Source: Fidelibacterota bacterium | GTDB taxonomy: Bacteria; Pseudomonadota; Alphaproteobacteria; Rhodospirillales; Rhodospirillaceae | DNA: 64,000 bases | NCBI GenBank assembly: GCA_947476895.1 | Contig: CANJRX010000004.1 | Span: 62,001 to 126,000 of the forward strand | Direction of reading: 5' to 3' | In this document: in pieces, positions 1 through 64,000 of the stretch | Position numbering within the stretch: position 1 is the stretch's first letter | Layout: each line of letters begins with the position of its first letter | Program-made: the position numbers and the translations under genes | Notes under the pieces: generated by a model | Seen by the model: the letters and a program-made list of their open reading frames with translations, nothing else | The model's database searches: none | What the model was told of the DNA's origin: nothing

Positions 1-125
1 CGGTTTAAAAACCTTTTTCCTGAATCCCAGCAACCGTTCTTTCCGCCCCGGCGTTTCACCTCTGACTCGTCGGTAAGGCAGCGTGGGGACGTAAGCCTTA
101 TATTCTTGGGGCTAGGATTCTAACT

Positions 126-305
126 ATGTCGCAGCTCAAATATTTGGCTTATCTCGCAATCGTCTGTGCCGTGCTGCTGGATCTATACAGCGCTAAGCCG
201 GACACCACGGCCATGACCAGGCTCGCGTTGGACGCTATGGCTTTGCTATTTGCAGCCGGTGGATTGGGCGGCCTCGCAATGGGGACAACGCGCTTGCGTC
301 GTTAA
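126..305 (+). CDS. Small two-segment membrane protein, 59 aa
   Basis: A short ATG frame of 59 codons ends in TAA at 303-305. An AGGA Shine-Dalgarno-like motif lies at 114-117, 8 nt before the start. The product begins MSQLKYLAYLAIVCAVLLDL, a hydrophobic stretch, then has a short polar linker (about residues 22-31) and a second hydrophobic glycine/alanine-rich stretch (about 34-52), and ends in basic TTRLRR. That pattern suggests two membrane helices. I recognise no family. It could be spurious, but the ribosome site, the clean two-helix layout and the basic tail argue that it is real. Confidence 0.5.
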   Translation: MSQLKYLAYLAIVCAVLLDLYSAKPDTTAMTRLALDAMALLFAAGGLGGLAMGTTRLRR

Positions 306-598
306 CCCCGCGCCGCTTTCGAAAGCCGAAATCTTTATATCTTTTTTATGCCAGCGTTGCGTGCGGTGGCCCTGAAACGGTACAACCGCCTGCGCTAGCC
401 TTCAAAATACCTTCATATTTATCAATGACTTAAGTCGCAACTGGTGTTGTGCGATCGCCCCTCGAAGGCGGGTGATCAAAACCCCCGCACGGCACATGCC
501 TATATTTTCTTTACGCCTCCACCCCGAATTGCACATCGCATTTTTACGCGGAGAGGGGCGACGCTGTTCTCACGAAAACGAGAAAAGCGGAGGAATAC

Positions 599-1102
599 AT
601 GAGCGCCTTTTCTTCAGACCTACAGACGCTGCTGCCTGACATGACCCGCTTCGCACGCGTGCTGACGCGCAACGAAGACGACGCACACGATCTGGTGCAA
701 GATTGTGTCGAACGCGCCTTGCGCAAGCAAACGCTGTTCCAGGCCGGCACCAGCCTGAAGTCGTGGCTGTTCACTTTGATGCGCAACATCTTCATCAGCC
801 AGAAGCGCCGCTGCGCGCTCGACAAGCGCTACGTCGCGACCCTGGATGATGATCATCATCGTGTGCAACGCGCCGGTCAGCTCAACCACATCTTCTTGAA
901 TGAAACGCTGCGCGCCCTTGGCAATTTGTCGTCAAGCGAACGTGTCGCCATCGTCGCCCTCGGCATCAACGAAGGCTGCCAGCAAGACCTCGCCCGCCAG
1001 ACGCGCGAGCCGGTTGGCACCGTTAAGTCGCGCCTGTGCCGCGGCCGCGCTCACTTACGTAACTTGCTTGATATGGACTCGACCGCCATGGCGGCCGCTT
1101 AG
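599..1102 (+). CDS. ECF-family RNA polymerase sigma factor
   Basis: This 167-residue protein has only the two sigma regions expected of an extracytoplasmic-function sigma factor. Region 2 lies at about residues 10-75 (DAHDLVQDCVERAL, then SLKSWLFTLMRN, the core-binding and -10 recognition helices). Region 4 lies at about 100-158 (LRALGNLSSSERVAIVALG, then GTVKSRLCRGRAHLR, a helix-turn-helix for the -35 element). A GGAGGA ribosome site at 589-594 fixes the start. The wording resembles the EcfG-like general-stress group, but no PhyR or NepR gene is adjacent and no anti-sigma gene overlaps it, so the controlling partner is unknown. It is followed by a strong terminator and stands alone as a transcription unit. 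Confidence 0.9.
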   Translation: MSAFSSDLQTLLPDMTRFARVLTRNEDDAHDLVQDCVERALRKQTLFQAGTSLKSWLFTLMRNIFISQKRRCALDKRYVATLDDDHHRVQRAGQLNHIFLNETLRALGNLSSSERVAIVALGINEGCQQDLARQTREPVGTVKSRLCRGRAHLRNLLDMDSTAMAAA

Positions 1103-1174
1103 AGGATTTACAAGTTTCCGGAATCCATTGGTTAGGCGTCTCCCATCCCCCAACAGCCGCCAGTGTAAACTCAG

Positions 1175-1208
1175 CCCCGCAGCGATGAATTCGCTGCGGG
1201 GTTTTTTA
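1175..1208 (+). terminator. Rho-independent terminator after the ECF sigma gene
   Basis: A perfect 11-bp stem (CCCCGCAGCGA at 1175-1185, its complement at 1191-1201) with a 5-nt loop is followed at once by six T residues. It serves the plus-strand sigma gene. The T-run overlaps the last codon of the convergent kdpE-like gene. The minus-strand side has no T-run, so it is one-directional. Confidence 0.92.
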
Positions 1209-1907
1209 TTGGACTGTCTGTAGGCGGTAGCCGACGCCGGGCTCAGTGATCAGCCAGCGCGGCGCAGCTGGATCGCGTTCCAGCTTCTGGCGCAGCTGTC
1301 CGATATAAACGCGCAAGTACTGCGTCTCTTCCACGTAGGCCGGACCCCACACTTCCTGCAGTAACTGCTGATGCGTGATGACCTTGCCGGGATGAGAGGC
1401 GAGGATCTTCAGCAGATCGTATTCCTTGCGCGACAGCTTCACGGGTTTACCGCCCAAGGTTATGAGGCGTTTACTAAGATCGATGGAAATGTAGCCCGCC
1501 GTGACCACCGCGCCCGTTTCGGTGCCGTCGGCGCGGCCCAGGCGCAAGGCCGCGCGCATACGGGCCAGAAGCTCGCCCATGCTGAAAGGCTTGGTAACGT
1601 AGTCGTTGGCGCCCCGGTCCAGTGCTTCGATCTTGTCGGCGTCGTCGGAACGGATCGACAGCACGATGATCGGCACCTTGGACCATTCGCGCACAAGTTT
1701 GATCACGTCGAGGCCGTCCATATCGGGCAGACCCAGATCAAGGATCAGAAGATCGGGGTTCTGCACCGTGCAAACGCGCACGGCTTCTTTGCCGTTTTCC
1801 GCTTCGACCACAGTGTAGTCATGCGACTGCAAGCTCGCCCGCAAGAAGCGGCGAATTTGCGGTTCGTCGTCAACGATCAGAACTTTTGGGCCGCCAGCTG
1901 TACTCAT
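1206..1907 (-). CDS. kdpE: KdpE-like response regulator, OmpR family
   Basis: A 233-residue DNA-binding response regulator. The receiver domain (about 7-120) has the acidic pair in LIVDDE, the phospho-acceptor Asp57 in LLILDLGLPDMDG, the switch Ser84 and Lys106 in VTKPF. The C-terminal winged helix (about 135-230) carries LSRKEYDLLKILASHPGKV and ends with the OmpR-type QLRQKLE and GVGYRL motifs. The best match by eye is KdpE, which controls the high-affinity potassium ATPase in response to KdpD. It lies 16 nt downstream of the sensor kinase gene and is surely co-transcribed with it. No kdpFABC genes are in this window, so its target genes are not evident here. Confidence 0.88.
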   Translation of the reverse strand: MSTAGGPKVLIVDDEPQIRRFLRASLQSHDYTVVEAENGKEAVRVCTVQNPDLLILDLGLPDMDGLDVIKLVREWSKVPIIVLSIRSDDADKIEALDRGANDYVTKPFSMGELLARMRAALRLGRADGTETGAVVTAGYISIDLSKRLITLGGKPVKLSRKEYDLLKILASHPGKVITHQQLLQEVWGPAYVEETQYLRVYIGQLRQKLERDPAAPRWLITEPGVGYRLQTVQ

Positions 1908-1923
1908 GTGGGCGTCGTCATGG

Positions 1924-3924
1924 TCATACCTCGGAGGTTAACGCCATATCGGGCGTTCGAATAGGCAGTCGGATGCGAATGGTGGTGCCGCGTCCAGGGC
2001 CTTCGCTCAAGGCTTCAATGGTGCCGCCGTGCGCTTCGATGATGCCTTTGCAAATAGCCAGGCCCAAGCCGGTACCGGGCACGGTGCGGTCGCGATGTTT
2101 GGCGCGGTAGAACTTGTCGAACACCGCACCGAGATCTTCCGGCGCGATGCCACGGCCTTGGTCGGAAACATCGATAGCGACTTCGTTGCCCAACTTGCGC
2201 GCGGTGATCTGGATGGTGCTGTCTTCCGGCGCATATTTGGCGGCGTTGTCGAGCACGTTCACCAACACGCTTTCCATCAGCACGAAATCCACCTGCACCA
2301 GCGGCAGCACGTCGACCACATCGGCGTAGACTTCATGGCTGCGCAGGCGGCGATGGGCCGCATCGAGCGATGTCGAGATCAGGTCTTCCACATCGGCCCA
2401 CTGCATACGCGGCACCAGCGCACCGGATTCCAGGCGGGTCATCTGCATGACGTTTTTCACAAAGCGGCTGAGGCGCTCGGCTTCTTCCAGAATAGTGGTC
2501 AGCAATTCCAAGGTTACGTCGGCTGTGTAGGTCTTGCCGTAAGACAGCAAGCTCGAGGCCGAGCCGATGATAGAGGCGAGCGGCGTGCCGAAGTCGTGGG
2601 AGATGGCCGACAGCAGCGCCGAGCGCAGACCCTCGGTCTGCGATACGACACGCGCGGTTTCCAGTTCCTGTTTGCGCAGCGTGTGTTCTACCGCCAGCGC
2701 CGCAAGACGGCAGATCGAACCGATCACGCGCCGAAAGCCGGCGGAATTGACCATGGCCGGCGCGACGTTCTTGAGGGCCAGTACGGCGACGACGGAGTCC
2801 GTGGTCGCTAACGGCTGGAACGTCACGTTCATCTGGGCAAAATTATCGAACCCCCGGCCCGAGGGCTGCCCGTGACTGTAGGTCCAACGGGCGGCTTCGA
2901 TTTCATCCTGGGTGAGGCTCGCCTGCGGCGGATAGGCAGCTTGCAGACCCGACGTTCTTGCGCGCACTTCACCCACACCACTAAAGGGCGTCAGCAAAAC
3001 CGTGTCGCAATCGAAGATATCGTTGCACTGCTGCACGATGGCTTGAAAAATCTCAACCGTATTGCCAGCAATGGCGATATCGCGTGTCAGCTGGAAGAGC
3101 GCGCGCGCCTCGCGGGCTTGGCGTTGCGCGCGGCTGGCCTGGCGACGCAGACCGCTGGAAAGGTTGCTGGTGATAGCAGCCACCAGCAGAAACAGAATCA
3201 CGAGCAGGGCATCGGCCGTGGCGAATTTAAGTTCGTACGAGGCTTCGCCGAAAAAGAAATTGAACAGACTTACGCTTAAAAGCGCCGTGAAGGACGCCGC
3301 CGCCATGCCGTAGGCGTTGGCGCTATAGACGACGGCCATGAGAAACAGGGGCGCGAGGCTTGGTGTGGGCACGATCCCGGCCAGCCACTTCACAAGAATG
3401 GCGACCAGAGACACCGCAAAGGCGCTTAAGACATAGGCGTGATACCAGGGCCGCTGTTCGTCGAGGCGCCAGGCGAGGCCAAGAATGGGCGCGTGGCCGC
3501 GTTCTTGCGCCGGATCCAGAATGACTTCGATGTTGTGCGCGCGGGCGGCTTTCTCAAAACGCGACGCCGCGACGTTCGATAAGCCAGGCCGCAAGGCACG
3601 GCCTTTGCGTGGCCCGATCACGACGGCTGTGGGGGCCCGCATACTCCAGGCGGCGATCATGTCGTCGATCTCTTCCGCGCTGCGCCACGAGACCAGTGTG
3701 ATGTCCCAGCGCGCGGCGAAGGCAGCGAGGTCGGCGGCTGTCGTGTAGCCCATGAGGTTCGACCATCCGTCCGAAAGTTTGCGCACGGCGAGCGTCAGGT
3801 TCAGATCGCGCTCTTGCGCCATCCACAAAGCTTCGCGTGCGAACTGATCCAGGTCCGCCGTCGGACTCGCGACCGCAAGGAGATGCGGCGCGCGTGCGGT
3901 TGTGGGATCGGGCAGGGGCGCCAT
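1924..3924 (-). CDS. KdpD-like sensor histidine kinase lacking the N-terminal KdpD domain
   Basis: A 666-residue membrane histidine kinase. In order it shows a universal-stress-like domain (about 12-140), four membrane helices of the KdpD/DUF4118 type (about 162-252), a GAF-like region (about 280-410), a HisKA dimerisation helix with His443 in ISHDFGTPLAS, and an ATPase domain with the N box around Asn560, DQGRGI at 588-593 and GTGLGLAI at 617-624. Canonical KdpD is about 900 residues because it begins with an ATP-binding domain carrying a Walker A motif, and that part is absent here. The cytoplasmic sensing input is therefore shortened. It pairs with the regulator 16 nt downstream. The missing domain and missing kdpFABC leave open whether the signal is potassium. 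Confidence 0.85.
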   Translation of the reverse strand: MAPLPDPTTARAPHLLAVASPTADLDQFAREALWMAQERDLNLTLAVRKLSDGWSNLMGYTTAADLAAFAARWDITLVSWRSAEEIDDMIAAWSMRAPTAVVIGPRKGRALRPGLSNVAASRFEKAARAHNIEVILDPAQERGHAPILGLAWRLDEQRPWYHAYVLSAFAVSLVAILVKWLAGIVPTPSLAPLFLMAVVYSANAYGMAAASFTALLSVSLFNFFFGEASYELKFATADALLVILFLLVAAITSNLSSGLRRQASRAQRQAREARALFQLTRDIAIAGNTVEIFQAIVQQCNDIFDCDTVLLTPFSGVGEVRARTSGLQAAYPPQASLTQDEIEAARWTYSHGQPSGRGFDNFAQMNVTFQPLATTDSVVAVLALKNVAPAMVNSAGFRRVIGSICRLAALAVEHTLRKQELETARVVSQTEGLRSALLSAISHDFGTPLASIIGSASSLLSYGKTYTADVTLELLTTILEEAERLSRFVKNVMQMTRLESGALVPRMQWADVEDLISTSLDAAHRRLRSHEVYADVVDVLPLVQVDFVLMESVLVNVLDNAAKYAPEDSTIQITARKLGNEVAIDVSDQGRGIAPEDLGAVFDKFYRAKHRDRTVPGTGLGLAICKGIIEAHGGTIEALSEGPGRGTTIRIRLPIRTPDMALTSEV

Positions 3925-3996
3925 GATGCGGGGATCGCTCGGATATTGGGACCGAGCCTATTATGGCCGGTTCGTTCGATGCAGTAACGCTGGATA

Positions 3997-4824
3997 TTAG
4001 GCCCGGTTGCCGTGGACTTTATCCGCGACCAGACCGGCAGCGAGGCTTAAAGCGAAGATCACGGCAGCAGCGGCCACAATGGAAGGACCGGACGGTGTGT
4101 CCCAGGTGAAGGACGCGCCAATGCCGCCCACAACCGCAGCTCCGCCGACCAGTACTGTCGCGACGGCCATGGTTTCAGGACTAAGCGCAAACCGCCGCGC
4201 GGCGGCAGGAGGAATAATCAACAGCGCTGTTACCAAGAGAATCCCCACGATCTTCATGGCAATGGCGACGCTAAGCGCCATGAGGATCATGAAGGTGAGG
4301 CGCACGGGCAAGCGGCCTGTGCCTTCGGCGATGGCCATATCGGGATGGACGGTGAGCGCGATGAGAGGCCGCCAGATTAATGCAAGCGCCGCAAGCAACA
4401 GCGCGCCACCGCCGTAAATCCAAGCAATGTCGCTCACGGTTACGGCGAGGATGTCGCCGAACAGATAGCCCATCAGATCGAACCGCACCTTGTCCATGAA
4501 ACTCACAGCGATAAGCCCGATGGACAAAGCGGCGTGCGAGAGAATGCCGAGCAAGGTATCGGTGGGCAGGCTGCGCTGTTGCTGCAGGCCTAAGAGAAAC
4601 AGGCTCACGACAATGCCGGTGATGATGGTGCCGACGGTGGGATCAATGCCCAGCATGATGCCCAGCGCCACGCCCATGAGGCCTGCATGGGACAACGTAT
4701 CGCCGAAATAAGCCATGCGCCGCCACACCACAAAGCAACCGAGCGGCCCCGCGATCAAAGCGATGCCAAGCCCGGCGACCACCGCCCGCACAATGAAACT
4801 TTCAATGTGCATGATGGTGTCCAT
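3997..4824 (-). CDS. znuB: Zinc ABC transporter permease ZnuB
   Basis: A 275-residue permease of the ABC-3 (metal) family. It is strongly hydrophobic with about eight membrane helices and contains the family stretch MRRAYFGDTLSHAG-like (here WRRMAYFGDTLSHAGLMGVA), near residue 30, that couples to the ATPase. It forms the membrane channel of a zinc importer with ZnuC and the periplasmic ZnuA. Its 5' end overlaps the end of znuC by about 23 nt; an internal ATG at 4812 would shorten that overlap. It is part of the zur-znuC-znuB run under the Zur operator at 6117-6131. Related permeases carry manganese, but the Zur gene in the operon argues for zinc. Confidence 0.93.
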   Translation of the reverse strand: MDTIMHIESFIVRAVVAGLGIALIAGPLGCFVVWRRMAYFGDTLSHAGLMGVALGIMLGIDPTVGTIITGIVVSLFLLGLQQQRSLPTDTLLGILSHAALSIGLIAVSFMDKVRFDLMGYLFGDILAVTVSDIAWIYGGGALLLAALALIWRPLIALTVHPDMAIAEGTGRLPVRLTFMILMALSVAIAMKIVGILLVTALLIIPPAAARRFALSPETMAVATVLVGGAAVVGGIGASFTWDTPSGPSIVAAAAVIFALSLAAGLVADKVHGNRA

Positions 4825-5587
4825 CGTGGGAGTGATCGTGGCCGCAGTCGTGGGTCACGCTACCATCGGGAGCATGAACGTGATCGTGGCTGTGCGGATA
4901 GATCGCAAGGGTGTGAGCAGCGGTCGGGCCAAACAGGCGCTGGAACTCAGCATCGCGGCTGACATCGGCGGGATGGCCCGAACAGCAGATATGGCTGTTG
5001 AGGCAATACACCTGGTCGGTGGCGGCCATCACAACGTTCAAATCGTGCGACACCATAAGCACGCCGCAACCGATAGCCGCACGCAACCTTGCGATGATCT
5101 GATAGATCTCCACCGCGCCCGCGGTATCGACATTTTGAGTGGGTTCATCCAGGACCAGAAGATCCGGTTGGCGCAACACAGCGCGGGCCAGCATGATGCG
5201 TTGCCACTCGCCGCCTGAAAGCACGTGCACGCTGGACTCCATCAGGTGCGGCACGCCGACCTCGGCCAATATCTGTTCCAGCCGTACGGTCGAATGCTGT
5301 TCCGTGAGCGTGAGGAACCGGCGGACTGAAAGCGGCAGCGCCTGATCGAGCGACAATTTTTGTGGCTGATAGCCGATTTTCAATTTGGCGGCACGGAGCA
5401 CTTCGCCGCTATCAAGGCGTTCAAGACCGAGTGCGATTTTAATGAGCGTGGATTTACCGGCGCCGTTGGGTCCGACCAAGGTCACAATCTCGCCCCGGCG
5501 CACGGTAATATCGACATGGTCCAGGATGCGCCGTTTGCCGCGCGTCACCGAGCCTTTGCGGATTTCAATAAGCGGTTCGCCGGTCAT
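4802..5587 (-). CDS. znuC: Zinc ABC transporter ATPase ZnuC with histidine-rich tail
   Basis: A 261-residue ABC ATPase that powers zinc import. Walker A is GPNGAGKST (about 39-47), the signature is LSGGEWQR (about 123-130), and Walker B with the catalytic Glu is LLVLDEP (about 143-149). The last 30 residues are rich in histidine and aspartate (HSHDHVH and SHDGHHHAH), a metal-binding tail often seen on alphaproteobacterial ZnuC. I chose the ATG at 5587 over an upstream ATG at 5602 because it gives a 4-nt ATGA overlap with the end of zur, a standard coupled start. Confidence 0.94.
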   Translation of the reverse strand: MTGEPLIEIRKGSVTRGKRRILDHVDITVRRGEIVTLVGPNGAGKSTLIKIALGLERLDSGEVLRAAKLKIGYQPQKLSLDQALPLSVRRFLTLTEQHSTVRLEQILAEVGVPHLMESSVHVLSGGEWQRIMLARAVLRQPDLLVLDEPTQNVDTAGAVEIYQIIARLRAAIGCGVLMVSHDLNVVMAATDQVYCLNSHICCSGHPADVSRDAEFQRLFGPTAAHTLAIYPHSHDHVHAPDGSVTHDCGHDHSHDGHHHAH

Positions 5588-6096
5588 GACGCGTCTCGGC
5601 AATGGGGACAGACGCCAATGATCTCGACAATTTGGCTGTCGATGGTGAAGCCGCGCGCGGCCACAGCTTGAGTCAGGGCGCGGTTCAGCGGCGCACTTTC
5701 AAGTTCCGCCGTCGTGCCGCAGGAACGACAAATTAAAAACTGCGCCGCATGATGGTCGGCACCCATATGCGCGCAACCGATATAGGCGTTCAGGCTGGCG
5801 ATGCGGTGCACCAAGCCGTTGTCCATCAGGAACTCAAGCGCGCGGTAAACAGCCATGGGCGCAACACGTCCACCGCCGGCATTGAACTGCGCGAGAATGT
5901 CGTAAGCGCCGACCGGGACGTGGCTCCTCCACACCGCTTCCAACACTTGGCGGCGGATGTCCGTGAGCTTGGTTTTGCGCGCGGCGCAAATCGCTTCGGC
6001 CTTGCGTAAAGCTTCCTTGGTGCAATGCGCATGGTTATGCCCGGGCTTGGGAAAGGCCGGAGCATCAGCGGTTTTGCGTTTGGCAGCTTGGGACAT
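5584..6096 (-). CDS. zur: Zinc uptake regulator Zur, Fur family
   Basis: A 170-residue Fur-family repressor. The N-terminal winged helix includes KLTDIRRQVLEAVWRS and APMAVYRALEFLMDNGLVHRI. The C-terminal part has the regulatory zinc residues in a HMGADHHAAQFLIC stretch and two CxxC pairs, CRSCG and CPHC, that hold the structural zinc. When zinc is plentiful such proteins block znu transcription. I start it at the ATG at 6096 (MSQAAKRKT) rather than 6132, because the longer frame would place the operator dyad inside the coding sequence. It is the first gene of zur-znuC-znuB and is divergent from znuA. Confidence 0.93.
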   Translation of the reverse strand: MSQAAKRKTADAPAFPKPGHNHAHCTKEALRKAEAICAARKTKLTDIRRQVLEAVWRSHVPVGAYDILAQFNAGGGRVAPMAVYRALEFLMDNGLVHRIASLNAYIGCAHMGADHHAAQFLICRSCGTTAELESAPLNRALTQAVAARGFTIDSQIVEIIGVCPHCRDAS

Positions 6097-6116
6097 AACG
6101 GTTCTTGCCTTGAATA

Positions 6117-6131
6117 TGTTATAACATAACA
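6117..6131. promoter_or_regulatory. Zur operator between zur and znuA
   Basis: A perfect 6+6 dyad, TGTTAT-AAC-ATAACA, sits between the divergent zur (start 6096) and znuA (start 6147) genes. It matches the known alphaproteobacterial Zur box pattern of TGTTAT/ATAACA arms in an A/T-rich setting. Its position, 16 nt before znuA and 21 nt before zur, would let one bound Zur control both directions. Confidence 0.88.
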
Positions 6132-6146
6132 TTATACACTTCGGCC

Positions 6147-7043
6147 ATGAAAGCCCTTTCGGCAGCGTTCCTTTTAGCCGCGTCGCTCTGCACCGCTGCT
6201 CATGCGGAAGCGCCGCGCGTTTTAACGTCGATCAAGCCGCTACACGCGCTGGCGGCGGCGGTCATGGACGGCGGTGGAACACCGGACGTTTTGATCAAGG
6301 GCGGCGGTTCGGTGCATGGCTACACGCTGCGTATGTCGGATGCCGCTGTGATAAGCAAAGCGCAGGTGGTGTTCTGGATCGGCCCGGAATTCGAGACTTT
6401 TCTGGTGCGCCCGCTGAATGCCCTGGGTAAAAGTGCGCGCGTCGTGTCGCTGATGGAAGTGCCGGGCCTCACGTTACTTCCAGCGCGTTCCGGCGGACTA
6501 TGGGATGCGGATATAGATCATGGTGGTGTGCGTAAAGACGGCCACCTCTGGCTCGATCCCACCAATGCCAAAGCCATTGTTGCCGTGATGGCGCAGACCT
6601 TAAGTGCGGTAGATCCTGAGAATGCTGCGCGTTACGCCGGCAATGCATCTGCGGCCACGGCGCAGCTTGATGCCCTTGACGGCGAACTGCGGGAAAAGCT
6701 CGCTCCTATTCACTCCAAACCCTTCGTAGTTTTTCACGACGCCTATCAGTATTTCGAGGCGCATTACGGTTTGCGGTCGGTCGGGTCTATCACCGTCAGT
6801 GCAGACCGGGCGGCGGGCGCTAAGCGCATCGACCAGATCAAAAAGCAGATGGGGACGGACGGCATGTGCGTTTTCGCCGAACCGCAGTTCGAACCTAAGC
6901 TGATCGATACGTTGATTGAAGGCACAGGTGCGAAGACGGGCGTGCTTGATCCCGAAGGCAGCACGCTGGATGCAGGGCCGGGTCTTTATGCTGATTTGAT
7001 GCGCGGATTGGCCGACAACCTCGTCAGCTGCCTGACGCCCTAA
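6147..7043 (+). CDS. znuA: Periplasmic zinc-binding protein ZnuA
   Basis: A 298-residue cluster A-I solute-binding protein for zinc uptake. A clear Sec signal peptide (MKALSAAFLLAASLCTAAHA) ends near residue 20. Metal-ligand positions of the family can be seen: His57 in SVHGYTLRMSD, His in KDGHLWLDP, His in VFHDAYQYFE, and an acidic residue in the late FAEPQF region. The histidine-rich loop of enterobacterial ZnuA is reduced here to a short acidic stretch near residues 125-135. It is read away from zur across the shared operator. The gene ends inside the last codons of the convergent formyltransferase-like gene. Confidence 0.93.
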   Translation: MKALSAAFLLAASLCTAAHAEAPRVLTSIKPLHALAAAVMDGGGTPDVLIKGGGSVHGYTLRMSDAAVISKAQVVFWIGPEFETFLVRPLNALGKSARVVSLMEVPGLTLLPARSGGLWDADIDHGGVRKDGHLWLDPTNAKAIVAVMAQTLSAVDPENAARYAGNASAATAQLDALDGELREKLAPIHSKPFVVFHDAYQYFEAHYGLRSVGSITVSADRAAGAKRIDQIKKQMGTDGMCVFAEPQFEPKLIDTLIEGTGAKTGVLDPEGSTLDAGPGLYADLMRGLADNLVSCLTP

Positions 7044-7726
7044 ACCTTCACGCCACCACGTACAACACCATCGCCGTGTTGACGGGTGAGGTACACGGTT
7101 TGACCATCGCGCGTGATGGTAAGGGCGTGCTCAGGCCCTTCACCGGCTGCGCGCAAGCGCCGCAAGAATTCTTCCTCGTCCGCATTTTCAGGCAAATGGC
7201 AAAACTCATCGAAGTGTTTGCGGCTGCGCCTTATGCCGCTCCAGCCTTGTGTGAGGCGGGGCAGAGACGTGGTTACGTCGGCCAAAGCCGGCGCGAACTT
7301 TTCTAACAGTTTCAAAAGTGCTGCGAAGCTAGCGGTATCGAGCATCAACCGGTCGCAATCTTTGGTTATGGCGAAAGTCTCAACGGCGACAATCGGGCCG
7401 CTGTCCACTTGCGTTACCATCTCATGAAGCGTGACGCCGAATTCGCTGACGCCGTCATAGAGCGCGAAGACCGATGGAAAAATGCCGGGATAATTCGGTG
7501 GGCCGGGATGAAAGTTGTAAGCAGGGCCCGACAGCCGCGCGAGCACGCTTGCGGGCACAATGACGCCGGAGCCGAAAGAAATCAGGCGCGTGTTTTTGAT
7601 ATCCGACGCGAGGGCTGCCTCGAGCTCCGCCAAGGTCGTCGCCACCACAAGCTCCACGCCCAAGGATTTAAATGGGCGCAAAACCGGGGGCGAAAACGCG
7701 TGCTGTGTCAGGACAATAAGGCGCAT
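7040..7726 (-). CDS. Formyltransferase-fold protein, methionyl-tRNA formyltransferase-like
   Basis: A 228-residue protein with one formyltransferase N-terminal domain (Rossmann type). The family catalytic triad appears to be present: Asn71 and His73 in NFHPGPPNYPG and Asp108 in VTQVDSGPIV. True Fmt is about 310 residues with a C-terminal tRNA-binding domain. Here the C-terminal 100 residues are short and different, so a small-molecule substrate such as an amino sugar or other amine is more likely. The start is taken at the ATG at 7726; a TTG directly before it is also possible. It is convergent with znuA by a 4-nt overlap and is not part of the zinc operon. Confidence 0.72.
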   Translation of the reverse strand: MRLIVLTQHAFSPPVLRPFKSLGVELVVATTLAELEAALASDIKNTRLISFGSGVIVPASVLARLSGPAYNFHPGPPNYPGIFPSVFALYDGVSEFGVTLHEMVTQVDSGPIVAVETFAITKDCDRLMLDTASFAALLKLLEKFAPALADVTTSLPRLTQGWSGIRRSRKHFDEFCHLPENADEEEFLRRLRAAGEGPEHALTITRDGQTVYLTRQHGDGVVRGGVKV

Positions 7727-7796
7727 CAAAACGATAGCTTTCAGTCAGTTGCCTCTTGAAACCTGATAGCGCAGGTACTATTACACCCTCGTAAAC

Positions 7797-7813
7797 AGGA
7801 CCTTTTTAGTCCT
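7797..7813. promoter_or_regulatory. Candidate dyad operator upstream of the suf operon
   Basis: An AGGAC arm at 7797-7801 and a GTCCT arm at 7809-7813 flank a T-rich 7-nt spacer, followed by an A/T-rich TAGATATGCT stretch. Rrf2-family Fe-S regulators (IscR type) bind sites of similar GAC...GTC symmetry in front of their own operons. The site lies 35 nt before the regulator start. This is a pattern match by eye only. Confidence 0.4.
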
Positions 7814-7847
7814 AGATATGCTATCATCGCCGTATAGGCGGAGAAAA

Positions 7848-8306
7848 ATGTTTAAAGTCAATAAGTTAACAGATTATGCCACGGTCGTGCTCATCGAGAT
7901 CGCCCGCAATAATGTGGTGCGCTCCAGCCAACATTTGTCCGAACGCACCGGAATTCCGCTGCCCACCGTCGCCAAGCTGATGAAAAGCCTGAACAAGGGC
8001 GGTCTGGTGGTGTCTCAGCGCGGTGCGGGTGGCGGTTATGTGTTGGGACGCCAGCCGGCCGAGATCACGGTCGCCGATGTCATCCAGGCGGTCGAAGGCC
8101 CCATCGCGCTGACCGCCTGTGCGGACACATCGGACGAGAGTTGCGGCATTCAGTCTGTCTGCCCGGTCCAGGGAAAGTGGAACAAGGTCAACACCGCCGT
8201 ACGTGCGGCTTTGAACGAAGTCACCTTGGCGGATATGGCCGAAGACGTTGCGGCCTTCGGCATTCCCCCGCGTCCGCAGATCAACACTCAAGCGCGGGCG
8301 GAATAG
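7848..8306 (+). CDS. SUF operon regulator, Rrf2/IscR family
   Basis: A 152-residue Rrf2-family transcription factor. The winged helix covers about residues 1-75 (KLTDYATVVLIEIAR, then LPTVAKLMKSLNKGGLVVSQRGAGGGYVL). Three cysteines, Cys91, Cys99 and Cys105, form the cluster-binding motif expected of a protein that senses iron-sulfur status. The wording fits the SUF-associated branch of the family. I use the ATG at 7848, preceded by GGAG at 7839-7842, rather than one 30 nt upstream, because the family begins with MFKVNKLTDYA-like sequence. It leads the suf operon and presumably controls it in response to cluster demand. Confidence 0.92.
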   Translation: MFKVNKLTDYATVVLIEIARNNVVRSSQHLSERTGIPLPTVAKLMKSLNKGGLVVSQRGAGGGYVLGRQPAEITVADVIQAVEGPIALTACADTSDESCGIQSVCPVQGKWNKVNTAVRAALNEVTLADMAEDVAAFGIPPRPQINTQARAE

Positions 8307-8309
8307 ATC

Positions 8310-9760
<1,451 letters not shown>

Positions 9761-9761
<1 letters not shown>

Positions 9762-10516
9762 TGGCTCTGCTTGAAATCAAAAATCTCCACGCGTCGGTCG
9801 CGGGTAAAGAGATCCTGAAAGGGATCACGCTGAACCTTGAACCCGGCGAAGTGCACGCCATCATGGGCCCCAACGGCACCGGCAAAAGCACGTTGTCCAA
9901 CGTGATCGCAGGCCGCGACGGTTATGAAGTGACCAAAGGCCAGGTGCTGCTGGACGGCGAAGACGTGCTGGCCATGGCCGCTGACGAACGTGCGCGCGCC
10001 GGCATCTTCCTCGCGTTTCAGTACCCGGTGGAAATTCCCGGCGTGACGACCTCGGCCTTTTTGAAGACCGCGCTAAACGCCAAGCGCCGTGCGGAAGGCA
10101 AGAAGGAAATCGACGCCATGGATTTCCTGAAACTCGTGAAGGCCAAGACCGCCGTGCTCGGCATGCCTTACGACATGATCAAGCGCGCACTAAATGTTGG
10201 CTTCTCCGGCGGCGAAAAGAAACGCGCCGAAGTTTTGCAAATGACGATGCTTGAGCCGCGTGTCGCCATTCTGGATGAAACCGACTCAGGCCTCGACATT
10301 GATGCCTTGAAGGTAGTGTCGGACGGGGTGAACTCGCTTCGTTCGCCCGACCGCGCTTTCTTGGTCATCACGCACTATCAACGCCTGCTCGATTACATCG
10401 TGCCAGACCATGTGCATGTGCTGGCCAATGGCCGCGTCATGGCCACTGGCGGCAAGGAGCTTGCGTTGGAGCTCGAAGCCGAAGGCTACGCCAAGTATTT
10501 AGAGACAGCCGCCTGA
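9761..10516 (+). CDS. sufC: SUF ATPase SufC
   Basis: A 251-residue ABC ATPase of the SUF system. Walker A is GPNGTGKST (about 36-44), the signature is [14 protein letters not shown] (about 148-161) and Walker B is [15 protein letters not shown], which has the SufC-specific D-E-T-D-S-G-L-D sequence. It works with SufB and SufD and is not a transporter: it has no membrane partner and acts in the cytoplasm. It starts on the last base of sufB and is followed after 1 nt by sufD. Confidence 0.97.
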
Positions 10517-10517
10517 T

Positions 10518-11726
10518 ATGAAGCCGTCGTTGATCACAGATCACCCGTTCGGAGAGGCTTACGCCAAGCGTCTTGGTGTCAGCCCCTGGGGCGGCAATTT
10601 GCCCGGACCGAAGGTTGAAGAGTGGCGTTTCACGCCGCTCCGCAGCTTGGCGAAGATCGCCTTTGCACCGGCCACGGCCAAAGTTGATGCCATCCCAAAT
10701 AACGTGCCTTTGATCGCCGGTGCTGCGCGCCTGGTTCTGGTCAACGGCACCTATCGCAAAGATCTGTCGACTGTCGATCTCGGTAAGGGTGTGGAAGTTT
10801 ACCAAGGCAAGGTGTCCGCTAAGCAAGGTTCGTCGCTCGTAGCGTTGAACGCTGCTTATGCACCGCAGAGCCTTGCGCTGCATGTGACGGGCGTGGCCAA
10901 AAAGGTGATTCACATCATCTCCATTAGCGCAGCCGGTTCTGAACCTGCTGTCGCGCATCCCCGTATCAACGTGACGGCGGAAAACGGTTCATCGGTGACG
11001 CTGTTGGAATCCCATGTCGGATTGCCGGGTCAGACCTATTTCTCCAACCCCGTCGCCAGCATTGCGGTGGGCGAGGGGGCAACTGTGCGCCGCTACGTGA
11101 GCGTCGATGAAGACAGCGAAGCGTTTCACCTGGCGACATCGTTAGTGAACGTTGCGGCCGGTGGGATTTTCGAAGGCTTCCATCTGGGCCTTGGCGGCGC
11201 ATTGGTTCGCCAGGAAATCCGCGTGGCACTGACCGGCGAGAATGCGAAAGTCCACCTCAACGGCGCTTATGCTTTGGGTGGCGCGTCGCACCACGATTTC
11301 ACAACCGTGATGGATCACCAGGTGCCGAATTGTGCCTCGTCGCAGGTGTTCAAGGGCGTGGTCGACGGCGAATCCCACGGCGTTTATCAAGGTCGCATCC
11401 ACGTTGCGCGTGATGCGCAGAAAACCGATGCGCGCCAGGTTCACAAAGCTTTGTTCCTATCGCGTGGCCCGCAGATCGACTGCAAGCCCGAACTGGAAAT
11501 CTACGCCGACGATGTGCAGTGCGCCCACGGCGCCGCCACGGGCGAGATCGACGCCAATCACCTGTTCTATTTGGCCGCGCGCGGGATTGATCCCGAAACG
11601 GCGCGCAGCTTGCTGGTCGAAGGCTTCCTGGCCGATGCCGTTAACGAAATCAACACTGAGACGGTGCGCGACCTTTTCGGCAGCGCTATCAGCGCGTGGC
11701 TGAAGAAGCGTGAGGTGCGCGCATGA
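10518..11726 (+). CDS. sufD: Fe-S cluster assembly protein SufD
   Basis: A 402-residue SufD, paralogous to SufB and its partner in the SufBCD complex. The C-terminal half carries the shared beta-helix core (DFTTVMDHQVPNCASSQVFKGV, DDVQCAHGAATGEID and FYLAARGID), including the conserved His in CAHGA. The N-terminal region is divergent, as usual for SufD. It is translationally coupled to sufS by a 4-nt ATGA overlap. Confidence 0.96.
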   Translation: MKPSLITDHPFGEAYAKRLGVSPWGGNLPGPKVEEWRFTPLRSLAKIAFAPATAKVDAIPNNVPLIAGAARLVLVNGTYRKDLSTVDLGKGVEVYQGKVSAKQGSSLVALNAAYAPQSLALHVTGVAKKVIHIISISAAGSEPAVAHPRINVTAENGSSVTLLESHVGLPGQTYFSNPVASIAVGEGATVRRYVSVDEDSEAFHLATSLVNVAAGGIFEGFHLGLGGALVRQEIRVALTGENAKVHLNGAYALGGASHHDFTTVMDHQVPNCASSQVFKGVVDGESHGVYQGRIHVARDAQKTDARQVHKALFLSRGPQIDCKPELEIYADDVQCAHGAATGEIDANHLFYLAARGIDPETARSLLVEGFLADAVNEINTETVRDLFGSAISAWLKKREVRA

Positions 11727-12970
11727 ACAAAGCCATACCTAAATCTCAGCTGCCTTACGACGTCGCGAAGGTGCGCGCGGATTTCCCGATCCTTGCCCGC
11801 GAAGTCCATGGCAAGAAGCTCGTCTATCTCGACAGCGCCGCCTCGGCCCAAAAACCGAAGCAGGTCATCGACGCCATTACGCGCGCCTATAGCCATGAAT
11901 ACGCCAACGTGCACCGGGGCGCTTATTACCTGAGCGAAACCGCGACGGCGGCCTATGAAGCCGCGCGTGAAAAGGTGCGGAAGTTCATCAACGCTGCCAG
12001 CCTCAAAGAAGTAGTGTTCACTAAGGGCGCCACCGAGGCCATCAATCTTGTGGCGGCAACCTGGGGCCGGACGTTTATCAAGGCCGGTGACGAAGTCGTT
12101 ATCACGGCGGTGGAACACCATTCCAATATCGTGCCGTGGCAACTGCTGCGCGATGCTACAGGCTGCGTGTTGCGCATCGCGCCTGTGGCGCTTGATGGCA
12201 GCATCGACATTTCAGAATTCGCCAAAGTTATTGGCCCGAAGACGAAGCTGGTCGCGGTGGCTCACGTCTCCAACGTGCTCGGCACTGTTTTGCCGGTGCA
12301 AGAGATCGCCGAATTGGCCCACGCTGTTGGCGCAAAGCTGCTGCTGGATGGTTGCCAAGGCATCGTGCACGAACATGTGGACGTGCAGGACCTCGACTGC
12401 GATTTTTATGTCTTCTCCGGCCACAAGCTTTACGGCCCCACCGGCATCGGGATTTTATGGGCGCGTCTGGAATTGCTGGAAGCTATGCCGCCCTATCAGG
12501 GTGGCGGTGACATGATCGATTCCGTCACCTTCGCTAAAACCACCTGGGCGCCGCCGCCGGCCAAGTTCGAAGCCGGCACGCCGCCCATCGTTCAGGCCAT
12601 CGGCTTGGGTGCCGCCATCGACTATCTCAATACGCTGGACCGTGCCGCTGTGGCCGCCCACGAAAGCGCGCTGCTGCGCTATGCCATGACCAGCCTCGCG
12701 CAAGTGCCGGGCATCCGTTTGATCGGGACCGCGCCGGGTAAGGCTGCGGTGCAGTCTTTCGTTATGGAAGGTGCGCATCCGCACGACTTGGCAACCGTGC
12801 TGGATCGCTCGGGCGTTTGCGTGCGTGCCGGGCATCATTGCGCGCAGCCGCTGATGGAAATTCTGGGTGTGACCGCCACCACGCGCGCGTCTTTCGCGCT
12901 TTACAACACCATGGACGAAGTGGACGCGCTGATCGCGGCGTTGCGCAAAGCGCAAGAGGTGCTGCTGTGA
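11723..12970 (+). CDS. sufS: Cysteine desulfurase SufS
   Basis: A 415-residue class V aminotransferase-fold enzyme that takes sulfur from cysteine, giving alanine and an enzyme persulfide. The PLP-binding Lys is in FSGHKLYGPTGIG, and the catalytic Cys is in RAGHHCAQPLM, the short-loop form typical of group II desulfurases (SufS). Group II enzymes are weak alone and need a SufE or SufU acceptor; here SufU follows directly through a GTGA overlap. The N-terminus shows the usual DFPIL and GKKLVYLDSAASAQKP motifs. Confidence 0.96.
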   Translation: MNKAIPKSQLPYDVAKVRADFPILAREVHGKKLVYLDSAASAQKPKQVIDAITRAYSHEYANVHRGAYYLSETATAAYEAAREKVRKFINAASLKEVVFTKGATEAINLVAATWGRTFIKAGDEVVITAVEHHSNIVPWQLLRDATGCVLRIAPVALDGSIDISEFAKVIGPKTKLVAVAHVSNVLGTVLPVQEIAELAHAVGAKLLLDGCQGIVHEHVDVQDLDCDFYVFSGHKLYGPTGIGILWARLELLEAMPPYQGGGDMIDSVTFAKTTWAPPPAKFEAGTPPIVQAIGLGAAIDYLNTLDRAAVAAHESALLRYAMTSLAQVPGIRLIGTAPGKAAVQSFVMEGAHPHDLATVLDRSGVCVRAGHHCAQPLMEILGVTATTRASFALYNTMDEVDALIAALRKAQEVLL

Positions 12971-13464
12971 AGGCTGCCCCCCTGACCGATGACCTGCGCA
13001 CGCTGTATCAGGAAGTCATCCTCGATCACGGCAAAAGCCCGCGCAATTTTCGCGTGGTCGAGCATCACACGTGCAAAGCCCAGGGCAATAACCCCATGTG
13101 CGGCGACAAAGTTACTGTATCGGCTCGCGTTTCGCCTACGGGCGTTCTGGAAGATGTGGCCTTTGAAGGCAAAGGCTGCGCCATCTCTATCGCTTCCGCT
13201 TCGATGATGAGCGAAGCCTTGAGCGGACAGCCGGCGACGGCAGCCCACAAATTATTCGAAGCGGTGCATGATTTGTGCACGGGCAAGATCGATACCGACC
13301 AGGCGAAAGCCATTGTTGCGCCCGACCTTGGCGACAGCATCGATAAACTCGCTTCACTCTCGGGTGTGCGTCAGTTCCCCGTGCGCGTGAAGTGCGCGAC
13401 CTTGCCGTGGCACGCGCTCCTTTCGTGCCTCGACGGAAAATCTCAAACCACGACGGAAAAGTAA
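12967..13464 (+). CDS. sufU: SufU-type sulfur acceptor
   Basis: A 165-residue IscU/SufU-fold protein. It carries the SufU zinc and sulfur-acceptor residues: Cys and Asp in NNPMCGDKV, Cys in GKGCAISIAS and Cys in VKCATLPWHAL. The ~20-residue insertion between the second and third cysteines is the SufU mark and distinguishes it from IscU. SufU accepts persulfide sulfur from SufS. The start is the GTG at 12967, which overlaps the sufS stop as GTGA; a longer frame runs back into sufS and is rejected. No sufE is present in the operon, which fits SufU taking that role. Confidence 0.93.
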   Translation: MKAAPLTDDLRTLYQEVILDHGKSPRNFRVVEHHTCKAQGNNPMCGDKVTVSARVSPTGVLEDVAFEGKGCAISIASASMMSEALSGQPATAAHKLFEAVHDLCTGKIDTDQAKAIVAPDLGDSIDKLASLSGVRQFPVRVKCATLPWHALLSCLDGKSQTTTEK

Positions 13465-13469
13465 GCATC

Positions 13470-13868
13470 ATGATGCCTCCCTATGACATGGCCGCAGGCG
13501 ACGGCGAACCGCCCAAAGAAGGCGACGCCGTAAAATCCGGTAGCCCGCGCAATCCTGAAGTGCCCGTGGCGAACGACGACGCCGTCGTGGAAGCCTTACG
13601 CTCGGTCTATGACCCGGAAATTCCGGTGAACATCTACGACCTGGGTTTGATCTATGACATGCAGATCGCTCCGAGCGGAGATGTCGATATCAAGATGACG
13701 TTGACCGCGCCGGCCTGTCCGGTCGCGGGTTCCATGCCCAAGGAAGTGGCCGACCGCGTTGCCAACGTCGAAGGTGTCGGTGAAGTGACCGTGACCATGA
13801 CTTGGGATCCGCCGTGGACCCAAGCCAATATGTCGGAAGTCGCCAAAGTGGCGCTGGATATGTTTTGA
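13470..13868 (+). CDS. sufT: SufT / MIP18-family (DUF59) Fe-S assembly protein
   Basis: A 132-residue protein with a DUF59 (MIP18) domain over about residues 35-130: ALRSVYDPEIPVNIYDLGLIY, then MTLTAPACPVAGSMP with the conserved Cys, and VTMTWDPPWTQANMS. SufT proteins help mature cytoplasmic iron-sulfur proteins. The first 30 residues are polar and low in complexity. I start at the ATG at 13470, 5 nt after sufU, rather than at a frame opening inside sufU. Another ATG follows at once. Confidence 0.92.
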   Translation: MMPPYDMAAGDGEPPKEGDAVKSGSPRNPEVPVANDDAVVEALRSVYDPEIPVNIYDLGLIYDMQIAPSGDVDIKMTLTAPACPVAGSMPKEVADRVANVEGVGEVTVTMTWDPPWTQANMSEVAKVALDMF

Positions 13869-13887
13869 TCCTATATAGGCAACGACC

Positions 13888-14268
13888 ATGAACCAGACCG
13901 CGCCAGAAACCACTGCGTCCAAGCCCGCCCGTAAGCCACCGGCGGCCATCCGCATTTCCGATGCGGCTGCGAAGCGTATCAACGACGTCATCGCTAAGGC
14001 GACGAAGCCCGTGCTCGGCGTGCGCGTGAGTGTCGCGGCCAAGGGCTGCTCGGGTCAGAAATATGTGGTCGAATACGCCGAGGATTTGCGCAAGTTCGAA
14101 GACGTGGTCGAACACAACGGTGCCAAGGTCTTCATCGACCCCAAGGCGGTGATGTACCTTTTAGGCAGTCTGATGGACTACCGCGAAAGCAAAATGGAAA
14201 GCGGCTTTGTGTTCGAAAATCCGAACGAAAAAGGCCGCTGCGGTTGCGGCGAGAGTTTCTCGGTCTAG
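13888..14268 (+). CDS. sufA: A-type Fe-S carrier protein (SufA/IscA family)
   Basis: A 126-residue A-type carrier that passes assembled clusters from SufBCD to target enzymes. The three cluster cysteines are in place: one in AKGCSGQKYVVEY (about residue 52) and two in GRCGCGESFSV at the C-terminus. The N-terminal 25 residues are a low-complexity Thr/Ala/Pro/Lys extension not seen in E. coli SufA. It is the last gene of the suf operon, 19 nt after sufT, and meets the convergent response-regulator gene with no gap. Confidence 0.93.
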   Translation: MNQTAPETTASKPARKPPAAIRISDAAAKRINDVIAKATKPVLGVRVSVAAKGCSGQKYVVEYAEDLRKFEDVVEHNGAKVFIDPKAVMYLLGSLMDYRESKMESGFVFENPNEKGRCGCGESFSV

Positions 14269-14658
14269 CTAGAGCGCGGCCGCGAGCGTCATCAGGCGCT
14301 TGTCGACTTCTGCCAGCAGTTTCACCGGATGCACCGGCTTATACAGAACCGCGACGCGCCCAGACTGAAACTCGCAGTCGTCTTCCATGAGGTCTTCCAG
14401 ACGATCCGGCTGACCGGTCACGAGGATGGTCGCAACGCCCGGAGTCATGTCATGCAAACGTTGACGCAGCTCAAGCCCGCCCATCACCGGCATCATGACA
14501 TCAACAATGGCGAGATCGACGATCTCGTCGCGCAGTACATCAAGCGCTTGTTCGCCGTCTCCGGCTTGAACAACTTCATATCCGCGGTGACGCAAAAGTT
14601 CCGTATAGGACTCGCGCACCAGCACATTGTCGTCGACGACAAGTATGCGTCCCAACAT
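14269..14658 (-). CDS. Single-domain response regulator
   Basis: A 129-residue protein consisting of a receiver domain only. It has RILVVDDN with the acidic pocket, the phospho-acceptor Asp in DLAIVDVMMPVMGG, the switch Thr in ILVTGQ and Lys in LYKPVHP. There is no output domain, so it would act by protein contact or phosphotransfer. The start is taken at the ATG at 14658 (MLGRILVVDD), preceded by a GGGGG-rich ribosome site, rather than at 14724. No kinase gene is nearby, so its partner is unknown. Confidence 0.85.
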   Translation of the reverse strand: MLGRILVVDDNVLVRESYTELLRHRGYEVVQAGDGEQALDVLRDEIVDLAIVDVMMPVMGGLELRQRLHDMTPGVATILVTGQPDRLEDLMEDDCEFQSGRVAVLYKPVHPVKLLAEVDKRLMTLAAAL

Positions 14659-14847
14659 GGCTACCCCCGTATGCCCACGATATCGACCCGCCAGCAGCAT
14701 AAGCGTTGGCGTTCTTTCGATCAACGGGTCTCCGCAACGTTTACGCGGATATCATCCGTTGCTTTGCACGGCAGGAGCGAGCAGCATGATAAAAATCAGC
14801 CAGGACGGGCCAAAAGTGTTTTAGTCTGAGCTGCGTGGAGGAACGCG

Positions 14848-15057
14848 ATGGAATCCGTACTGCAAATTTTACTAGCTGTAACAATGCTCGCCGTCCTGGG
14901 AGTCTTGTTAACCGGTGTTGTCGGTTTCATTTCCGGCGGCGAGTTCAATCGTAAATATGGAAACAAGTTGATGCGCCTGCGCGTCGCTACGCAGGCGGTC
15001 GCAGTTTTGTTATTGCTCGCACTGCTGGTGTTGAACGGCCTCATCCACTTTGGATAA
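14848..15057 (+). CDS. HIG1-domain twin-transmembrane protein
   Basis: A 69-residue membrane protein with two helices (about 4-29 and 46-66). The loop between them reads EFNRKYGNKLMRLRVATQA, which matches the HIG1 (hypoxia-induced) domain pattern with its conserved NKLMRLRV core. In mitochondria and in some alphaproteobacteria HIG1 proteins associate with cytochrome oxidase supercomplexes. A GAGG ribosome site (tggAGGaacgcg) precedes the start. It stands alone between a divergent response regulator and a convergent gene. Confidence 0.85.
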   Translation: MESVLQILLAVTMLAVLGVLLTGVVGFISGGEFNRKYGNKLMRLRVATQAVAVLLLLALLVLNGLIHFG

Positions 15058-15076
15058 GCGGATATCGTCTTAAGCC

Positions 15077-15934
15077 TTAACCGAAGTTTGGCTTTTCGGG
15101 ACGATATGAGACCTTGTTCACTTCTTCGAAATTCTCGATCTGATCGATCAATTCGCGGCGGCGGTTGCGCGTCGCCTGCGTCAGAGCCGGCGTGATGTTG
15201 GTGCTGGCCAGCGCATTCTCCGCGATCAGTTCCTGCACGCGATCCAAAAACGATTTATGTGTCAGCGCTTCGTTCATATCGGCGCAGAAGCTGATGAAGT
15301 GCGACAAACGCACAGGCTTTGCCGGCGACGGGTGATGAACCGAAACAGAGAACGCACCTGTCTTACGATCACGGCGCTCTAGGATTGCGGCGCGGTGAAA
15401 AGCTGGACCGGGTGTGAAGACCAAAGCCGTTTGGCCGTCATGCTCCACCATCAGATCTTCCAGCGCGCCTAGAACATTGCCGGCAGCTTCGTTCACGATG
15501 GCTTCGGTGACTTCTTCGCCCGTGGCCAAGGCTTCGACCTCGGCGATGCCCTCGCGGCCTTCGCCGCCCATGAAAACCGTTTCGCCGCCGATGTGCACCG
15601 ACACCCAGTTCTGACGGTTGTAGTCGTTTTCGTACTTCGACGTTTTACGCCGCCACAGGCTTTCCCAATCGACCGCATCGGGATCTTTAAAAACGTTGGC
15701 GTCGCGGCGGATTTCATCGACCACCACGGCCGCCATGCGCATGGTGCCGGGAATATTCTGACCGCGCACGACGGCTACAATCGTGTTCAAGCCGGTTTTG
15801 ACGGGAATCGTAATGCGATTGGAACGCATGATGAGTGCCGGCGGCGTTGCGCCGCCATCGTCTTCGTTCAGTTCTTCGACGCGGTGAACGACCGACTTTT
15901 CGCGGTAAAGGGTAATCGTACCAATCTCAGTCAT
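15077..15934 (-). CDS. Conserved-looking protein of unknown function, 285 aa
   Basis: I do not recognise this protein. It is soluble (no signal peptide or membrane helix), acidic, and reads as a well-formed alpha/beta protein: an N-terminal beta-rich part (GTITLYREKSVVHRVEEL, then ITIPVKTGLNTIVAVVRG), a middle section with the possible ligand loop FMGGEGREGIAEVEAL, and a helical C-terminus ending in arginine-rich NRRRELIDQIENFEEV. Codon choice matches its neighbours, so it looks resident. It is isolated between a HIG1 gene and an amidohydrolase gene and no operon partner hints at a role. Confidence 0.7.
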   Translation of the reverse strand: MTEIGTITLYREKSVVHRVEELNEDDGGATPPALIMRSNRITIPVKTGLNTIVAVVRGQNIPGTMRMAAVVVDEIRRDANVFKDPDAVDWESLWRRKTSKYENDYNRQNWVSVHIGGETVFMGGEGREGIAEVEALATGEEVTEAIVNEAAGNVLGALEDLMVEHDGQTALVFTPGPAFHRAAILERRDRKTGAFSVSVHHPSPAKPVRLSHFISFCADMNEALTHKSFLDRVQELIAENALASTNITPALTQATRNRRRELIDQIENFEEVNKVSYRPEKPNFG

Positions 15935-16045
15935 GACGCTCTTTAAAGCTCCCAGGCGCTCGGCGTATCGTTATGAAAACAACTATATTTCAGGAGGCGG
16001 AAAGCACAACTCAAATTCAACCGACGCGCGCGATGCCAAAAGAGC

Positions 16046-16966
16046 TTATTCGGCGCTGAGGCGTTGATACCGCAGGTCGTGATGCTGCTGTGTCGCGAGA
16101 GCCGCCACCCGCTCAGCCATCACATTGAGGTGAGACTTAAGTTTGCCGAAGCCGCTGCGCCGCTGCAGCGTCACTTCATCCATATAAATATTGCGGTTGA
16201 TCTCGATCTGAATGGTGTGCACGCCGTTGGCGGGTTCGCCGTAGTGCTGGGTCGTGAAACCGCCGGCGTAAGGGGTATTACGCGTCACGCGGTAGCCCAG
16301 CTCAGTCAAACTTGCTTCCACCGTATCGGTCACACTTGGCGCGCAAGACATGCCGCCGCGATCGCCGAGAACAATGTCGATGCTGCGCCCGTCCTTATCC
16401 GCATCGACAGGCAATCCCGTCGACGGCATCGAGTGACAATCCACAAGAATGCAAAAGCCGAACTGCGCCCAGGCCTGATTGATCAGCCGCCGCAAGGCTT
16501 GATGGTAAGGTTTATAGACGCCGTCGATGCGCCGTTCCGCTTCCGCGAATGAAAGTTTGCCGCGGTAAATCTCGCGCCGGCTTGCGACAATACGGGCGAT
16601 CGTGCCGAGCCCGGCTGCCACACGCGGCGAGGTGGTGTTCACAAAAGCGGGCAGGGGATGATCAAACATCTCGGGGTCGAGTTCATAGCTCTCGCGATTG
16701 ACGTCGAGATAAGCGCGCGGATAAAGCGCCCGGAGCAGCGGAGCACCCAGCGCCGGCACATCGGCGAATAGCTCATCGACATAACAGTCTTCGGATTTGC
16801 GCAAGGCGCCCAGCTCCAGAGCCGAGGCGGCGACGAAATCCGGTGGATAATAGGAACCTGAATGCGGAGACGCGAAGACCAGCGGCAACGACAGCTTGGC
16901 CGGCTCCAAAACCTCGATGGGCGAGGCGGGAGTCACCGGTTTCAGGGGCTGGGGTCCGAGGCTCAT
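16046..16966 (-). CDS. N-formylglutamate amidohydrolase family protein
   Basis: A 306-residue member of the N-formylglutamate amidohydrolase (HutG-like) family, which splits N-formyl-L-glutamate into formate and glutamate in one route of histidine breakdown. Family motifs include FASPHSGSYYPPDF, SEDCYVDELFADVP, YLDVNRESYELD, ILVDCHSMPS and HTIQIEINRNIYMDE, whose His, Asp and Glu residues resemble zinc ligands of the phosphorylase/hydrolase fold. No other hut genes are nearby, so the substrate could be a different N-acyl or N-formyl amino acid. Confidence 0.87.
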   Translation of the reverse strand: MSLGPQPLKPVTPASPIEVLEPAKLSLPLVFASPHSGSYYPPDFVAASALELGALRKSEDCYVDELFADVPALGAPLLRALYPRAYLDVNRESYELDPEMFDHPLPAFVNTTSPRVAAGLGTIARIVASRREIYRGKLSFAEAERRIDGVYKPYHQALRRLINQAWAQFGFCILVDCHSMPSTGLPVDADKDGRSIDIVLGDRGGMSCAPSVTDTVEASLTELGYRVTRNTPYAGGFTTQHYGEPANGVHTIQIEINRNIYMDEVTLQRRSGFGKLKSHLNVMAERVAALATQQHHDLRYQRLSAE

Positions 16967-17093
16967 GGCCTAAGATTGTAAAGCTCCGTGCCGGTCCCGC
17001 AATAGGTCTGGGCACTTGCCAACGGAGGTCCAAGTGGATAAACAACCGTCCGTGCGGCAGGGCCTGTGAAGGGCTGGCGGCACACGATAGGTG

Positions 17094-17168
17094 GGTCACT
17101 TAGTTCAGCGGTAGAATGTTCCCTTGACATGGGAAAGGTCGCAGGTTCGATCCCTGCAGTGACCACCA
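17094..17168 (+). tRNA. tRNA-Val(GAC)
   Basis: A complete 75-nt cloverleaf: acceptor GGTCACT pairs with AGTGACC, the D arm is GTTC/GAAT, the anticodon stem TTCCC/GGGAA encloses loop TTGACAT with anticodon GAC at 17126-17128, and the T arm is GCAGG-TTCGATC-CCTGC. The discriminator is A and the CCA end is encoded. It reads valine codons GUC and GUU. There is no integrase or direct repeat nearby to suggest use as an attachment site. Confidence 0.97.
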
Positions 17169-17184
17169 TCTTTCTCAATCTCCC

Positions 17185-17844
17185 TCATTTACGACCGCAG
17201 CCACGCAGGAATATCCGCGCGACCATTTTGGCGCGGGTTTCCATGGCGTCGGCCATCGGCAGCGGCTGTACGCCTAAAGCCGCGGCGCGTAAGGGCTCCA
17301 GAATGACCATGCTGTTGAGAAACATCGCCGCTTCATAGGGATTCTCCAGGTCTACCAGTCCCTTTTCGACCTGCAGGCGGAGCCAGTCTTCCAGCTGATG
17401 GATGCTGCGCAAAGCGCCTTGGCGATAAAAGGCTCGCGCGATTTCGGGAAACCGGTCGACTTCGGCGATGGTCAGGCGGAACAGACTGACCGCGAAGGGC
17501 ACAAGAATGAATTGGGCGAGGCGGTTCAAGTACTCCGCCAAGGCCGTTTCCATGCCGGCGAGGTCGCTTACAGTGGCCTGCAGCACCGGCCTATCGCTGC
17601 TGTCGATGTGGGCCTTCATGACCTCCTCGAACAGCGCCTCTTTTGTAGGGACGAAGGCATAGATGGTCTTTTTGGAAATCCCAGCCTTTTTCGCCACGGC
17701 TTCCATACTGACCGCGCCAAACCCTTGTTCTAAAAAGAGACTTTCGGCCGCCGCCAGCATTTCCTGACGGCGCGTTTCTTCCGTGCCCCGCGGCGGGCGG
17801 CCCCTCTTTTTGGCCTCACAGGCCGGGTCTGATGGCTTATCCAT
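17185..17844 (-). CDS. TetR-family repressor of the adjacent efflux operon
   Basis: A 219-residue TetR/AcrR-family regulator. The DNA-binding part follows a basic N-terminal tail (KKRGRPPRGTEETR) and shows AAESLFLEQGFGAVSMEAVAKKAGISKKTIYAFVPTKEALFEEV (about 32-75). The C-terminal domain (about 90-215) resembles the AefR-like ligand domain. It is divergent from an EmrAB-type pump, and a palindromic operator lies in the shared intergenic region. The likely role is drug- or metabolite-relieved repression of the pump and of its own gene. Confidence 0.92.
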   Translation of the reverse strand: MDKPSDPACEAKKRGRPPRGTEETRRQEMLAAAESLFLEQGFGAVSMEAVAKKAGISKKTIYAFVPTKEALFEEVMKAHIDSSDRPVLQATVSDLAGMETALAEYLNRLAQFILVPFAVSLFRLTIAEVDRFPEIARAFYRQGALRSIHQLEDWLRLQVEKGLVDLENPYEAAMFLNSMVILEPLRAAALGVQPLPMADAMETRAKMVARIFLRGCGRK

Positions 17845-17882
17845 GCGTTTGCCTCATGGCTGCCGTGAAAAGAAACCGTCTG

Positions 17883-17915
17883 GTTCCTTTATCATAAAAG
17901 GAACTATATAGTTCC
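17883..17915. promoter_or_regulatory. TetR operator with three half-sites
   Basis: GGAACTATATAGTTCC at 17900-17915 is a perfect 16-bp palindrome. A further GTTCC half-site at 17883-17887 forms a second, wider inverted repeat with the GGAAC at 17900-17904. The three half-sites lie between the divergent TetR gene (start 17844) and the efflux genes (start 17981), the usual place for the operator of such a pair. Confidence 0.8.
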
Positions 17916-17980
17916 CATATTGGCGGAAAGAGAGCGGCGGTCAAGCCGCTTCCCCGCCAGCGACAAGAAATAGGTGGATC

Positions 17981-19153
17981 ATGGGTGCAATGCAGACAAC
18001 TTCTGAAATTCTGAAATCCGATGCTGATGTGGGCCAAAGCTCGATCCAGCGTCTGGTTGGCCCTGGCCGCGAGGATATTCTCAGCGCGCCCAAGCAACGC
18101 CCGAACCGCCTCAAACGCGGCCTGTTGATGGCTGCGGCAGCCGCCGCCCTGCTCGTGGGCGGTCTTGGCGGCAGCCATTACTGGACGACCAGCCGCTTTG
18201 AAATTGCCACCGACGACGCTTATGTCGCCGCGGACTCCACGCCGGTCGCGCCGAAGATTTCGGGCTACATCAAAGATGTGTTGGTGACCGACAATCAGGC
18301 CGTCAAAGCCGGTGATGTGCTGGCGCGTATCGACGACAGCGATCTGCAAACCGCCTTGTCGCAAAGCAAAGCCAACGTGGCCGCCGCCGCCGCCGATATC
18401 GGCAACTTGAAAGCGCAGATCGAACAGCAGCAGCAAGTGATTGCCGCCGCGCGTTCCAACATTACAGCCGATCAAGCCAGTCAGTTGTATGCGCAGCAGG
18501 ATCATAGCCGCTATGCCGATCTGGTGAAAACCGGTTTCGGCACGGTGCAGAAAGTGCAGCAAGCGCAGTCGGCCATCAGCCAGGCCAACGCTGCCGTTCA
18601 GCGTGACCAAGCGGTCCTCGCGGGCGCCTTGAAGCAAAGCGACGTGCTGCGCGCGCAGCTGACACGCGCCGAAGCCGAACTGGCGCATGACGTGTCCTTG
18701 CAGAAGCAGGCCGAATTGAACCTTGGCTATACCAACATTGTCGCCGCCATCGACGGCACGGTCGGCGCGCGCGCTTTGCGCACGGGCGCTTATGTTCAAG
18801 CCGGCACGCAGCTGATGCAGATCGTTCCGCTGCAAACCGTCTACATCACGGCGAACTATAAAGAGACGCAGCTGACCAACGTTCATGCCGGCCAGCCGGT
18901 CGAAGTTGAGGTTGATACCTTCCCGGGCGTAAAGATCGCCGGTCACGTTGACAGCTTGTCGCCGGCCAGCGGCCAGGAGTTCGCACTTCTGCCGCCCGAC
19001 AACGCCACCGGCAACTTCACCAAGATCGTGCAGCGCATCCCTGTTAAGATCGCGTTGGAACCGAACTCGGCCTTGGCCGGTCGCTTGCGTCCCGGTATGT
19101 CGGTTGAGTCGATCATCGATACCAAGCCCGCCGCCGTCGGCGCATCGCGCTAA
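17981..19153 (+). CDS. emrA: EmrA/HlyD-type membrane fusion protein
   Basis: A 390-residue periplasmic adaptor of a tripartite efflux pump. One membrane helix lies at about residues 46-66 (LMAAAAAALLVGGLGG), followed by a biotinyl-lipoyl-like half-motif (DAYVAADSTPVAPKISGYI), a long alanine/glutamine-rich coiled coil (about 115-245) and a beta-barrel with TVGARALRTGAYVQAGTQLM and FPGVKIAGHVDSLSPASG, both EmrA marks. It links the inner-membrane pump encoded next to it with an outer-membrane channel that is not encoded here. It is transcribed with the downstream MFS gene 21 nt away and is probably repressed by the divergent TetR protein. Confidence 0.92.
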   Translation: MGAMQTTSEILKSDADVGQSSIQRLVGPGREDILSAPKQRPNRLKRGLLMAAAAAALLVGGLGGSHYWTTSRFEIATDDAYVAADSTPVAPKISGYIKDVLVTDNQAVKAGDVLARIDDSDLQTALSQSKANVAAAAADIGNLKAQIEQQQQVIAAARSNITADQASQLYAQQDHSRYADLVKTGFGTVQKVQQAQSAISQANAAVQRDQAVLAGALKQSDVLRAQLTRAEAELAHDVSLQKQAELNLGYTNIVAAIDGTVGARALRTGAYVQAGTQLMQIVPLQTVYITANYKETQLTNVHAGQPVEVEVDTFPGVKIAGHVDSLSPASGQEFALLPPDNATGNFTKIVQRIPVKIALEPNSALAGRLRPGMSVESIIDTKPAAVGASR

Positions 19154-19174
19154 TTCCAAGAGGAGGGGACAGTC

Positions 19175-20743
19175 ATGTCCACTTCAACAGCTACGCCAGT
19201 GGACGAGACTGTCTCGTTCAAAACCTGGGTCATGGTGTTTGGTGCGATCCTCGGCGCCTTTGTCGCCGTCTTGAACATCCAGGTGACCAATTCTTCGCTG
19301 CTGCATATCGAAGGCGGCATTGGCACGGGCGGCGCAAACGGCGCTTGGATTTCCACCTCGTACCTGATCGGCGAAATCATCGTGATTCCGCTGGCGGCTT
19401 ATCTCGCCCAAGTGTTTTCGCTGCGGCGCTACTTCATCACCAACATCATCCTGTTTTTGATTTTCTCGGTGCTGTGCGCTTTCGCAACGAACCTCGGCGA
19501 AATGGTCGTCTTCCGTGCGCTGCAGGGCTTCACGGGCGGCGTGATGATCCCGCTCGCCTTCACCCTCGCGGCAACAACGCTGCCTGATTCAAAAAAGCCC
19601 ATCGGCATGGCCGGCTTTGCCATCAGCGCGACCTTCGCGCCGGCCGTGGGCCCAACCATCGGTGGCTACCTGACCGATACCTTCGGCTGGCAGTACATTT
19701 TCTATCTCAACCTGATTCCGGGCGCGGTCATGCTGGCGGCGTTGCTGTGGACCTTGAAGCCGGAGCCGATGAAACTCCATCTGCTTAAAACCGGCGACTG
19801 GACCGGCATCGCCACCATGGCGATTGGACTTGGTGCGCTGCAGACGGTGCTGGAAGAAGGTAATCAGGAAGATTGGTTTGGCTCGGCCATGATCGTGCGC
19901 CTTACAATCACGGCTGTTATTGCGCTGTCGTTGTTCATTTGGATCGAACTCACCAAAGCTAATCCGCTTGTGAATTTGCGCTTGCTGACGCGCCGTAACT
20001 TCGGCTTCGGCACCTTCAGCAACTTCTTCCTAGGCTTTGGCCTCTATGGCTCCGGCTTCCTGCTGTCGCAGTATCTTGCGCAAGCGCAAGGGTACAATGC
20101 GCAGCAGATCGGCGAGGTGCTGATGTGGACCGGCTTGCCGCAGCTGTTCATCATTCCGTTCATTCCCAAGATTATGGGTAAAGTCGATAACCGTCTGCTG
20201 GTAGCGACGGGCCTGACGGTTTTTGCGATCAGCTGTTTTATGAATCTGGCCATCACCAGCGACTACGCTGCCGACCAGCTGTTCCTGCCCAACGTCATTC
20301 GCGCGCTTGGCATGTCGCTGGTCATGACGCCGCTCTCTGCATTGGCGATGATGGGCATTGCGATGTCCGACGTTGGTTCAGCCTCTGGCTTGTTCAATAT
20401 GACGCGCAACCTTGGCGGCGCGTTCGGTACCGCTGTGCTGGTCACGTTTCTGACCAAGCGCGAGCAGTTCCACTCAAACATCATTAATTCGAACGTCTCT
20501 CTGAGTGATCCTGAAACCGTCAGCCGGCTCGCCGGCCTGACGCAGCACTTCATGAGTCTGGGGGCCGATTCCGCCACCGCCGCCCAGCAGGCCCTTGTCT
20601 CCATCGGGCATATCATCAAAGGCCAAGCCTACCTGATGGGCTTTGCCGATACCTTCGCGCTGCTGGGTGTCATGCTGGTGCTCGGCGCAGTCTCGGTGGT
20701 GTTTCTGAAAAAGGCCGGCGGCAGCGCGGCTGGCGCGCACTAA
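19175..20743 (+). CDS. emrB: EmrB-type drug:proton antiporter, DHA2 family (MFS)
   Basis: A 522-residue major facilitator with about 14 membrane helices, the DHA2 layout. The early FVAVLNIQVTNSSL replaces the more usual FMAVLDTTIVNVAL, and the WISTSYLIGEI and GAFGTAVLV-type stretches follow the EmrB pattern. It would export toxic compounds in exchange for protons, together with the EmrA-type adaptor. A GGAGGGG ribosome site precedes the start. The pair ends at a strong terminator. Confidence 0.92.
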   Translation: MSTSTATPVDETVSFKTWVMVFGAILGAFVAVLNIQVTNSSLLHIEGGIGTGGANGAWISTSYLIGEIIVIPLAAYLAQVFSLRRYFITNIILFLIFSVLCAFATNLGEMVVFRALQGFTGGVMIPLAFTLAATTLPDSKKPIGMAGFAISATFAPAVGPTIGGYLTDTFGWQYIFYLNLIPGAVMLAALLWTLKPEPMKLHLLKTGDWTGIATMAIGLGALQTVLEEGNQEDWFGSAMIVRLTITAVIALSLFIWIELTKANPLVNLRLLTRRNFGFGTFSNFFLGFGLYGSGFLLSQYLAQAQGYNAQQIGEVLMWTGLPQLFIIPFIPKIMGKVDNRLLVATGLTVFAISCFMNLAITSDYAADQLFLPNVIRALGMSLVMTPLSALAMMGIAMSDVGSASGLFNMTRNLGGAFGTAVLVTFLTKREQFHSNIINSNVSLSDPETVSRLAGLTQHFMSLGADSATAAQQALVSIGHIIKGQAYLMGFADTFALLGVMLVLGAVSVVFLKKAGGSAAGAH

Positions 20744-20756
20744 TCTCCAAAAGAAA

Positions 20757-20794
20757 ATCGCCCGCGTGACAATTTCACGCGGGCGATCATTTTT
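20757..20794. terminator. Bidirectional rho-independent terminator
   Basis: A perfect 13-bp stem (ATCGCCCGCGTGA at 20757-20769, complement at 20775-20787) has a 5-nt loop. Read on the plus strand it is followed by CATTTTTA; read on the minus strand it is followed by TTTTCTTTT. It separates the convergent emrB and aldehyde dehydrogenase genes and can stop both. Confidence 0.93.
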
Positions 20795-20812
20795 AGCCGA
20801 AGAGGCTTGAGC

Positions 20813-22237
20813 TTACTTCACGCGGCTTACGGCGTCGCCGAACAGCTGTTCGTCTGACGGCAGTTCCTTGTTCTTCGCAAGCGGGCGAGCCACCCAGCTT
20901 TCGTTGATCAGGTCGCGCCAGGTGATGTTGTTGTTGGTGGCGTTGCCGCCCCACGAACCGCAACCCAGCGACAGCGTCTGACGCATGCCGTTCCACAAGT
21001 TGCCGCTGTTGGACAGGCCTTGCGGCTGGTTGACGATGACGCGCGACGTTTTGGTCGCGAACGCCAACTTCATGATGTGCTCTTCGTTGTTGGAATAGAT
21101 ACCGCACGAATGGCCCTGGCCTTGGTAAGCCTGAGCGCCGTTGGTGATCTCAATGGCCTGGTCGATGTTCTTGGCCTTGTAGACCGTGAGCACGACCGAA
21201 AGCTTTTCGCCCGAGAACGGATAGTCAGCACCGTAACCGGTTTCCTGAACCATCAGGAAGGTCTTGCCGGCGGGAATGCTGAAGCCGGCGACCGAGGCGA
21301 TCTTTTCGGCCGTCTGGGCGACGATGGCGACGTTGATGTGGCCATCTTCCCACATGGCGGCCTGAAGCTTCTTCTTTTCTTCCGGCGAAACGATGTAGCC
21401 GCCTTCGGCTTCCAGGTTCTTGAGGAGTTCGTCGTAGACCTTTTCCATCACAACGATGGAGTTGTCGGCCGAGCACGAGGCGGCGAGGTCGACAGTTTTG
21501 GACATGCGGATCTTCTGCGCGACGTCCTTCAGGTCGACGCCTTCATCTACGGTGATGACGGCATTGCCGACGCCGACGCCGAGAGCGGGGGTGCCGCTGG
21601 AGTAAGCAGCCTTCACCATCGGGTTACCGCCGGTGGCCAGAACGCGGTCGCACTGCTTCATCAATTCCGAGGTCTTTTCAATCGACGGCGTTTCGATGCC
21701 GATGATCAAATCGGCGGGCGCGCCGTACGTGACGAGGGCTGCGCGCATGGCGTCGACGACCATCTTGTTGGTCAGCTTCGCGCGCGGGTGCGGGGTGACG
21801 ATGATCGAGTTGCGGCCTTTGATCGCCGACATAGCTTTGATGACCGGCGTGGCTTCCGGGTTGGTCGAGGGCGACAATGCGCCGATGACGCCGATGGGCT
21901 TCGCGATTTTGACGATGTTGCGCGCTTTATCTTCTTCGATGATGCCGACCGACTTGTCGTTGATGATGTCGAGGAGGGCCGCGCGGGTTTTACGGAAAAT
22001 CTTGTTGTACTTGCCTTCGTAATTGCCGAGGCCGGTTTCTTTAACGGCGGACTCAGCGACCTTCTCGGCGAAGCCGGGGCGGGCGGCGGCCCACACGATC
22101 GCGCGGATCAGCGCATCGACTTGTTCTTGGGTGTAATTTTCAATCTGCTGCTGGGCGGCGCGGGAGCGCTTAATCAGGCCCTGAATTTCGAGGGCGGCTT
22201 CACTCGGCGCAGGACGTTCGGCATGCGTATCGGGCAT
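20813..22237 (-). CDS. Acylating (CoA-dependent) aldehyde dehydrogenase
   Basis: A 474-residue member of the acylating branch of the aldehyde dehydrogenase superfamily (as in AdhE N-terminus, EutE and sulfoacetaldehyde dehydrogenase). Visible motifs are GVIGALSPSTNPEATPVIKA for nucleotide binding, TGGNPMVKAAYSSGTPALGVGVGN, and the catalytic Cys in DLAASCSADNS. These enzymes turn an aldehyde plus CoA and NAD into an acyl-CoA. The wording is closest to the sulfoacetaldehyde type, but no sulfonate or microcompartment genes are near, so the substrate is open. It is a single-gene unit. Confidence 0.85.
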   Translation of the reverse strand: MPDTHAERPAPSEAALEIQGLIKRSRAAQQQIENYTQEQVDALIRAIVWAAARPGFAEKVAESAVKETGLGNYEGKYNKIFRKTRAALLDIINDKSVGIIEEDKARNIVKIAKPIGVIGALSPSTNPEATPVIKAMSAIKGRNSIIVTPHPRAKLTNKMVVDAMRAALVTYGAPADLIIGIETPSIEKTSELMKQCDRVLATGGNPMVKAAYSSGTPALGVGVGNAVITVDEGVDLKDVAQKIRMSKTVDLAASCSADNSIVVMEKVYDELLKNLEAEGGYIVSPEEKKKLQAAMWEDGHINVAIVAQTAEKIASVAGFSIPAGKTFLMVQETGYGADYPFSGEKLSVVLTVYKAKNIDQAIEITNGAQAYQGQGHSCGIYSNNEEHIMKLAFATKTSRVIVNQPQGLSNSGNLWNGMRQTLSLGCGSWGGNATNNNITWRDLINESWVARPLAKNKELPSDEQLFGDAVSRVK

Positions 22238-22397
22238 CGGTGTTCTCCCTATGTATGCAAGATTGAGGCTATATATGTGATAAAAATGACCTGATCAACA
22301 GAATAGGGGTGGGTATGGGAATGCAAAAACGCTGTAGCTGTAGTCCGTTAGCGCAAAGCTCCGCCCATACAATCTGTAGATTTCGTGCGCAAATGGA

Positions 22398-23471
22398 ATG
22401 CCTTGGATGAACAAGCGGGAGTCGCGGGAAGTTCTATTCAGCCGGCGCGGTGATCTGGGCCGGATTGTGCTGAACCGCCCGCAGGCGCTGAACGCTCTAA
22501 CCCTAGAAATGTGCGAAGCCTTGTTGCCGCAGCTACAAGCTTGGCGTGCTGATCCCAAGGTTAAGGCTGTGGTGATTTCAGGGTCGGGCGAGAAGGCTTT
22601 TTGCGCCGGCGGCGATATCGTACAGCTCTACGAAGACCACAAACGCGGCGGGTCGCTGGCGCACAGGTTCTGGCGCACGGAATATATCTGCAACGCGCTG
22701 ATCAAACATTTCGGAAAGCCGTACATCGCATTGATGGACGGTATCGTGATGGGCGGCGGTGTCGGCGTTTCCGTTCATGGATCGCACCGCATTGTCACGG
22801 AACGCACAACCTTCGCGATGCCCGAGACAGGTATCGGCTTATTTCCTGATGTGGGCGGCAGTTATTTTTTGCCGCGCCTGCCGGGTGCGATGGGAATGTA
22901 CCTCGCGCTGACGGGTCGCCGTTTGAAGGCAGCAGAGTGCGTCGCGCTCGGCATCGCCGCCTTCGTGCCGCACGATAGTCTGCCGGCACTGGAAGCGGCT
23001 TTGGCTGAGGGCGCTCAGGATGTGACGGATGTTGTCAATTCTTTCGCCATGCCCGCGGGCGACGCCGCGATTGTTACACAAAGGGCCGCCATCGACCGGC
23101 ATTTCAGCCACGACTCTGTTGAAGCGATCTTGGCATCTCTGGAATCAGAAGGAGATGCTTGGGCGGTTCAGCAATTATCTTCTTTGCGAAAGTATTCTCC
23201 GCTCGCCTTGAAAATCACTTTCCGTCAAATTCGAACCGGTGCGACGCTCTCGTTCGATGACTGTATGCGGATGGAGTGGCGTCTGGTCAGCCGCGTGTCC
23301 GATGGTCATGATTTCTACGAAGGTGTGCGCGCCCTGTTGGTAGATAAGGACAATGCGCCAGCGTGGACTCCGGCCAGCCTGTCGGCAGTATCTGACGCAG
23401 TTGTCGATGCTTATTTTGCAGCGCTGCCGAGCGACGAGCTGGATTTATCGGCGGTCACGCGCAACACATGA
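22398..23471 (+). CDS. Enoyl-CoA hydratase/isomerase family, 3-hydroxyisobutyryl-CoA hydrolase-like
   Basis: A 357-residue crotonase-fold enzyme. The oxyanion hole and active-site stretches read GSGEKAFCAGGDI and GIVMGGGVGVSVHGSHRIV, followed by MPETGIGLFPDVGGSYFLPRL with the Glu and Asp typical of HibCH. HibCH is longer than plain enoyl-CoA hydratase, and this length fits. It would release 3-hydroxyisobutyrate in valine breakdown. The ATG at 22398 or one 9 nt later may be the start. It is the first of a probable pair with the next gene, 12 nt downstream. Confidence 0.88.
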   Translation: MPWMNKRESREVLFSRRGDLGRIVLNRPQALNALTLEMCEALLPQLQAWRADPKVKAVVISGSGEKAFCAGGDIVQLYEDHKRGGSLAHRFWRTEYICNALIKHFGKPYIALMDGIVMGGGVGVSVHGSHRIVTERTTFAMPETGIGLFPDVGGSYFLPRLPGAMGMYLALTGRRLKAAECVALGIAAFVPHDSLPALEAALAEGAQDVTDVVNSFAMPAGDAAIVTQRAAIDRHFSHDSVEAILASLESEGDAWAVQQLSSLRKYSPLALKITFRQIRTGATLSFDDCMRMEWRLVSRVSDGHDFYEGVRALLVDKDNAPAWTPASLSAVSDAVVDAYFAALPSDELDLSAVTRNT

Positions 23472-23483
23472 AAGCCACTGCAT

Positions 23484-24017
23484 ATGCTTGAAAGAAAAAC
23501 ACCGCTTGGCTGGCTGTTCGATAAGGTGTTCGCGCAAACGAAACCGAAGGCGCCTGCAGATTTAGTGCAAGAGCATGTCGCCCGCGTGCGCCATGCAAGT
23601 ACAACGGAATTGGCTGCCATATTGGCCGCGGCCCTCTTTGCCAAGAAGACCCTCGACACCACGCGCCAAGTCGAATTGCCTTTCCCAGACAAGTACCTCC
23701 AAGGCGAGGCTCTTATCGATGTGGCCGCGCGGGCAGAGTTGACGGCTTATGCCGTGGAGCTGGAAAAATTCCAGGCGGCTTTGATGGAGCGCAACTCTCC
23801 GCAAAGCCTCGCTGCTGCGCGCGGGATGCCGACTTGGATCGCGACGCTTTACGCGCTTACTGACCCCGGCACGGTGCCGCTGGCGCGTGAAATATGGGCG
23901 AAGTTGGGTGAAGGCCGGGAAGGTCTGGACGAGGCTTTCAAGTTCGTCGTGCACCGCCTGCCGAGCGATGTAGAGCTTACATACTTCAGCTACGCGCCGA
24001 CGTTTCTCACAAATTAA
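23484..24017 (+). CDS. Hypothetical protein, 177 aa, helical
   Basis: I do not recognise this protein. It is soluble, alanine-rich and predicted by eye to be largely helical, with no signal peptide or membrane segment. The central part (FPDKYLQGEALIDVAARAELTAYAVELEKFQAAL) and GMPTWIATLYALTDP look structured. It follows the HibCH-like gene by 12 nt and is probably co-transcribed with it. Its TAA stop codon lies in the flank of the first GTACCTGGTAC repeat, 3 nt from the palindrome core. Confidence 0.7.
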   Translation: MLERKTPLGWLFDKVFAQTKPKAPADLVQEHVARVRHASTTELAAILAAALFAKKTLDTTRQVELPFPDKYLQGEALIDVAARAELTAYAVELEKFQAALMERNSPQSLAAARGMPTWIATLYALTDPGTVPLAREIWAKLGEGREGLDEAFKFVVHRLPSDVELTYFSYAPTFLTN

Positions 24018-24020
24018 TTC

Positions 24021-24031
24021 GTACCTGGTAC
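24021..24031 (+). repeat. Dispersed palindrome, copy 1
   Basis: GTACCTGGTAC with A/T-rich flanks (AATTAATTC before, AATAATTTTAA after). The core starts 3 nt after the TAA stop of the preceding gene. It belongs to the seven-copy family described for the RAYT locus at 27.0-27.8 kb. Confidence 0.85.
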
Positions 24032-24092
24032 AATAATTTTAAGGCGCGACGCTCCAGGCGCAGGTGGTGGCGCCCACGTCCATGTGCGCGGC

Positions 24093-24416
24093 CTACTTGT
24101 CGCAAAGGCTGATGCGCTTTTGGCATAAGGGGCCTTTAGCGTTTGAAATTGTCAGCAGGCCATCGGTGATGCGCCATTCCCGCAAGCGCTCGCAGCCAGG
24201 AATGTTGCTGGGGTAGAGGTAAGTAATATCATCCTGAGGGTCGATGGTATGTTCGATCAGCTTCCAGGTGTATTCCCGAAACGCATATTCGAAGCGCATG
24301 ACAACCGCTTCGTTGCGGCTGTTGATGATGTTGATTGCAGCTTTGTCTTGGCTTTGCGCGTGAACTGTCCCGCCCAGCAAAGCCGCCAACAGAAATCCCA
24401 GAGTGATCGGTTTCAT
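24093..24416 (-). CDS. Small secreted protein of unknown function, 107 aa
   Basis: Starting at the ATG at 24416, the product opens with a clear Sec signal peptide (MKPITLGFLLAALLGGTVHA) and gives a mature periplasmic protein of about 87 residues. It contains NSRNEAVVMRFEYAFREYTW and four cysteines near the C-terminus (GCERLREW, PLCQKRISLC) that could form disulfides. A longer frame reaching 24596 runs back into parE and is rejected. I recognise no family. It is in the same direction as parE, 67 nt downstream of it. Confidence 0.7.
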   Translation of the reverse strand: MKPITLGFLLAALLGGTVHAQSQDKAAINIINSRNEAVVMRFEYAFREYTWKLIEHTIDPQDDITYLYPSNIPGCERLREWRITDGLLTISNAKGPLCQKRISLCDK

Positions 24417-24483
24417 ACGCCAAGCCCCCCGCCCGTAATGAGGGAAGATTGTCACATATTCAACGTATTGGTAAAGAGCGCGC

Positions 24484-26523
24484 CTAGATGTCCAAGGCTG
24501 CCGCGAACTTGGCGTTTTCCTGGATGAACTTGAAGCGCTCTTCAGGCTTACGGCCCATAAGCTGTTCGACAAGCTTGGCCGTCGCGCGCTGCGCACTTTT
24601 TTCTTCGTTGCCGGCCAGCATGACTTTGAGCAGCGTGCGCCGTCCCGGATCCATGGTGGTTTCCTTCAGCTGCCCCGGCGGCATTTCGCCAAGACCTTTG
24701 AAGCGGCTGACTTCGACTTTGCCGCGGCTGTCGAAATCGCTTTTCATAATGCGTTCTTTGTCGGCATCGTCCATGGCGTAGATGGTCTTGCCGCGCTGGG
24801 TGAGGCGGTACAGCGGCGGCATAGCAAGAAAGAGATGGCCGTTGTCGATGAGCTCCGGCATCTCGCGATAGAAGAACGTCATCAACAAACTGGCGATATG
24901 CGCTCCGTCCACGTCGGCGTCGGTCATGATGATGATCTTCTCGTAGCGCAGCTTGCTTTCGTCGTAACGCTCGCGAATGCCGCAGCCGAGCGCTTCAATC
25001 AGATCCTGGATTTCCTGATTGGCGCGCATTTTATCGTCGGTCGCCGAAGCCACGTTCAGGATTTTACCGCGCAAGGGCAGCACGGCTTGGGTTTCGCGTG
25101 AACGCGCTTGTTTTGCCGAGCCGCCGGCGCTGTCGCCTTCGACGATGAACAACTCTGTGCCTTGCGGCGACGAGCGTGTGCAGTCGGTCAGCTTGCCGGG
25201 CAGGCGCAGTTTCTTGGTGGCCGACTTGCGGCTGAAGTCCTGATCTTGGCGTTTTTTGACGCGCTCATTGGCGCGCGCGATCACGGTTTCCAACAGCGTA
25301 TTGGCAGTGTTCACATCGCCCGACAGCCAATGGTCGAAGTGATCCTTGATCACAGTTTCCACAAGCTTGGTCGCGGATACCGAAACCAGTTTCTCTTTGG
25401 TCTGGCCTTGGAACTGCGGATCTTTGATGAAGACCGACAGCATGATGCAGGCGCCGCCCCACAGATCCTCGCCTGTGACATTGGCGAGGCCTTTGGTGCC
25501 GGTCATCTCGGCGTAGCCTTTCAGCGCCCGCAGCATGGCGGACTTGAAGCCTTGCTCGTGCGTGCCGCCTTCGACCGTGGGAATGGTATTGCAGTAGGAA
25601 TTCATGAAGCCGGCTTCGTCGTCGGGCCAGCAGGCGGCCCATTCGACTTTGCCGTTGTTGTCGCTGTCGGTCAGTTCCGCTTTACCGGCGAAGAAACTTT
25701 CCACCAGGCGTTTGCGGCCCGCGAGCACATGCGTGAGATAATCCGTAAGGCCGTTGACGAAATGCAGTTCCTCTTCGGCCGGTGTTTTATCATCGCCCTT
25801 TAGCAGGGCCTTGTCGCAGGACCAACGGACCTTCACGCCTTGGAACAGGTACGCCTTGGAGCGCACCATGCGATAGACCACGGCGGGGCGGTAGCGCGCC
25901 GTCTCTCCAAAGATTTCTGTGTCGGGTGTGAAGATCACAGTCGTGCCGCGGCGGTTGACGCTGCCGCCTTTGATCAGTTTGGTGGTCGGAAGACCGCGGC
26001 TAAATTTCTGAGTATAGAGCGTCTTGTCGCGCGCGACTTCCACCGTGAGGTCGCTCGACAGCGCATTGACGACGCTGGCGCCGACGCCGTGCAGACCGCC
26101 CGAGGTTTGATAAACCTTGCCGGAGAATTTTCCGCCCGCATGCAGCGTGGTCATGATGACTTCGAGCGCCGACTTTTTCGGGAACTTCGGATGCGCGTCG
26201 ATGGGCATGCCGCGGCCGTTGTCGACGATGGTCACTTCGTTATCGACGCCGAGATGCACTTCGATGGTATTGGCATAGCCGGCCACGGCTTCGTCCATGG
26301 CGTTGTCGAGCGTTTCGGCGATGAGGTGATGCATCGCGTTCTCATCGCTGCCGCCGATGTACATGCCGGGGCGGCGGCGCACGGGCTCGAGGCCTTCTAA
26401 GACCTCGATGTCTTTGGCGGTGTACCCACCGCCTTCGGATTTCTTTGCGGTTTTCTCAGCGCCTTTTGGAACGCCTTTTTTGGCGCCCTTTTTGGGTTTG
26501 TCGTCGTCGAAAAGATCAGCCAT
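24484..26523 (-). CDS. parE: DNA topoisomerase IV subunit B
   Basis: A 679-residue GyrB/ParE-type ATPase subunit that with ParC unlinks daughter chromosomes. The GHKL ATPase has VRRRPGMYIGG, DNAMDEAVAG, VDNGRGMPID and TSGGLHGVGASVVNALS. The TOPRIM part has FIVEGDSAGGSAKQAR and IIMTDADVDGAHI. It ends in the ParE-type FKGLGEMPPGQLKETTMDP. The lysine-rich N-terminal extension (KPKKGAKKG, about 1-30) is common in alphaproteobacterial ParE. The single uninterrupted C-terminal region without the GyrB insertion supports ParE over GyrB. Confidence 0.95.
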   Translation of the reverse strand: MADLFDDDKPKKGAKKGVPKGAEKTAKKSEGGGYTAKDIEVLEGLEPVRRRPGMYIGGSDENAMHHLIAETLDNAMDEAVAGYANTIEVHLGVDNEVTIVDNGRGMPIDAHPKFPKKSALEVIMTTLHAGGKFSGKVYQTSGGLHGVGASVVNALSSDLTVEVARDKTLYTQKFSRGLPTTKLIKGGSVNRRGTTVIFTPDTEIFGETARYRPAVVYRMVRSKAYLFQGVKVRWSCDKALLKGDDKTPAEEELHFVNGLTDYLTHVLAGRKRLVESFFAGKAELTDSDNNGKVEWAACWPDDEAGFMNSYCNTIPTVEGGTHEQGFKSAMLRALKGYAEMTGTKGLANVTGEDLWGGACIMLSVFIKDPQFQGQTKEKLVSVSATKLVETVIKDHFDHWLSGDVNTANTLLETVIARANERVKKRQDQDFSRKSATKKLRLPGKLTDCTRSSPQGTELFIVEGDSAGGSAKQARSRETQAVLPLRGKILNVASATDDKMRANQEIQDLIEALGCGIRERYDESKLRYEKIIIMTDADVDGAHIASLLMTFFYREMPELIDNGHLFLAMPPLYRLTQRGKTIYAMDDADKERIMKSDFDSRGKVEVSRFKGLGEMPPGQLKETTMDPGRRTLLKVMLAGNEEKSAQRATAKLVEQLMGRKPEERFKFIQENAKFAAALDI

Positions 26524-26626
26524 TTACCAGATCAACCATGTGCGGGGGCGCGAATCCGCGTAAAGTATGAGGGTTCACGCCTGCATACAATATGTGGGCC
26601 GATAATATCTGCGAGGGGATACGTCG

Positions 26627-27028
26627 ATGAGCAAGCACACGCCGCGCGCCGAACCCCAGGGCGAAGTGTCTCTCCGCATGGTGGCCATGCCGGCCGATAC
26701 CAACCCTTCGGGCCAGATCTTCGGCGGCTGGGTGCTGGGGCAGATGGACATGGCGGGCAGCATTCACGCCGTGGGCCAGTCGGGCCAGCGCGTGGTGACC
26801 GTCGCCGTGGATGCCATGGTGTTCCACAAGCCGGTGCATGTGGGCGACGAGGTCACCTGCTACACCAAGATCATGCGGGTGGGACGAACGTCGATCTCGG
26901 TCCTGGTGGAAACCTGGGTGAGGCGCAGCCGCCTCGGTACCTCCATCCACGTCACCGAGGGCCTATTCACCTACGTCGCCGTAGACGCCCGCGGCCACCC
27001 CACCGAAATCCTCAACAAAGAATTTTAA
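26627..27028 (+). CDS. Acyl-CoA thioesterase, YciA-like hotdog fold
   Basis: A 133-residue single-hotdog thioesterase of the YciA group. Motifs include RMVAMPADTNPSGQIFGGWVLGQMD with the catalytic Asp, and VAVDAMVFHKPVHVGDEV. Members hydrolyse a broad range of acyl-CoAs in the cytoplasm. It is divergent from parE and preceded by a GAGGGG-like ribosome site. Its stop codon (27026-27028) lies 2 nt before a copy of the dispersed palindrome. Confidence 0.9.
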   Translation: MSKHTPRAEPQGEVSLRMVAMPADTNPSGQIFGGWVLGQMDMAGSIHAVGQSGQRVVTVAVDAMVFHKPVHVGDEVTCYTKIMRVGRTSISVLVETWVRRSRLGTSIHVTEGLFTYVAVDARGHPTEILNKEF

Positions 27029-27071
27029 TTGTACCTGGTACGAATAAATTAATTGTACCAGGTACAATTAA
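27025..27071. repeat. Paired palindromes left of the RAYT gene (copies 2 and 3)
   Basis: GTACCTGGTAC at 27031-27041 and GTACCAGGTAC at 27055-27065 face each other across a 13-nt A/T spacer. Together with the outer TTAATT and AATTAA flanks they form 17-bp inverted arms (27025-27041 and 27055-27071). The left copy follows the thioesterase stop by 2 nt, and the right copy lies 2 nt beyond the RAYT stop, so each repeat abuts the end of a convergent gene. The paired head-to-head layout is that of a BIME. Confidence 0.9.
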
Positions 27072-27754
27072 TTCGCGTGCGGGCGGCCGCGTTTGCGTTG
27101 GGTGATGGTGCGTCCGGCGTGGCGGCTGACGAGGGCGGCGAAGCGCTCTGGGCCTAGCGGCCACCCGCCGTTGAGAGCGTCACGGATGGCGCCGAGGGTC
27201 GTGTCCGGAATCGCACCCTCGAACAGCCCGGCATAGGCCGCGGGGCGATCCGCGGCCTCGGAAGCGAGGGTTTCATAGAGCGCGTGGTGCGAAATCAGAG
27301 GATCGGCTTTGCCCTCGGCGTTGGCCTTATAGCTCGACCAGCGGTACGCGCCCGGTGCTTTGGCGAGGCCGGCACGCACGGGGTTCAGCTCGATATAGCG
27401 GCTGCAGGCAAAGTAGTAATCATCGGCCTCAATGAGCGATGCGCGGTAGCGCCCCTCCCACAAACTCCCGGTGCGCTCATGCGTGCCGTTGATGTAGCGG
27501 CTGTAGCGCCAGTTCACATGCTTCATGGCGCGCGGTAAGGCGAGGGCGGTTTCTGGCGACACCAACAGGTGCAAGTGGTTGGTCATCAGCACATAGGCAT
27601 GCACGGCGACGCCGTGCTCGGCCGCGGCTTCGCCCAGCCAGTCGAGATACTGCTTAGCGCCGGCCGCGTCGAAAAACACTTGGCCCTTATTATTGCCGCG
27701 CTGGATCACATGAACGGGGTGGCCGGGCAGAAAAACGCGCGGGCGGCGGGGCAT
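27068..27754 (-). CDS. REP-associated tyrosine transposase (RAYT), Y1/HUH family
   Basis: A 228-residue single-strand HUH transposase of the IS200-like RAYT group. The HUH pair is His60 and His62 in LMTNHLHLLVSP. The likely catalytic Tyr is one of Tyr113/Tyr114 in ADDYYFACSRYIELNPVRAG, a hallmark RAYT stretch, and the C-terminus KRGRPHAN fits the basic GRP tail of the group. RAYTs are domesticated transposases that act on short palindromic REP sequences around them. Here paired palindromes flank the gene on both sides. All catalytic residues look intact and the frame is complete. The start codon is 10 nt from a palindrome copy, with only a weak GGA ribosome site. Confidence 0.92.
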   Translation of the reverse strand: MPRRPRVFLPGHPVHVIQRGNNKGQVFFDAAGAKQYLDWLGEAAAEHGVAVHAYVLMTNHLHLLVSPETALALPRAMKHVNWRYSRYINGTHERTGSLWEGRYRASLIEADDYYFACSRYIELNPVRAGLAKAPGAYRWSSYKANAEGKADPLISHHALYETLASEAADRPAAYAGLFEGAIPDTTLGAIRDALNGGWPLGPERFAALVSRHAGRTITQRKRGRPHAN

Positions 27755-27763
27755 GGCTAATTC

Positions 27764-27799
27764 CGTACCTGGTACAATTAATTAATTGTACCAGGTACG
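27764..27799. repeat. 36-bp perfect palindrome right of the RAYT gene (copies 4 and 5)
   Basis: GTACCTGGTAC at 27765-27775 and GTACCAGGTAC at 27788-27798 are joined by AATTAATTAATT. The whole 27764-27799 stretch is a perfect palindrome. Copy 4 lies 10 nt upstream of the RAYT start codon. Copy 5 lies 3 nt beyond what was the stop codon of the FemAB-like gene before the IS1595 insertion. Confidence 0.92.
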
Positions 27800-27811
27800 A
27801 TTTATTTGTCC

Positions 27812-27819
27812 ACATGGCG
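27812..27819. repeat. 8-bp target-site duplication, left
   Basis: ACATGGCG here is repeated exactly at 29817-29824, on the outer side of the right terminal repeat. An 8-bp duplication is what IS1595-family transposition makes. Confidence 0.93.
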
Positions 27820-27894
27820 CACGATTATCCCTTGACGACAAGTAACCTGCCGGATACGCTATCCCTTGTCAACCAGTAAGGGGATAGAGTCGTT

Positions 27895-28776
27895 ATGGCC
27901 AAGTACACCTTCAAGCAGTTCCAAGCGGAATATCCGGATGACGCGGCCTGCCTCCTGAGGCTCATGGAGATCAAATGCGGGGGCACTGAGCGCTATTGCG
28001 AGGGCTGCGGGGTGCTTTCTAAGTTCCACCCGATGAGTAAGCGCCGGGGCTTCGCTTGCCAGACCTGTGGCCATCATGTGTTCCCCTGCGCCGGAACGAT
28101 CTTCGAGAAGTCCAGCACGGCGCTGACGAAGTGGTTCTTCGCCATGTACCTGATGACCAGTACCCGCCACGGCGTTGCCGCGAAGGAATTGGAGCGCCAG
28201 TTAGGCGTGACCTACAAAACGGCGTGGCGTATGGCCCATGAGTTGCGGAAGCTGATGGCTTCCGCCGATACAAACCGCCCTCTGATTGGCCATGTTGAGA
28301 TTGACGAAACCCTGATTGGCGGTCGCCAAAAGGGCGGGGCAAAAGCCCGTCTCAAAAACAAAACCATCGTCATGGGCATGGTAGAGCGAGATGGCATTAT
28401 TCGGGCTGGGGTGGTCCAGGACGTGAAAATGGCTACGCTAGACCCCATTATCAAACACAACGTCCACATCGGCAGCACGATCACCACCGATGAGTTCCAC
28501 AGCTACAACAGCATCCCTAAGCAGTGGTACGAGCATGGCGTCGTGAACCATTCAGCGAAGGAATATGTTCGAGGCAAGCACCACACCAATACGATTGAAG
28601 GTCATTGGTCACAGCTAAAGCGTTCGATCAAAGGAACGCACGTTCACGTATCTGGTAAGCATCTGTGGAAATACGTCAGCGAGTTCAGCTTTCGCCGCAA
28701 TCACCGCGCCTCACACGAAGGCATGTTTAATCAGCTTGTGGCTTCGTTCGTGCTGCCGCGTTTAGCAGAGACGTGA
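27895..28776 (+). CDS. IS1595-family transposase
   Basis: A 293-residue transposase. The N-terminus has a zinc ribbon (CEGCG about 35-39, CQTCG about 55-59), followed by a helical domain with KTAWRMAHELRKLM. The catalytic DDE-type core has Asp in VEIDETLIGG, Asp in TTDEFHSYNS and the late acidic residue in NTIEGHWSQLKRS, the ISXO2-like pattern. All three acidic residues are present, so it is probably active. The coding frame starts 51 nt inside the left terminal repeat. Its 3' end overlaps the convergent passenger gene by 50 nt. Confidence 0.95.
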   Translation: MAKYTFKQFQAEYPDDAACLLRLMEIKCGGTERYCEGCGVLSKFHPMSKRRGFACQTCGHHVFPCAGTIFEKSSTALTKWFFAMYLMTSTRHGVAAKELERQLGVTYKTAWRMAHELRKLMASADTNRPLIGHVEIDETLIGGRQKGGAKARLKNKTIVMGMVERDGIIRAGVVQDVKMATLDPIIKHNVHIGSTITTDEFHSYNSIPKQWYEHGVVNHSAKEYVRGKHHTNTIEGHWSQLKRSIKGTHVHVSGKHLWKYVSEFSFRRNHRASHEGMFNQLVASFVLPRLAET

Positions 28777-29659
28777 AAGCCTCTTTATGTTGTGAAGTGG
28801 TCTGGTCCACTTCCTCAATGTGACCGGCTAATTCTACGCCGTCCTTCAGTATCAACATCTTTTCAAAATCGCGCTCGACTTCTTTGTGGGGATTAGACAA
28901 TGCCGGTACCTCCAAGAGTTCTAGAATTTTCCAACTGGGAACGACGCCGTTGAGCCAAGTGTTTTCCCCAGTGTCAGGGTCGATAATGTGCCCCCAGTTC
29001 ACGCCTAGTAAACCGAAAAAACTCATAACCTTCATCACGACAATCGGAGAGTGATCCTGTCGATAAACGGCCACTGGGGAACCTGAGAATCCCGTGCGGG
29101 ATCGCATCTCAACCGCAAAACTTTCTTGGTTCCGCTTTAGTCCTGGATGCGGGATGTTCTCTAACATCATACTGACACAACCGAATCGCATCGCCGGGCG
29201 GTTATCGCGCGAGCCCTGATGGTTGAGAAAGCGTCCCGGCATAAGCACTTCGTCACCGACGCCAATCTCGTATTCTATCATTTGCTCTTTGGTGAGAATC
29301 TTGTGCGTGGGCATCATGCGTAGAGCATGAATACCGAAATCCATTTTCCCTATGAGTGACGCGATAGCGAGGTCGTCGCCGTCGGGGTGGACAATCCAGT
29401 CATGCGTATCCAGGTCGATGACGTCGGGCTTTAGGCCGTCGCGCCGGTTCACTCGAATGACTGGACAGCCCATATCCCAAGCGACGTGTCGGTTCGTCAC
29501 CATGAAGGGGTTATAACGCTCGGTAAATTTGCCGTTGGAATAGATCGGCTTGCCGATGAGAAAGCAGGTACCGCCGGAGCGCGCGTGCTTTTCCGCCTCA
29601 TCCTTCGTCTTGTAGAGGAAGGCAACGCCCTCCAGAATGTTATCTGGCGCTCTAGGCAT
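28727..29659 (-). CDS. Trypsin-like serine protease carried by the IS
   Basis: A chymotrypsin-fold protease-like protein, 310 residues from the ATG at 29659 (AGGAGG lies about 10 nt upstream); an ATG at 29773 would add 38 residues with no clear domain. A full catalytic triad can be proposed: His in MVTNRHVAWD, Asp in HPDGDDLAIASL and Ser in RTGFSGSPVAVY, where GxSGxP is the usual nucleophile loop. There is no signal peptide from this start, so it would act in the cytoplasm. Its role in transposition is unknown; it may be cargo that benefits the host or the element. It lies wholly inside the IS, convergent with the transposase. Confidence 0.75.
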   Translation of the reverse strand: MPRAPDNILEGVAFLYKTKDEAEKHARSGGTCFLIGKPIYSNGKFTERYNPFMVTNRHVAWDMGCPVIRVNRRDGLKPDVIDLDTHDWIVHPDGDDLAIASLIGKMDFGIHALRMMPTHKILTKEQMIEYEIGVGDEVLMPGRFLNHQGSRDNRPAMRFGCVSMMLENIPHPGLKRNQESFAVEMRSRTGFSGSPVAVYRQDHSPIVVMKVMSFFGLLGVNWGHIIDPDTGENTWLNGVVPSWKILELLEVPALSNPHKEVERDFEKMLILKDGVELAGHIEEVDQTTSQHKEAFTSLLNAAARTKPQAD

Positions 29660-29800
29660 ATCCTCAGGGCCTCCTGAACCCGCCCATGAGGATCGCGCGT
29701 GCAGTATCCAAGGCGGGCAACATGGCTCGTCACTGGCGACAGCTAGTCTCAAGGGTGGGCTAGCGTGGTCCATATAGTTTTACCCGTCCACTACTTGTTG

Positions 29801-30991
29801 TTAAGGGATAATCGTGACATGGCGGTAGGGACCGGCTTCGGCCAAGGCCTCGATTTCCTCGGTCACCGCTTCGCGTTCTTGATCGAGGAAGCGGGCCACA
29901 GCGGCTTTGAAGGCCGGGTCGGCGATCCAGTGGGCGGAATAGGTCGGGCGGGGCAGGTAGCCCCGCTGGATCTTATGCTGCCCTTGCGCCCCGGCCTCGA
30001 CCCAGGCAAGCCCGCGCGCGATGGCGAAGTCGATGGCGCGGTAGTAGCAGACCTCGAAATGCAGCATGGGGGCGTCCACGACGGTCCCCCAGTTGCGCCC
30101 AAACAGCGTATCGCCGCCCATGAGGTTGAGCGCGCCGCAGACCAGCTGGCCGTCCTTTTCGCCCATGATCAGCACCACGGCGTCGCCCAAGCGCTGACCC
30201 AACAAATCGAAGAATTCGCGGGTGAGGTAGGCCTGCCCCCACTTGCGATCCGAGGTGTTCATATAAAAGGCGAAGAACGCATCCCAGTGCCGCGGCGTGA
30301 TGTCCGCCCCCGTCAGCGTCGAAATCGTAATACCGGCGCTGTTAGCGACTTCGCGCTCGCGCCGGATGGTTTTGCGTTTGCGCGACGACAGCGCCCCCAG
30401 AAAATCATCGAAGCTCGCGTAGCATTCGTTCTTCCAGTGATACTGCTCCCCGAGGCGCGGCAATAAACCTGCGTCGGTCATGAGCTCCGCTTCCGGCGCC
30501 GTCGGGAACGTCACATGCAAGGACGAAACTTTCAAACGCTGCGCCAACTCGACCATGCCGGCCAGCAGTGTGCGCTGCAGGTCAGCGCTTGTCGCGGCAT
30601 CCACATCACCACGCACCATCAGCCGGGGGCCCGTCACCGGCGTAAACGGCACGGCGCATTGCAGTTTGGGATAATAGCGCCCGCCGGCGCGTTGATAGGC
30701 CTCGGCCCAGCCCCAATCGAAGACATATTCGCCGTAAGAATGGGACTTTAAATACAACGGCGCACACGCGAGCACACGCCCTTTGCCGTCTTCCAAGACG
30801 ACATGCTGTGGCCGCCATCCGGCCTCGGCATCCACCGATCCGGAATCCTCAAGCGCGCTAAAGAAAGCGTGACGCACAAAAGGATTGTGGTGAGGTGTGC
30901 CCACGCCGGCGCAAGCGTCCCAGTTCGCAGCTGGAACTTTATGGATGCTTGAGACGACTTTTAAGGTCCAGGCCTCGCGCGCGTCATCCAA
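29801..30991 (-). CDS. FemAB/GNAT-like acyltransferase (DUF482), C-terminus replaced by IS
   Basis: A 396-residue protein of the GNAT-like group annotated as peptidoglycan-bridge related (DUF482). Motifs include NPFVRHAFFSALEDSGS, LHVTFPTAPEAEL, SSRKRKTIRREREVANSAGI and FEVCYYRAIDFAIARGL near the C-terminus. The start is a TTG at 30991, since no in-frame ATG fits. The last residues (T-I-I-P and stop) come from the IS1595 right terminal repeat. Removing the IS and one duplication restores H-V-D-K and a TAA at 27802-27804. The change touches only the final residues, so function is probably kept. It follows ridA with a 2-nt gap. Confidence 0.85.
   Translation of the reverse strand: MDDAREAWTLKVVSSIHKVPAANWDACAGVGTPHHNPFVRHAFFSALEDSGSVDAEAGWRPQHVVLEDGKGRVLACAPLYLKSHSYGEYVFDWGWAEAYQRAGGRYYPKLQCAVPFTPVTGPRLMVRGDVDAATSADLQRTLLAGMVELAQRLKVSSLHVTFPTAPEAELMTDAGLLPRLGEQYHWKNECYASFDDFLGALSSRKRKTIRREREVANSAGITISTLTGADITPRHWDAFFAFYMNTSDRKWGQAYLTREFFDLLGQRLGDAVVLIMGEKDGQLVCGALNLMGGDTLFGRNWGTVVDAPMLHFEVCYYRAIDFAIARGLAWVEAGAQGQHKIQRGYLPRPTYSAHWIADPAFKAAVARFLDQEREAVTEEIEALAEAGPYRHVTIIP
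29817..29824. repeat. 8-bp target-site duplication, right
   Basis: ACATGGCG directly follows the right terminal repeat and equals the 8 bp before the left terminal repeat at 27812-27819. Confidence 0.93.
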
Positions 30992-30993
30992 TG

Positions 30994-31461
30994 TTAGGCA
31001 ACCTCAAACACCGCTTCGACTTCAACCGATGCGCCGCGCGGTAGCGACGGCGCACCGACAGCCGCACGCGAATGACGTCCGGCATCACGGAAGACTTCCA
31101 CCATCAAATCTGAAGCGCCGTTGATGACTTTGGGCTGATCGGCAAAACCCGCAACGCCCGCAACAAACCCTGTGAGTTTCACCACCTGTATCACGCGGTC
31201 GAGATCGCCGTTGCAGGCCGCTTTCACCTGGGCGATGAGGTTAAGACCGCAAATGCGGGCCGCCTGGTAAGCGTCATCGGTAGAGACTTCGGCCCCCACG
31301 AGTCCCGGAAATTTAAGCTGTCCGTCCCACATCGGCAGCTGGCCCGAGACAAACACCAGATTTCCACTGCGCACATAGGGGACATAATTTGCTACGGGCG
31401 CGGACGCTGCTGGCAAAATCATGCCCAAAGCCTGGATATGTGCGTCGATTTTACCGGCCAT
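30994..31461 (-). CDS. RidA family protein
   Basis: A 155-residue YjgF/YER057c/UK114 family protein. Visible features are VPYVRSGNLVFVSGQLPMWDGQ, the helix NLIAQVKAACNGDLDRVIQVVKLTGFV, and the C-terminal SRAAVGAPSLPRGASVEVEAVFEV, where the conserved Arg binds the carboxylate of the substrate. RidA proteins hydrolyse reactive enamine/imine intermediates from PLP enzymes. The ATG at 31461 is chosen because GAGGAG lies 7 nt upstream. The length fits the longer RidA subgroup. Confidence 0.9.
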   Translation of the reverse strand: MAGKIDAHIQALGMILPAASAPVANYVPYVRSGNLVFVSGQLPMWDGQLKFPGLVGAEVSTDDAYQAARICGLNLIAQVKAACNGDLDRVIQVVKLTGFVAGVAGFADQPKVINGASDLMVEVFRDAGRHSRAAVGAPSLPRGASVEVEAVFEVA

Positions 31462-31553
31462 AAAATACTCCTCGGATTGTCTTAAACAGGGGCAGCAAAT
31501 GTGATAGTCCACGGCCTCAAAGCTGCATCGCTATTACATATGAAAGCACGCCG

Positions 31554-32804
31554 GTGGAAAAGCTCTCCCTTCCCAAAAGCAAAATAAAAGTTCTGCTGGT
31601 CGAGAATATCCACAAAAGCGCCGTGGACCTGTTCAAGCGCAATGGTTACGCCAATGTGGAAAGTCTGCGCGATGCTTTCGACGCCGAGGAACTGAAAAAG
31701 AAGCTTAAGGATGTGCACATCCTGGGCATCCGTTCGCGCACCAAGCTGACCAAAGACGTGCTGGAAGCCGGCGAAAAGCTTTTGACCGTCGGCGCCTTTT
31801 GCATCGGCACAAACCAGATCGATTTGAAGTGCGCCAAGCGCCTCGGCATTCCGGTGTTCAATGCGCCGTATTCGAACACACGCTCGGTGGCCGAATTGGT
31901 GCTGGCTGAAATCATCATGCTGTTTCGCGGCATTCCGCAACGCTCTTGGGGTGCGCATGAAGGCGGCTGGGACAAAACCGTAAAGGGTGCGCGCGAAATT
32001 CGCGGTAAGGTCATCGGCATCGTCGGCTACGGCCACATCGGCACGCAGCTTTCGATCATCGCCGAAGCCATGGGCATGCAGGTGCGCTTCTACGACATCG
32101 TTGAGAAGCTGGCCTTGGGCAACGCGCAGCCTTGCGACTCATTGGATGAGTTGTTGGAAATTGCCGACGTCGTCACGCTGCATGTGCCCGAGACGCCTGA
32201 AACAAAAAACATGATCACGGCCGCCAAGTTCAAGAAGATGAAAAAGGGAGCGTTCTTCATCAACGCTTCGCGCGGCACGGTGGTGGATATCCCGGCCTTA
32301 GCAGAATCGGTGAAAAGCGGCCACGTCGCGGGCGCGGCGGTGGACGTATTTCCGAAAGAGCCTTCCGGTCCGGAAGAGAAATTCAAAAGTCCGTTGCAGG
32401 GTTTGCGCAACGTGATCCTGACGCCGCACATCGGCGGCTCGACCGAAGAAGCACAGGCCAATATCGGCGGCGAAGTCGCCGAGAAGTTGGTGAAGTATTC
32501 CGACAATGGCTCGACCTTGGGCGCGGTGAATTTTGTGGAAGTGGCGCTGCCGCCGCAATCCAACACCACGCGCTTCATGCATATCCACCGCGACGAGCCG
32601 GGCGTCATGGCGCGCATTTCGGAGTTGTTCTCGCGCCGCGAGATCAATATCGCCGGCCAGTACCTGCGCACGGACGGTGAGATCGGTTACGTGGTGACCG
32701 ACGTCATCGGCCGGGTGAAGGTGGGCATGGGCATCCGCAAGGACCTGGCGGGAGTGCCGGGCACCGTGCGTACACGCTTCCTCTACGAGGCCCCGCCTAA
32801 ATAA
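31554..32804 (+). CDS. serA: D-3-phosphoglycerate dehydrogenase
   Basis: A 416-residue SerA of the short, ACT-containing (E. coli-like) type, catalysing the first step of serine synthesis from 3-phosphoglycerate with NAD. The nucleotide-binding loop is VIGIVGYGHIGTQLS, the catalytic Arg is in INASRGTVVDI, and the Glu/His pair lies in LTPHIGGSTEEAQ. The C-terminal ACT domain (about 340-416, HRDEPGVMARISELFSRREINIAG) is the serine feedback site. It starts at a GTG at 31554. Its TAA is 2 nt from a dispersed palindrome copy. Confidence 0.95.
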   Translation: MEKLSLPKSKIKVLLVENIHKSAVDLFKRNGYANVESLRDAFDAEELKKKLKDVHILGIRSRTKLTKDVLEAGEKLLTVGAFCIGTNQIDLKCAKRLGIPVFNAPYSNTRSVAELVLAEIIMLFRGIPQRSWGAHEGGWDKTVKGAREIRGKVIGIVGYGHIGTQLSIIAEAMGMQVRFYDIVEKLALGNAQPCDSLDELLEIADVVTLHVPETPETKNMITAAKFKKMKKGAFFINASRGTVVDIPALAESVKSGHVAGAAVDVFPKEPSGPEEKFKSPLQGLRNVILTPHIGGSTEEAQANIGGEVAEKLVKYSDNGSTLGAVNFVEVALPPQSNTTRFMHIHRDEPGVMARISELFSRREINIAGQYLRTDGEIGYVVTDVIGRVKVGMGIRKDLAGVPGTVRTRFLYEAPPK

Positions 32805-32806
32805 TT

Positions 32807-32817
32807 GTACCAGGTAC
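32807..32817 (+). repeat. Dispersed palindrome, copy 6
   Basis: GTACCAGGTAC preceded by AATT and followed by CAATTAAGG. It begins 2 nt after the serA stop codon. Confidence 0.88.
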
Positions 32818-32862
32818 CAATTAAGGCGGGGAACTGATCGTAATAAGCAGCGTTAAGGGTGC

Positions 32863-34833
32863 ATGCGCCGTCACCCCAAAGCCGCGATTGTAGGAAGTGT
32901 TGTGCTCGGCGTCATCGCCGTGGCCGTCGCATTTCTGCTGCTTTACGACTTCAAAGGCTTGGCCGAGCGCCGCTCGTCGGCCGCTTTGGGCCGCCCCGTT
33001 ACCATCGGCTCCCTTCACCTTGGGATATTCCCTCTCGAGGCCGTTCTTCAGGACATCAACGTCGCCGATGTGGCGCTGGGCCAGCCCAACCCCGCCAATA
33101 AACCCGCCTTCATGAAGGCCGGGCACGTCGACGCGGTGATTGGTTTCTGGCGGCTCTTGGGCGGCGATCTTGTATTTCGCCATCTTAACGTTGAAGAGGC
33201 CGTAGCCCGCATTGAACGCCGCGCCGATGGCTCCCTGACGTGGGAAGTCGATCAGTCAGCGCGAGATAAGGACAAGTCCGAACTGCCCGAGATCGCCGAG
33301 CTGCGCTTACGAGACGTAAAGGTCTACTACACCGACGCGCTGAACAAGGCCAAGCTCACGCTCAATGTTGATACCCGCGAATACGACGATGGCCGCGAAC
33401 CCAGCTTGATCGTCAAAGGCGATGGCACCTACGCGGGCCAACCTTCCACCATCACGTTTACGGGCGGTTCGCTCCTGACTCTCCGCGATTCGGAACATCC
33501 TTATCCCATTGACGGCACCCTGGTGTCGGGCCCGACAGCCATTTCCATTAAAGGCACGATAACTGAACCTGCGCAGATTACCGGCCTCAACGTGACGCTG
33601 AATGTCAAAGGCAAGGATGCGGCTGATCTGTACCGCGTTGCTGGCATCGCGCTGCCGCCGACGCCGCCTTATGTCATCGACACCCACGTCGACCGCTACG
33701 GTGAACGCTGGATCCTTAAAAATCTCAAATGGACTATGGGCAAGAGCGATTTTGCTGGGGAGTTGGTCTGGGACCGCAGCAAGAAAATTCCTTTGCTAAC
33801 GGGACACCTGCACGCAGGCAATCTTGCGCTGAAAGACATTGGCGGTTTTATCGGTGCGGCACCGGGTGAAGCCGAAACGCCGGCCGAAGTTAAACGCGAA
33901 GCCGCCGCGCGCGAACGAGACCGGCGTGCAGGTGCGCCAGTGCCGGAGCAGACGGTAGCGGCAGAGTTGCTCATCCCTGATCGGGTCATCGACCTAGAGA
34001 AATTGAACAGCATGAACGCCAAGGTTCATGTGGAAGCGGACAAGATCATCGAAGACCATCTTCCGCTGGACACGATGAAAGTCGACGTCGTGCTGCAGGA
34101 CGGCGTCCTGACGTTAAAGCCGCTGGAATTCGGCGCCGATGCCGGAAAGCTGGTGATCAACCTGACCATCAACGGCCGTGCCAAGCCCATCACCACCGAC
34201 TTTGCTTTAACCGTGCAAGGGTTCCCGCTGGAACGTGTGGTCGGTAAAGCCGGCGGTAAGAACACTAGCTGGGGCGCCATTGGCGGTCATGCCGAATTCA
34301 AAGGCACCGGCGATTCCATGCACCGTATTCTGGCCAATGCGGATGGAAACGTAGGCCTCGCCGTCGGCGGCGGCCAATTAAGCCTGTTTTTGGTGGAACT
34401 CATGGGCGTCGATCTTGCCGAAACGCTGGGCATTATGTTGACCAAAGACAAGCCAACCGAGATCCGCTGCATCGTCGGTGACTTCGCGCTCGAGAAGGGC
34501 AAGATGACGGCGCGCACCATGGTGGCCGACACGCGCGATACCATTTTTACCGGGAGTGGCAGCATCGATCTAGGCCGCGAAATTTTGGACATGCGCGTGC
34601 ATGCAAAGCCGAAAGACATCAGTCCGCTGACACTGCGTTCCAAGCTGCTGCTGACCGGCACGTTTGCCAATCCGCCCTTCGGGCCGGACCCGGCAGCACT
34701 GGTGTTGAAAGGTGGCGCGGCTGCTGCACTAGGCGTGCTGCTGACGCCGATTGCCAGTCTTTTGATGCTGATTGACGCGGGCGGCGGCAAAGACGCTAAC
34801 TGCGCGGCGCTGTTCGAGAAAGCTCAGAAGTAG
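32863..34833 (+). CDS. AsmA family protein
   Basis: A 656-residue AsmA-like envelope protein. One N-terminal membrane helix (about 8-28) is followed by RPVTIGSLHLGIFPLEAVLQDINVAD, the usual AsmA opening, then long repeating beta-strand segments, and a C-terminal AsmA region with AEFKGTGDSMHRILANADGNVGLAVGGG and DTRDTIFTGSGSIDLG. Proteins of this type form long beta-groove bridges across the periplasm and are implicated in phospholipid movement to the outer membrane. It stands alone between serA and a convergent gene, whose stop abuts its own. Confidence 0.88.
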   Translation: MRRHPKAAIVGSVVLGVIAVAVAFLLLYDFKGLAERRSSAALGRPVTIGSLHLGIFPLEAVLQDINVADVALGQPNPANKPAFMKAGHVDAVIGFWRLLGGDLVFRHLNVEEAVARIERRADGSLTWEVDQSARDKDKSELPEIAELRLRDVKVYYTDALNKAKLTLNVDTREYDDGREPSLIVKGDGTYAGQPSTITFTGGSLLTLRDSEHPYPIDGTLVSGPTAISIKGTITEPAQITGLNVTLNVKGKDAADLYRVAGIALPPTPPYVIDTHVDRYGERWILKNLKWTMGKSDFAGELVWDRSKKIPLLTGHLHAGNLALKDIGGFIGAAPGEAETPAEVKREAAARERDRRAGAPVPEQTVAAELLIPDRVIDLEKLNSMNAKVHVEADKIIEDHLPLDTMKVDVVLQDGVLTLKPLEFGADAGKLVINLTINGRAKPITTDFALTVQGFPLERVVGKAGGKNTSWGAIGGHAEFKGTGDSMHRILANADGNVGLAVGGGQLSLFLVELMGVDLAETLGIMLTKDKPTEIRCIVGDFALEKGKMTARTMVADTRDTIFTGSGSIDLGREILDMRVHAKPKDISPLTLRSKLLLTGTFANPPFGPDPAALVLKGGAAAALGVLLTPIASLLMLIDAGGGKDANCAALFEKAQK

Positions 34834-35769
34834 TTAAGCGCCGGGGACTGGGAAACTTGGTCCCAGCACTTGCCGCCATTCTGCAGCCGCCTCAGTAACT
34901 TTCCCGCTTTTCAAATGATAATCGGCAAGCGTCGCGCGCCAATAGGCGGCTTTGGCCTTGCCGTGCCATTCCTCACCAACTTCAATCTCTGTCTGACCGC
35001 CAGGCGGCTTGATGGCCCCGCGTGGCCGCACGCGCGCCCATGCCCAGAAATCTACCAACGCGCGTTCGAGTTCATAGGGGCGCGGTGAGCCGGAATAAAA
35101 TTCCTGCGCCAGCAGTTCGAGCGCAAAGGATGCGACGGGCACCTGCGCGTGATTGCGCCAGGCTTTCAGTGCAGTCATCAGAAGGCGCGGGCGACCGCCG
35201 TAAAGGCTGTCGGACAAGCGCAGTGTCGCCGCTTCGGCGATGGGGTTCGTTATACTCCAGCCCGTCGCGCGCGTGAGCGTGGGCACGCCGGGAACCAGAT
35301 ACGCGCCGTTGTGTTCACGGCAGGGCATCACCCTCACCCACACAGTGCCGCGCGGCACCAAGACGCCAGTCTCGGCGATGGTCACGCCGTCGAAGCGGTT
35401 CTTGAGCACCGCCCAGACGATCTTCAAAGCGTCACCGGCTTTTTGCGCCGTGAGTTTGGGCGGCAGCAAATACAACACATCGGCTTCGGTGATGGGGGCG
35501 ACGGCCGTGCGTTTACCGACCGCGCCGGCGATCAGGTGATCGCTGCCGACGTCACCGTCGTTTTTGGGATAAAGCTCCGCGCGCAAAACGGCGGTCACAT
35601 CGTCGCACACACCGCGCGCCACGGCATAAGCGGTGTGGCTTGGAACGACGCGGCGCAGAAACTCACCGAAGCACGCGCCCAGAACCGGCACCGTCGCAGA
35701 TGTGGGAAACCCAGATATGCGTACCGGATCGGCGGCGGGGCGTTTGACGAGGGCGGGAGGAAGCGGCAT
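34834..35769 (-). CDS. Nucleotidyltransferase-fold protein resembling CD-NTases, catalytic residues altered
   Basis: A 311-residue protein from the ATG at 35769. The stretch AGAVGKRTAVAPITEADVLYLLP (about 81-103) lines up with the GS...DxD active-site loop of CD-NTase/OAS-type nucleotidyltransferases, and LLMTALKAWRNHAQVPVASF followed by ALELLAQEFY (about 197-225) matches their helical spine. The active-site Ser is Ala83, the first Asp is Glu95, and the third Asp position in VWVRVMPC (about 143-150) is Arg. It may therefore be inactive. No CBASS effector, E1/E2-like or HORMA gene is adjacent. A longer frame to 35874 runs through the palindrome repeat into nrdJ and is rejected. The family call is by eye and tentative. 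Confidence 0.55.
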   Translation of the reverse strand: MPLPPALVKRPAADPVRISGFPTSATVPVLGACFGEFLRRVVPSHTAYAVARGVCDDVTAVLRAELYPKNDGDVGSDHLIAGAVGKRTAVAPITEADVLYLLPPKLTAQKAGDALKIVWAVLKNRFDGVTIAETGVLVPRGTVWVRVMPCREHNGAYLVPGVPTLTRATGWSITNPIAEAATLRLSDSLYGGRPRLLMTALKAWRNHAQVPVASFALELLAQEFYSGSPRPYELERALVDFWAWARVRPRGAIKPPGGQTEIEVGEEWHGKAKAAYWRATLADYHLKSGKVTEAAAEWRQVLGPSFPVPGA

Positions 35770-35779
35770 CAGATTAATT

Positions 35780-35790
35780 GTACCTGGTAC
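35780..35790 (+). repeat. Dispersed palindrome, copy 7
   Basis: GTACCTGGTAC flanked by TTAATT and AATTG. It lies 5 nt beyond the nrdJ stop codon and 10 nt upstream of the CD-NTase-like start codon. Confidence 0.88.
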
Positions 35791-35795
35791 AATTG

Positions 35796-38700
35796 TTAGG
35801 AACATCCGCTGGTAGAGCCGCAGGTGTCGCACTTCATGCAGGTGCCATTGCGGAGCAGCGTGAAGTTGGCGCACTCGCCGCAGGCATCGCCTTCATAGCC
35901 CTTCATGCGCGCGGCATGGATGCCATGCACAGCGCGGCGGGATTCTGTGACTTCGGTGACGCGCGTCACCTTCACTTCTTCAGCGGCGTATTGCTGGTCC
36001 ATGGCGAGCGCGCTGCCGGACATAGAGACCGGACCATTGGCCGCGGGCGTACTTGTCAGCGTTTGCGTGCCGACCGCACTTGCGCCGCCGCCGTCGCCTT
36101 TGTTGCGTCCGTGGTTTTTGAGGAAGTAGAGATTGCTTGAACGCACAAAACCTTTCGATACGGTTTTGCCTGCCATCTCCATCAACTTCTCGGCCTGTTC
36201 GCCGATACCCATGGCATCGGGCGCGATGTCGTGAGTCTCGACGTGCGCGAGGTCATGGCGATCCAGATAACTCACGGCCAGTTCGCGGAAGATGTAGTCC
36301 AAAATCGACGTCGCCATCTTGATGGACGAGTTGCCTTCCACAGGGCCAGACGGATCAAACCGCGTGAAGGTAAAGGCATCGACGTATTCTTCCAGTGGCA
36401 CGCCGTATTGCAGGCCGATGGAAATGGCGATGGCGAAGTTGTTCATAAGGCTGCGGAAGGCGGCTCCCTCTTTGTGCATGTCGACAAAGATTTCACCGAG
36501 CTTGCCGTCTTCATATTCGCCGGTGCGCACATAGACTTTGTGACCGCCGACGATGGCTTTCTGGGTGTAACCTTTGCGGCGTTCAGGAAGACGTTGGCGC
36601 TCGCGTTCCACCACGCGCTCGATGATGCGCTCAACCGTAACTTCGGCGCGTGCAGCTGCGGGCGCTTGCACGACCGTTTCAACGGCATCTTCATCGTCGA
36701 ATTCATCTTCAAACAGACTGGCCGCCAAAGGCTGCGAAAGCTTCGACCCATCGCGATAAAGCGCGTTGGCCTTCAGGCCCAGCTTCCACGACTTCATGTA
36801 AGCGTTGGCGCAATCGGCGATGCTGGCCGCGTTGGGCATATTGACGGTTTTGGAGATCGCGCCCGAGATGAAAGGCTGCGATGTCGCCATCATGCCGATG
36901 TGGCTGTCGACCGAGAGGAAGCGTGTGCCGATGCGGCCGCAGGGGCTCGCGCAATCAAACACAGGCAGGTGCTCGGCCTTCAGATGCGGCGCACCTTCCA
37001 GGGTCATGGCGCCGCAAACGAACGCATTAGCGGCATCGATCTCGGCTTTGGAGAAGCCCAGCGCTTCAAGCATGTTGAAGCCCACATCGTCCAACTGCTC
37101 GGAATCAAAGCCCAGCTTGTTGATGCAGAATTCATCGCCCAGTGTATAGCGGTTGAACACGAACTTGATGTCGAAGGCATCGCTCAGCGACTTCTCGATC
37201 GCTTCAAGGGCGTTTTTGTCGAAGCCGCGGTCGGCCAGCGACGTGGCGTTGATGGACGGCGCATTCTTCAGCGTCGCGCGGCCTACGGCGTATTCAATAA
37301 TGTCTTCGACTTGGCGCGCGTTGTAGCCAAGCGTATTCAACGCCAGCGGCACGATGCGGTTGATGATTTTGAAATATCCGCCGCCCGCCAGCTTTTTAAA
37401 CTTCACCAGTGCGAAGTCGGGCTCGATGCCCGTGGTATCGCAATCCATCACCAGGCCGATGGTGCCGGTGGGCGCGACAACGGTGACTTGCGCATTGCGG
37501 AAGCCGTGGGCGGTGCCGAGTTCCAGCGCCTTATCCCAAGCGTGCTTGGCGGCGTTGACGAGATTGGAGTCCGGGCAATCGGCGGCGTTGAGCGCCACGG
37601 GCTTTGCGCGCAGGCCTTCGTAGCCGTCGTGATGGCCGTACGCTGCGCGGCGATGATTGCGGATCACGCGCAACATATCGACACGGTTGGGCAGGAAGCC
37701 GGGGAACGCGCCGTGTTCTTCGGCCATCTCAGCCGATGTCGCGTAAGCGGTGCCGGTCATAAGCGCACTGACAGCGCCGCAGAGTGCGCGGCCCTCGTCG
37801 CTGTCGTAGCCGAGGCCGTTGGCCATCAGCAGGCCGCCGAGATTGGCGAAGCCCAAACCCAGCGTTCGGAACTTGTGCGAAAGTTCGGCGATTTCCTTGG
37901 ACGGGAATTGCGCCATCAGGACCGAGATTTCTAGCGCCATGGTCCACAGACGTGTCGCGTGCGTGAAACCATCAACATCGAAGGTTCCGTCGTCCTTGCG
38001 GAAGGCGAGCAGGTTCATGGAGGCGAGGTTGCACGCCGTGTTGTCCAGGAACATGTATTCCGAACAGGGGTTCGACGCATTGATGCGTCCCGACTGCGGG
38101 CAGGTGTGCCAGGCATTGATGGTGCTATCGAACTGCACGCCCGGATCGGCGCACTGCCAGGCGGCTTCGCCGATGCGGTCCCACAAGGCGCGGGCTTTGA
38201 TGGTCTTTACGACTTTGCCGCCGACGCGGCTGGTCAATTCCCAATCGCTGTCTTTCTCGACGGCATCCAGAAATTCATCGGTGATGCGGACGCTGTTGTT
38301 GGAATTCTGGCCGGCAACAGTGGCGTAAGCTTCGGAATCCCAATCCGTATCGAATTCGGGAAACTCGGACGTGCTGCTGCCTTGCCGCGCGATTTGCAAC
38401 GCGCGTTGAATGATGTTCTCGGCCACAAGGGCATTGCGCGCGGCTTTGATTTCTTTGCGCAGCTGCTTGTTGACCTTGGGATCAAAGCGTCCGTCAGTGT
38501 CCGCGCCGTCCCAGCTGCGCACAGCGCGCAAGATGGCGTTCAGATGCCGGCGGGTGATGCGCGAGCCGGTTACGAGGGCTGCGACCTTTTGCTCTTCGCG
38601 CACTTTCCAGTCGACGAACTCTTCGATGTCCGGATGATCGACGTTGAGGATCACCATCTTGGCCGCACGGCGCGTGGTGCCGCCCGACTTCACAGCGCCC

Positions 38701-39494
38701 GCCGCGCGATCGCCGATGCGCAGCCAGCTCATCAAGCCCGACGATGTGCCGCCGCCCGAAAGTTTTTCGCCTGCACCGCGCAGGCCCGAGAAGTTGGTGC
38801 CGGTGCCGGAACCGTACTTGAACAGCCGCGCTTCACGTACCCACAAATCCATGATGCCGCCGTCGTTCACCAGATCGTCGGCGATGGATTGAATGAAACA
38901 CGCGTGGGGTTGCGGGCGCTCGTAAGCGCTGCGTGCGGCGGTCAGCGTGCCGGTGCGGTAATCTACATAGAAGTGGCCCTGCGACGGGCCGTCGATGCCG
39001 TAAGCCCAGTGCAAGCCGGTGTTGAACCACTGCGGCGAATTGGGCGCGGCCATTTGCGTGGCCAGCATGAAACGCATTTCGTCGAAATAGATGCGGGCGT
39101 CGTTATCGCTGTCGAAGAAGCCGGCTTTCCAGCCCCAATAGGTCCATGTCCCGGCGAGGCGGTCGAACACCTGGCGCGCGTCGGTCTCACCAACGCTGCG
39201 TTCGCTCTCGGGCAGATCGCGCAGTTCGGCGGTGGCGGCGGTTTTACGCCACAGGAAATCGGGCACGTCGTTTTCGGCGATGGGCACCAGCTTCGCGGGC
39301 ACGCCGGCGCGGCGGAAATACTTTTGGGCGAGGATGTCGCAGGCGACCTGCGACCAATTTTGCGGAACCTGGATGTCGTTCTGGCGGAAGACCACCGAGC
39401 CGTCGGGATTGCGGATTTCACTGACCAGCGATCGAAAGCCGACGCCGTCATAGGGGGACTTGCCCTCGCTGGTGAAACGCCGTGATACGCGCAT
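35796..39494 (-). CDS. nrdJ: Adenosylcobalamin-dependent ribonucleotide reductase
   Basis: A 1,232-residue class II ribonucleotide reductase that makes deoxyribonucleotides using vitamin B12 coenzyme, with or without oxygen. The N-terminus ([18 protein letters not shown]) and [12 protein letters not shown] are typical of the alphaproteobacterial form. Motifs include [41 protein letters not shown] with the active-site Cys and Glu, and [21 protein letters not shown]. The C-terminus has paired cysteines ([20 protein letters not shown], ending GCS) that relay electrons to the active site. Three NrdR-like boxes lie upstream. No class I nrdAB genes are visible here. Confidence 0.96.
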
Positions 39495-39637
39495 GACCCG
39501 GAATCCCGTCCCAAAGCTCGACCAAAACCAAAACGAGGGTGAATCCCGAAAAGCAAACCGTCCGGCCCGCCTTTACGGCAGGTCCCAGCTAACGGCTTGG
39601 TATTCCAAGCTTTTTCCCCTCGGTCCTCGTATCGCGC

Positions 39638-39746
39638 CCACTACATATTGTGGTAGCCGCGCGCATGGCCACTAGATTACGGAAGGGGGGGGGAAGGGGC
39701 AATACGTATTGTGGTCAAAATGGCCTTTACCCACAGAATATTGGGG
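39638..39746. promoter_or_regulatory. Array of three NrdR-like boxes upstream of nrdJ
   Basis: Three 16-bp sites resemble the NrdR box (ACACWATATATWGTGT): CCACTACATATTGTGG at 39638-39653, GCAATACGTATTGTGG at 39699-39714 and CCACAGAATATTGGGG at 39731-39746. Centre-to-centre spacings are 61 and 32 bp, close to whole turns of the helix; about 31-32 bp is the known spacing of paired NrdR boxes. NrdR represses ribonucleotide reductase genes when dATP is high. The rest of the 352-nt gap (39495-39846) shows no gene and no cobalamin riboswitch that I can see. Confidence 0.72.
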
Positions 39747-39846
39747 TGCCTGGCGTCTTTACCCATTCCGGGAAACTCGCCATAGTGCGGCCTCAGAGCT
39801 GGGCCATAAGAGGGGCCCGCCGGTCCCACCACGGAGTTGATTTGCA

Positions 39847-40194
39847 ATGACTTTCGGCACTTGGCTTCACACCAAGCTTCACGGCGAGTTGGTCGGCGAG
39901 GACGCCTACGGCAACGTCTACTACAAGTCCAACCGCATGCGTGGGACCCGTCAGGAACGTTGGGTGATCTACAAGGGCGAACCGGAAGCCTCGAAAGTGC
40001 CGCCAGAATGGCATGCTTGGCTGCATCACACCGTCGATGCGCCCCTCGACGCGCCGAAGCGCGATTGGCAAAAGCCGCATCAGCCTAACCTGACCGGCAC
40101 CGCTCAAGCGTACCTTCCGCCCGGCGCCGATCAGCGCGGCGGTCAACGCGCCAAGGCCGCTGACGATTATCAGGCCTGGACCCCGGAGGCTTAA
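39847..40194 (+). CDS. Complex I subunit, NDUFA12 family
   Basis: A 115-residue homologue of the mitochondrial complex I accessory subunit NDUFA12 (B17.2). The family core GELVGEDAYGNVYYKS, then RWVIYKGEPEASKVPPEWHAWLHH and PNLTGTAQAYLPPG can be read directly. In alphaproteobacteria this small protein is one of the few supernumerary subunits shared with mitochondria. As usual it sits outside the nuo operon. It is followed after 7 nt by the first of two MCE-domain genes, an arrangement I would expect to be conserved in related genomes. Confidence 0.94.
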   Translation: MTFGTWLHTKLHGELVGEDAYGNVYYKSNRMRGTRQERWVIYKGEPEASKVPPEWHAWLHHTVDAPLDAPKRDWQKPHQPNLTGTAQAYLPPGADQRGGQRAKAADDYQAWTPEA

Positions 40195-40201
40195 GTTTCC
40201 C

Positions 40202-40741
40202 GTGGGCGAAGCCGCATCGCTTTCCAAAACTGAACGGCGCGAATACCTCGTCGGCATTGCTGCGTTCGGCGTGCTGGCTGCGGCGCTGACGTTCACCGCC
40301 TTAGCCAATCGCGGTAAGCAGCCAACTGAAACCGCAGCGCTCGTGTTGACCGCAGCGTTCGAGCGCGTGGATGGCGTGCATGTGGGTTCGCCCGTGCGCG
40401 TCGCCGGTATCAATGTCGGCACCGTGACGGCCGCCGGTCTCGAAGACAACAGCGGCGCGGTTCTGACGCTTAGCATCACGCAAGCCATCAACCTGCCCGA
40501 CGACACAGCCGCCGTCATTGAAACCGACGGTATTTTCGGCACTAAATACATCGAGCTGCATCCGGGCGGCACGGAAGATATGCTAAAAACCGGTGCGCGT
40601 ATGTCCTACACGCAGAAATCCGTGATCATCGAAGACCTGGTGGCGCTGATCGTGCAGCGCGCCAAAGACGCGCGGGCGAAACCCGCCGTCATTGAAGAGC
40701 ATGAGTTAGATCGCCCTATGGCAACCGAGGCCCCAAAATGA
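40202..40741 (+). CDS. MCE-domain lipid-transport protein, MlaD-like (first of two)
   Basis: A 179-residue protein with one membrane helix near residues 17-36 and one MCE domain (about 44-145: TAAFERVDGVHVGSPVRVAGINVGTV, then DGIFGTKYIELHPGG). MlaD-type proteins form hexameric rings that carry phospholipids between the inner membrane ABC complex and the outer membrane. The start is a GTG at 40202. It overlaps the next MCE gene by ATGA. No mlaE, mlaF or mlaC is in the window. Confidence 0.87.
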   Translation: MGEAASLSKTERREYLVGIAAFGVLAAALTFTALANRGKQPTETAALVLTAAFERVDGVHVGSPVRVAGINVGTVTAAGLEDNSGAVLTLSITQAINLPDDTAAVIETDGIFGTKYIELHPGGTEDMLKTGARMSYTQKSVIIEDLVALIVQRAKDARAKPAVIEEHELDRPMATEAPK

Positions 40742-41202
40742 AACGCAATCCTATCGAAACCGTGCTGGGCGCGGTTGTGCTTGTCGCCGCCGGGATGTTC
40801 CTGCTGTTCGCCTATTCCATCGCCGACCTGAAGGCGGTGACGGGCTACGAACTGAAGGCAACCTTCCTGAAGGTCGGTGGACTTGAGCGCGGCAGCGATG
40901 TGCGCATCAGCGGCATCGACGTCGGCACCGTCACCGGCCAGTCCCTCAACCCTGAAACATTTCAGGCTCAGGTCATAATGTCGATCAAGCCGGGCGTGAC
41001 CCTGCCCACGGATACCGAAGCCTCCATCGTCAGCGACGGCCTGTTGGGCGGAAAATATGTCAACCTGGTCCCTGGCCACGCCAGTGACCGAATTGCCGCC
41101 GGCGGCGTTATAGCCAAGACACGCGACTATCAATCGCTGGAAGACCTGGTCGGCCAGATCATCTTCCTCGCGACCAACTCAGGTCCCGCCACGCCGCAAT
41201 GA
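40738..41202 (+). CDS. mlaD: MCE-domain lipid-transport protein, MlaD-like (second of two)
   Basis: A 154-residue MlaD with an N-terminal anchor (VLGAVVLVAAGMFLLFAYSI, about 10-29) and one MCE domain (ATFLKVGGLERGSDVRISGIDVGTV, then DGLLGGKYVNLVPG). It is a close structural parallel of the preceding gene, sharing the GSxVRxxGIxVGTV and DGxxGxKYxxLxPG patterns, so the pair probably arose by tandem duplication and may form mixed rings. It overlaps the DUF2155 gene by ATGA. Confidence 0.9.
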   Translation: MKRNPIETVLGAVVLVAAGMFLLFAYSIADLKAVTGYELKATFLKVGGLERGSDVRISGIDVGTVTGQSLNPETFQAQVIMSIKPGVTLPTDTEASIVSDGLLGGKYVNLVPGHASDRIAAGGVIAKTRDYQSLEDLVGQIIFLATNSGPATPQ

Positions 41203-41594
41203 AAAATATGCTGAAAGTTCTGTGCGCCATTGCCGCGCTGTGTACCCTTGGGGTGAGTGCCGCATCCGCGACCGATATCCCGAAAGACACCATTGTTCTG
41301 GGCGGGTTGGATAAGGTGGCGGCGCGCGTGAATACCGTCACGGGCAAGGTTGGATCGCCCGTTACCTTCGGGACGCTTGAGATTGTCGCCCGCACGTGTG
41401 TCAGCCATCCGCCCGAAGAAACCCCAGAAAACGCGGCTTTTCTTGAGATCTTTCAAACTGTCGGCAAAGAAAAACAGAAGGTTTTCAGCGGCTGGATGTT
41501 CGCATCATCTCCAGCGCTCTCGGCGCTGGATCACCCGGTCTACGATATCTGGGTGCTGCGCTGTGAAAACAGCACCGCTTCCAACTCACCGTAA
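41199..41594 (+). CDS. DUF2155 exported protein
   Basis: A 131-residue alphaproteobacterial protein of the DUF2155 family. A Sec signal peptide (MKNMLKVLCAIAALCTLGVSAASA) is followed by IVLGGLDKVAARVNTVTGKVG, the VTFGTLEIVARTC motif, HPPEETPENAAFLEI and the strongly conserved FSGWMFASSPALSALDHPVYDIWVLRC ending. Two cysteines (in ARTC and VLRC) may pair. Its biochemical role is not known. It is coupled to the MCE genes by overlap, which suggests an envelope function. Its 3' end overlaps the convergent aat gene by 55 nt. Confidence 0.92.
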   Translation: MKNMLKVLCAIAALCTLGVSAASATDIPKDTIVLGGLDKVAARVNTVTGKVGSPVTFGTLEIVARTCVSHPPEETPENAAFLEIFQTVGKEKQKVFSGWMFASSPALSALDHPVYDIWVLRCENSTASNSP

Positions 41595-42196
41595 GATAGC
41601 GGCCCTTCAAAGCGACCTTGGCGCGTGAGCGCCTGGCTCAGCTGGTCCATATATTCCTGCTGGCTGATCTCGATGGCGCCAAAGCGCTTCAAGTGATCGG
41701 TGATGAACTGCGTGTCGAGCAGGGTGAAGCCGCCCTTCTTCAGAAGGCCGGCGAGATGCGTAAGCGCCACCTTTGAGGCATCGGTCTCCCGGCTGAACAT
41801 GCTTTCGCCGAAGAAGGCGGACCCCATCGCCAGGCCATAGACACCGCCGACCAATCGGCCGTCTTTCCACACCTCAACGCTGTGCGCCAAGCGGCCGCGG
41901 TGCAGTTCATTGAACAACTCAATGATGCGGTCATTGATCCAGGTGTCGGAACGGACGTCGGTGGCTTCGGCGCAGCCCGCCATGACCCCACTGAAATCCT
42001 GATCGACTGTGACGGTAAACGTGCCCTGGCGCAGACGTCTCCGCAGCGACCGCGACACGTGGAACGCATCAAGCGGCAGCACGCCGCGCAGTTTGGGCTG
42101 CACCCAGAACACGTCGCTGGCGCCGCGCGACTTGGCCATGGGAAAGACGCCGTAAGCGTAGGCTTTTAAAACCAGATCGGCTGTGATGTCGGTCAA
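41540..42196 (-). CDS. aat: Leucyl/phenylalanyl-tRNA-protein transferase
   Basis: A 218-residue Aat that adds Leu or Phe to proteins with basic N-termini, marking them for ClpAP. Motifs include AYAYGVFPMAKSRG, WVQPKLRGVLPLDAFHVSRSL, TWINDRIIELFNELH, AHSVEVWKDGRLVGGVYGLAMGSAFFGESMFS and FTLLDTQFITDHLKRFGA. The opening MTDITADLVLKAYAYG lacks the longer N-terminal lead of E. coli Aat, as is common in alphaproteobacteria. It follows accC by 28 nt in the same direction. Confidence 0.95.
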   Translation of the reverse strand: MTDITADLVLKAYAYGVFPMAKSRGASDVFWVQPKLRGVLPLDAFHVSRSLRRRLRQGTFTVTVDQDFSGVMAGCAEATDVRSDTWINDRIIELFNELHRGRLAHSVEVWKDGRLVGGVYGLAMGSAFFGESMFSRETDASKVALTHLAGLLKKGGFTLLDTQFITDHLKRFGAIEISQQEYMDQLSQALTRQGRFEGPLSYGELEAVLFSQRSTQIS

Positions 42197-42224
42197 GGAG
42201 TGGACCTCCTAGACCCGCGCGGAC

Positions 42225-43580
42225 CTACTTTGAATCCGCGCTGTTGGCGGCGATGTATTCTTCCAGCCAGCGGATGTCGTAGTTGCCGTCCATGATGGCC
42301 GGTTCGTTCAAAATAGCCACGTGCAGGGGGATCGATGTGTCGATGCCATCGATGACGTACTCGTGTAAGGCCCGGCGCATGCGCATGACGCATTCCTGGC
42401 GGGTGCTCCCTTGCACAATTAGTTTCGCAATCAGGCTATCGTAGTGCGGCGGGATTTTGAAGCCTGAGAAAAGGCCGGAATCGACACGTACGCGGCGGCC
42501 GCCCGGAGCATGGTAGCCCGTGATCAAGCCCGGAGAAGGCGCAAAGGTGCGCGGATTCTCGGCATTGATGCGGCACTCCATCGCGCAGCCTTCAAAGGTG
42601 ATGTCTTTCTGCGCGAAGCCGAGCTCTAAGCCGGAAGCGACGCGGATTTGCTCGCGCACCAAATCGATGCCCGTGACCATTTCGGTCACCGGGTGTTCCA
42701 CCTGCAGGCGGGTGTTCATTTCGATGAAATAGAACTTGCCGTCTTCGTAGAGGAACTCGACCGTGCCGGCGTTGTCGTAGCCCAGCTTGCGCATGGCCTT
42801 GCAGACCACTTCGCCGATCTCATCGCGTTGACCGGCATTGAGCGCGGGCGAGGGGGTCTCTTCGAAAATCTTTTGGTGGCGGCGTTGCAGCGAGCAATCG
42901 CGTTCGCCCAAGTGTACGACGTTGCCGTGCTTGTCGCCCAGCACCTGAATTTCAATGTGCCGCGGACGGCCCAGATACTTTTCCATGTAGACTTCGGCGT
43001 TACCAAAGGCTGCTTTGGCTTCGGTGCCGGCGGTCTGGAAAGCTTCGCGCACTTCGTCGCGGTTCTGCGCGACCTTCATGCCGCGTCCACCGCCACCGGC
43101 GCTGGCTTTGATCAAAACGGGATAACCAATGCCGTCGGCGATTGCCACGGCCGCATCGGCGGATTCCACCGCGCCGTCGGAACCGGGAACGACGGGAATC
43201 CCGGCTTCTTTAGCGGTCTTTTTGGCCATGACCTTGTCGCCCATGGTCCGAATGTGGATGGGCGAGGGGCCAATGAAATTGATGCCGTGATCGGCCACCA
43301 TTTCCGCGAATTCGGCGTTTTCCGAAAGGAAGCCGTATCCGGGATGGATGGCGTCGGCGTGCGTAATAATGGCAGCGGATATGATCGCCGCTTTGTTGAG
43401 ATAGCTGTCGCGGGCTGCTGGCGGACCGATACACACAGACTCATCGGCCAGGCGCACGTGCATAGCTTCGGAGTCAGCGGTTGAATGCACCGCGACAGAC
43501 TTGATGCCCATTTCGCGGCAGGCGCGCTGAATACGAAGCGCGATCTCGCCGCGGTTGGCGATGAGGATTTTCTCGAACAT
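42225..43580 (-). CDS. accC: Biotin carboxylase subunit of acetyl-CoA carboxylase
   Basis: A 451-residue AccC, which uses ATP and bicarbonate to carboxylate the biotin on AccB, the first step of fatty-acid synthesis. Motifs: N-terminal FEKILIANRGEIALRIQRACREMG, the ATP-grasp glycine loop KASAGGGGRGMKVA, EKYLGRPRHIEIQVLGD, and the catalytic FIEMNTRLQVEHPVTEMVTGIDLV. Length is standard. It lies 15 nt after accB in an aroQ-accB-accC(-aat) run. Confidence 0.97.
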   Translation of the reverse strand: MFEKILIANRGEIALRIQRACREMGIKSVAVHSTADSEAMHVRLADESVCIGPPAARDSYLNKAAIISAAIITHADAIHPGYGFLSENAEFAEMVADHGINFIGPSPIHIRTMGDKVMAKKTAKEAGIPVVPGSDGAVESADAAVAIADGIGYPVLIKASAGGGGRGMKVAQNRDEVREAFQTAGTEAKAAFGNAEVYMEKYLGRPRHIEIQVLGDKHGNVVHLGERDCSLQRRHQKIFEETPSPALNAGQRDEIGEVVCKAMRKLGYDNAGTVEFLYEDGKFYFIEMNTRLQVEHPVTEMVTGIDLVREQIRVASGLELGFAQKDITFEGCAMECRINAENPRTFAPSPGLITGYHAPGGRRVRVDSGLFSGFKIPPHYDSLIAKLIVQGSTRQECVMRMRRALHEYVIDGIDTSIPLHVAILNEPAIMDGNYDIRWLEEYIAANSADSK

Positions 43581-43595
43581 TAGATTTGCGTTCGC

Positions 43596-44183
43596 TTACT
43601 CAAGGATCAACAAGGGTTCGCCGTACTCGACAGGCGAACCGCTCTCGACCAGGATTTTGACGACTTTGCCGCTGCGCGTCGCTTTGACGGGATTAAAGGT
43701 CTTCATGGCTTCGATCAGGGCCAGGGTCTGGCCGTCGCTGACTTGATCGCCGACTTTAATGAACGGCGCTGCGCCAGGCTCGGGCAGGAAATAGCAAACG
43801 CCGACCATGGGCGACTTTACGGTGCCAGGATGGCTTGCAGGATCTAAGGCTTTGGCCGGAGCCGGTGCGGTGGCTTCGCCAGCAGGCGCTGCTGCGTAAA
43901 CCGGCGCGCTGCCCACCATCGGGCCGCCGATGTTGCGAGCAACGCGCACGCGCACGCCTTTAGCGTCGTATTCGATTTCAGTCAGGCCGGTTTCATTTAA
44001 GACAGCGGCCAACTCGCGCACCAGCACGTCATCGATGCGCGTGGAAGGTTTAGCAGCCTTAGCTGCAGGCTTTGGCGCTGCGGCAGGTGCCGCTTTCTTT
44101 GGCGCGGGAGTGGATTTGGTCGTGGCTTTGGGCGCCGTCTTGGCGGCCGCTTTGCTGGGCTTTTTGCTGTTAGATTTTTTCAC
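43596..44183 (-). CDS. accB: Biotin carboxyl carrier protein
   Basis: A 195-residue AccB. The C-terminal biotinyl domain (about 118-195) carries Lys161 in the EAMKTFN variant of the EAMKM motif, with [18 protein letters not shown] marking the thumb region. Residues 49-85 ([20 protein letters not shown]) are the usual N-terminal domain. The first ~47 residues are an unusual Lys/Ala/Pro-rich tail ([17 protein letters not shown]) absent from typical AccB, which begins near the [10 protein letters not shown] segment. An internal start is not obvious, and the ATGA overlap with aroQ supports the long form. Confidence 0.95.
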
Positions 44184-44632
44184 GCCGTTTTTGCCTTATT
44201 GAGAAGTTGTGCCATGGCGTCTACCGCCAGTTCATAACCTTGCGCGCCGAAGCCGCAGATAACTCCGGTGGCCGCACGCGAGACGAAAGAGTGATGGCGA
44301 AATTCTTCGCGCTTATAAATGTTCGAAAGGTGCACTTCGATCACGGGCAGGCCTGAGGCCAAAAGCGCATCGAGAATGGCGACCGAGGTGTGCGTATAAG
44401 CCGCAGCGTTGATAATGATGCCGGCGGCGGTCGTACGTGCGCCTTGAATCCAGGACACCAGTTCGCCTTCTTCGTTGCTCTGGCGGAAGTCGGCTTCGAG
44501 GCCGTGCCCTGTAGCGCGCGCGGACGCGAGGGCGCGGATATCCTCAAGCGAGGTACGCCCGTAAATGTCCGGCTCCCGCTGCCCCAATAAATTGAGGTTC
44601 GGGCCGTTCAGGATCAAAATGACACGGCTCAA
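44180..44632 (-). CDS. aroQ: 3-dehydroquinate dehydratase, type II
   Basis: A 150-residue type II dehydroquinase of the shikimate pathway. Motifs: [20 protein letters not shown] with the catalytic lid Tyr, [31 protein letters not shown] and [20 protein letters not shown] with the catalytic His. It is the first gene of aroQ-accB-accC, an order seen in many proteobacteria, and overlaps accB by 4 nt. Confidence 0.97.
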
Positions 44633-44889
44633 GCGACGAATTTCCTACCCGGCTCTAGCTTCGCGGTCTTTTACCTAACCGTCTTGGCCTTAACGTCTTC
44701 TTATTAGCGTCACAGGGATACACCAGCCCCGCCCCCAGGGCAACCGGCGCAATTAACGGCCAGGGGCCAAAAAGTCTTTTATTCACACGGGCTTGCCGGC
44801 CCCCTCGACCTCTTCGCCATTGTTACCTATAAGGGCGTGGTCGCTTAACAACGGCTGGCCTGATCCGGCCCTTAAAGTTGCGTTTTTTA

Positions 44890-45099
44890 ATGCAAATCGT
44901 CCTGAACGGTGAACCTCGCGCCTTGGCCCCGGAAACGTCGGTTGCCGGCCTCCTGAAAGAGCTGGGCATCGATGTCCGCAAGGTGGCTGTCGAACGCAAT
45001 CTCGAGATTGTGCCAAAGTCGACCTTCGAGACCACCACGCTCGGCGACGGCGACCGGTTGGAAATCGTGCACTTTATTGGCGGCGGCCAAGGGAAATAG
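44890..45099 (+). CDS. thiS: Sulfur carrier protein ThiS with a C-terminal tail
   Basis: A 69-residue beta-grasp protein that supplies sulfur for the thiazole ring of thiamine. It begins MQIVLNGEPRALAPETSVAG at the ATG at 44890, in preference to a TTG 12 nt earlier. The end reads DRLEIVHFIGGGQGK: three residues (Q-G-K) follow the Gly-Gly that must be C-terminal for adenylation by ThiF. It is divergent from aroQ and 6 nt before thiG. I see no TPP riboswitch in the 257-nt gap (44633-44889), which otherwise shows nothing I can name. Confidence 0.88.
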   Translation: MQIVLNGEPRALAPETSVAGLLKELGIDVRKVAVERNLEIVPKSTFETTTLGDGDRLEIVHFIGGGQGK

Positions 45100-45105
45100 A
45101 AGCTG

Positions 45106-45897
45106 ATGGACGGCAATCAGAAAACCACTGACGATTTTTTCGAAGTGGCGGGCCGCCGTTTCCACTCGCGGCTGTTGGTCGGCACCGGCAAGTACAAAGA
45201 TTTTGTCGAGACGCGCGAAGCGATTGAAGCCTCGGGTGCTGAGATCGTGACCGTGGCCGTGCGCCGCGTGAATATCTCTGATCCGAAACAGCCCATGCTG
45301 ATGGATTTCGTCGATCCGAAAAAATACACCTACCTGCCCAACACGGCCGGTTGTTATGCCGCCCAGGATGCCGTGCGGACGCTACGTCTCGCGCGCGAAG
45401 CCGGCGGCTGGAATTTGGTGAAGCTGGAAGTGCTCGGCGACCAGAAGACGCTCTATCCCAACATGGTCGAAACCTTGAGCGCCGCCGAAGCTTTGATCAA
45501 GGACGGCTTCGATGTGATGGTTTATTGCAGCGACGATCCGATCATGGCCAAGACGCTCGAAGATATGGGCTGCTGCGCCATCATGCCGCTGGGTTCGCTG
45601 ATTGGCTCAGGGCTTGGCATCCAGAGCCCTGTGAATATCCGCCTCATCGTTGAGCAATCAAAAGTCCCCGTTCTGGTGGATGCCGGTGTGGGTACAGCGT
45701 CGGATGCTGCTATCGCCATGGAGCTGGGCTGCGACGGCGTGCTTATGAACACCGCCATCGCTGCGGCGAAAGACCCCATCCGTATGGCGCGCGCCATGAA
45801 GCTGGCCGTGGAATCAGGTCGCCTTTCGTACCTTGCAGGCCGTATGCCGCGCAAACTTTACGCCGATCCGTCGTCGCCACTTGGTGGCCTGATCTAG
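45106..45897 (+). CDS. thiG: Thiazole synthase
   Basis: A 263-residue TIM-barrel ThiG that joins deoxyxylulose phosphate, dehydroglycine and ThiS-borne sulfur into the thiamine thiazole. Motifs include [43 protein letters not shown], the Schiff-base Lys region [27 protein letters not shown] and [18 protein letters not shown]. It follows thiS by 6 nt. No thiO, thiH or thiE is in the window. Confidence 0.96.
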
Positions 45898-45919
45898 GAG
45901 AGCTGCAATCCGCTTCGAT

Positions 45920-46636
45920 GTGCGCACTTGGTTAGAGGATCAAAACCCTCACTTCCTGCGCAGTGTCGGGGGCTCGGCCATCGTCCATGTGCTGTTCATC
46001 CTCGCGCTGATCTTTTTTCGTATTCCACCCACCCCGCCCATACCTGCAGACCCGGCTTTGGTGATCGATCTGGTCGAGGATCAACCGCTGCCGACGATAG
46101 ATCCGTCGTCGGCCGCGAGCGCAAAGCCGCTCGCCTCCTTACAACCCGGCCCAAGTGCCGCGCGCACGGCGGATAAGCCGAAAGACCGCTCGGTCGTGCT
46201 GCGCGAATTATTTACCCTGGTCGAAAAAGCGCACGAGCCGGTGCCGGTTGTGGTCGGCGCACCCGAGGCCGCGAGCACATTTACGCCAAGCCTCGACAGC
46301 GGGCAGCCCGACGGTGCGCTTGGTCAGCCGGGTAATGCGAAGCTGAAGGATTACATCCGCGCGCAAATCGAACGCCGTTGGCAGATTGCGGCCAACAATC
46401 CGGGACGCGCGGTTTGGGTGGTTTCGCTGCGCTTGGTAATGGAGCCGGATGGCAGTGTTGCCAACGCCGAAGTGCTGCTCGATCCGCGCCACAGCGAAGA
46501 TAAGCAGTATCTAGCGGTGGCAAAAAGCGCACGCGATGCCGCGCTGTTATCCTCGCCGCTGCGTATGCCGATCGGCATTCCGGCAGCGCCGCGTGAAATT
46601 GTGCTCGATCTCGACAGCCGCGAAGCTACGCACTAA
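45920..46636 (+). CDS. TonB/TolA-like envelope protein
   Basis: A 238-residue bitopic protein. One membrane helix lies near residues 18-36 (SAIVHVLFILALIFFRI). It is followed by a Pro/Ala-rich periplasmic linker (about 37-140) and a C-terminal TonB/TolA-type domain (KDYIRAQIERRWQIA, then VVSLRLVMEPDGSVANAEVL). Such proteins transmit proton-motive energy or brace the outer membrane. The start is a GTG at 45920; the ribosome site is weak. It has no ExbBD or TolQR neighbour, and the ThiG gene upstream is unrelated, so the exact partner is not known. Confidence 0.75.
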   Translation: MRTWLEDQNPHFLRSVGGSAIVHVLFILALIFFRIPPTPPIPADPALVIDLVEDQPLPTIDPSSAASAKPLASLQPGPSAARTADKPKDRSVVLRELFTLVEKAHEPVPVVVGAPEAASTFTPSLDSGQPDGALGQPGNAKLKDYIRAQIERRWQIAANNPGRAVWVVSLRLVMEPDGSVANAEVLLDPRHSEDKQYLAVAKSARDAALLSSPLRMPIGIPAAPREIVLDLDSREATH

Positions 46637-47901
46637 GGCACGTCACGCGCGACGCGAAATCCGACATAGCTGAACAAATCGAAATCGTGCCCGCCGACCT
46701 GGGCCTTGCCGCGCGCCGCCGCGCGGATGAACACCGGCAGATTGCTCCACGAGCCGCCACGGATGACCCGCCGGCTGCAATCGCCTGTGGTCCAGGGGCT
46801 GCCGTCGGTGGGCGCGCCGGTGTAACTCTCGTTCCAGCAATCTGCTGTCCATTGCCAGACATTGCCGAGCATGTCGTAAAGCCCAAACGGATTAGGCCCG
46901 AAGCTGCCCGATGGTGCGATCAGCGCGTTATCCCACGTGCTGCCGCAGCCATGACAGTTGGCGTTGTTGATGCCGACGGTTTCACCCCACCAGCGGCTGG
47001 TCGTGGTATTGGCGCGGGCCGCGTATTCCCACTCCGCTTCACTGGGCAGACGATAGTGCCCGCCAACTTTGCGGTTAAGCCACGCTAGATAAGCCTCGAC
47101 GTCCTTCACGTTGACACAGATGGCAGGCTGTTCGCGCAAATCGGCAGAGCCGGGTGGATAGACCAGGCCGTGACCCAACGAGCGCCAGGATTTATCCATG
47201 ATGGTGTCGCAAGGGGCGGGCTGATATCCGGTCTCGGCCAGAAATTCCGTGAACTCCTTCTCGGTCACGTCGAGGCGTCCCAGCGCGAAGCTGTGCACGG
47301 CGACCATGTGTTGCGGTCCCTCGGAATCAAAGCGGCCGCGTTCGGTTAGCGGACTGCCCATATTCAAGCGCCCCGCCGGAATGACCACCATCTCGGGACA
47401 CTCAGGACATTCGCGAAAGATCGCACCGGCGCGCGTCGGCAATGTTGAAGCAGGCGCATCAGCGCGCGGAATAACCGCAGCGCCACCCAACGCACTGATG
47501 AGGTCTGCGACCTGCTTCCTATCCTTGGCTTGAGGTGCGGCGCGCAAGTACAGCGCGAAGGCGTAGCTTGCCGCCATATCGTGCCCGCCGCTGGCTAGTT
47601 GCTGGCCGCGCCGGAACTGATACTCCGCTACCCAAGGCGCTGCGCGCGCAGCTTTGTCGAACGCGGCCGCAGCGGCTGCATCGAGGGCGGCTGCAGGAAT
47701 TTCAGGTGTCGTGTTCAGTTGCCGCGCTGCGTCGATGACTTGCGCCATGGCCGTGAACTCGGCCTGGCTCTCGGGAGCGGTGTCCGTGACCGCAGCCATA
47801 TCTGCATCAAGCGCAGGCTCAGCCGCGGACGCCCCAACAACGATGAACATCACCGCCAGCAGCACGGCGCCGCAACTCAACTGTCGCATTTGAGAAAACA
47901 T
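46633..47901 (-). CDS. SUMF1 (formylglycine-generating enzyme fold) protein, catalytic cysteines absent
   Basis: A 422-residue exported protein with a signal peptide (about 1-26). A helical N-terminal half (about 60-150, HDMAASYAFALYLRAAP, Sel1/TPR-like in feel) precedes a SUMF1-type domain (about 165-422): CPEMVVIPAGRLNMGSP, LGRLDVTEKEFTEFL, YRLPSEAEWEYAARA, FGLYDMLGNVWQWTADC and SRRVIRGGSWSNLPVFIRAAAR. The paired cysteines of true formylglycine-generating enzymes, expected near the last motif, are not there, so it is not a sulfatase activator. Similar domains serve in sugar or siderophore chemistry or as binding modules. It overlaps the convergent TonB-like gene by 4 nt. Confidence 0.8.
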   Translation of the reverse strand: MFSQMRQLSCGAVLLAVMFIVVGASAAEPALDADMAAVTDTAPESQAEFTAMAQVIDAARQLNTTPEIPAAALDAAAAAAFDKAARAAPWVAEYQFRRGQQLASGGHDMAASYAFALYLRAAPQAKDRKQVADLISALGGAAVIPRADAPASTLPTRAGAIFRECPECPEMVVIPAGRLNMGSPLTERGRFDSEGPQHMVAVHSFALGRLDVTEKEFTEFLAETGYQPAPCDTIMDKSWRSLGHGLVYPPGSADLREQPAICVNVKDVEAYLAWLNRKVGGHYRLPSEAEWEYAARANTTTSRWWGETVGINNANCHGCGSTWDNALIAPSGSFGPNPFGLYDMLGNVWQWTADCWNESYTGAPTDGSPWTTGDCSRRVIRGGSWSNLPVFIRAAARGKAQVGGHDFDLFSYVGFRVARDVP

Positions 47902-47994
47902 GCTCAGGCCCCAGTGAAACCGCCCGCATTATGGCAGTCCCAGAAACCCGGTCTCCTTATTTAACTGCCATGTTACAGAATACGCAGCAGACGG

Positions 47995-48201
47995 TTAGGT
48001 TTCTGCGCGGAACTCCAGCAGGTCACCCGGCTGGCAGGCGAGGGCGGCACAAATTTTCTCCAGCGTCTCGAAACGTACACCCTTCACTTTGCCTGATTTC
48101 AGAAGCGATAGATTGGCTTCGGTGATGCCGATGCGCTCAGCCAACTCTTTGGAGCGCATCTTGCGCTTCGCCAGCATGACGTCTAACTGAACGACAATCA
48201 T
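47995..48201 (-). CDS. Small XRE-family regulator (YozG-like)
   Basis: A 68-residue protein that is a single Cro/CI helix-turn-helix: MLAKRKMRSKELAERIGITEANLSLLKSGKVKGVRFETLEKICAALACQPGDLLEF. It starts on the last bases of the DUF2975 gene (TAATG overlap). XRE regulators of this size are typically paired with DUF2975 membrane proteins, as here, and may be held at or released from the membrane by the partner. Confidence 0.9.
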   Translation of the reverse strand: MIVVQLDVMLAKRKMRSKELAERIGITEANLSLLKSGKVKGVRFETLEKICAALACQPGDLLEFRAET

Positions 48202-48701
48202 TAGATGATGCTCGCATTATCGTCGGCGATGCGGCGTGCTTCAGCCATGACATAAGCTGTGACATAGGCCGCGATGCCCACAATGAGAAGGACAGGGCGT
48301 GGGGGTATGATGCCTGCGACGATAAGCCATAGTGCAGTCGTGCGTATCCGTTCGATGGTCGATGCGGAAAATACTTCGCCCCGAGCGAAATGCCTGAACA
48401 CGCGCTGGGCGCTATGAAAGACCGCTACTATGGGAACGAAAACCACAACCACGATCCCAAGGCCGCCGACGCGGCCCCAAATTGGTACGGTGATGGGTTC
48501 GGGAGTGATCCCTTGAATAAAGTTCTTAGCTACGCCGACGCTCTCGGGCCAAACGGACACCGCGGATATGACGACGAGAAATGCCAATGTGGCCCAATAA
48601 CCGACTGAAAATAAGAACGCGAGGATTTGGCTCCAGGCGCGTGCCTTATCGAACTCCGGCGATAACTGCGGATTAGGGGGAATGGAGAGGACTTCGCCCA
48701 T
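48201..48701 (-). CDS. DUF2975 membrane protein paired with an XRE regulator
   Basis: A 166-residue protein with about four membrane helices (about 26-50, 72-94, 120-138, 140-156) and the DUF2975 signature HSAQRVFRHFARGEVFSASTIERIRTTALWLI between them. I start at the ATG at 48701, with AAGGAG 7 nt upstream; an ATG at 48716 is possible. The A/T-rich stretch at 48721-48785 probably holds the promoter. It forms a two-gene unit with the XRE gene. Its function is unknown. Confidence 0.85.
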   Translation of the reverse strand: MGEVLSIPPNPQLSPEFDKARAWSQILAFLFSVGYWATLAFLVVISAVSVWPESVGVAKNFIQGITPEPITVPIWGRVGGLGIVVVVFVPIVAVFHSAQRVFRHFARGEVFSASTIERIRTTALWLIVAGIIPPRPVLLIVGIAAYVTAYVMAEARRIADDNASII

Positions 48702-48905
48702 CGATAACTCCTTCATAGGTGTTGGAGGCACCATACCAGGATAATAGATTATTTCAATACAATAATTAAATACTGTCTTATATCGTGGGTCGCTAAGTCC
48801 GCGCTCGGCAGCATTTGCCGGGTGTACTGGGCGATTTCCGCCCAAATTTCCTGATGTGAGCTTCCGAGCAAAGGCTAAGGCGTTGATTACTCTCGCGGTA
48901 ATTCA

Positions 48906-48921
48906 TGGCACGCGCCTTGCT
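48906..48921 (+). promoter_or_regulatory. Sigma-54 promoter of the hook gene
   Basis: TGGCACGCGCCTTGCT matches the RpoN consensus TGGCACG-N4-TTGCW at every fixed position. Transcription would begin near 48933, about 60 nt before the hook-protein ATG at 48994. Hook genes in alphaproteobacteria such as Caulobacter are class III genes read by sigma-54 with an enhancer-binding activator. Confidence 0.88.
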
Positions 48922-48993
48922 TATCACTCCCTGAACGCCACCCGTACGCTTTTGGGATGGCGATATAAAACACGTGACGTGGAGTGAGTTGCG

Positions 48994-50259
48994 ATGAGCC
49001 TTCAAGGAACATTCAACACAGCTGTGCAGGCGATGAACTCGCAGACACAGTCCCTAAACAACATCTCCATGAATATCGCCAACGTCAACACGACGGCGTA
49101 CAAGGCGCAGGAATCGCATTTCCAAACGCTGCTCAATCACGTCCAGCCGACCGACAAGCGCTTCTTCACGGTCCGCACGATTGATCATCGTCAAGTCGAC
49201 AAACAAGGCCTTCTGGCCACCACCGGCCGTACGTTCGATTTGGCCATCAATGGTCGTGGTCTGTTGGTCACCAATTCTAAAGCTGACGGTACGGGCACGT
49301 TTCAGTACACCCGCGACGGTTCGCTGTTCGGCGAAGCTGTCGATCTGGGTACGGATACCGATAACGACGGCCAGAACGATCAGGGCACCCTGCTGAAAAC
49401 AGCGGCCGGCGCTTATGTTTTTGGCTGGGCCGCGGACTCCGAAGGCAAATTCACCGAAACCAATAGTCTCGGGTCTTTGACGCCGGTCAAGTTCGGCGAC
49501 AACAGCGTTTTCCCGGCCAAGTCGACGACGGTGATGTCGTTGCAGGCCAACTTGTCGTCGGCCAGTTCGGGCCGCCAGAACGTGTCGATCCCGTTCGTCG
49601 ATCAGGAAGGCAATTCGCGTTCGCTGTCGATCGGCTTTAATGCGTCCATGAACGATGGCTGGACGCTCGACATGTCCGCCAATGATACCAACAATCAACC
49701 GGTCGATGTTGTGTTCGATCCGCCGAAGCTTGGCTTTGACGGCAATGGCCGCATGACCCTGCCGACCGATGGATTGATCAATATAACGGTTAGCGATTCC
49801 GTTGGTCCGCAGTCCTTCACCCTCGACCTCAGCAAGGTCACGCAGTTCAGCGACAACGGCCAGCTCACGGTCGTGAATGTCGATCAAGACGGCTTCATTG
49901 CGGGCCGCCTGCAGAACACGTATTTCAATTCCAGCGGCGTGCTGATCGGAAGCTATTCGAACGGCGAGCTGCGCAACCTCTACAAGCTGCCCGTGGCTAT
50001 GTTCCGTGCCGACGGTAACTTGGAAGCCAAGTCAGGCAACTATTTCGAGCAGACCAAGGAAGCCGGCGACATGTTGCTGACCGGCATTGGTCTGGCGACC
50101 GGTTCACACTTTGTCACGGGCGCGCTTGAAAGTTCGAACGTGGATCTCACCGATCAGTTTTCAAAAATGATTGTCACGCAGCGCGCGTATTCCAGCGCTG
50201 CGAAAGTGCTGACCACGGCCGATGAAATGGCGCAGGCGGCGCGCGACTTAAAGCGGTAA
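48994..50259 (+). CDS. flgE: Flagellar hook-basal body protein FlgE-like
   Basis: A 421-residue flagellar axial protein. The N-terminal rod-like motif (MSLQGTFNTAVQAMNSQTQSLNNISMNIANVNTTAYKAQ) and the C-terminal helix (ESSNVDLTDQFSKMIVTQRAYSSAAKVLTTADEM) flank a beta-rich middle with TGRTFDLAINGRGLLV and YTRDGSLF, the FlgE/F/G pattern. Length and the large middle domain fit hook protein FlgE. It is a single-gene unit behind a sigma-54 promoter, with no other flagellar gene in the window. A GGAGTGAG ribosome site precedes the start. Confidence 0.9.
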   Translation: MSLQGTFNTAVQAMNSQTQSLNNISMNIANVNTTAYKAQESHFQTLLNHVQPTDKRFFTVRTIDHRQVDKQGLLATTGRTFDLAINGRGLLVTNSKADGTGTFQYTRDGSLFGEAVDLGTDTDNDGQNDQGTLLKTAAGAYVFGWAADSEGKFTETNSLGSLTPVKFGDNSVFPAKSTTVMSLQANLSSASSGRQNVSIPFVDQEGNSRSLSIGFNASMNDGWTLDMSANDTNNQPVDVVFDPPKLGFDGNGRMTLPTDGLINITVSDSVGPQSFTLDLSKVTQFSDNGQLTVVNVDQDGFIAGRLQNTYFNSSGVLIGSYSNGELRNLYKLPVAMFRADGNLEAKSGNYFEQTKEAGDMLLTGIGLATGSHFVTGALESSNVDLTDQFSKMIVTQRAYSSAAKVLTTADEMAQAARDLKR

Positions 50260-50277
50260 TGCTATTCCGCTAACCCG

Positions 50278-50886
50278 TTACTCAGCTAAACGGCGCATAA
50301 GAAGTTTCTCACGGAAGACGTCATAGATCGTCACACCCGCCGCGGCCGCGATCTCTTTCGCGCTCATGGCGGTTTCCGTCAGCAATACACGAATGAATTC
50401 TGGCCGCGCACGCCAAGCCCCGCGTTTGCCGGGGCGTAAGCGCAACCGATGCCGGTTTGTGGCCGCGCGTGCAGCTGCGGCGCGCTCCTCGGCATCAAGC
50501 CCACGTTTCACCGCGTCTTCCATAGCGGCGGCGAGGCGTTCTTTCTCAGCCGCGACGCGCTCGTGTTCCGTTTTGTATTGTGCCGTTCCCGCCTGCGGGC
50601 GCTGCTGATGTTTCCACCACATGCCCATATGCTCAGGATTGGCGCCGCCGAAATCGGCAGCGAAACCGCTCGGCCGGCGCGGTCGCTGGCGCGGGGCAGG
50701 CTCAGGCGCTTCAGCGGCATCCGTTATGCCGGCGGCTTCGCGCAACGTCATGCCATGCGATGTAGCCAAACGCACAGCCGCGCTCATGGCGGCGTCGCGT
50801 TCGCCGTCATAGGTGGTGGAATGCGCCACCTCGAGCAATTTGCGGAATCGCGAACGCTCTTTGGCTGTAAAGCCAGTTTCAGTCAT
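50278..50886 (-). CDS. DUF2786-like protein of unknown function
   Basis: A 202-residue protein. The first ~50 residues (FRKLLEVAHSTTYDGERDAAMSAAVRLATSHGMTLREA) resemble a DUF2786 domain. A proline/arginine-rich linker follows (about 60-85), then an alanine/glutamate coiled coil (about 105-145), and a C-terminal helix-turn-helix-like stretch (SAKEIAAAAGVTIYDVFREKLLMRR). The last part suggests nucleic-acid binding. It is convergent with flgE, whose stop is 18 nt away. The function is not known. Confidence 0.65.
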   Translation of the reverse strand: MTETGFTAKERSRFRKLLEVAHSTTYDGERDAAMSAAVRLATSHGMTLREAAGITDAAEAPEPAPRQRPRRPSGFAADFGGANPEHMGMWWKHQQRPQAGTAQYKTEHERVAAEKERLAAAMEDAVKRGLDAEERAAAARAATNRHRLRLRPGKRGAWRARPEFIRVLLTETAMSAKEIAAAAGVTIYDVFREKLLMRRLAE

Positions 50887-50918
50887 CGCTGATATCGATG
50901 TCCCGGAGTGTTAGGGGA

Positions 50919-51659
50919 TTAAGACTTACGCGCTTTGGCGATCGCACCGACCAATTCGGCTTTCGGCACGGCGCCCGGCAGGAACTCGCCTTCGACAATA
51001 ACCTGCGGCGTACCATCGACGCCCAGTTCATCGGCAAGGCTGTGATTCTTGACCAGGATTTCCGTGATGGCGGCATCCTTCATGTCGTCCTGCAATTTCT
51101 TAGTATCAATACCGACATTTCCCGCGATGGTCATGATCACGCTGTCGCTCAAGGCGCCTTTGTAGCCCAGCAGCGCCAAATGGAATTCGGTGTACTTACC
51201 TTGTTTGCGCGATGCCAGCGCCGCGCGCGATGCGGTGATCGAGGACTGACCCAGGATCGGGTATTCCTTCAAGACCAAACGCATCTTGGTGTCTTCTTTC
51301 AAAAGTTCGGCCATCGACTGGAACATCTGTTTGCAGTAGCCGCAGTTGTAGTCAAAGAACTCGACCACCGTCACATCGCCCTTCGGGTTGCCGATGATGG
51401 TGCCTTCGGCAGGATTGAGAATTTCCTGACGGCGGCTAACCATGGCCTTCGAGCGTTTGTCGACCTTGGTTTTCTCTTCGTTGGCTTGCAGTGCGGTGAT
51501 GGCTTCGGAAATGATCGAGGGATTTTCCAGGATGTATTCCCGCACCATGTTCTTCACTTCAGCCTTCTGCGCGGGCGACAAAGCATCGGCAGCAAAGGCG
51601 GACGGAATGGAAGCCATCAGTCCTATAAGGGCAAGCATAACGGCGGCGAAGTGGCGCAT
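50919..51659 (-). CDS. DsbA-family thiol:disulfide oxidoreductase
   Basis: A 246-residue periplasmic thioredoxin-fold protein of the Com1/DsbA-like group. A signal peptide (about 1-23) is followed by a helical lead (LSPAQKAEVKNMVREYILENP) and the active site CGYC in VVEFFDYNCGYCKQM. The cis-Pro loop is DGTPQVIVEGEFLPG. It would form or shuffle disulfides in exported proteins. It lies 78 nt after the M48 protease gene in the same direction, a common pairing in alphaproteobacteria and consistent with envelope quality control. Confidence 0.92.
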   Translation of the reverse strand: MRHFAAVMLALIGLMASIPSAFAADALSPAQKAEVKNMVREYILENPSIISEAITALQANEEKTKVDKRSKAMVSRRQEILNPAEGTIIGNPKGDVTVVEFFDYNCGYCKQMFQSMAELLKEDTKMRLVLKEYPILGQSSITASRAALASRKQGKYTEFHLALLGYKGALSDSVIMTIAGNVGIDTKKLQDDMKDAAITEILVKNHSLADELGVDGTPQVIVEGEFLPGAVPKAELVGAIAKARKS

Positions 51660-51704
51660 AGGAATTCCCTTGAGGGCCGGGGCGACCCGGCGGCGGCATA
51701 CATC

Positions 51705-51740
51705 AGCTTAGGGGGTATATTAAGCTTAGGGGGTATATTA
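51705..51740. repeat. Perfect 18-bp tandem duplication at the end of the M48 gene
   Basis: AGCTTAGGGGGTATATTA occurs twice head-to-tail (51705-51722 and 51723-51740) with no mismatch. The second unit contains the minus-strand TAA stop of the M48 protease gene (51738-51740), so the duplication repeats a stop codon and lies in the 78-nt gap before the DsbA-like gene. Confidence 0.92.
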
Positions 51741-53150
51741 CCTGCGCTTGCCGCGCATTTCGCGCAAATTATTTTGCGCTAAAACCTTGATATCCTGCAG
51801 GCGATACCAGGTTGGGGTGTCCTTTTGGAGCAGTTTTTCGGCCTGATTGCTGTAACGGGCCACGTCACCGAACTGGCCCAGCAATATAGCCCGCTCGGCC
51901 GCGGCATAGGCCGATAGGCCGGTTTCGTTGTTTTGCGCATAGGACCGGGCCAGCATGTCCCAGGCGCCAGGATTTTCAGGATCGATCGCCAGGGCGTGTT
52001 TCAGGGCGGTCTGCGCCTCGCCCGCATACTCCAGATTGCCGCTTTCAACGCTGGCATGGGCGAGCGACGTCAAAATTTCGGGCGCATCGGGCAGATACTT
52101 CAGCGCTTCACGATAGGCGACGATGGCGTCTTCAACCTTGCTGCGGCTCAGCTGCATATCGCCTTTGATCTGCCAGAAGTAGGGGTCCTTGGGCGCGTCG
52201 ATCAAAAGGCTATCGACCAACGGCAGAGCTTGATCAAACTGTCCGCGCCGGTAGTAAGCGATGGCGCGGGCATAACGGCCTTCGATGCTTTTATCGGAGT
52301 CCGGATAGCGCTGCAGCGTCGTGATCTGCGGCCGTAAGAACGCGAAGAGTTTCGCGATCAGCCGTTTGTGCTGACGCTCCAATTCAGGATCCAGCGGAAC
52401 GTTGGTATACGGCGACGTCTGCATGGCCGCTTCAATCGAGGCCATGCGGTCACGGTTGAGCGGATGTGTGCGGATGTAGGGGTCCTGGTTGGTTGTCACC
52501 AGGCGTTCTTCGCCGGACAAGCGATCGAAAAAGTCGTGCAGACCTTTGGCGGATTGATGCGTGTCGTTCAAGACCTTGAGCGCAAACTGATCGGCGCGGC
52601 TTTCCTGACCACGGCTGAAACTTAAGAACGAGCCGATGGCAGCGCGCTGGCCGCCCATCAGCACGGCCATACCCACTTCGGGATTACCGCTGGCAATACC
52701 GGCGGCAACACCGAGCAAGGTGCCCAATATTGAGATGACATTGGGCGCAGCCATGTCGCTCGCGACCATGATGACGTGGCCGCCGGCGATGTGGCCGATT
52801 TCGTGCGCCATCACGCCGATCACTTCATTGGAGTTCCGCGCGCGCAGCAACAGCCCGGTATGGAAGTAGATGTTGTTGCCCTGGGTGGCGAAGGCATTCA
52901 TCGTATCATCGACCACCATGTTGATCGCCACGCCGTCGCCTTGCAGGCCGCCTGCGATCAGCAGCGGCCGGGCATAGGCCTGAAGGGTCGCGCCGATTTC
53001 GGTGTCGCTGAGGATCGTGCCGGTACTGAAGTCTTGCGCGCGGGCAACCCCACTTGTACCAATCAGCAGCAGACCTAATGACGCAGCCGCCCAGAATTTA
53101 CGGGCGCGCACATGAGACGGTTTTGATGAGGCTGAAACGCTATACGTCAC
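51738..53150 (-). CDS. M48 metalloprotease with TPR repeats, BepA-like
   Basis: A 470-residue exported protease. After a signal peptide (about 1-38) comes a peptidase M48 domain with HEIGHIAGGH, the two zinc His and catalytic Glu, and the third ligand Glu in GQESRADQFA. The C-terminal half (about 290-460) is a series of TPR-like helices (YARAIAYYRRGQFDQALPLVD, AIVAYREALKYLPDAPEIL). This is the BepA/YfgC plan, a periplasmic chaperone-protease for outer-membrane proteins. It is divergent from the GGT-like gene with only 12 nt between the starts. Confidence 0.93.
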   Translation of the reverse strand: MTYSVSASSKPSHVRARKFWAAASLGLLLIGTSGVARAQDFSTGTILSDTEIGATLQAYARPLLIAGGLQGDGVAINMVVDDTMNAFATQGNNIYFHTGLLLRARNSNEVIGVMAHEIGHIAGGHVIMVASDMAAPNVISILGTLLGVAAGIASGNPEVGMAVLMGGQRAAIGSFLSFSRGQESRADQFALKVLNDTHQSAKGLHDFFDRLSGEERLVTTNQDPYIRTHPLNRDRMASIEAAMQTSPYTNVPLDPELERQHKRLIAKLFAFLRPQITTLQRYPDSDKSIEGRYARAIAYYRRGQFDQALPLVDSLLIDAPKDPYFWQIKGDMQLSRSKVEDAIVAYREALKYLPDAPEILTSLAHASVESGNLEYAGEAQTALKHALAIDPENPGAWDMLARSYAQNNETGLSAYAAAERAILLGQFGDVARYSNQAEKLLQKDTPTWYRLQDIKVLAQNNLREMRGKRR

Positions 53151-53162
53151 GGGTGTTCGAAA

Positions 53163-54494
53163 ATGCCGGATGTTGAAAGCTGCGGGACGGCTTCTCAGCC
53201 GAATACCTGGCGATTATGGCATTTTCCGGAACTTCGCCGCCGCCTTTTTTCGCTCTGTGGAAGTCTTGTAATGACGGCCGGACTGGCGGGCTGCGGGGAC
53301 TTGCCGCAGATCCGCGTGCAGCTCGGGGCAGGCGACGCCGTGCCGGAGCGGAATTTTGCAGGCCTTATTGCAGCGGACGAGCCCGAAGCCGTGCTGGTGG
53401 CGCGCAATATCCTGCTGGCTAATGGCAATGCTACGGACGCTGCTGTCGCTTTAGGATTTGCGTTGACGGTGACGCTGCCGTCTTCGGCGGGGCTTGGCGG
53501 CGGTGGGGCTTGCTTGGTTCATGACGCGGAGAACGGCGTCACAGAAGCCATCGATTTCACATCCCCAGCCAATGACGATACCGGTGCGGCGCGCTATCGC
53601 GCGGCTGTTCCGGCTTTGCCGCGCGGACTTTTCGCGCTGCATGCAAAATATGGCCGCGTGCCGTGGTCGCAAGTTGTAGCACCCGCCGAAAATCTTGCGC
53701 GCTTCGGATACACTGTGACACGCGCCTTCGCCCGCGACTTAGCCGCAGATGGCGGTGCGCTCATGAACGACCGCACCGCGCTGACAGCCTTCATGACGCC
53801 CCGCCGGCAGATGTTGCAGGCGGGTGACGCCTTTAAGCAGATCGATCTCGCAACGTCGTTAAGCCGTCTGCGCGCGCGCGGTCCTGGCGATGTAGGGCGC
53901 GAGTTAGAGGATGCCGTCGCCGCGGCCGGGGGGGCGATCACGGCTGCACAGATGCGCGCCTATGTGCCGCAGTGGATTGCGGCTGTGAGCATCGATGAGG
54001 ACGGGCAGCGGTTGTTCGTTTTACCGGCCAGTGTTGCAGGGGGAGAGTTCAAAGAAGTTCAGTCCGGTGTCAGCGTTCCTTCAGGCGCAACGGGCCTTGT
54101 CGTTGGCGATGCTGATGGCAACGTCGTGGCCTGCGCGCTCACCATGGGGCATGCCTTCGGTCTAGGCCTCATGCCAGCGAGCACGGGCTTTCTGCTGGCG
54201 CCGTCACCCGACGCGCCCGGAGCGGATAAAATTCAGCTCGCACCCGTCATCGGCATCGACCGCACCAGCAAAGCCGTGGTGTTTGCGGGCGCATCGGCGG
54301 GCATTGACGCCATCGGTTCACTGGCGACCCGTGCAAAGATGCTCAAAGCGCCTACTGAAAGCGGTTCTTCTTCCCGTCGTGGCGGCTTCATCAATATGCT
54401 GACGTGCGCCGCCAATGAAAATAGAGTGACCTGCGAAGCGCAGGCCGACCCGCGCGGGTCGGGATATGCGCTGACGCTTGGGCCAAGGGATTAG
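53163..54494 (+). CDS. Gamma-glutamyltransferase-like lipoprotein, probably inactive
   Basis: A 443-residue protein. The N-terminus has a lipoprotein signal ending in a LAGC lipobox (about residues 41-44, after LFSLCGSLVMTAG). The body follows gamma-glutamyltranspeptidase (ANGNATDAAVALGFALTVTLP, SSAGLGGGGACLVHD, ALPRGLFALHAKYGRVPW). Real GGT is about 570 residues and self-cleaves at a Thr in TTHxSVVD. Here the matching stretch reads GATGLVVGDADGN, with Ala at the nucleophile position. It may therefore be a structural or binding remnant. It is followed at 2 nt by an aminotransferase gene. Confidence 0.75.
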   Translation: MPDVESCGTASQPNTWRLWHFPELRRRLFSLCGSLVMTAGLAGCGDLPQIRVQLGAGDAVPERNFAGLIAADEPEAVLVARNILLANGNATDAAVALGFALTVTLPSSAGLGGGGACLVHDAENGVTEAIDFTSPANDDTGAARYRAAVPALPRGLFALHAKYGRVPWSQVVAPAENLARFGYTVTRAFARDLAADGGALMNDRTALTAFMTPRRQMLQAGDAFKQIDLATSLSRLRARGPGDVGRELEDAVAAAGGAITAAQMRAYVPQWIAAVSIDEDGQRLFVLPASVAGGEFKEVQSGVSVPSGATGLVVGDADGNVVACALTMGHAFGLGLMPASTGFLLAPSPDAPGADKIQLAPVIGIDRTSKAVVFAGASAGIDAIGSLATRAKMLKAPTESGSSSRRGGFINMLTCAANENRVTCEAQADPRGSGYALTLGPRD

Positions 54495-54496
54495 AG

Positions 54497-55660
54497 ATGG
54501 CGATAAAAATTGCACAGCGTGCGTTGGTGCCACCGTTCATGGTGATGGACGTCATGCGCGATGCCGCAGCGTTGGAAGCGGCAGGGCGCAGCATCATTCA
54601 TCTGGAAGTCGGCCAGCCTTCGACGGGCATTCCGAAAGGTGCTGCGCAACAGGTCGCGCGTATTTTGGGCGAGGATGCGCTGGGCTATACGCTGGCCGGC
54701 GGTTTGCCCGCGCTGTGCAAACGGATCGCACAGCATTACAGCGACACCTACGGCGTGAAGATTTCGCCGGATCGTATTTTTGTCACGACCGGTTCGTCGG
54801 GCGGATTTGTGCTCGCGTTCTTGAGCGCTTTTGAAGCCGGTGATCGCGTGGCCTTGGCCGCGCCCGGGTATCCGGCGTATCGACACATTCTGACCAGCCT
54901 TGGCATTGTGCCGGAATTAATCGAGGTCGATGCAGCCACCCGCTATCAACCGACCGTCGCGCATTTGAAAAAGATGACGCGACTTCCCGACGGGTTGATC
55001 GTCGGCAGTCCCGCCAACCCGACCGGCACTGTGATCCCACCCGACGAGTTCAAAGAGCTGGCGCTGTTTTGCGATCACAATGGCATTCGGCTGGTGTCCG
55101 ATGAAATCTATCACGGCATTACCTATGGGATGAAAGCCACGACCGCTGCCGGATTGTCGGACTCGGCTTTCGTGATCAATAGCTTCTCAAAATATTTCAG
55201 CATGACCGGCTGGCGTCTCGGCTGGCTCGTGGTGCCGCCCGACCTTGCGCGCCCTTTGGAATGCCTGGCGCAGAATCTCTTTATCGCGCCCCCTGCGGTG
55301 TCGCAGCACGGCGGCATCGCGGTCTTCGAATGTCGGGACGAGTTGGAAGCCAATGTGGCGCGTTACGCGCGCAATCGCGACGTGTTGCTGCGGCGTTTGC
55401 CGGAAAGCGGCTTCGAGCGCTTCGCGCCCGCTGACGGCGCATTTTATATCTACGGCGATGTTTCGAGCTTCAAAGAGGACGCGCAAGTTCTTTGCAAACG
55501 CATGCTCAATGAAGCAGGCGTGGCGACGACACCGGGGATCGACTTCGATCCTTTCCAGGGTCACCATTTTGTGCGGTTTTCTTTCGCCGGCAGCACGGCG
55601 GATATGGAAGAGGCCTGCACGCGCCTAAATCGTTGGCGCGCGCAGAAACCCATTTCCTAA
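54497..55660 (+). CDS. PLP-dependent class I/II aminotransferase
   Basis: A 387-residue fold-type I aminotransferase. Visible are IIHLEVGQPSTG, YTLAGGLPALCKRIA, VTTGSSGGFVLAF, the SPANPTGTVIP motif, and the PLP Lys in INSFSKYFSMTGWRLGW. The substrate cannot be told from sequence; the group includes aspartate- and aromatic-type enzymes. It is co-directed with the GGT-like gene, 2 nt away, and its stop abuts that of rne. Confidence 0.9.
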   Translation: MAIKIAQRALVPPFMVMDVMRDAAALEAAGRSIIHLEVGQPSTGIPKGAAQQVARILGEDALGYTLAGGLPALCKRIAQHYSDTYGVKISPDRIFVTTGSSGGFVLAFLSAFEAGDRVALAAPGYPAYRHILTSLGIVPELIEVDAATRYQPTVAHLKKMTRLPDGLIVGSPANPTGTVIPPDEFKELALFCDHNGIRLVSDEIYHGITYGMKATTAAGLSDSAFVINSFSKYFSMTGWRLGWLVVPPDLARPLECLAQNLFIAPPAVSQHGGIAVFECRDELEANVARYARNRDVLLRRLPESGFERFAPADGAFYIYGDVSSFKEDAQVLCKRMLNEAGVATTPGIDFDPFQGHHFVRFSFAGSTADMEEACTRLNRWRAQKPIS

Positions 55661-58654
55661 TTAGGTTTTAGAATCCCACCAGCCGCTCTTGGACGGACCT
55701 GGCGGGGCTTCCGGCGCGGGCGGCGTTGCAGCAACCGGAGCCGATTGTGGCGGGCTCGGAGGTTGGGGTGCGGGAGCCGCGCTGGCTTCCGCAGGTGAAT
55801 CGTCGCGCCGCCAAGGCTTGGTGATGGCGCGCAAGAAACGTCCTGCACCGCTTTCGCCCGATCCGCTTTCGCCTGAATCACCTGGTTCCGGCGTCGCGGC
55901 TACAGCCGCCACGTAGGCCGGTGATTCATTTTCAGCGCGCGGTGAGTCCTGGTGATCGCCACCTTCTTCGCCGGCGGAACCTTCGGCTCCGCCATTCTGC
56001 GTAGCGCCCGGCTCACTGCCGGGTTCGCCGCCACGACGCCGGCGACGTCCGCCGCGACGACCACGACGGCGTCCGCGCCGCGCTTGATCATCCCGGCCGG
56101 GACGTTCTTCACCCGGTACGCTCGGCGTTTGATCGCCGTTGCCTTCATGCTGGCTTTCACCGGCTTCCAATGATTGCGCAATAGGTGCTTCTGAAGCAGT
56201 GACGGATTCATTGCCCGGCGTAAGGTTCGGTGAGCCATCGGGATTGCGGCCTTCGCCGCCGCGACGGCGTCTACGCCGCCGACGCTTGCGTCCGCCGTTT
56301 TCGTCGCGGTTGCCGTTTTCACGGGCGGCGTCACGCCCACCTTCGCGGCCACCATCACGCCCAGATTCACGCCCACCATCGCGTCCAGCTTCACGCCCGC
56401 TTTCACGGCTGCCTTCGCGATTGGAATCGCGATTTCTGTCGTGACGCGGTTCGCGTACCGGCTTTTCTTCTTCCGGTTCGTCTTCTTCAACTTCGACATC
56501 GGCTTCAATGACGGCCGGACGAGCATGCTCGATTTCGCGCATCGGTTCACGCTGCGGAATTTCGCTGTCGTCGCGTGTGGCTTTAACGCGGTCTAAACGG
56601 ATGTTCGGCGGCACCAAGTGGGCATCGCCCAGCACAAAGATGCGAATGCGATAACGGCTTTCGATGCTGGCGAGAGAGTCGCGCTTGTAGTTCAAGAGGT
56701 ACAGCGCCACATCGGGATGCACGGTGATCGTGACTTCGCTCGAGCGTTGGCGACCGCCTTCTTCTTCCAACATGCGCAGCGCATAGACCGCCGCGGATTC
56801 CGTCGAACGCACCATGCCGGACCCGGCGCAATGCGAGCATTGGCGATAGTTGGCTTCGATCAGGCTCGGACGCAGACGTTGGCGCGACAGTTCCAGAAGG
56901 CCGAAGTGGCTGATACGTCCGACCTGGATACGCGCGCGGTCGGCTTTCAATGCCTCTTTCAAGCGCCGCTCAACCGAATGGTTGTTGCGGTTGTCTTCCA
57001 TGTCGATGAAGTCGATGACGATCAAGCCCGCGAGATCGCGCAGACGTAATTGACGCGCGATTTCGTTGGCGGCTTCGCAGTTGGTCTTGTAAGCAGTCTC
57101 TTCGATATGGCGTTCTTTGGTGGCGCGGCCCGAGTTGACGTCGATGGCGACCAGGGCTTCAGTTTGCGCGAACACGATCGAACCGCCCGAGCGCAATTGC
57201 ACGGTCGGGCTGTTGATGGCTTCCATCTGGCTTTCCACCTGATAACGGTGGAACAGCGGGATGATGTCGTCCTTGTAGCGCTGAACCTTTTTGGCGTGGC
57301 TCGGCGTCAGCATTTTCATGAAGTCTTTGCCGACCTTGTAGCCTTCTTCGCCTTCGACCCAGACCTCTTCGATGTCGCGGCTGTAGATGTCGCGGATGGC
57401 GCGCTTGATCAGGCTGGCTTCCTCGTGGATGAGTGCCGGCGCACGCGACGTCATGGTGATTTCGCGAATGCTATTCCAGGTGCGCTGCAGGTATTCGTAG
57501 TCGCGCTTGATTTCGGTCTTGTTGCGCTCGGCGCCCGCGGTCCGCAGGATCACCGCCATGTTCGTGGGCAGTTCCAGATCGCCGAGAATAGCCTTTAGGC
57601 GACGACGGTCCTGGGCGCTGGTGATTTTACGCGACACGCCGCCGCCGCGCGGGCTGTTCGGCATCAACACGCAATAGCGGCCAGCAAGCGACAAGAAGGT
57701 TGTAAGCGCAGCGCCTTTATTGCCGCGTTCTTCCTTCACCACTTGAATCAGCATGATCTGGCGGCGCTTGATGACTTCCTGAATCTTGTAATGGCGCGAG
57801 GCCACAAAACGGCGGCGCTGTTTGTCTTCAGCCGCTTCGTCTTCGTCTTCTTCGCCGCCGACGGTTTCAACGCCGGCCGGCTTTGCAGCTTGCGCTTCGC
57901 CGTTTGTCTGTTCGGCCGTCGCGGGTTGTTCGCCCGAAGCTTCCGTTTGAACGGCGGCTTCTGCGCCTGCCTCAGCGGGGGTTTCCGAAGCAACTTCGCC
58001 GGACGCCTCGGTAGCGGAAGCTGCTTCCGGCACCGTTTCGACGTTGTCTTCGTGATGATCCTCGTCCTCATGCGCATCATCGTCCGATGTAATCGGCGAC
58101 GTGATAGCAGGCGGAATAAAGGCCAGCGGAATGGCGTCGCCGTGATCGTGATCATGCGCATCGTCGTGCGCGTGGTCGTGATCATGGTGTTCGTGGTCGG
58201 GATGATCGTGATCGTGGCTATGATCGTGCGCGTGATCATGATCATGGTCGTGCGCATGATCGCCTTCGTGGGCGTCCTGGTGTTCTTGATCAGGAACGGG
58301 TTGACCGGCGGCTTGCGCCTCGCGGCGCTTATCGCGCGCGATCTGGCGGCGTTCTTCCTCTTCCTCATGGCGCTGGGCTTCCGCAATCAGGCGTTCGCGG
58401 TCCGCGACAGGGATTTGGTAGTAATCGGGATGGATTTCACTGAAGGCGAGGAAGCCGTGACGGTTTCCGCCGTAATCAACGAAGGCTGCTTGAAGTGAAG
58501 GCTCCACCCTGACCACTTTGGCCAGGTAGATGTTGCCTTTGATTTGCTTCTTAGTCGAAGTCTCTACGTCGAATTCTTCAAGCCGCGTTCCGTCCAGTAC
58601 CACGACCCGAGTTTCCTCCGGGTGCGTGGCCTCGATGAGCATTCTTTTGACCAT
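55661..58654 (-). CDS. rne: Ribonuclease E with a His/Asp-rich insertion in its S1 domain
   Basis: A 997-residue RNase E/G, the main mRNA-decay and rRNA-processing endonuclease. Residues 1-80 are the first half of the S1 domain (MVKRMLIEATHPEETRVVVLDG, GNIYLAKVVRVEPSLQAAFVDYG). An insertion of about 200 residues (about 81-285) follows, with a striking His/Asp block at 124-173 (58136-58285). The S1 domain then resumes. The DNase I-like core has EALVAIDVNSGRATK and LIVIDFIDMEDNRN, and the zinc link is CSHCAGSG. The C-terminus (about 715-997) is a disordered Arg- and acid-rich scaffold for degradosome and RNA binding. A long leader precedes it. Confidence 0.95.
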   Translation of the reverse strand: MVKRMLIEATHPEETRVVVLDGTRLEEFDVETSTKKQIKGNIYLAKVVRVEPSLQAAFVDYGGNRHGFLAFSEIHPDYYQIPVADRERLIAEAQRHEEEEERRQIARDKRREAQAAGQPVPDQEHQDAHEGDHAHDHDHDHAHDHSHDHDHPDHEHHDHDHAHDDAHDHDHGDAIPLAFIPPAITSPITSDDDAHEDEDHHEDNVETVPEAASATEASGEVASETPAEAGAEAAVQTEASGEQPATAEQTNGEAQAAKPAGVETVGGEEDEDEAAEDKQRRRFVASRHYKIQEVIKRRQIMLIQVVKEERGNKGAALTTFLSLAGRYCVLMPNSPRGGGVSRKITSAQDRRRLKAILGDLELPTNMAVILRTAGAERNKTEIKRDYEYLQRTWNSIREITMTSRAPALIHEEASLIKRAIRDIYSRDIEEVWVEGEEGYKVGKDFMKMLTPSHAKKVQRYKDDIIPLFHRYQVESQMEAINSPTVQLRSGGSIVFAQTEALVAIDVNSGRATKERHIEETAYKTNCEAANEIARQLRLRDLAGLIVIDFIDMEDNRNNHSVERRLKEALKADRARIQVGRISHFGLLELSRQRLRPSLIEANYRQCSHCAGSGMVRSTESAAVYALRMLEEEGGRQRSSEVTITVHPDVALYLLNYKRDSLASIESRYRIRIFVLGDAHLVPPNIRLDRVKATRDDSEIPQREPMREIEHARPAVIEADVEVEEDEPEEEKPVREPRHDRNRDSNREGSRESGREAGRDGGRESGRDGGREGGRDAARENGNRDENGGRKRRRRRRRRGGEGRNPDGSPNLTPGNESVTASEAPIAQSLEAGESQHEGNGDQTPSVPGEERPGRDDQARRGRRRGRRGGRRRRRGGEPGSEPGATQNGGAEGSAGEEGGDHQDSPRAENESPAYVAAVAATPEPGDSGESGSGESGAGRFLRAITKPWRRDDSPAEASAAPAPQPPSPPQSAPVAATPPAPEAPPGPSKSGWWDSKT

Positions 58655-59221
58655 AGTCTGGCGTACTCCGTGACGCAGCGGTGCCCGCGCGGCCCAAGGT
58701 CAAAGGACCTAAGAGCGCGCGTCCGCGGCGTGTTTGTGTAATGGGTGAATAGGCGCCGGGAATAAGAAGGCGCGTGGACCGCATAGGACTGCCGCAAAGT
58801 TCAGCCGAACGAGACGCCGTGAAATTACGGACGTTCAAGGTTGGCGAGCGACGGTTCAACACAGATCTCGGCACACAAGCCCCCGGGCTTAAGATGCGGT
58901 GGGAAGGGATAGGCTTGTGAAGGCCCGGCCGTTCCCGTTTTTAACGGGTCTACTCCGGACAAACCCTTGAGAATCAATGAGTCAGGCTCAAAGAGTCGAG
59001 GGAAACAAGCTGCCGGTGAAAGAGTGGCGGCTGTCGGAAGTAACCACGAGTGGAGTAACCATAAACGGGTCGGTAGCGCCATGACAACGCCTAATTCCCC
59101 AGGCCTGATGACGAGGCTGAGAGCGGGGCGAAACGGGCGACTCGTAAGATTCTTGCCGCGACTCGGCAAATAGTTGTATATTGTTCAGACTCAATGGCTT
59201 AACCGGCGACGCACACCTTCT
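58655..59221. other. 567-nt gap between rne and amiC: probable long rne leader
   Basis: No credible gene is visible. The stretch is GC-rich and contains self-complementary runs, for example CCCGTTTTTAACGGG near 58938-58952 and GAGTGG/CCACTC-type arms, as expected of a folded RNA. The rne mRNA, read on the minus strand, would start somewhere here. RNase E is known in E. coli to control itself through a long structured 5' leader, so a similar role is plausible. The plus-strand part next to amiC (about 59165-59195) is A/T-rich and may hold its promoter. Confidence 0.45.
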
Positions 59222-60544
59222 ATGTCAATGTCCGACGATAAAGCGCATGCTGGCACGCCCATTCCCGACCTTGGGAATGGTGCATATAAGCCATTGGAAA
59301 TGAACGTAAATCGCAGATTTATCGTGGCCGCCGGCGGTGCTGCCGTGCTGTGGCCCGTGGCGTCTCGCGCCATGGAGCGCGCGCTGGGCATCGCGTCGGC
59401 TTTGCGCCTGCATGACCACAACACACACACTCGTCTGGTGCTTGAACTGTCCCAAAACGTGGACTTCAGCCTCTTTCGGTTGGCGGGGCCTGACCGGCTG
59501 ATCATCGACTTGCCCGAACTTGATTGGGCGGTGGGTAACAACGGTCCTTCGGCTATCGGTCTCGTAAAATCCGTGCGCTTTGGTCTGTTCCAGACCGGAA
59601 ATGCCCGCATTGTCGTGGATTTGGCCGGCCCCGCAGCCGTTAAGAACGCCTTTGTGCTGCCCGCCACGGGCGGCACGCCCTTCCGTTTTGTGGTCGATCT
59701 TGAGCCGACGGAGCGCGCCAAGTTCACGGCATCGCTGGGACCGCAATACCGCATAGGCCAATTCGGGGCGCCGCCCACGCAGGTCGCGTCGTCGCCGCCC
59801 GTAAAGAACCCGGTACCGGAAACCAAAGCCGCACCTAAGGAAACCAACCGCAAGAAAATCGTTGCCGTCGATCCCGGCCACGGCGGGGTCGATCCGGGGG
59901 CCATCGGCGTCAGCGGCATTTATGAGAAGATCATTACCCTCGCCGCCGCCCAGCAATTGAAGACGCGGCTGGAAGGCACCGGTAAATACAAGGTCATCCT
60001 CACCCGGGACCGCGACGTGTCTTTGGGCTTGAGCGAGCGCCGCGAAATCGCCCGCGCCGCCCAAGCCGACATCTTTGTCTCGTTGCACGCGGATTCCATC
60101 GCCAACAAAACTGTGCGTGGACTTTCGGTCTACACGCTTTCGGAAAAGGCCTCAGACCGTGAAGCCGAAGCCTTGGCCGAGCAGGAAAACAACGCCGACA
60201 GCATTATTGGCGTCGATCTGTCCCATGAAAGCCAAGAGGTTCGGCACATCCTGGTGGATCTCGCCCAGCGCGAGAGCATGAACATCGCGACCAAGTTCGC
60301 CGCCAAGCTGATCGATGAGTTAGAGCGTGAGGTGAAACTGGTACGTAACAGCCACCGCTTCGCCCGCTTCGCCGTGCTCAAATCCCCCGACGTGCCCTCG
60401 GTGCTGATCGAGATGGGCTACCTCTCGAACCGCGAGGACGAGATATACCTGCGCAAAGACACCAATCGGGCCAAGCTGATGGGCGCCATTGTCCGGGGTC
60501 TGGAGACCCATTTTGCCCAGCGCCAGAGCGCCAGCCGGCTCTAA
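59222..60544 (+). CDS. amiC: N-acetylmuramoyl-L-alanine amidase, AmiC type
   Basis: A 440-residue periplasmic amidase that cuts the peptide off muramic acid during septum splitting. The N-terminal lead contains NRRFIVAAGGAAVLWPVASRA, a twin-arginine-like export signal. The AMIN domain (about 60-165: TRLVLELSQNVDFSLFRLAGPDRLIIDLPE) targets the septum. The amidase_3 domain (about 213-430) has VAVDPGHGGVDPGAIG, the zinc Glu in GIYEKIITLAA, FVSLHADSI and the catalytic Glu in VLIEMGYLSN. The start could also be a TTG at 59174 or the ATG at 59300. It is followed by mrcA. Confidence 0.93.
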   Translation: MSMSDDKAHAGTPIPDLGNGAYKPLEMNVNRRFIVAAGGAAVLWPVASRAMERALGIASALRLHDHNTHTRLVLELSQNVDFSLFRLAGPDRLIIDLPELDWAVGNNGPSAIGLVKSVRFGLFQTGNARIVVDLAGPAAVKNAFVLPATGGTPFRFVVDLEPTERAKFTASLGPQYRIGQFGAPPTQVASSPPVKNPVPETKAAPKETNRKKIVAVDPGHGGVDPGAIGVSGIYEKIITLAAAQQLKTRLEGTGKYKVILTRDRDVSLGLSERREIARAAQADIFVSLHADSIANKTVRGLSVYTLSEKASDREAEALAEQENNADSIIGVDLSHESQEVRHILVDLAQRESMNIATKFAAKLIDELEREVKLVRNSHRFARFAVLKSPDVPSVLIEMGYLSNREDEIYLRKDTNRAKLMGAIVRGLETHFAQRQSASRL

Positions 60545-60605
60545 AAGGCGGATTTTTGCCTTATTTTCGGGCTAATACCGCTTATCGCACTGGTTTAGGT
60601 CAAAA

Positions 60606-60694
60606 TATAATAGTGTGCCGGTGGATCATTCCGGCTTTCAAAGCCTTGAATATGCGACGGTTCCGGTGACAAAAAGGCGGCCGCAGAAGCGGCC
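60606..60694 (+). promoter_or_regulatory. Candidate promoter and leader hairpin for mrcA
   Basis: A perfect -10 hexamer TATAAT is at 60606-60611; no good -35 is seen. A 6-bp hairpin GGCCGC-AGAA-GCGGCC lies at 60679-60694, 25 nt before the mrcA start. The leader would be about 100 nt. Suggestive only. Confidence 0.35.
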
Positions 60695-60719
60695 ATAAAT
60701 TACAGGACTTCAAACTTTC

Positions 60720-63167
60720 ATGACCCGTTTGTTAACGATCGGTTTTTGCGCGCTGATGCTCGGCATCTTTGTTGTCGGCGGCGCCACGGTTTTCATTTTC
60801 TACCATTATAGCCAGGGCTTGCCGGACTACCGCGCCCTCGCGACCTATACGCCGCCGGTTATGACGCGCGTCTATGCCGGCGACGGCTCGCTGATCCAGG
60901 AATACGCCGTCGAAGGCCGCGTGTTCGTGCCGATCGGCGCGATCCCGAAACGCGTCGTCGACGCCTTCGTGGCCTCGGAAGATCAGCGCTTCTATACCCA
61001 CCCCGGTGTTGATCCCATCGGCCTGTCGCGCGCCGTCGTCATCGCGCTCTACGAAAAGGTCACGGGCAGCGACCGGCGCATCAAAGGCGCTTCCACCATC
61101 ACGCAACAGGTCGCGCAGAACTTCCTTTTGGGCGGCACACGCGAATACAGCCTGGACCGCAAAGTGCGCGAAGCGATCTTGTCGCTGCGCATCGAGCGCG
61201 CCTTCACCAAGGATCACATCCTCGAACTTTACTTGAACCAGCAATACCTGGGCTTCGGCGCTTACGGTGTGGCGGCGGCTTCCATGAACTATTTCAACAA
61301 GTCTCAGGACGAGTTGACTGTCGGCGAAGCGGCCTTCCTCGCCGGCCTCGCTAAAGCGCCTGCCAACTACAATCCGCAACGTCAGCCCGAAGCCGCCCGC
61401 GAACGCCGCGACTACGTCATCGGCCGTATGCAGGAAGACGGCTACATCACGTCTGCAGAAGCTAAGGCTGCGCGCGCTGAATCCATTACCGTGCGCGACC
61501 GCTCTGAAACCGAGACGGTCGCCGGCGCCGACTACTTCGCCGAAAACATTCGCCGCGATCTCGCGCAGCGTTTTGGCGCCGATACGCTTTACAAAGGCGG
61601 CCTCGCCGTTCGCACCACGCTTGATCCCGACTTGCAGCGTCTCGCTAACCGCGTCATGCGCATCGGGCTCCTCAGCTACGACCGCGCCCACGGTTGGCGT
61701 GGTCCCATCACCAAGCTGACCCCGCCGGGTGATTGGGTCGAGCGTCTGCGTCACGTAGAAGACCCGGCCGGTTTACCGACAGAATGGGAACTCGCCGTGG
61801 TTGATGCGGCTGAAGCCGACAGGGCCATGCTGGTTTTGCGCGATGGCAAAACCGGAACGATTCCGCTGAGCGAAATGCGTTGGGCCAGAACAGCGCTTCC
61901 CGATCAGCACGTGGGCGAAGCGGTGAAGTCCGCCAGCCAAGTGTTGAAGGTGGGTGACGTTGTCGCCGTTGAGATCGTCGGCAAAAATGCTGATGGCCTC
62001 GCTTATCCCGCAGGCACGTTCGGTTTGCGTCAGCTGCCGCAGGTCGAGGGGGCGATGGTGGTCATGGACCCGCATACCGGCCGCGTGCTCGCCATGAACG
62101 GTGGCTTCTCCTACGCGCGCTCGCAGTTCAATCGCGCGACTCAAGCCATGCGCCAGCCCGGCTCGTCCTTTAAGCCCTTCGTTTACCTCACCGCCATGGA
62201 AAACGGCTTTACGCCGTCCACGCTCGTGCTCGATGCGCCCTTCGTCATGGACCAAGGTCCGGGACTGCCGAAGTGGAAGCCGAAGAATTACACCGATGAG
62301 TATCTTGGCCGCGCGACCTTGCGTGTCGGCGTCGAAAAATCTCAGAACCTGATGACTGTGCGCGTGGCGCAGGCTGTCGGCATGGATAAAGTGGTTGCGA
62401 CGGCGAAAGCCTTCGGCATTGTCGATGATATGCAGCCAAATCTATCTGCGGCTTTGGGTTCGGAAGTGACCTCGGTCTTGCGGCTGACCACCGGCTACGC
62501 GCAGCTTGTGAACGGCGGCAAGAAGATCAGCCCCATCCTCATCGACCGCATTCAGGACCGCGACGGCAAGACCATCTACCGTTCCGATACGCGGGCCTGC
62601 CCGACTTGCGTCGCCGCGAGCTGGGACCAAAAAGGTCCGCCGCTGCTACCCGATGAGCGCGCCCAGCTGGCCGATCCCGCGAGCGTCTATCAGGTTGTGC
62701 ATATCCTTGAAGGTGTCGTGCAGAACGGCACGGGCCGCCCGGTCGCTGCAGTCGGCAAGCCCTTGGCCGGTAAGACCGGCACGTCCAACGATGCTTTCGA
62801 TGTGTGGTTCATGGGCTTCTCGCCCGATCTCGTGGCCGGCGTTTTTATCGGCTTTGATGAGCCGCGCAGCTTGGGTCCCAAAGAAACCGGCGGCGGCGTG
62901 GCCGCGCCGATCTTCCGCGACTTCATGAAAGAAGCGCTCAAGGACAAACCCGCGACGCCGTTCCGCGTACCGCCGGGCGTCAGCTTGGTGCGCGTGGAAC
63001 ACGACACGGGGCGTCCGGCAGAGCCGGGAGACCGGCATGTGATTTTGGAAGCCTTCAAGATCGGCACGTCGCCCAGCACGCAAGTGACCATCATGGGCCA
63101 GTCCGACGAGGACGATACCCCCGCCGTTAACCTGCCCAACCAACCGGCTGCCGGCGGGCTATACTAG
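60720..63167 (+). CDS. mrcA: Penicillin-binding protein 1A
   Basis: An 815-residue bifunctional class A PBP. The N-terminal membrane anchor (about 5-28) is followed by the glycosyltransferase domain with catalytic Glu87 in VASEDQRFYTHPGVDP and GASTITQQVAQNFLL. The transpeptidase domain has Ser482-x-x-Lys485 in RQPGSSFKPF, the SxN motif in VEKSQNLM and KTGTS near residue 685. An OB-like insert (about 320-430) lies between, as in PBP1A. It polymerises and cross-links peptidoglycan. It follows amiC by 175 nt, a natural pairing of wall synthesis and splitting. Confidence 0.96.
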   Translation: MTRLLTIGFCALMLGIFVVGGATVFIFYHYSQGLPDYRALATYTPPVMTRVYAGDGSLIQEYAVEGRVFVPIGAIPKRVVDAFVASEDQRFYTHPGVDPIGLSRAVVIALYEKVTGSDRRIKGASTITQQVAQNFLLGGTREYSLDRKVREAILSLRIERAFTKDHILELYLNQQYLGFGAYGVAAASMNYFNKSQDELTVGEAAFLAGLAKAPANYNPQRQPEAARERRDYVIGRMQEDGYITSAEAKAARAESITVRDRSETETVAGADYFAENIRRDLAQRFGADTLYKGGLAVRTTLDPDLQRLANRVMRIGLLSYDRAHGWRGPITKLTPPGDWVERLRHVEDPAGLPTEWELAVVDAAEADRAMLVLRDGKTGTIPLSEMRWARTALPDQHVGEAVKSASQVLKVGDVVAVEIVGKNADGLAYPAGTFGLRQLPQVEGAMVVMDPHTGRVLAMNGGFSYARSQFNRATQAMRQPGSSFKPFVYLTAMENGFTPSTLVLDAPFVMDQGPGLPKWKPKNYTDEYLGRATLRVGVEKSQNLMTVRVAQAVGMDKVVATAKAFGIVDDMQPNLSAALGSEVTSVLRLTTGYAQLVNGGKKISPILIDRIQDRDGKTIYRSDTRACPTCVAASWDQKGPPLLPDERAQLADPASVYQVVHILEGVVQNGTGRPVAAVGKPLAGKTGTSNDAFDVWFMGFSPDLVAGVFIGFDEPRSLGPKETGGGVAAPIFRDFMKEALKDKPATPFRVPPGVSLVRVEHDTGRPAEPGDRHVILEAFKIGTSPSTQVTIMGQSDEDDTPAVNLPNQPAAGGLY

Positions 63168-63224
63168 GGCGGTTCCGCGAATTATATAGACACTGCGGTT
63201 CCCCATACCTTCCGAGAGTTTGCC

Positions 63225-64000
63225 ATGCGCGCCGATATTGAAAACAAAGTCAAAGACATCAAACGTTGCTTCGCCATTCTGCGGAGGCATCTTTGACTGG
63301 GATCGTGCGCTGCTGCGCTTTGACGAACTGAACGCCAAGGCCGAAGACCCCAATCTCTGGAATAGACCCGCCGAAGCGCAAAAGTTGATGCGCGAGCGGA
63401 CTCAAATTGAAACCGCAGTCACCTCCACGCGCAAACTTGAACGCGAGCTGGACGACGCCATCACCTTGGCTGAGTTGGCCGACGAAGAAGGTGATGAGGG
63501 CACCGTCGACGAAGCGCGGGCGCTGATCGCCGATCTTTATAAGCGCGCCAAACAGATCGAGCTGGAAAGCCTTTTGTCGGGCGAGGCCGATCCCAACGAC
63601 TGTTACCTCGAAATCCATGCCGGCCAGGGCGGCACCGAAGCCCAAGACTGGGCCGAGATCATGGCGCGCATGTACACGCGCTGGGCCGAACGCAAAGGCT
63701 ACAAGGTGCAATACCTTGAAGAAAGTGCTGGTGAAGGCGCAGGCCTTAAGTCCGTGACCTTCCTGATCTCAGGCCTCAATGCTTACGGCTGGCTCAAGAC
63801 CGAAAGCGGCGTGCACCGGCTGGTGCGTATTTCGCCGTTTGATTCCAACGCGCGCCGTCACACCAGCTTTTCATCGGTCTGGGTTTATCCGGTGGTCGAC
63901 GACACCATCGAGATCGAGATCGACGAAAAAGACTGCCGCATCGACACCTATCGTTCGTCGGGCGCCGGCGGTCAGCACGTCAACAAGACTGACAGCGCCG
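63225..64000 (+). CDS. prfB: Peptide chain release factor 2 with programmed +1 frameshift, 3' end beyond the window
   Basis: RF2 reads UGA and UAA stop codons. The gene opens at the ATG at 63225 and runs 23 codons to CTT, then TGA at 63294-63296. Skipping one base gives GAC TGG GAT and an open frame to the window end. The +1 part shows [36 protein letters not shown] and the peptidyl-hydrolysis loop [13 protein letters not shown]. The gene is cut off by the window edge. The frameshift lets RF2 sense its own level. Confidence 0.94.
63282..63297 (+). promoter_or_regulatory. prfB programmed frameshift site
   Basis: CGGAGG at 63282-63287 acts as an internal Shine-Dalgarno-like sequence 3 nt before CTTTGAC (63291-63297). 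This is the known RF2 arrangement: slow UGA decoding when RF2 is scarce, with the ribosome slipping from CTT to TTT. It occurs at codon 24, close to the codon 26 stop in E. coli. Confidence 0.92.

What the first reader, a model, noticed from the sequence alone, without database searches (positions are those of the whole stretch)
24021..35790. Seven copies of a GTACC(A/T)GGTAC palindrome placed at gene ends around a RAYT gene
Cores lie at 24021, 27031, 27055, 27765, 27788, 32807 and 35780, all with AATT-rich flanks, and I found none in the other 52 kb. Six of the seven sit 2-5 nt from a stop codon (one of these after undoing the IS insertion), on either strand. A RAYT gene lies at the centre. 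RAYTs are known to act on REP sequences, but those are usually 20-40 nt imperfect hairpins headed by GTAG or GGAG. This unit is a short, nearly perfect palindrome with no such head. It may be a new REP type, or a binding site for a dimeric protein at 3' ends.
Basis: partly seen in the sequence, partly recalled or inferred. Interest (0 to 1): 0.82.

Follow-up and report, generated by a model that had tools for sequence, protein, structure and literature searches.

The report
RAYT-linked palindromic repeat at gene ends
A tiny mirror-image DNA repeat scattered mostly at gene ends in this bacterium travels with one single-strand-cutting enzyme gene (a RAYT) through most of its genus, which makes it a new, headless variant of a known class of transposase-linked repeats and a clean natural test of how such repeats spread.

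Summary
Observation confirmed: all seven GTACCWGGTAC palindromes are where stated, none elsewhere in the window; the genome holds 21 (reversed-motif control 0). They form inverted pairs on both sides of a RAYT gene (27068-27754, minus). Of 19 genomes of the genus, the 13 whose RAYT carries such repeats hold 5-33 copies; five hold 0 (one, G003, keeps the RAYT without them) and G018 (no RAYT found) holds 3. In G016 the core changed at the RAYT and at dispersed sites. In 11 genomes 30 of 195 non-adjacent copies lie within 9.5 kb of the RAYT (1.2 expected). In four genomes 61 of 82 copies lie near a gene 3' end; the AT arm often supplies the TAA stop.

Best reading: a TIRYT/RAYT system (group 1, subclass 2.1) whose repeats are odd palindromes that can fold as ssDNA hairpins with a CWG loop. 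One survey found no REP-like repeats with this subclass; another described 'TIR' families. CWG-centred palindromes also flank many RAYTs in Bacillota, where the link to copy number is not established. Cutting and mobility are inferred. New variant of a known kind.

The parts
24021..24031 (.). repeat core GTACCTGGTAC, 3 nt after the TAA of 23484-24017(+)
27031..27041 (.). repeat core GTACCTGGTAC, first of an inverted pair (24 nt apart); its arm holds the TAA of the thioesterase gene
27055..27065 (.). repeat core GTACCAGGTAC, second of the pair; its arm holds the TAA stop of the RAYT
27068..27754 (-). RAYT/TIRYT: Y1 HUH transposase, 228 aa, NHLH, WEGR, YIELNP
27765..27775 (.). repeat core GTACCTGGTAC, upstream pair, 10 nt from the RAYT start codon
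27788..27798 (.). repeat core GTACCAGGTAC, upstream pair (23 nt apart); the pair can fold as one 16-bp ssDNA hairpin (-17.1 kcal/mol)
32807..32817 (.). repeat core GTACCAGGTAC, 2 nt after the TAA of the 2-hydroxyacid dehydrogenase (serA-like) gene
35780..35790 (.). repeat core GTACCTGGTAC, 5 nt after the stop of the B12-dependent ribonucleotide reductase gene
26627..27028 (+). 4HBT thioesterase; RAYT neighbour in 13 of 13 fetched relatives
31554..32804 (+). 2-hydroxyacid dehydrogenase with ACT domain (serA-like); repeat at its end in 7 of 13 genomes compared
35796..39494 (-). B12-dependent ribonucleotide reductase with a repeat at its 3' end
27895..28776 (+). IS1595-type transposase; it lies between the RAYT's upstream pair and the gene (29801-30991) found next to the RAYT in relatives

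Best explanation
The palindromes are the cognate repeats of the resident RAYT, a group-1/subclass-2.1 single-strand transposase of the TIRYT type. Shown: the RAYT is kept at one locus across species, under purifying selection, and bracketed by the repeat; copy number in the genus follows it; core and arms change together at the RAYT and at dispersed sites; copies are concentrated near the RAYT and at gene 3' ends; sites are occupied in some species and empty in others. Inferred: when the strand is single (replication or transcription), AATTGTAC-CWG-GTACAATT folds into a hairpin with a CWG loop that the RAYT recognises and nicks with its tyrosine, and repair or strand transfer copies the repeat to new single-stranded sites, first of all near its own gene. 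New copies survive mainly at gene ends because the core has no stop in any frame and the arms bring TAA, so a gene entered near its end simply ends there. The upstream pair, 5-16 nt from the RAYT start codon and T-then-A in 12 of 13 species, probably also serves as its operator or mRNA hairpin.
For: Copy number: the 13 genus genomes whose RAYT is flanked by the repeat hold 21, 14, 33, 20, 27, 17, 22, 19, 25, 26, 26, 5 and 12 copies (mean 20.5); the other 6 hold 0, 0, 0, 0, 0 and 3; the 129 relatives outside the genus hold at most 7. Core shift: G016 has GTCCCTGGTAC at its RAYT and 13 genome-wide against 0-5 in the 18 others, while GTACCWGGTAC falls to 5. Arms are species-specific within a genome, e.g. 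G007, G012. Locus: thioesterase beside the RAYT in 13 of 13 fetched relatives; the gene on the other side in 12 of 12 with sequence there (0.65 kb away in G001; G014's contig ends); dN/dS 0.075-0.19 in six pairs. Proximity: 30 of 195 non-adjacent copies within 9.5 kb, 1.18 expected, in 11 of the 13 genomes (G014, short contig, and G016, changed core, left out). Turnover: serA-end repeat in 7 of 13 genomes; of 43 dispersed site clusters in four genomes one junction is occupied in all four and one more matches on both sides in two. 3' ends: 61 of 82 copies within -30..+50 nt of a gene 3' end, against 5.5-6.9% of random positions and 19-25% of random intergenic ones. Fold: 8-bp stem, CWG loop.
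Against: No cleavage, binding or transposition is shown. G003 keeps an orthologous RAYT (60% identity, catalytic motifs present) with no repeat at the locus and 0 in the genome. G018 has 3 copies and no RAYT found, though its assembly is broken. P0001 falls below the NCBIfam cut-off for REP-associated transposases (70.7 against 80 bits). No clean empty-site/filled-site pair fixes the ends of the unit; the closest pairs are 85-89% alike. The 0-5 nt stop enrichment (29 of 82) is inflated because the arm itself carries TAA. Gene ends come from my own simple codon-model calls. Clustering near the RAYT is absent or weak in 3 of 11 genomes (G001, G008, G011), and shared ancestry makes the genomes non-independent. 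In Bacillota, motif-rich genomes such as G164 (79 copies) and G167 (56) showed no RAYT flanked by the motif among those examined. Copy numbers are far below the hundreds of many classical REPs.
Confidence: 0.8

Rival explanations
1. The palindrome is a double-stranded binding site for some other dimeric protein (a regulator, a chromosome-organising protein or a CCWGG methylase) placed at 3' ends, and the RAYT merely sits among the sites.
For: Nearly perfect dyad symmetry; the variants seen in the genus keep CCWGG, with one CCSGG pairing in G001; one junction (low-molecular-weight phosphatase / RNA ligase-like gene, names from my reading of the translations) occupied in all four species compared. 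I did not look for a methylase.
Against: Presence follows the RAYT; the core change in G016 is shared by RAYT flanks and genome; repeats bracket the RAYT on both sides in 13 of 13 species, as pairs on both sides in 12 (a single copy downstream in G017); most sites found no match between species; different RAYT lineages carry different outer arms.
Confidence: 0.1
2. The repeats are 3'-end RNA hairpins (terminators or mRNA stabilisers) kept by selection, whatever their origin.
For: 61 of 82 copies near 3' ends; the pair folds strongly as a single strand (DNA parameters).
Against: Arms are AT-rich with no fixed T run; two copies lie just before the RAYT start codon; sites come and go between species. 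It would be a use of the repeat, not a rival for its spread.
Confidence: 0.07
3. The repeats are now fossils: the RAYT no longer mobilises them, and their pattern reflects an old burst plus decay.
For: Degenerate copies exist (G009, G001 at the B/parE junction); copy numbers are low.
Against: Perfect cores after 11-27% locus divergence, species-specific homogenised arms, and RAYT under purifying selection.
Confidence: 0.15

Closest known systems
TIRYT / TIRtron (Di Nocera et al. 2013, PMC3733652; passages read)
   Same: Tyrosine transposase flanked by inverted repeats without GTAG; some repeats self-complementary; moderately abundant families, as dimers and clusters. The second RAYT of this genome (contig C43) has a GGGGTCAGAGT pair that fits the GGGGWSAS consensus quoted there.
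   Different: Here the repeat is an 11-nt odd palindrome with a CWG centre, coevolving over 13 species at one locus, near gene ends and the RAYT, with stop codons supplied by its arms.
Subclass 2.1 of TnpA-Y1 = Bertels group 1 (Quentin et al. 2018, PMC6006769; abstract, section 12 and the first part of section 15 read; Bertels et al. 2017 itself was not held)
   Same: Length about 230 aa (their median 238), NHVH-type, W[EQ], YIELNP; low copy number.
   Different: That survey reports that neither automatic nor manual searches found REP-like sequences with this subclass.
Classical REP/RAYT (REPtron), REPIN (Nunvar et al. 2010, PMC2817692; start of abstract seen in a listing, passages and section 8 read; Bertels and Rainey 2011 seen only in a search listing)
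   Same: RAYT bracketed by inverted pairs, syntenic orthologs, repeat-RAYT coevolution, repeat numbers following the rayt, and in four genomes repeats piled up near the rayt.
   Different: No GTAG/GGAG head, far fewer copies, palindrome symmetric except for the central W.
Group 3 REPs of Stenotrophomonas maltophilia (PMC8266576; passages read)
   Same: 8-bp perfect stem with a 3-nt loop whose sequence is needed for binding and cleavage.
   Different: Carries a GTAG motif that cleavage needs; another RAYT group; loop GCT.

Membership tests
TIRYT / subclass 2.1 RAYT | Y1/HUH fold with NH-u-H, W[EQ] and YIELNP-type motifs, about 230 aa | tested here: met
   PF01797 52.1 bits; NHLH, LWEGR, YIELNP, 228 aa. 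No HMM of the subclass itself was available.
TIRYT / subclass 2.1 RAYT | C-terminal HTH-like domain | not tested
   Pfam gave only Y1_Tnp; no structure was predicted
TIRYT / subclass 2.1 RAYT | Gene flanked by inverted repeats unrelated to GTAG REPs | tested here: met
TIRYT / subclass 2.1 RAYT | Flanking repeat also dispersed in the genome | tested here: met
   21 copies, control 0
Classical GTAG REP | GTAG/GGAG-type head 5' of the hairpin | tested here: not met
   By eye in the 23 own-genome copies printed: no such head; 22 of 23 have AT-rich arms on both sides
Classical GTAG REP | Abundant, usually over 100 copies | tested here: not met
   21 in the genome; 5-33 in the 13 genus genomes
REPIN | Two inverted repeats acting as one mobile unit | tested here: inconclusive
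   Tight pairs in the fetched loci of 12 genomes: 18 T-A, 6 A-T, 5 T-T, 1 A-A of 30; mobility not shown
REP-associated tyrosine transposase, NCBIfam NF047646 | Score at or above the curated cut-off | tested here: not met
   70.7 bits against 80; the Rossellomorea RAYT reaches 89.5
IS200/IS605 insertion sequence | Multiple near-identical transposase copies | tested here: not met
   Two PF01797 genes in the genome, 52% identical

The most novel reading that the evidence does not exclude
Many group-1 RAYTs in at least two phyla read one code: an odd palindrome with a fixed C-W-G loop and a lineage-specific outer arm (GTAC-CWG-GTAC, GTGC-CWG-GCAC, GAGC-CWG-GCTC, GGGGT-CWG-ACCCC, TTATAT-CWG-ATATAA). 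The central W, the only asymmetric base, gives each copy its orientation. A domesticated RAYT at a fixed locus thus maintains a small, self-copying set of hairpins at gene ends that it also uses to control itself.
Probability: 0.3. Interest if true: 0.72.

Novelty: new variant of a known kind. Interest (0 to 1): 0.55.

Why it matters
RAYTs are widespread domesticated transposases of unknown benefit, and the largest subclass that is not an IS transposase (group 1, subclass 2.1) was reported to lack REP-like repeats (PMC6006769). Here a member of that group has a dispersed repeat family that can be followed over 13 species at one locus, with matched core changes and sites that are filled in some species and empty in others. 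This makes the question of what RAYT recognises and how its repeats spread directly testable with short oligonucleotides, and suggests a simple rule (CWG loop plus a variable arm) seen in two phyla.

Tried and rejected
Chance: rejected. Rfam: only a tRNA in the window at gathering thresholds. An insertion unit with clean ends: close pairs (G010/G017; G008/G014/G004) were aligned, but filled and empty sites are too diverged or already shared to fix the ends. A conserved internal sequence in the wide A..T pairs (12 of 17 wide pairs; 11 are 57-65 nt apart, one 49): by eye the spacers are unrelated, and about two thirds of these pairs sit between convergent called genes; the near-constant spacing stays unexplained. 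A simple RAYT-copy number rule in Bacillota: not established; RAYTs flanked by GTACCWGGTAC were found in 4 of the 36 genomes of the Rossellomorea group (G155, G156, G168, G188), while 0-79 copies occur over the 36; I examined 50 flank sets (49 distinct RAYTs, one of G192 twice), not all the hits. 'The RAYT evolves faster than its neighbours': not supported as a rule; RAYT 60-80% identity lies between parE/serA (79-92%) and asmA or the 23484 gene (45-71%). Structure prediction, viral scans and the PADLOC and PHROGs libraries were not used. Labels come from loose patterns; by eye GGTCAGAG at L093 and TATCWGATA next to L140 are not repeat pairs. Rows dropped: L108 from the flank statistics (RAYT at a contig end); three short RAYT fragments of G013 not fetched; G000 loci L036 (possible chance copy) and L042 (variant) left out.
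Full report
OBSERVATION. The seven palindromes are real and stand out: 7 matches (all exact, one mismatch allowed), 0.16 expected from shuffles, largest 1. The window lies in a 2.71-Mb genome in 46 contigs with 21 exact copies, the reversed motif giving 0, plus a two-copy variant doublet on contig C10. The longer form is AATTGTACCWGGTACAATT: 10 of 21 copies match it exactly and 19 of 21 within three mismatches.

ANATOMY. The RAYT gene (27068-27754, minus) is bracketed by two inverted pairs (27031/27055 and 27765/27788). The core is symmetric except for the central W, so W gives the orientation; both pairs, the tight pair on contig C1 and the variant pair run T then A. A single copy folds as an 8-bp ssDNA stem with a CWG loop (-4.4 kcal/mol); the upstream pair folds as one 16-bp hairpin (-17.1, z -9.5). 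A second RAYT on contig C43 has a different pair upstream, GGGGTCAGAGT...ACTCTGACCCC.

THE RAYT AND THE REPEAT TRAVEL TOGETHER. P0001 was sought in 148 genomes and the motif counted in the same ones. Thirteen of the 19 genus members, the window's own included, have the RAYT with GTACC-type repeats on both sides and hold 5-33 copies (mean 20.5). The others: G002, G005, G006 and G013 have other RAYT types (three short fragments of G013 not looked at) and 0 copies; G003 has the orthologous RAYT without repeats and 0 copies; G018 has no RAYT hit, 3 copies and a broken assembly. Outside the genus (129 genomes) the largest count is 7 (G137), then 4 and 3. No genome without any RAYT hit has more than 3. 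In the named collection, 27 of 35 stretches with the exact 19-mer belong, by accession, to seven genomes that map onto this genus; the own genome may be left out of that scan.

COEVOLUTION. At the locus of G016 the cores are GTCCCTGGTAC...GTACCAGGGAC, mirror-changed; genome-wide it has 13 copies of that form (0-5 in the 18 others) and only 5 of the standard one. A more distant RAYT of the family (53% identity, L099) has GTACCCGGTAC; in the RAYT tree it groups with the GTACC clade (96/85), which also holds L094 and L093 without clear repeats, while the Rossellomorea RAYT lies far away. AT arms differ between species but match within a genome, e.g. TTAC/TTAA in G007, ATCC/GGAT in G012. The RAYT stays beside the thioesterase in 13 of 13 fetched relatives and beside the 29801-type gene in 12 of 12 with sequence on that side, and is under purifying selection (dN/dS 0.075-0.19 in six pairs). 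HUH and Tyr motifs are present in all 14 genus proteins checked, G003 included; the W motif pattern missed in G011 and G007.

WHERE COPIES LIE. In 11 genomes, leaving out copies within 200 nt of the RAYT, 30 of 195 lie within 9.5 kb of it (1.18 expected); single genomes range from 6 of 16 (P 1e-11) to 0 of 11. Relatives share junctions and partly ancestry, so the genomes are not independent. In four genomes (G000, G009, G011, G012; all 82 exact copies) 29 copies are 0-5 nt after a stop, 40 within 15 nt, 61 within -30..+50 nt; random positions give 0.4-0.6%, 2.2-2.8% and 5.5-6.9%, random intergenic ones 3-4%, 7-9% and 19-25% (gene ends from my own codon-model calls). G011 is the weakest (10 of 19 in the widest band). 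All 29 close stops are TAA, 26 of them 2 or 3 nt from the core, that is inside the repeat arm, so the closest band is partly a property of the repeat. The core has no stop in any frame; read in frame it gives V-P-G-T. Tails made by the repeat include TIVPGTNN* (phosphatase-like, G000), NKTVPGTN* (thioesterase, G015), NKVVPGTE* (G012) and the RAYT's own SYVPGT end in G007.

TURNOVER. The serA-like gene has a repeat at its end in 7 of 13 genomes; the B/parE and asmA/ribonucleotide reductase junctions vary likewise. Of 43 dispersed site clusters in four genomes, one junction is occupied in all four, one more is shared by G009 and G012, and no other pair matched on both sides (blastn of 1.5-kb flanks, so distant matches can be missed). 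No closely related empty site fixed the ends of the unit.

PAIR GEOMETRY. In the fetched loci of 12 genomes, of 30 tight pairs (35 nt or less) 18 are T-A, 6 A-T, 5 T-T, 1 A-A; of 17 wide pairs (36-80 nt) 12 are A-T, 4 T-A, 1 T-T. The pair before the RAYT is T-A in 12 of 13 species (A-A in G001) and its second copy ends 5-16 nt from the start codon; the downstream copies vary. That the upstream pair controls the RAYT is inference.

A WIDER RULE? Flanks of 50 other RAYT loci (48 of this order, the own-genome second RAYT among them, one G003 locus and one from Rossellomorea) hold 21 odd palindromes with arms of 6 or more; 12 have a CWG centre (0.54 expected from shuffled flanks), in 7 of the 50 loci; five of the 12 are from the Rossellomorea locus and one may be chance. 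In 50 flank sets from the Rossellomorea group (49 distinct RAYTs) 69 of 72 have it (0.65 expected), from GTACC, GTGCC, GAGCC and similar arms; tandem copies inflate this count. Many RAYTs of the order instead have inverted repeats that are not such palindromes, e.g. GGGGACACAATAC or GGTGACAG, so the rule is not universal. Motif richness in Bacillota could not be tied to one RAYT lineage.

KNOWN WORK. Quentin et al. 2018 (PMC6006769) describe a subclass 2.1 (Bertels group 1) whose motifs these proteins fit, and found no REP-like sequences with it. Di Nocera et al. 2013 (PMC3733652) named TIRYTs, flanked by TIRs that can form moderately abundant, sometimes self-complementary families; Quentin et al. 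place 20 of their 26 in subclass 2.1. Nunvar et al. 2010 (PMC2817692) reported repeat-RAYT coevolution, copy number following the rayt, and repeats piled up near the rayt in four genomes. PMC8266576 showed for a GTAG-type RAYT that an 8-bp stem and a 3-nt loop are read. A full-text search for the two 11-mers and two TIRYT terms gave 14 papers; six hold an 11-mer, and by title and start of abstract none is about repeats (their texts were not read). So the class is known; the headless CWG palindrome family, its history in one genus and its use as a gene end are new as far as these searches go.

VERDICT. A RAYT/TIRYT repeat family, confidence 0.8; mobility by ssDNA cutting is inferred. New variant of a known kind.

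Noticed in passing
L043 (own genome, contig C43), 1162-1866 minus and upstream: Second RAYT of the genome with a GGGGTCAGAGT...ACTCTGACCCC pair upstream only; the same type recurs in G002, G006, G007, G010, G013.
   Followed up: partly
L031 about 3666-3763 (contig C1:159165-159262): Triplet T-23-A-64-T of repeats between convergent phosphatase-like and RNA ligase-like genes (names from my reading of the translations); this junction carries repeats in all four species compared.
   Followed up: partly
L138 3351/3409, L048, L052, L053, L078, L067 and others: Wide A-then-T pairs, 11 of 12 of them 57-65 nt apart, with unrelated spacers; cause unknown.
   Followed up: partly
L139 (G003): Orthologous, apparently intact RAYT at the same locus with no repeat there or in the genome: RAYT kept without its repeats.
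   Followed up: partly
window 34834-35874 minus: ORF with a weak match to a CBASS oligonucleotide cyclase model (55 bits, cut-off 200), between the asmA-like and ribonucleotide reductase genes; the repeat at 35780 overlaps its called 5' part.
   Followed up: no
named loci L045-L079: Depositors call these genomes Candidatus Marinimicrobia or Rhodospirillaceae, yet 27 of the 35 stretches map to genomes grouped in the window's genus: a label conflict.
   Followed up: partly
L233, L234, L241, L265 (Rossellomorea group): Arrays of TGAGCCAGGCTCA-type palindromes beside RAYT genes.
   Followed up: no
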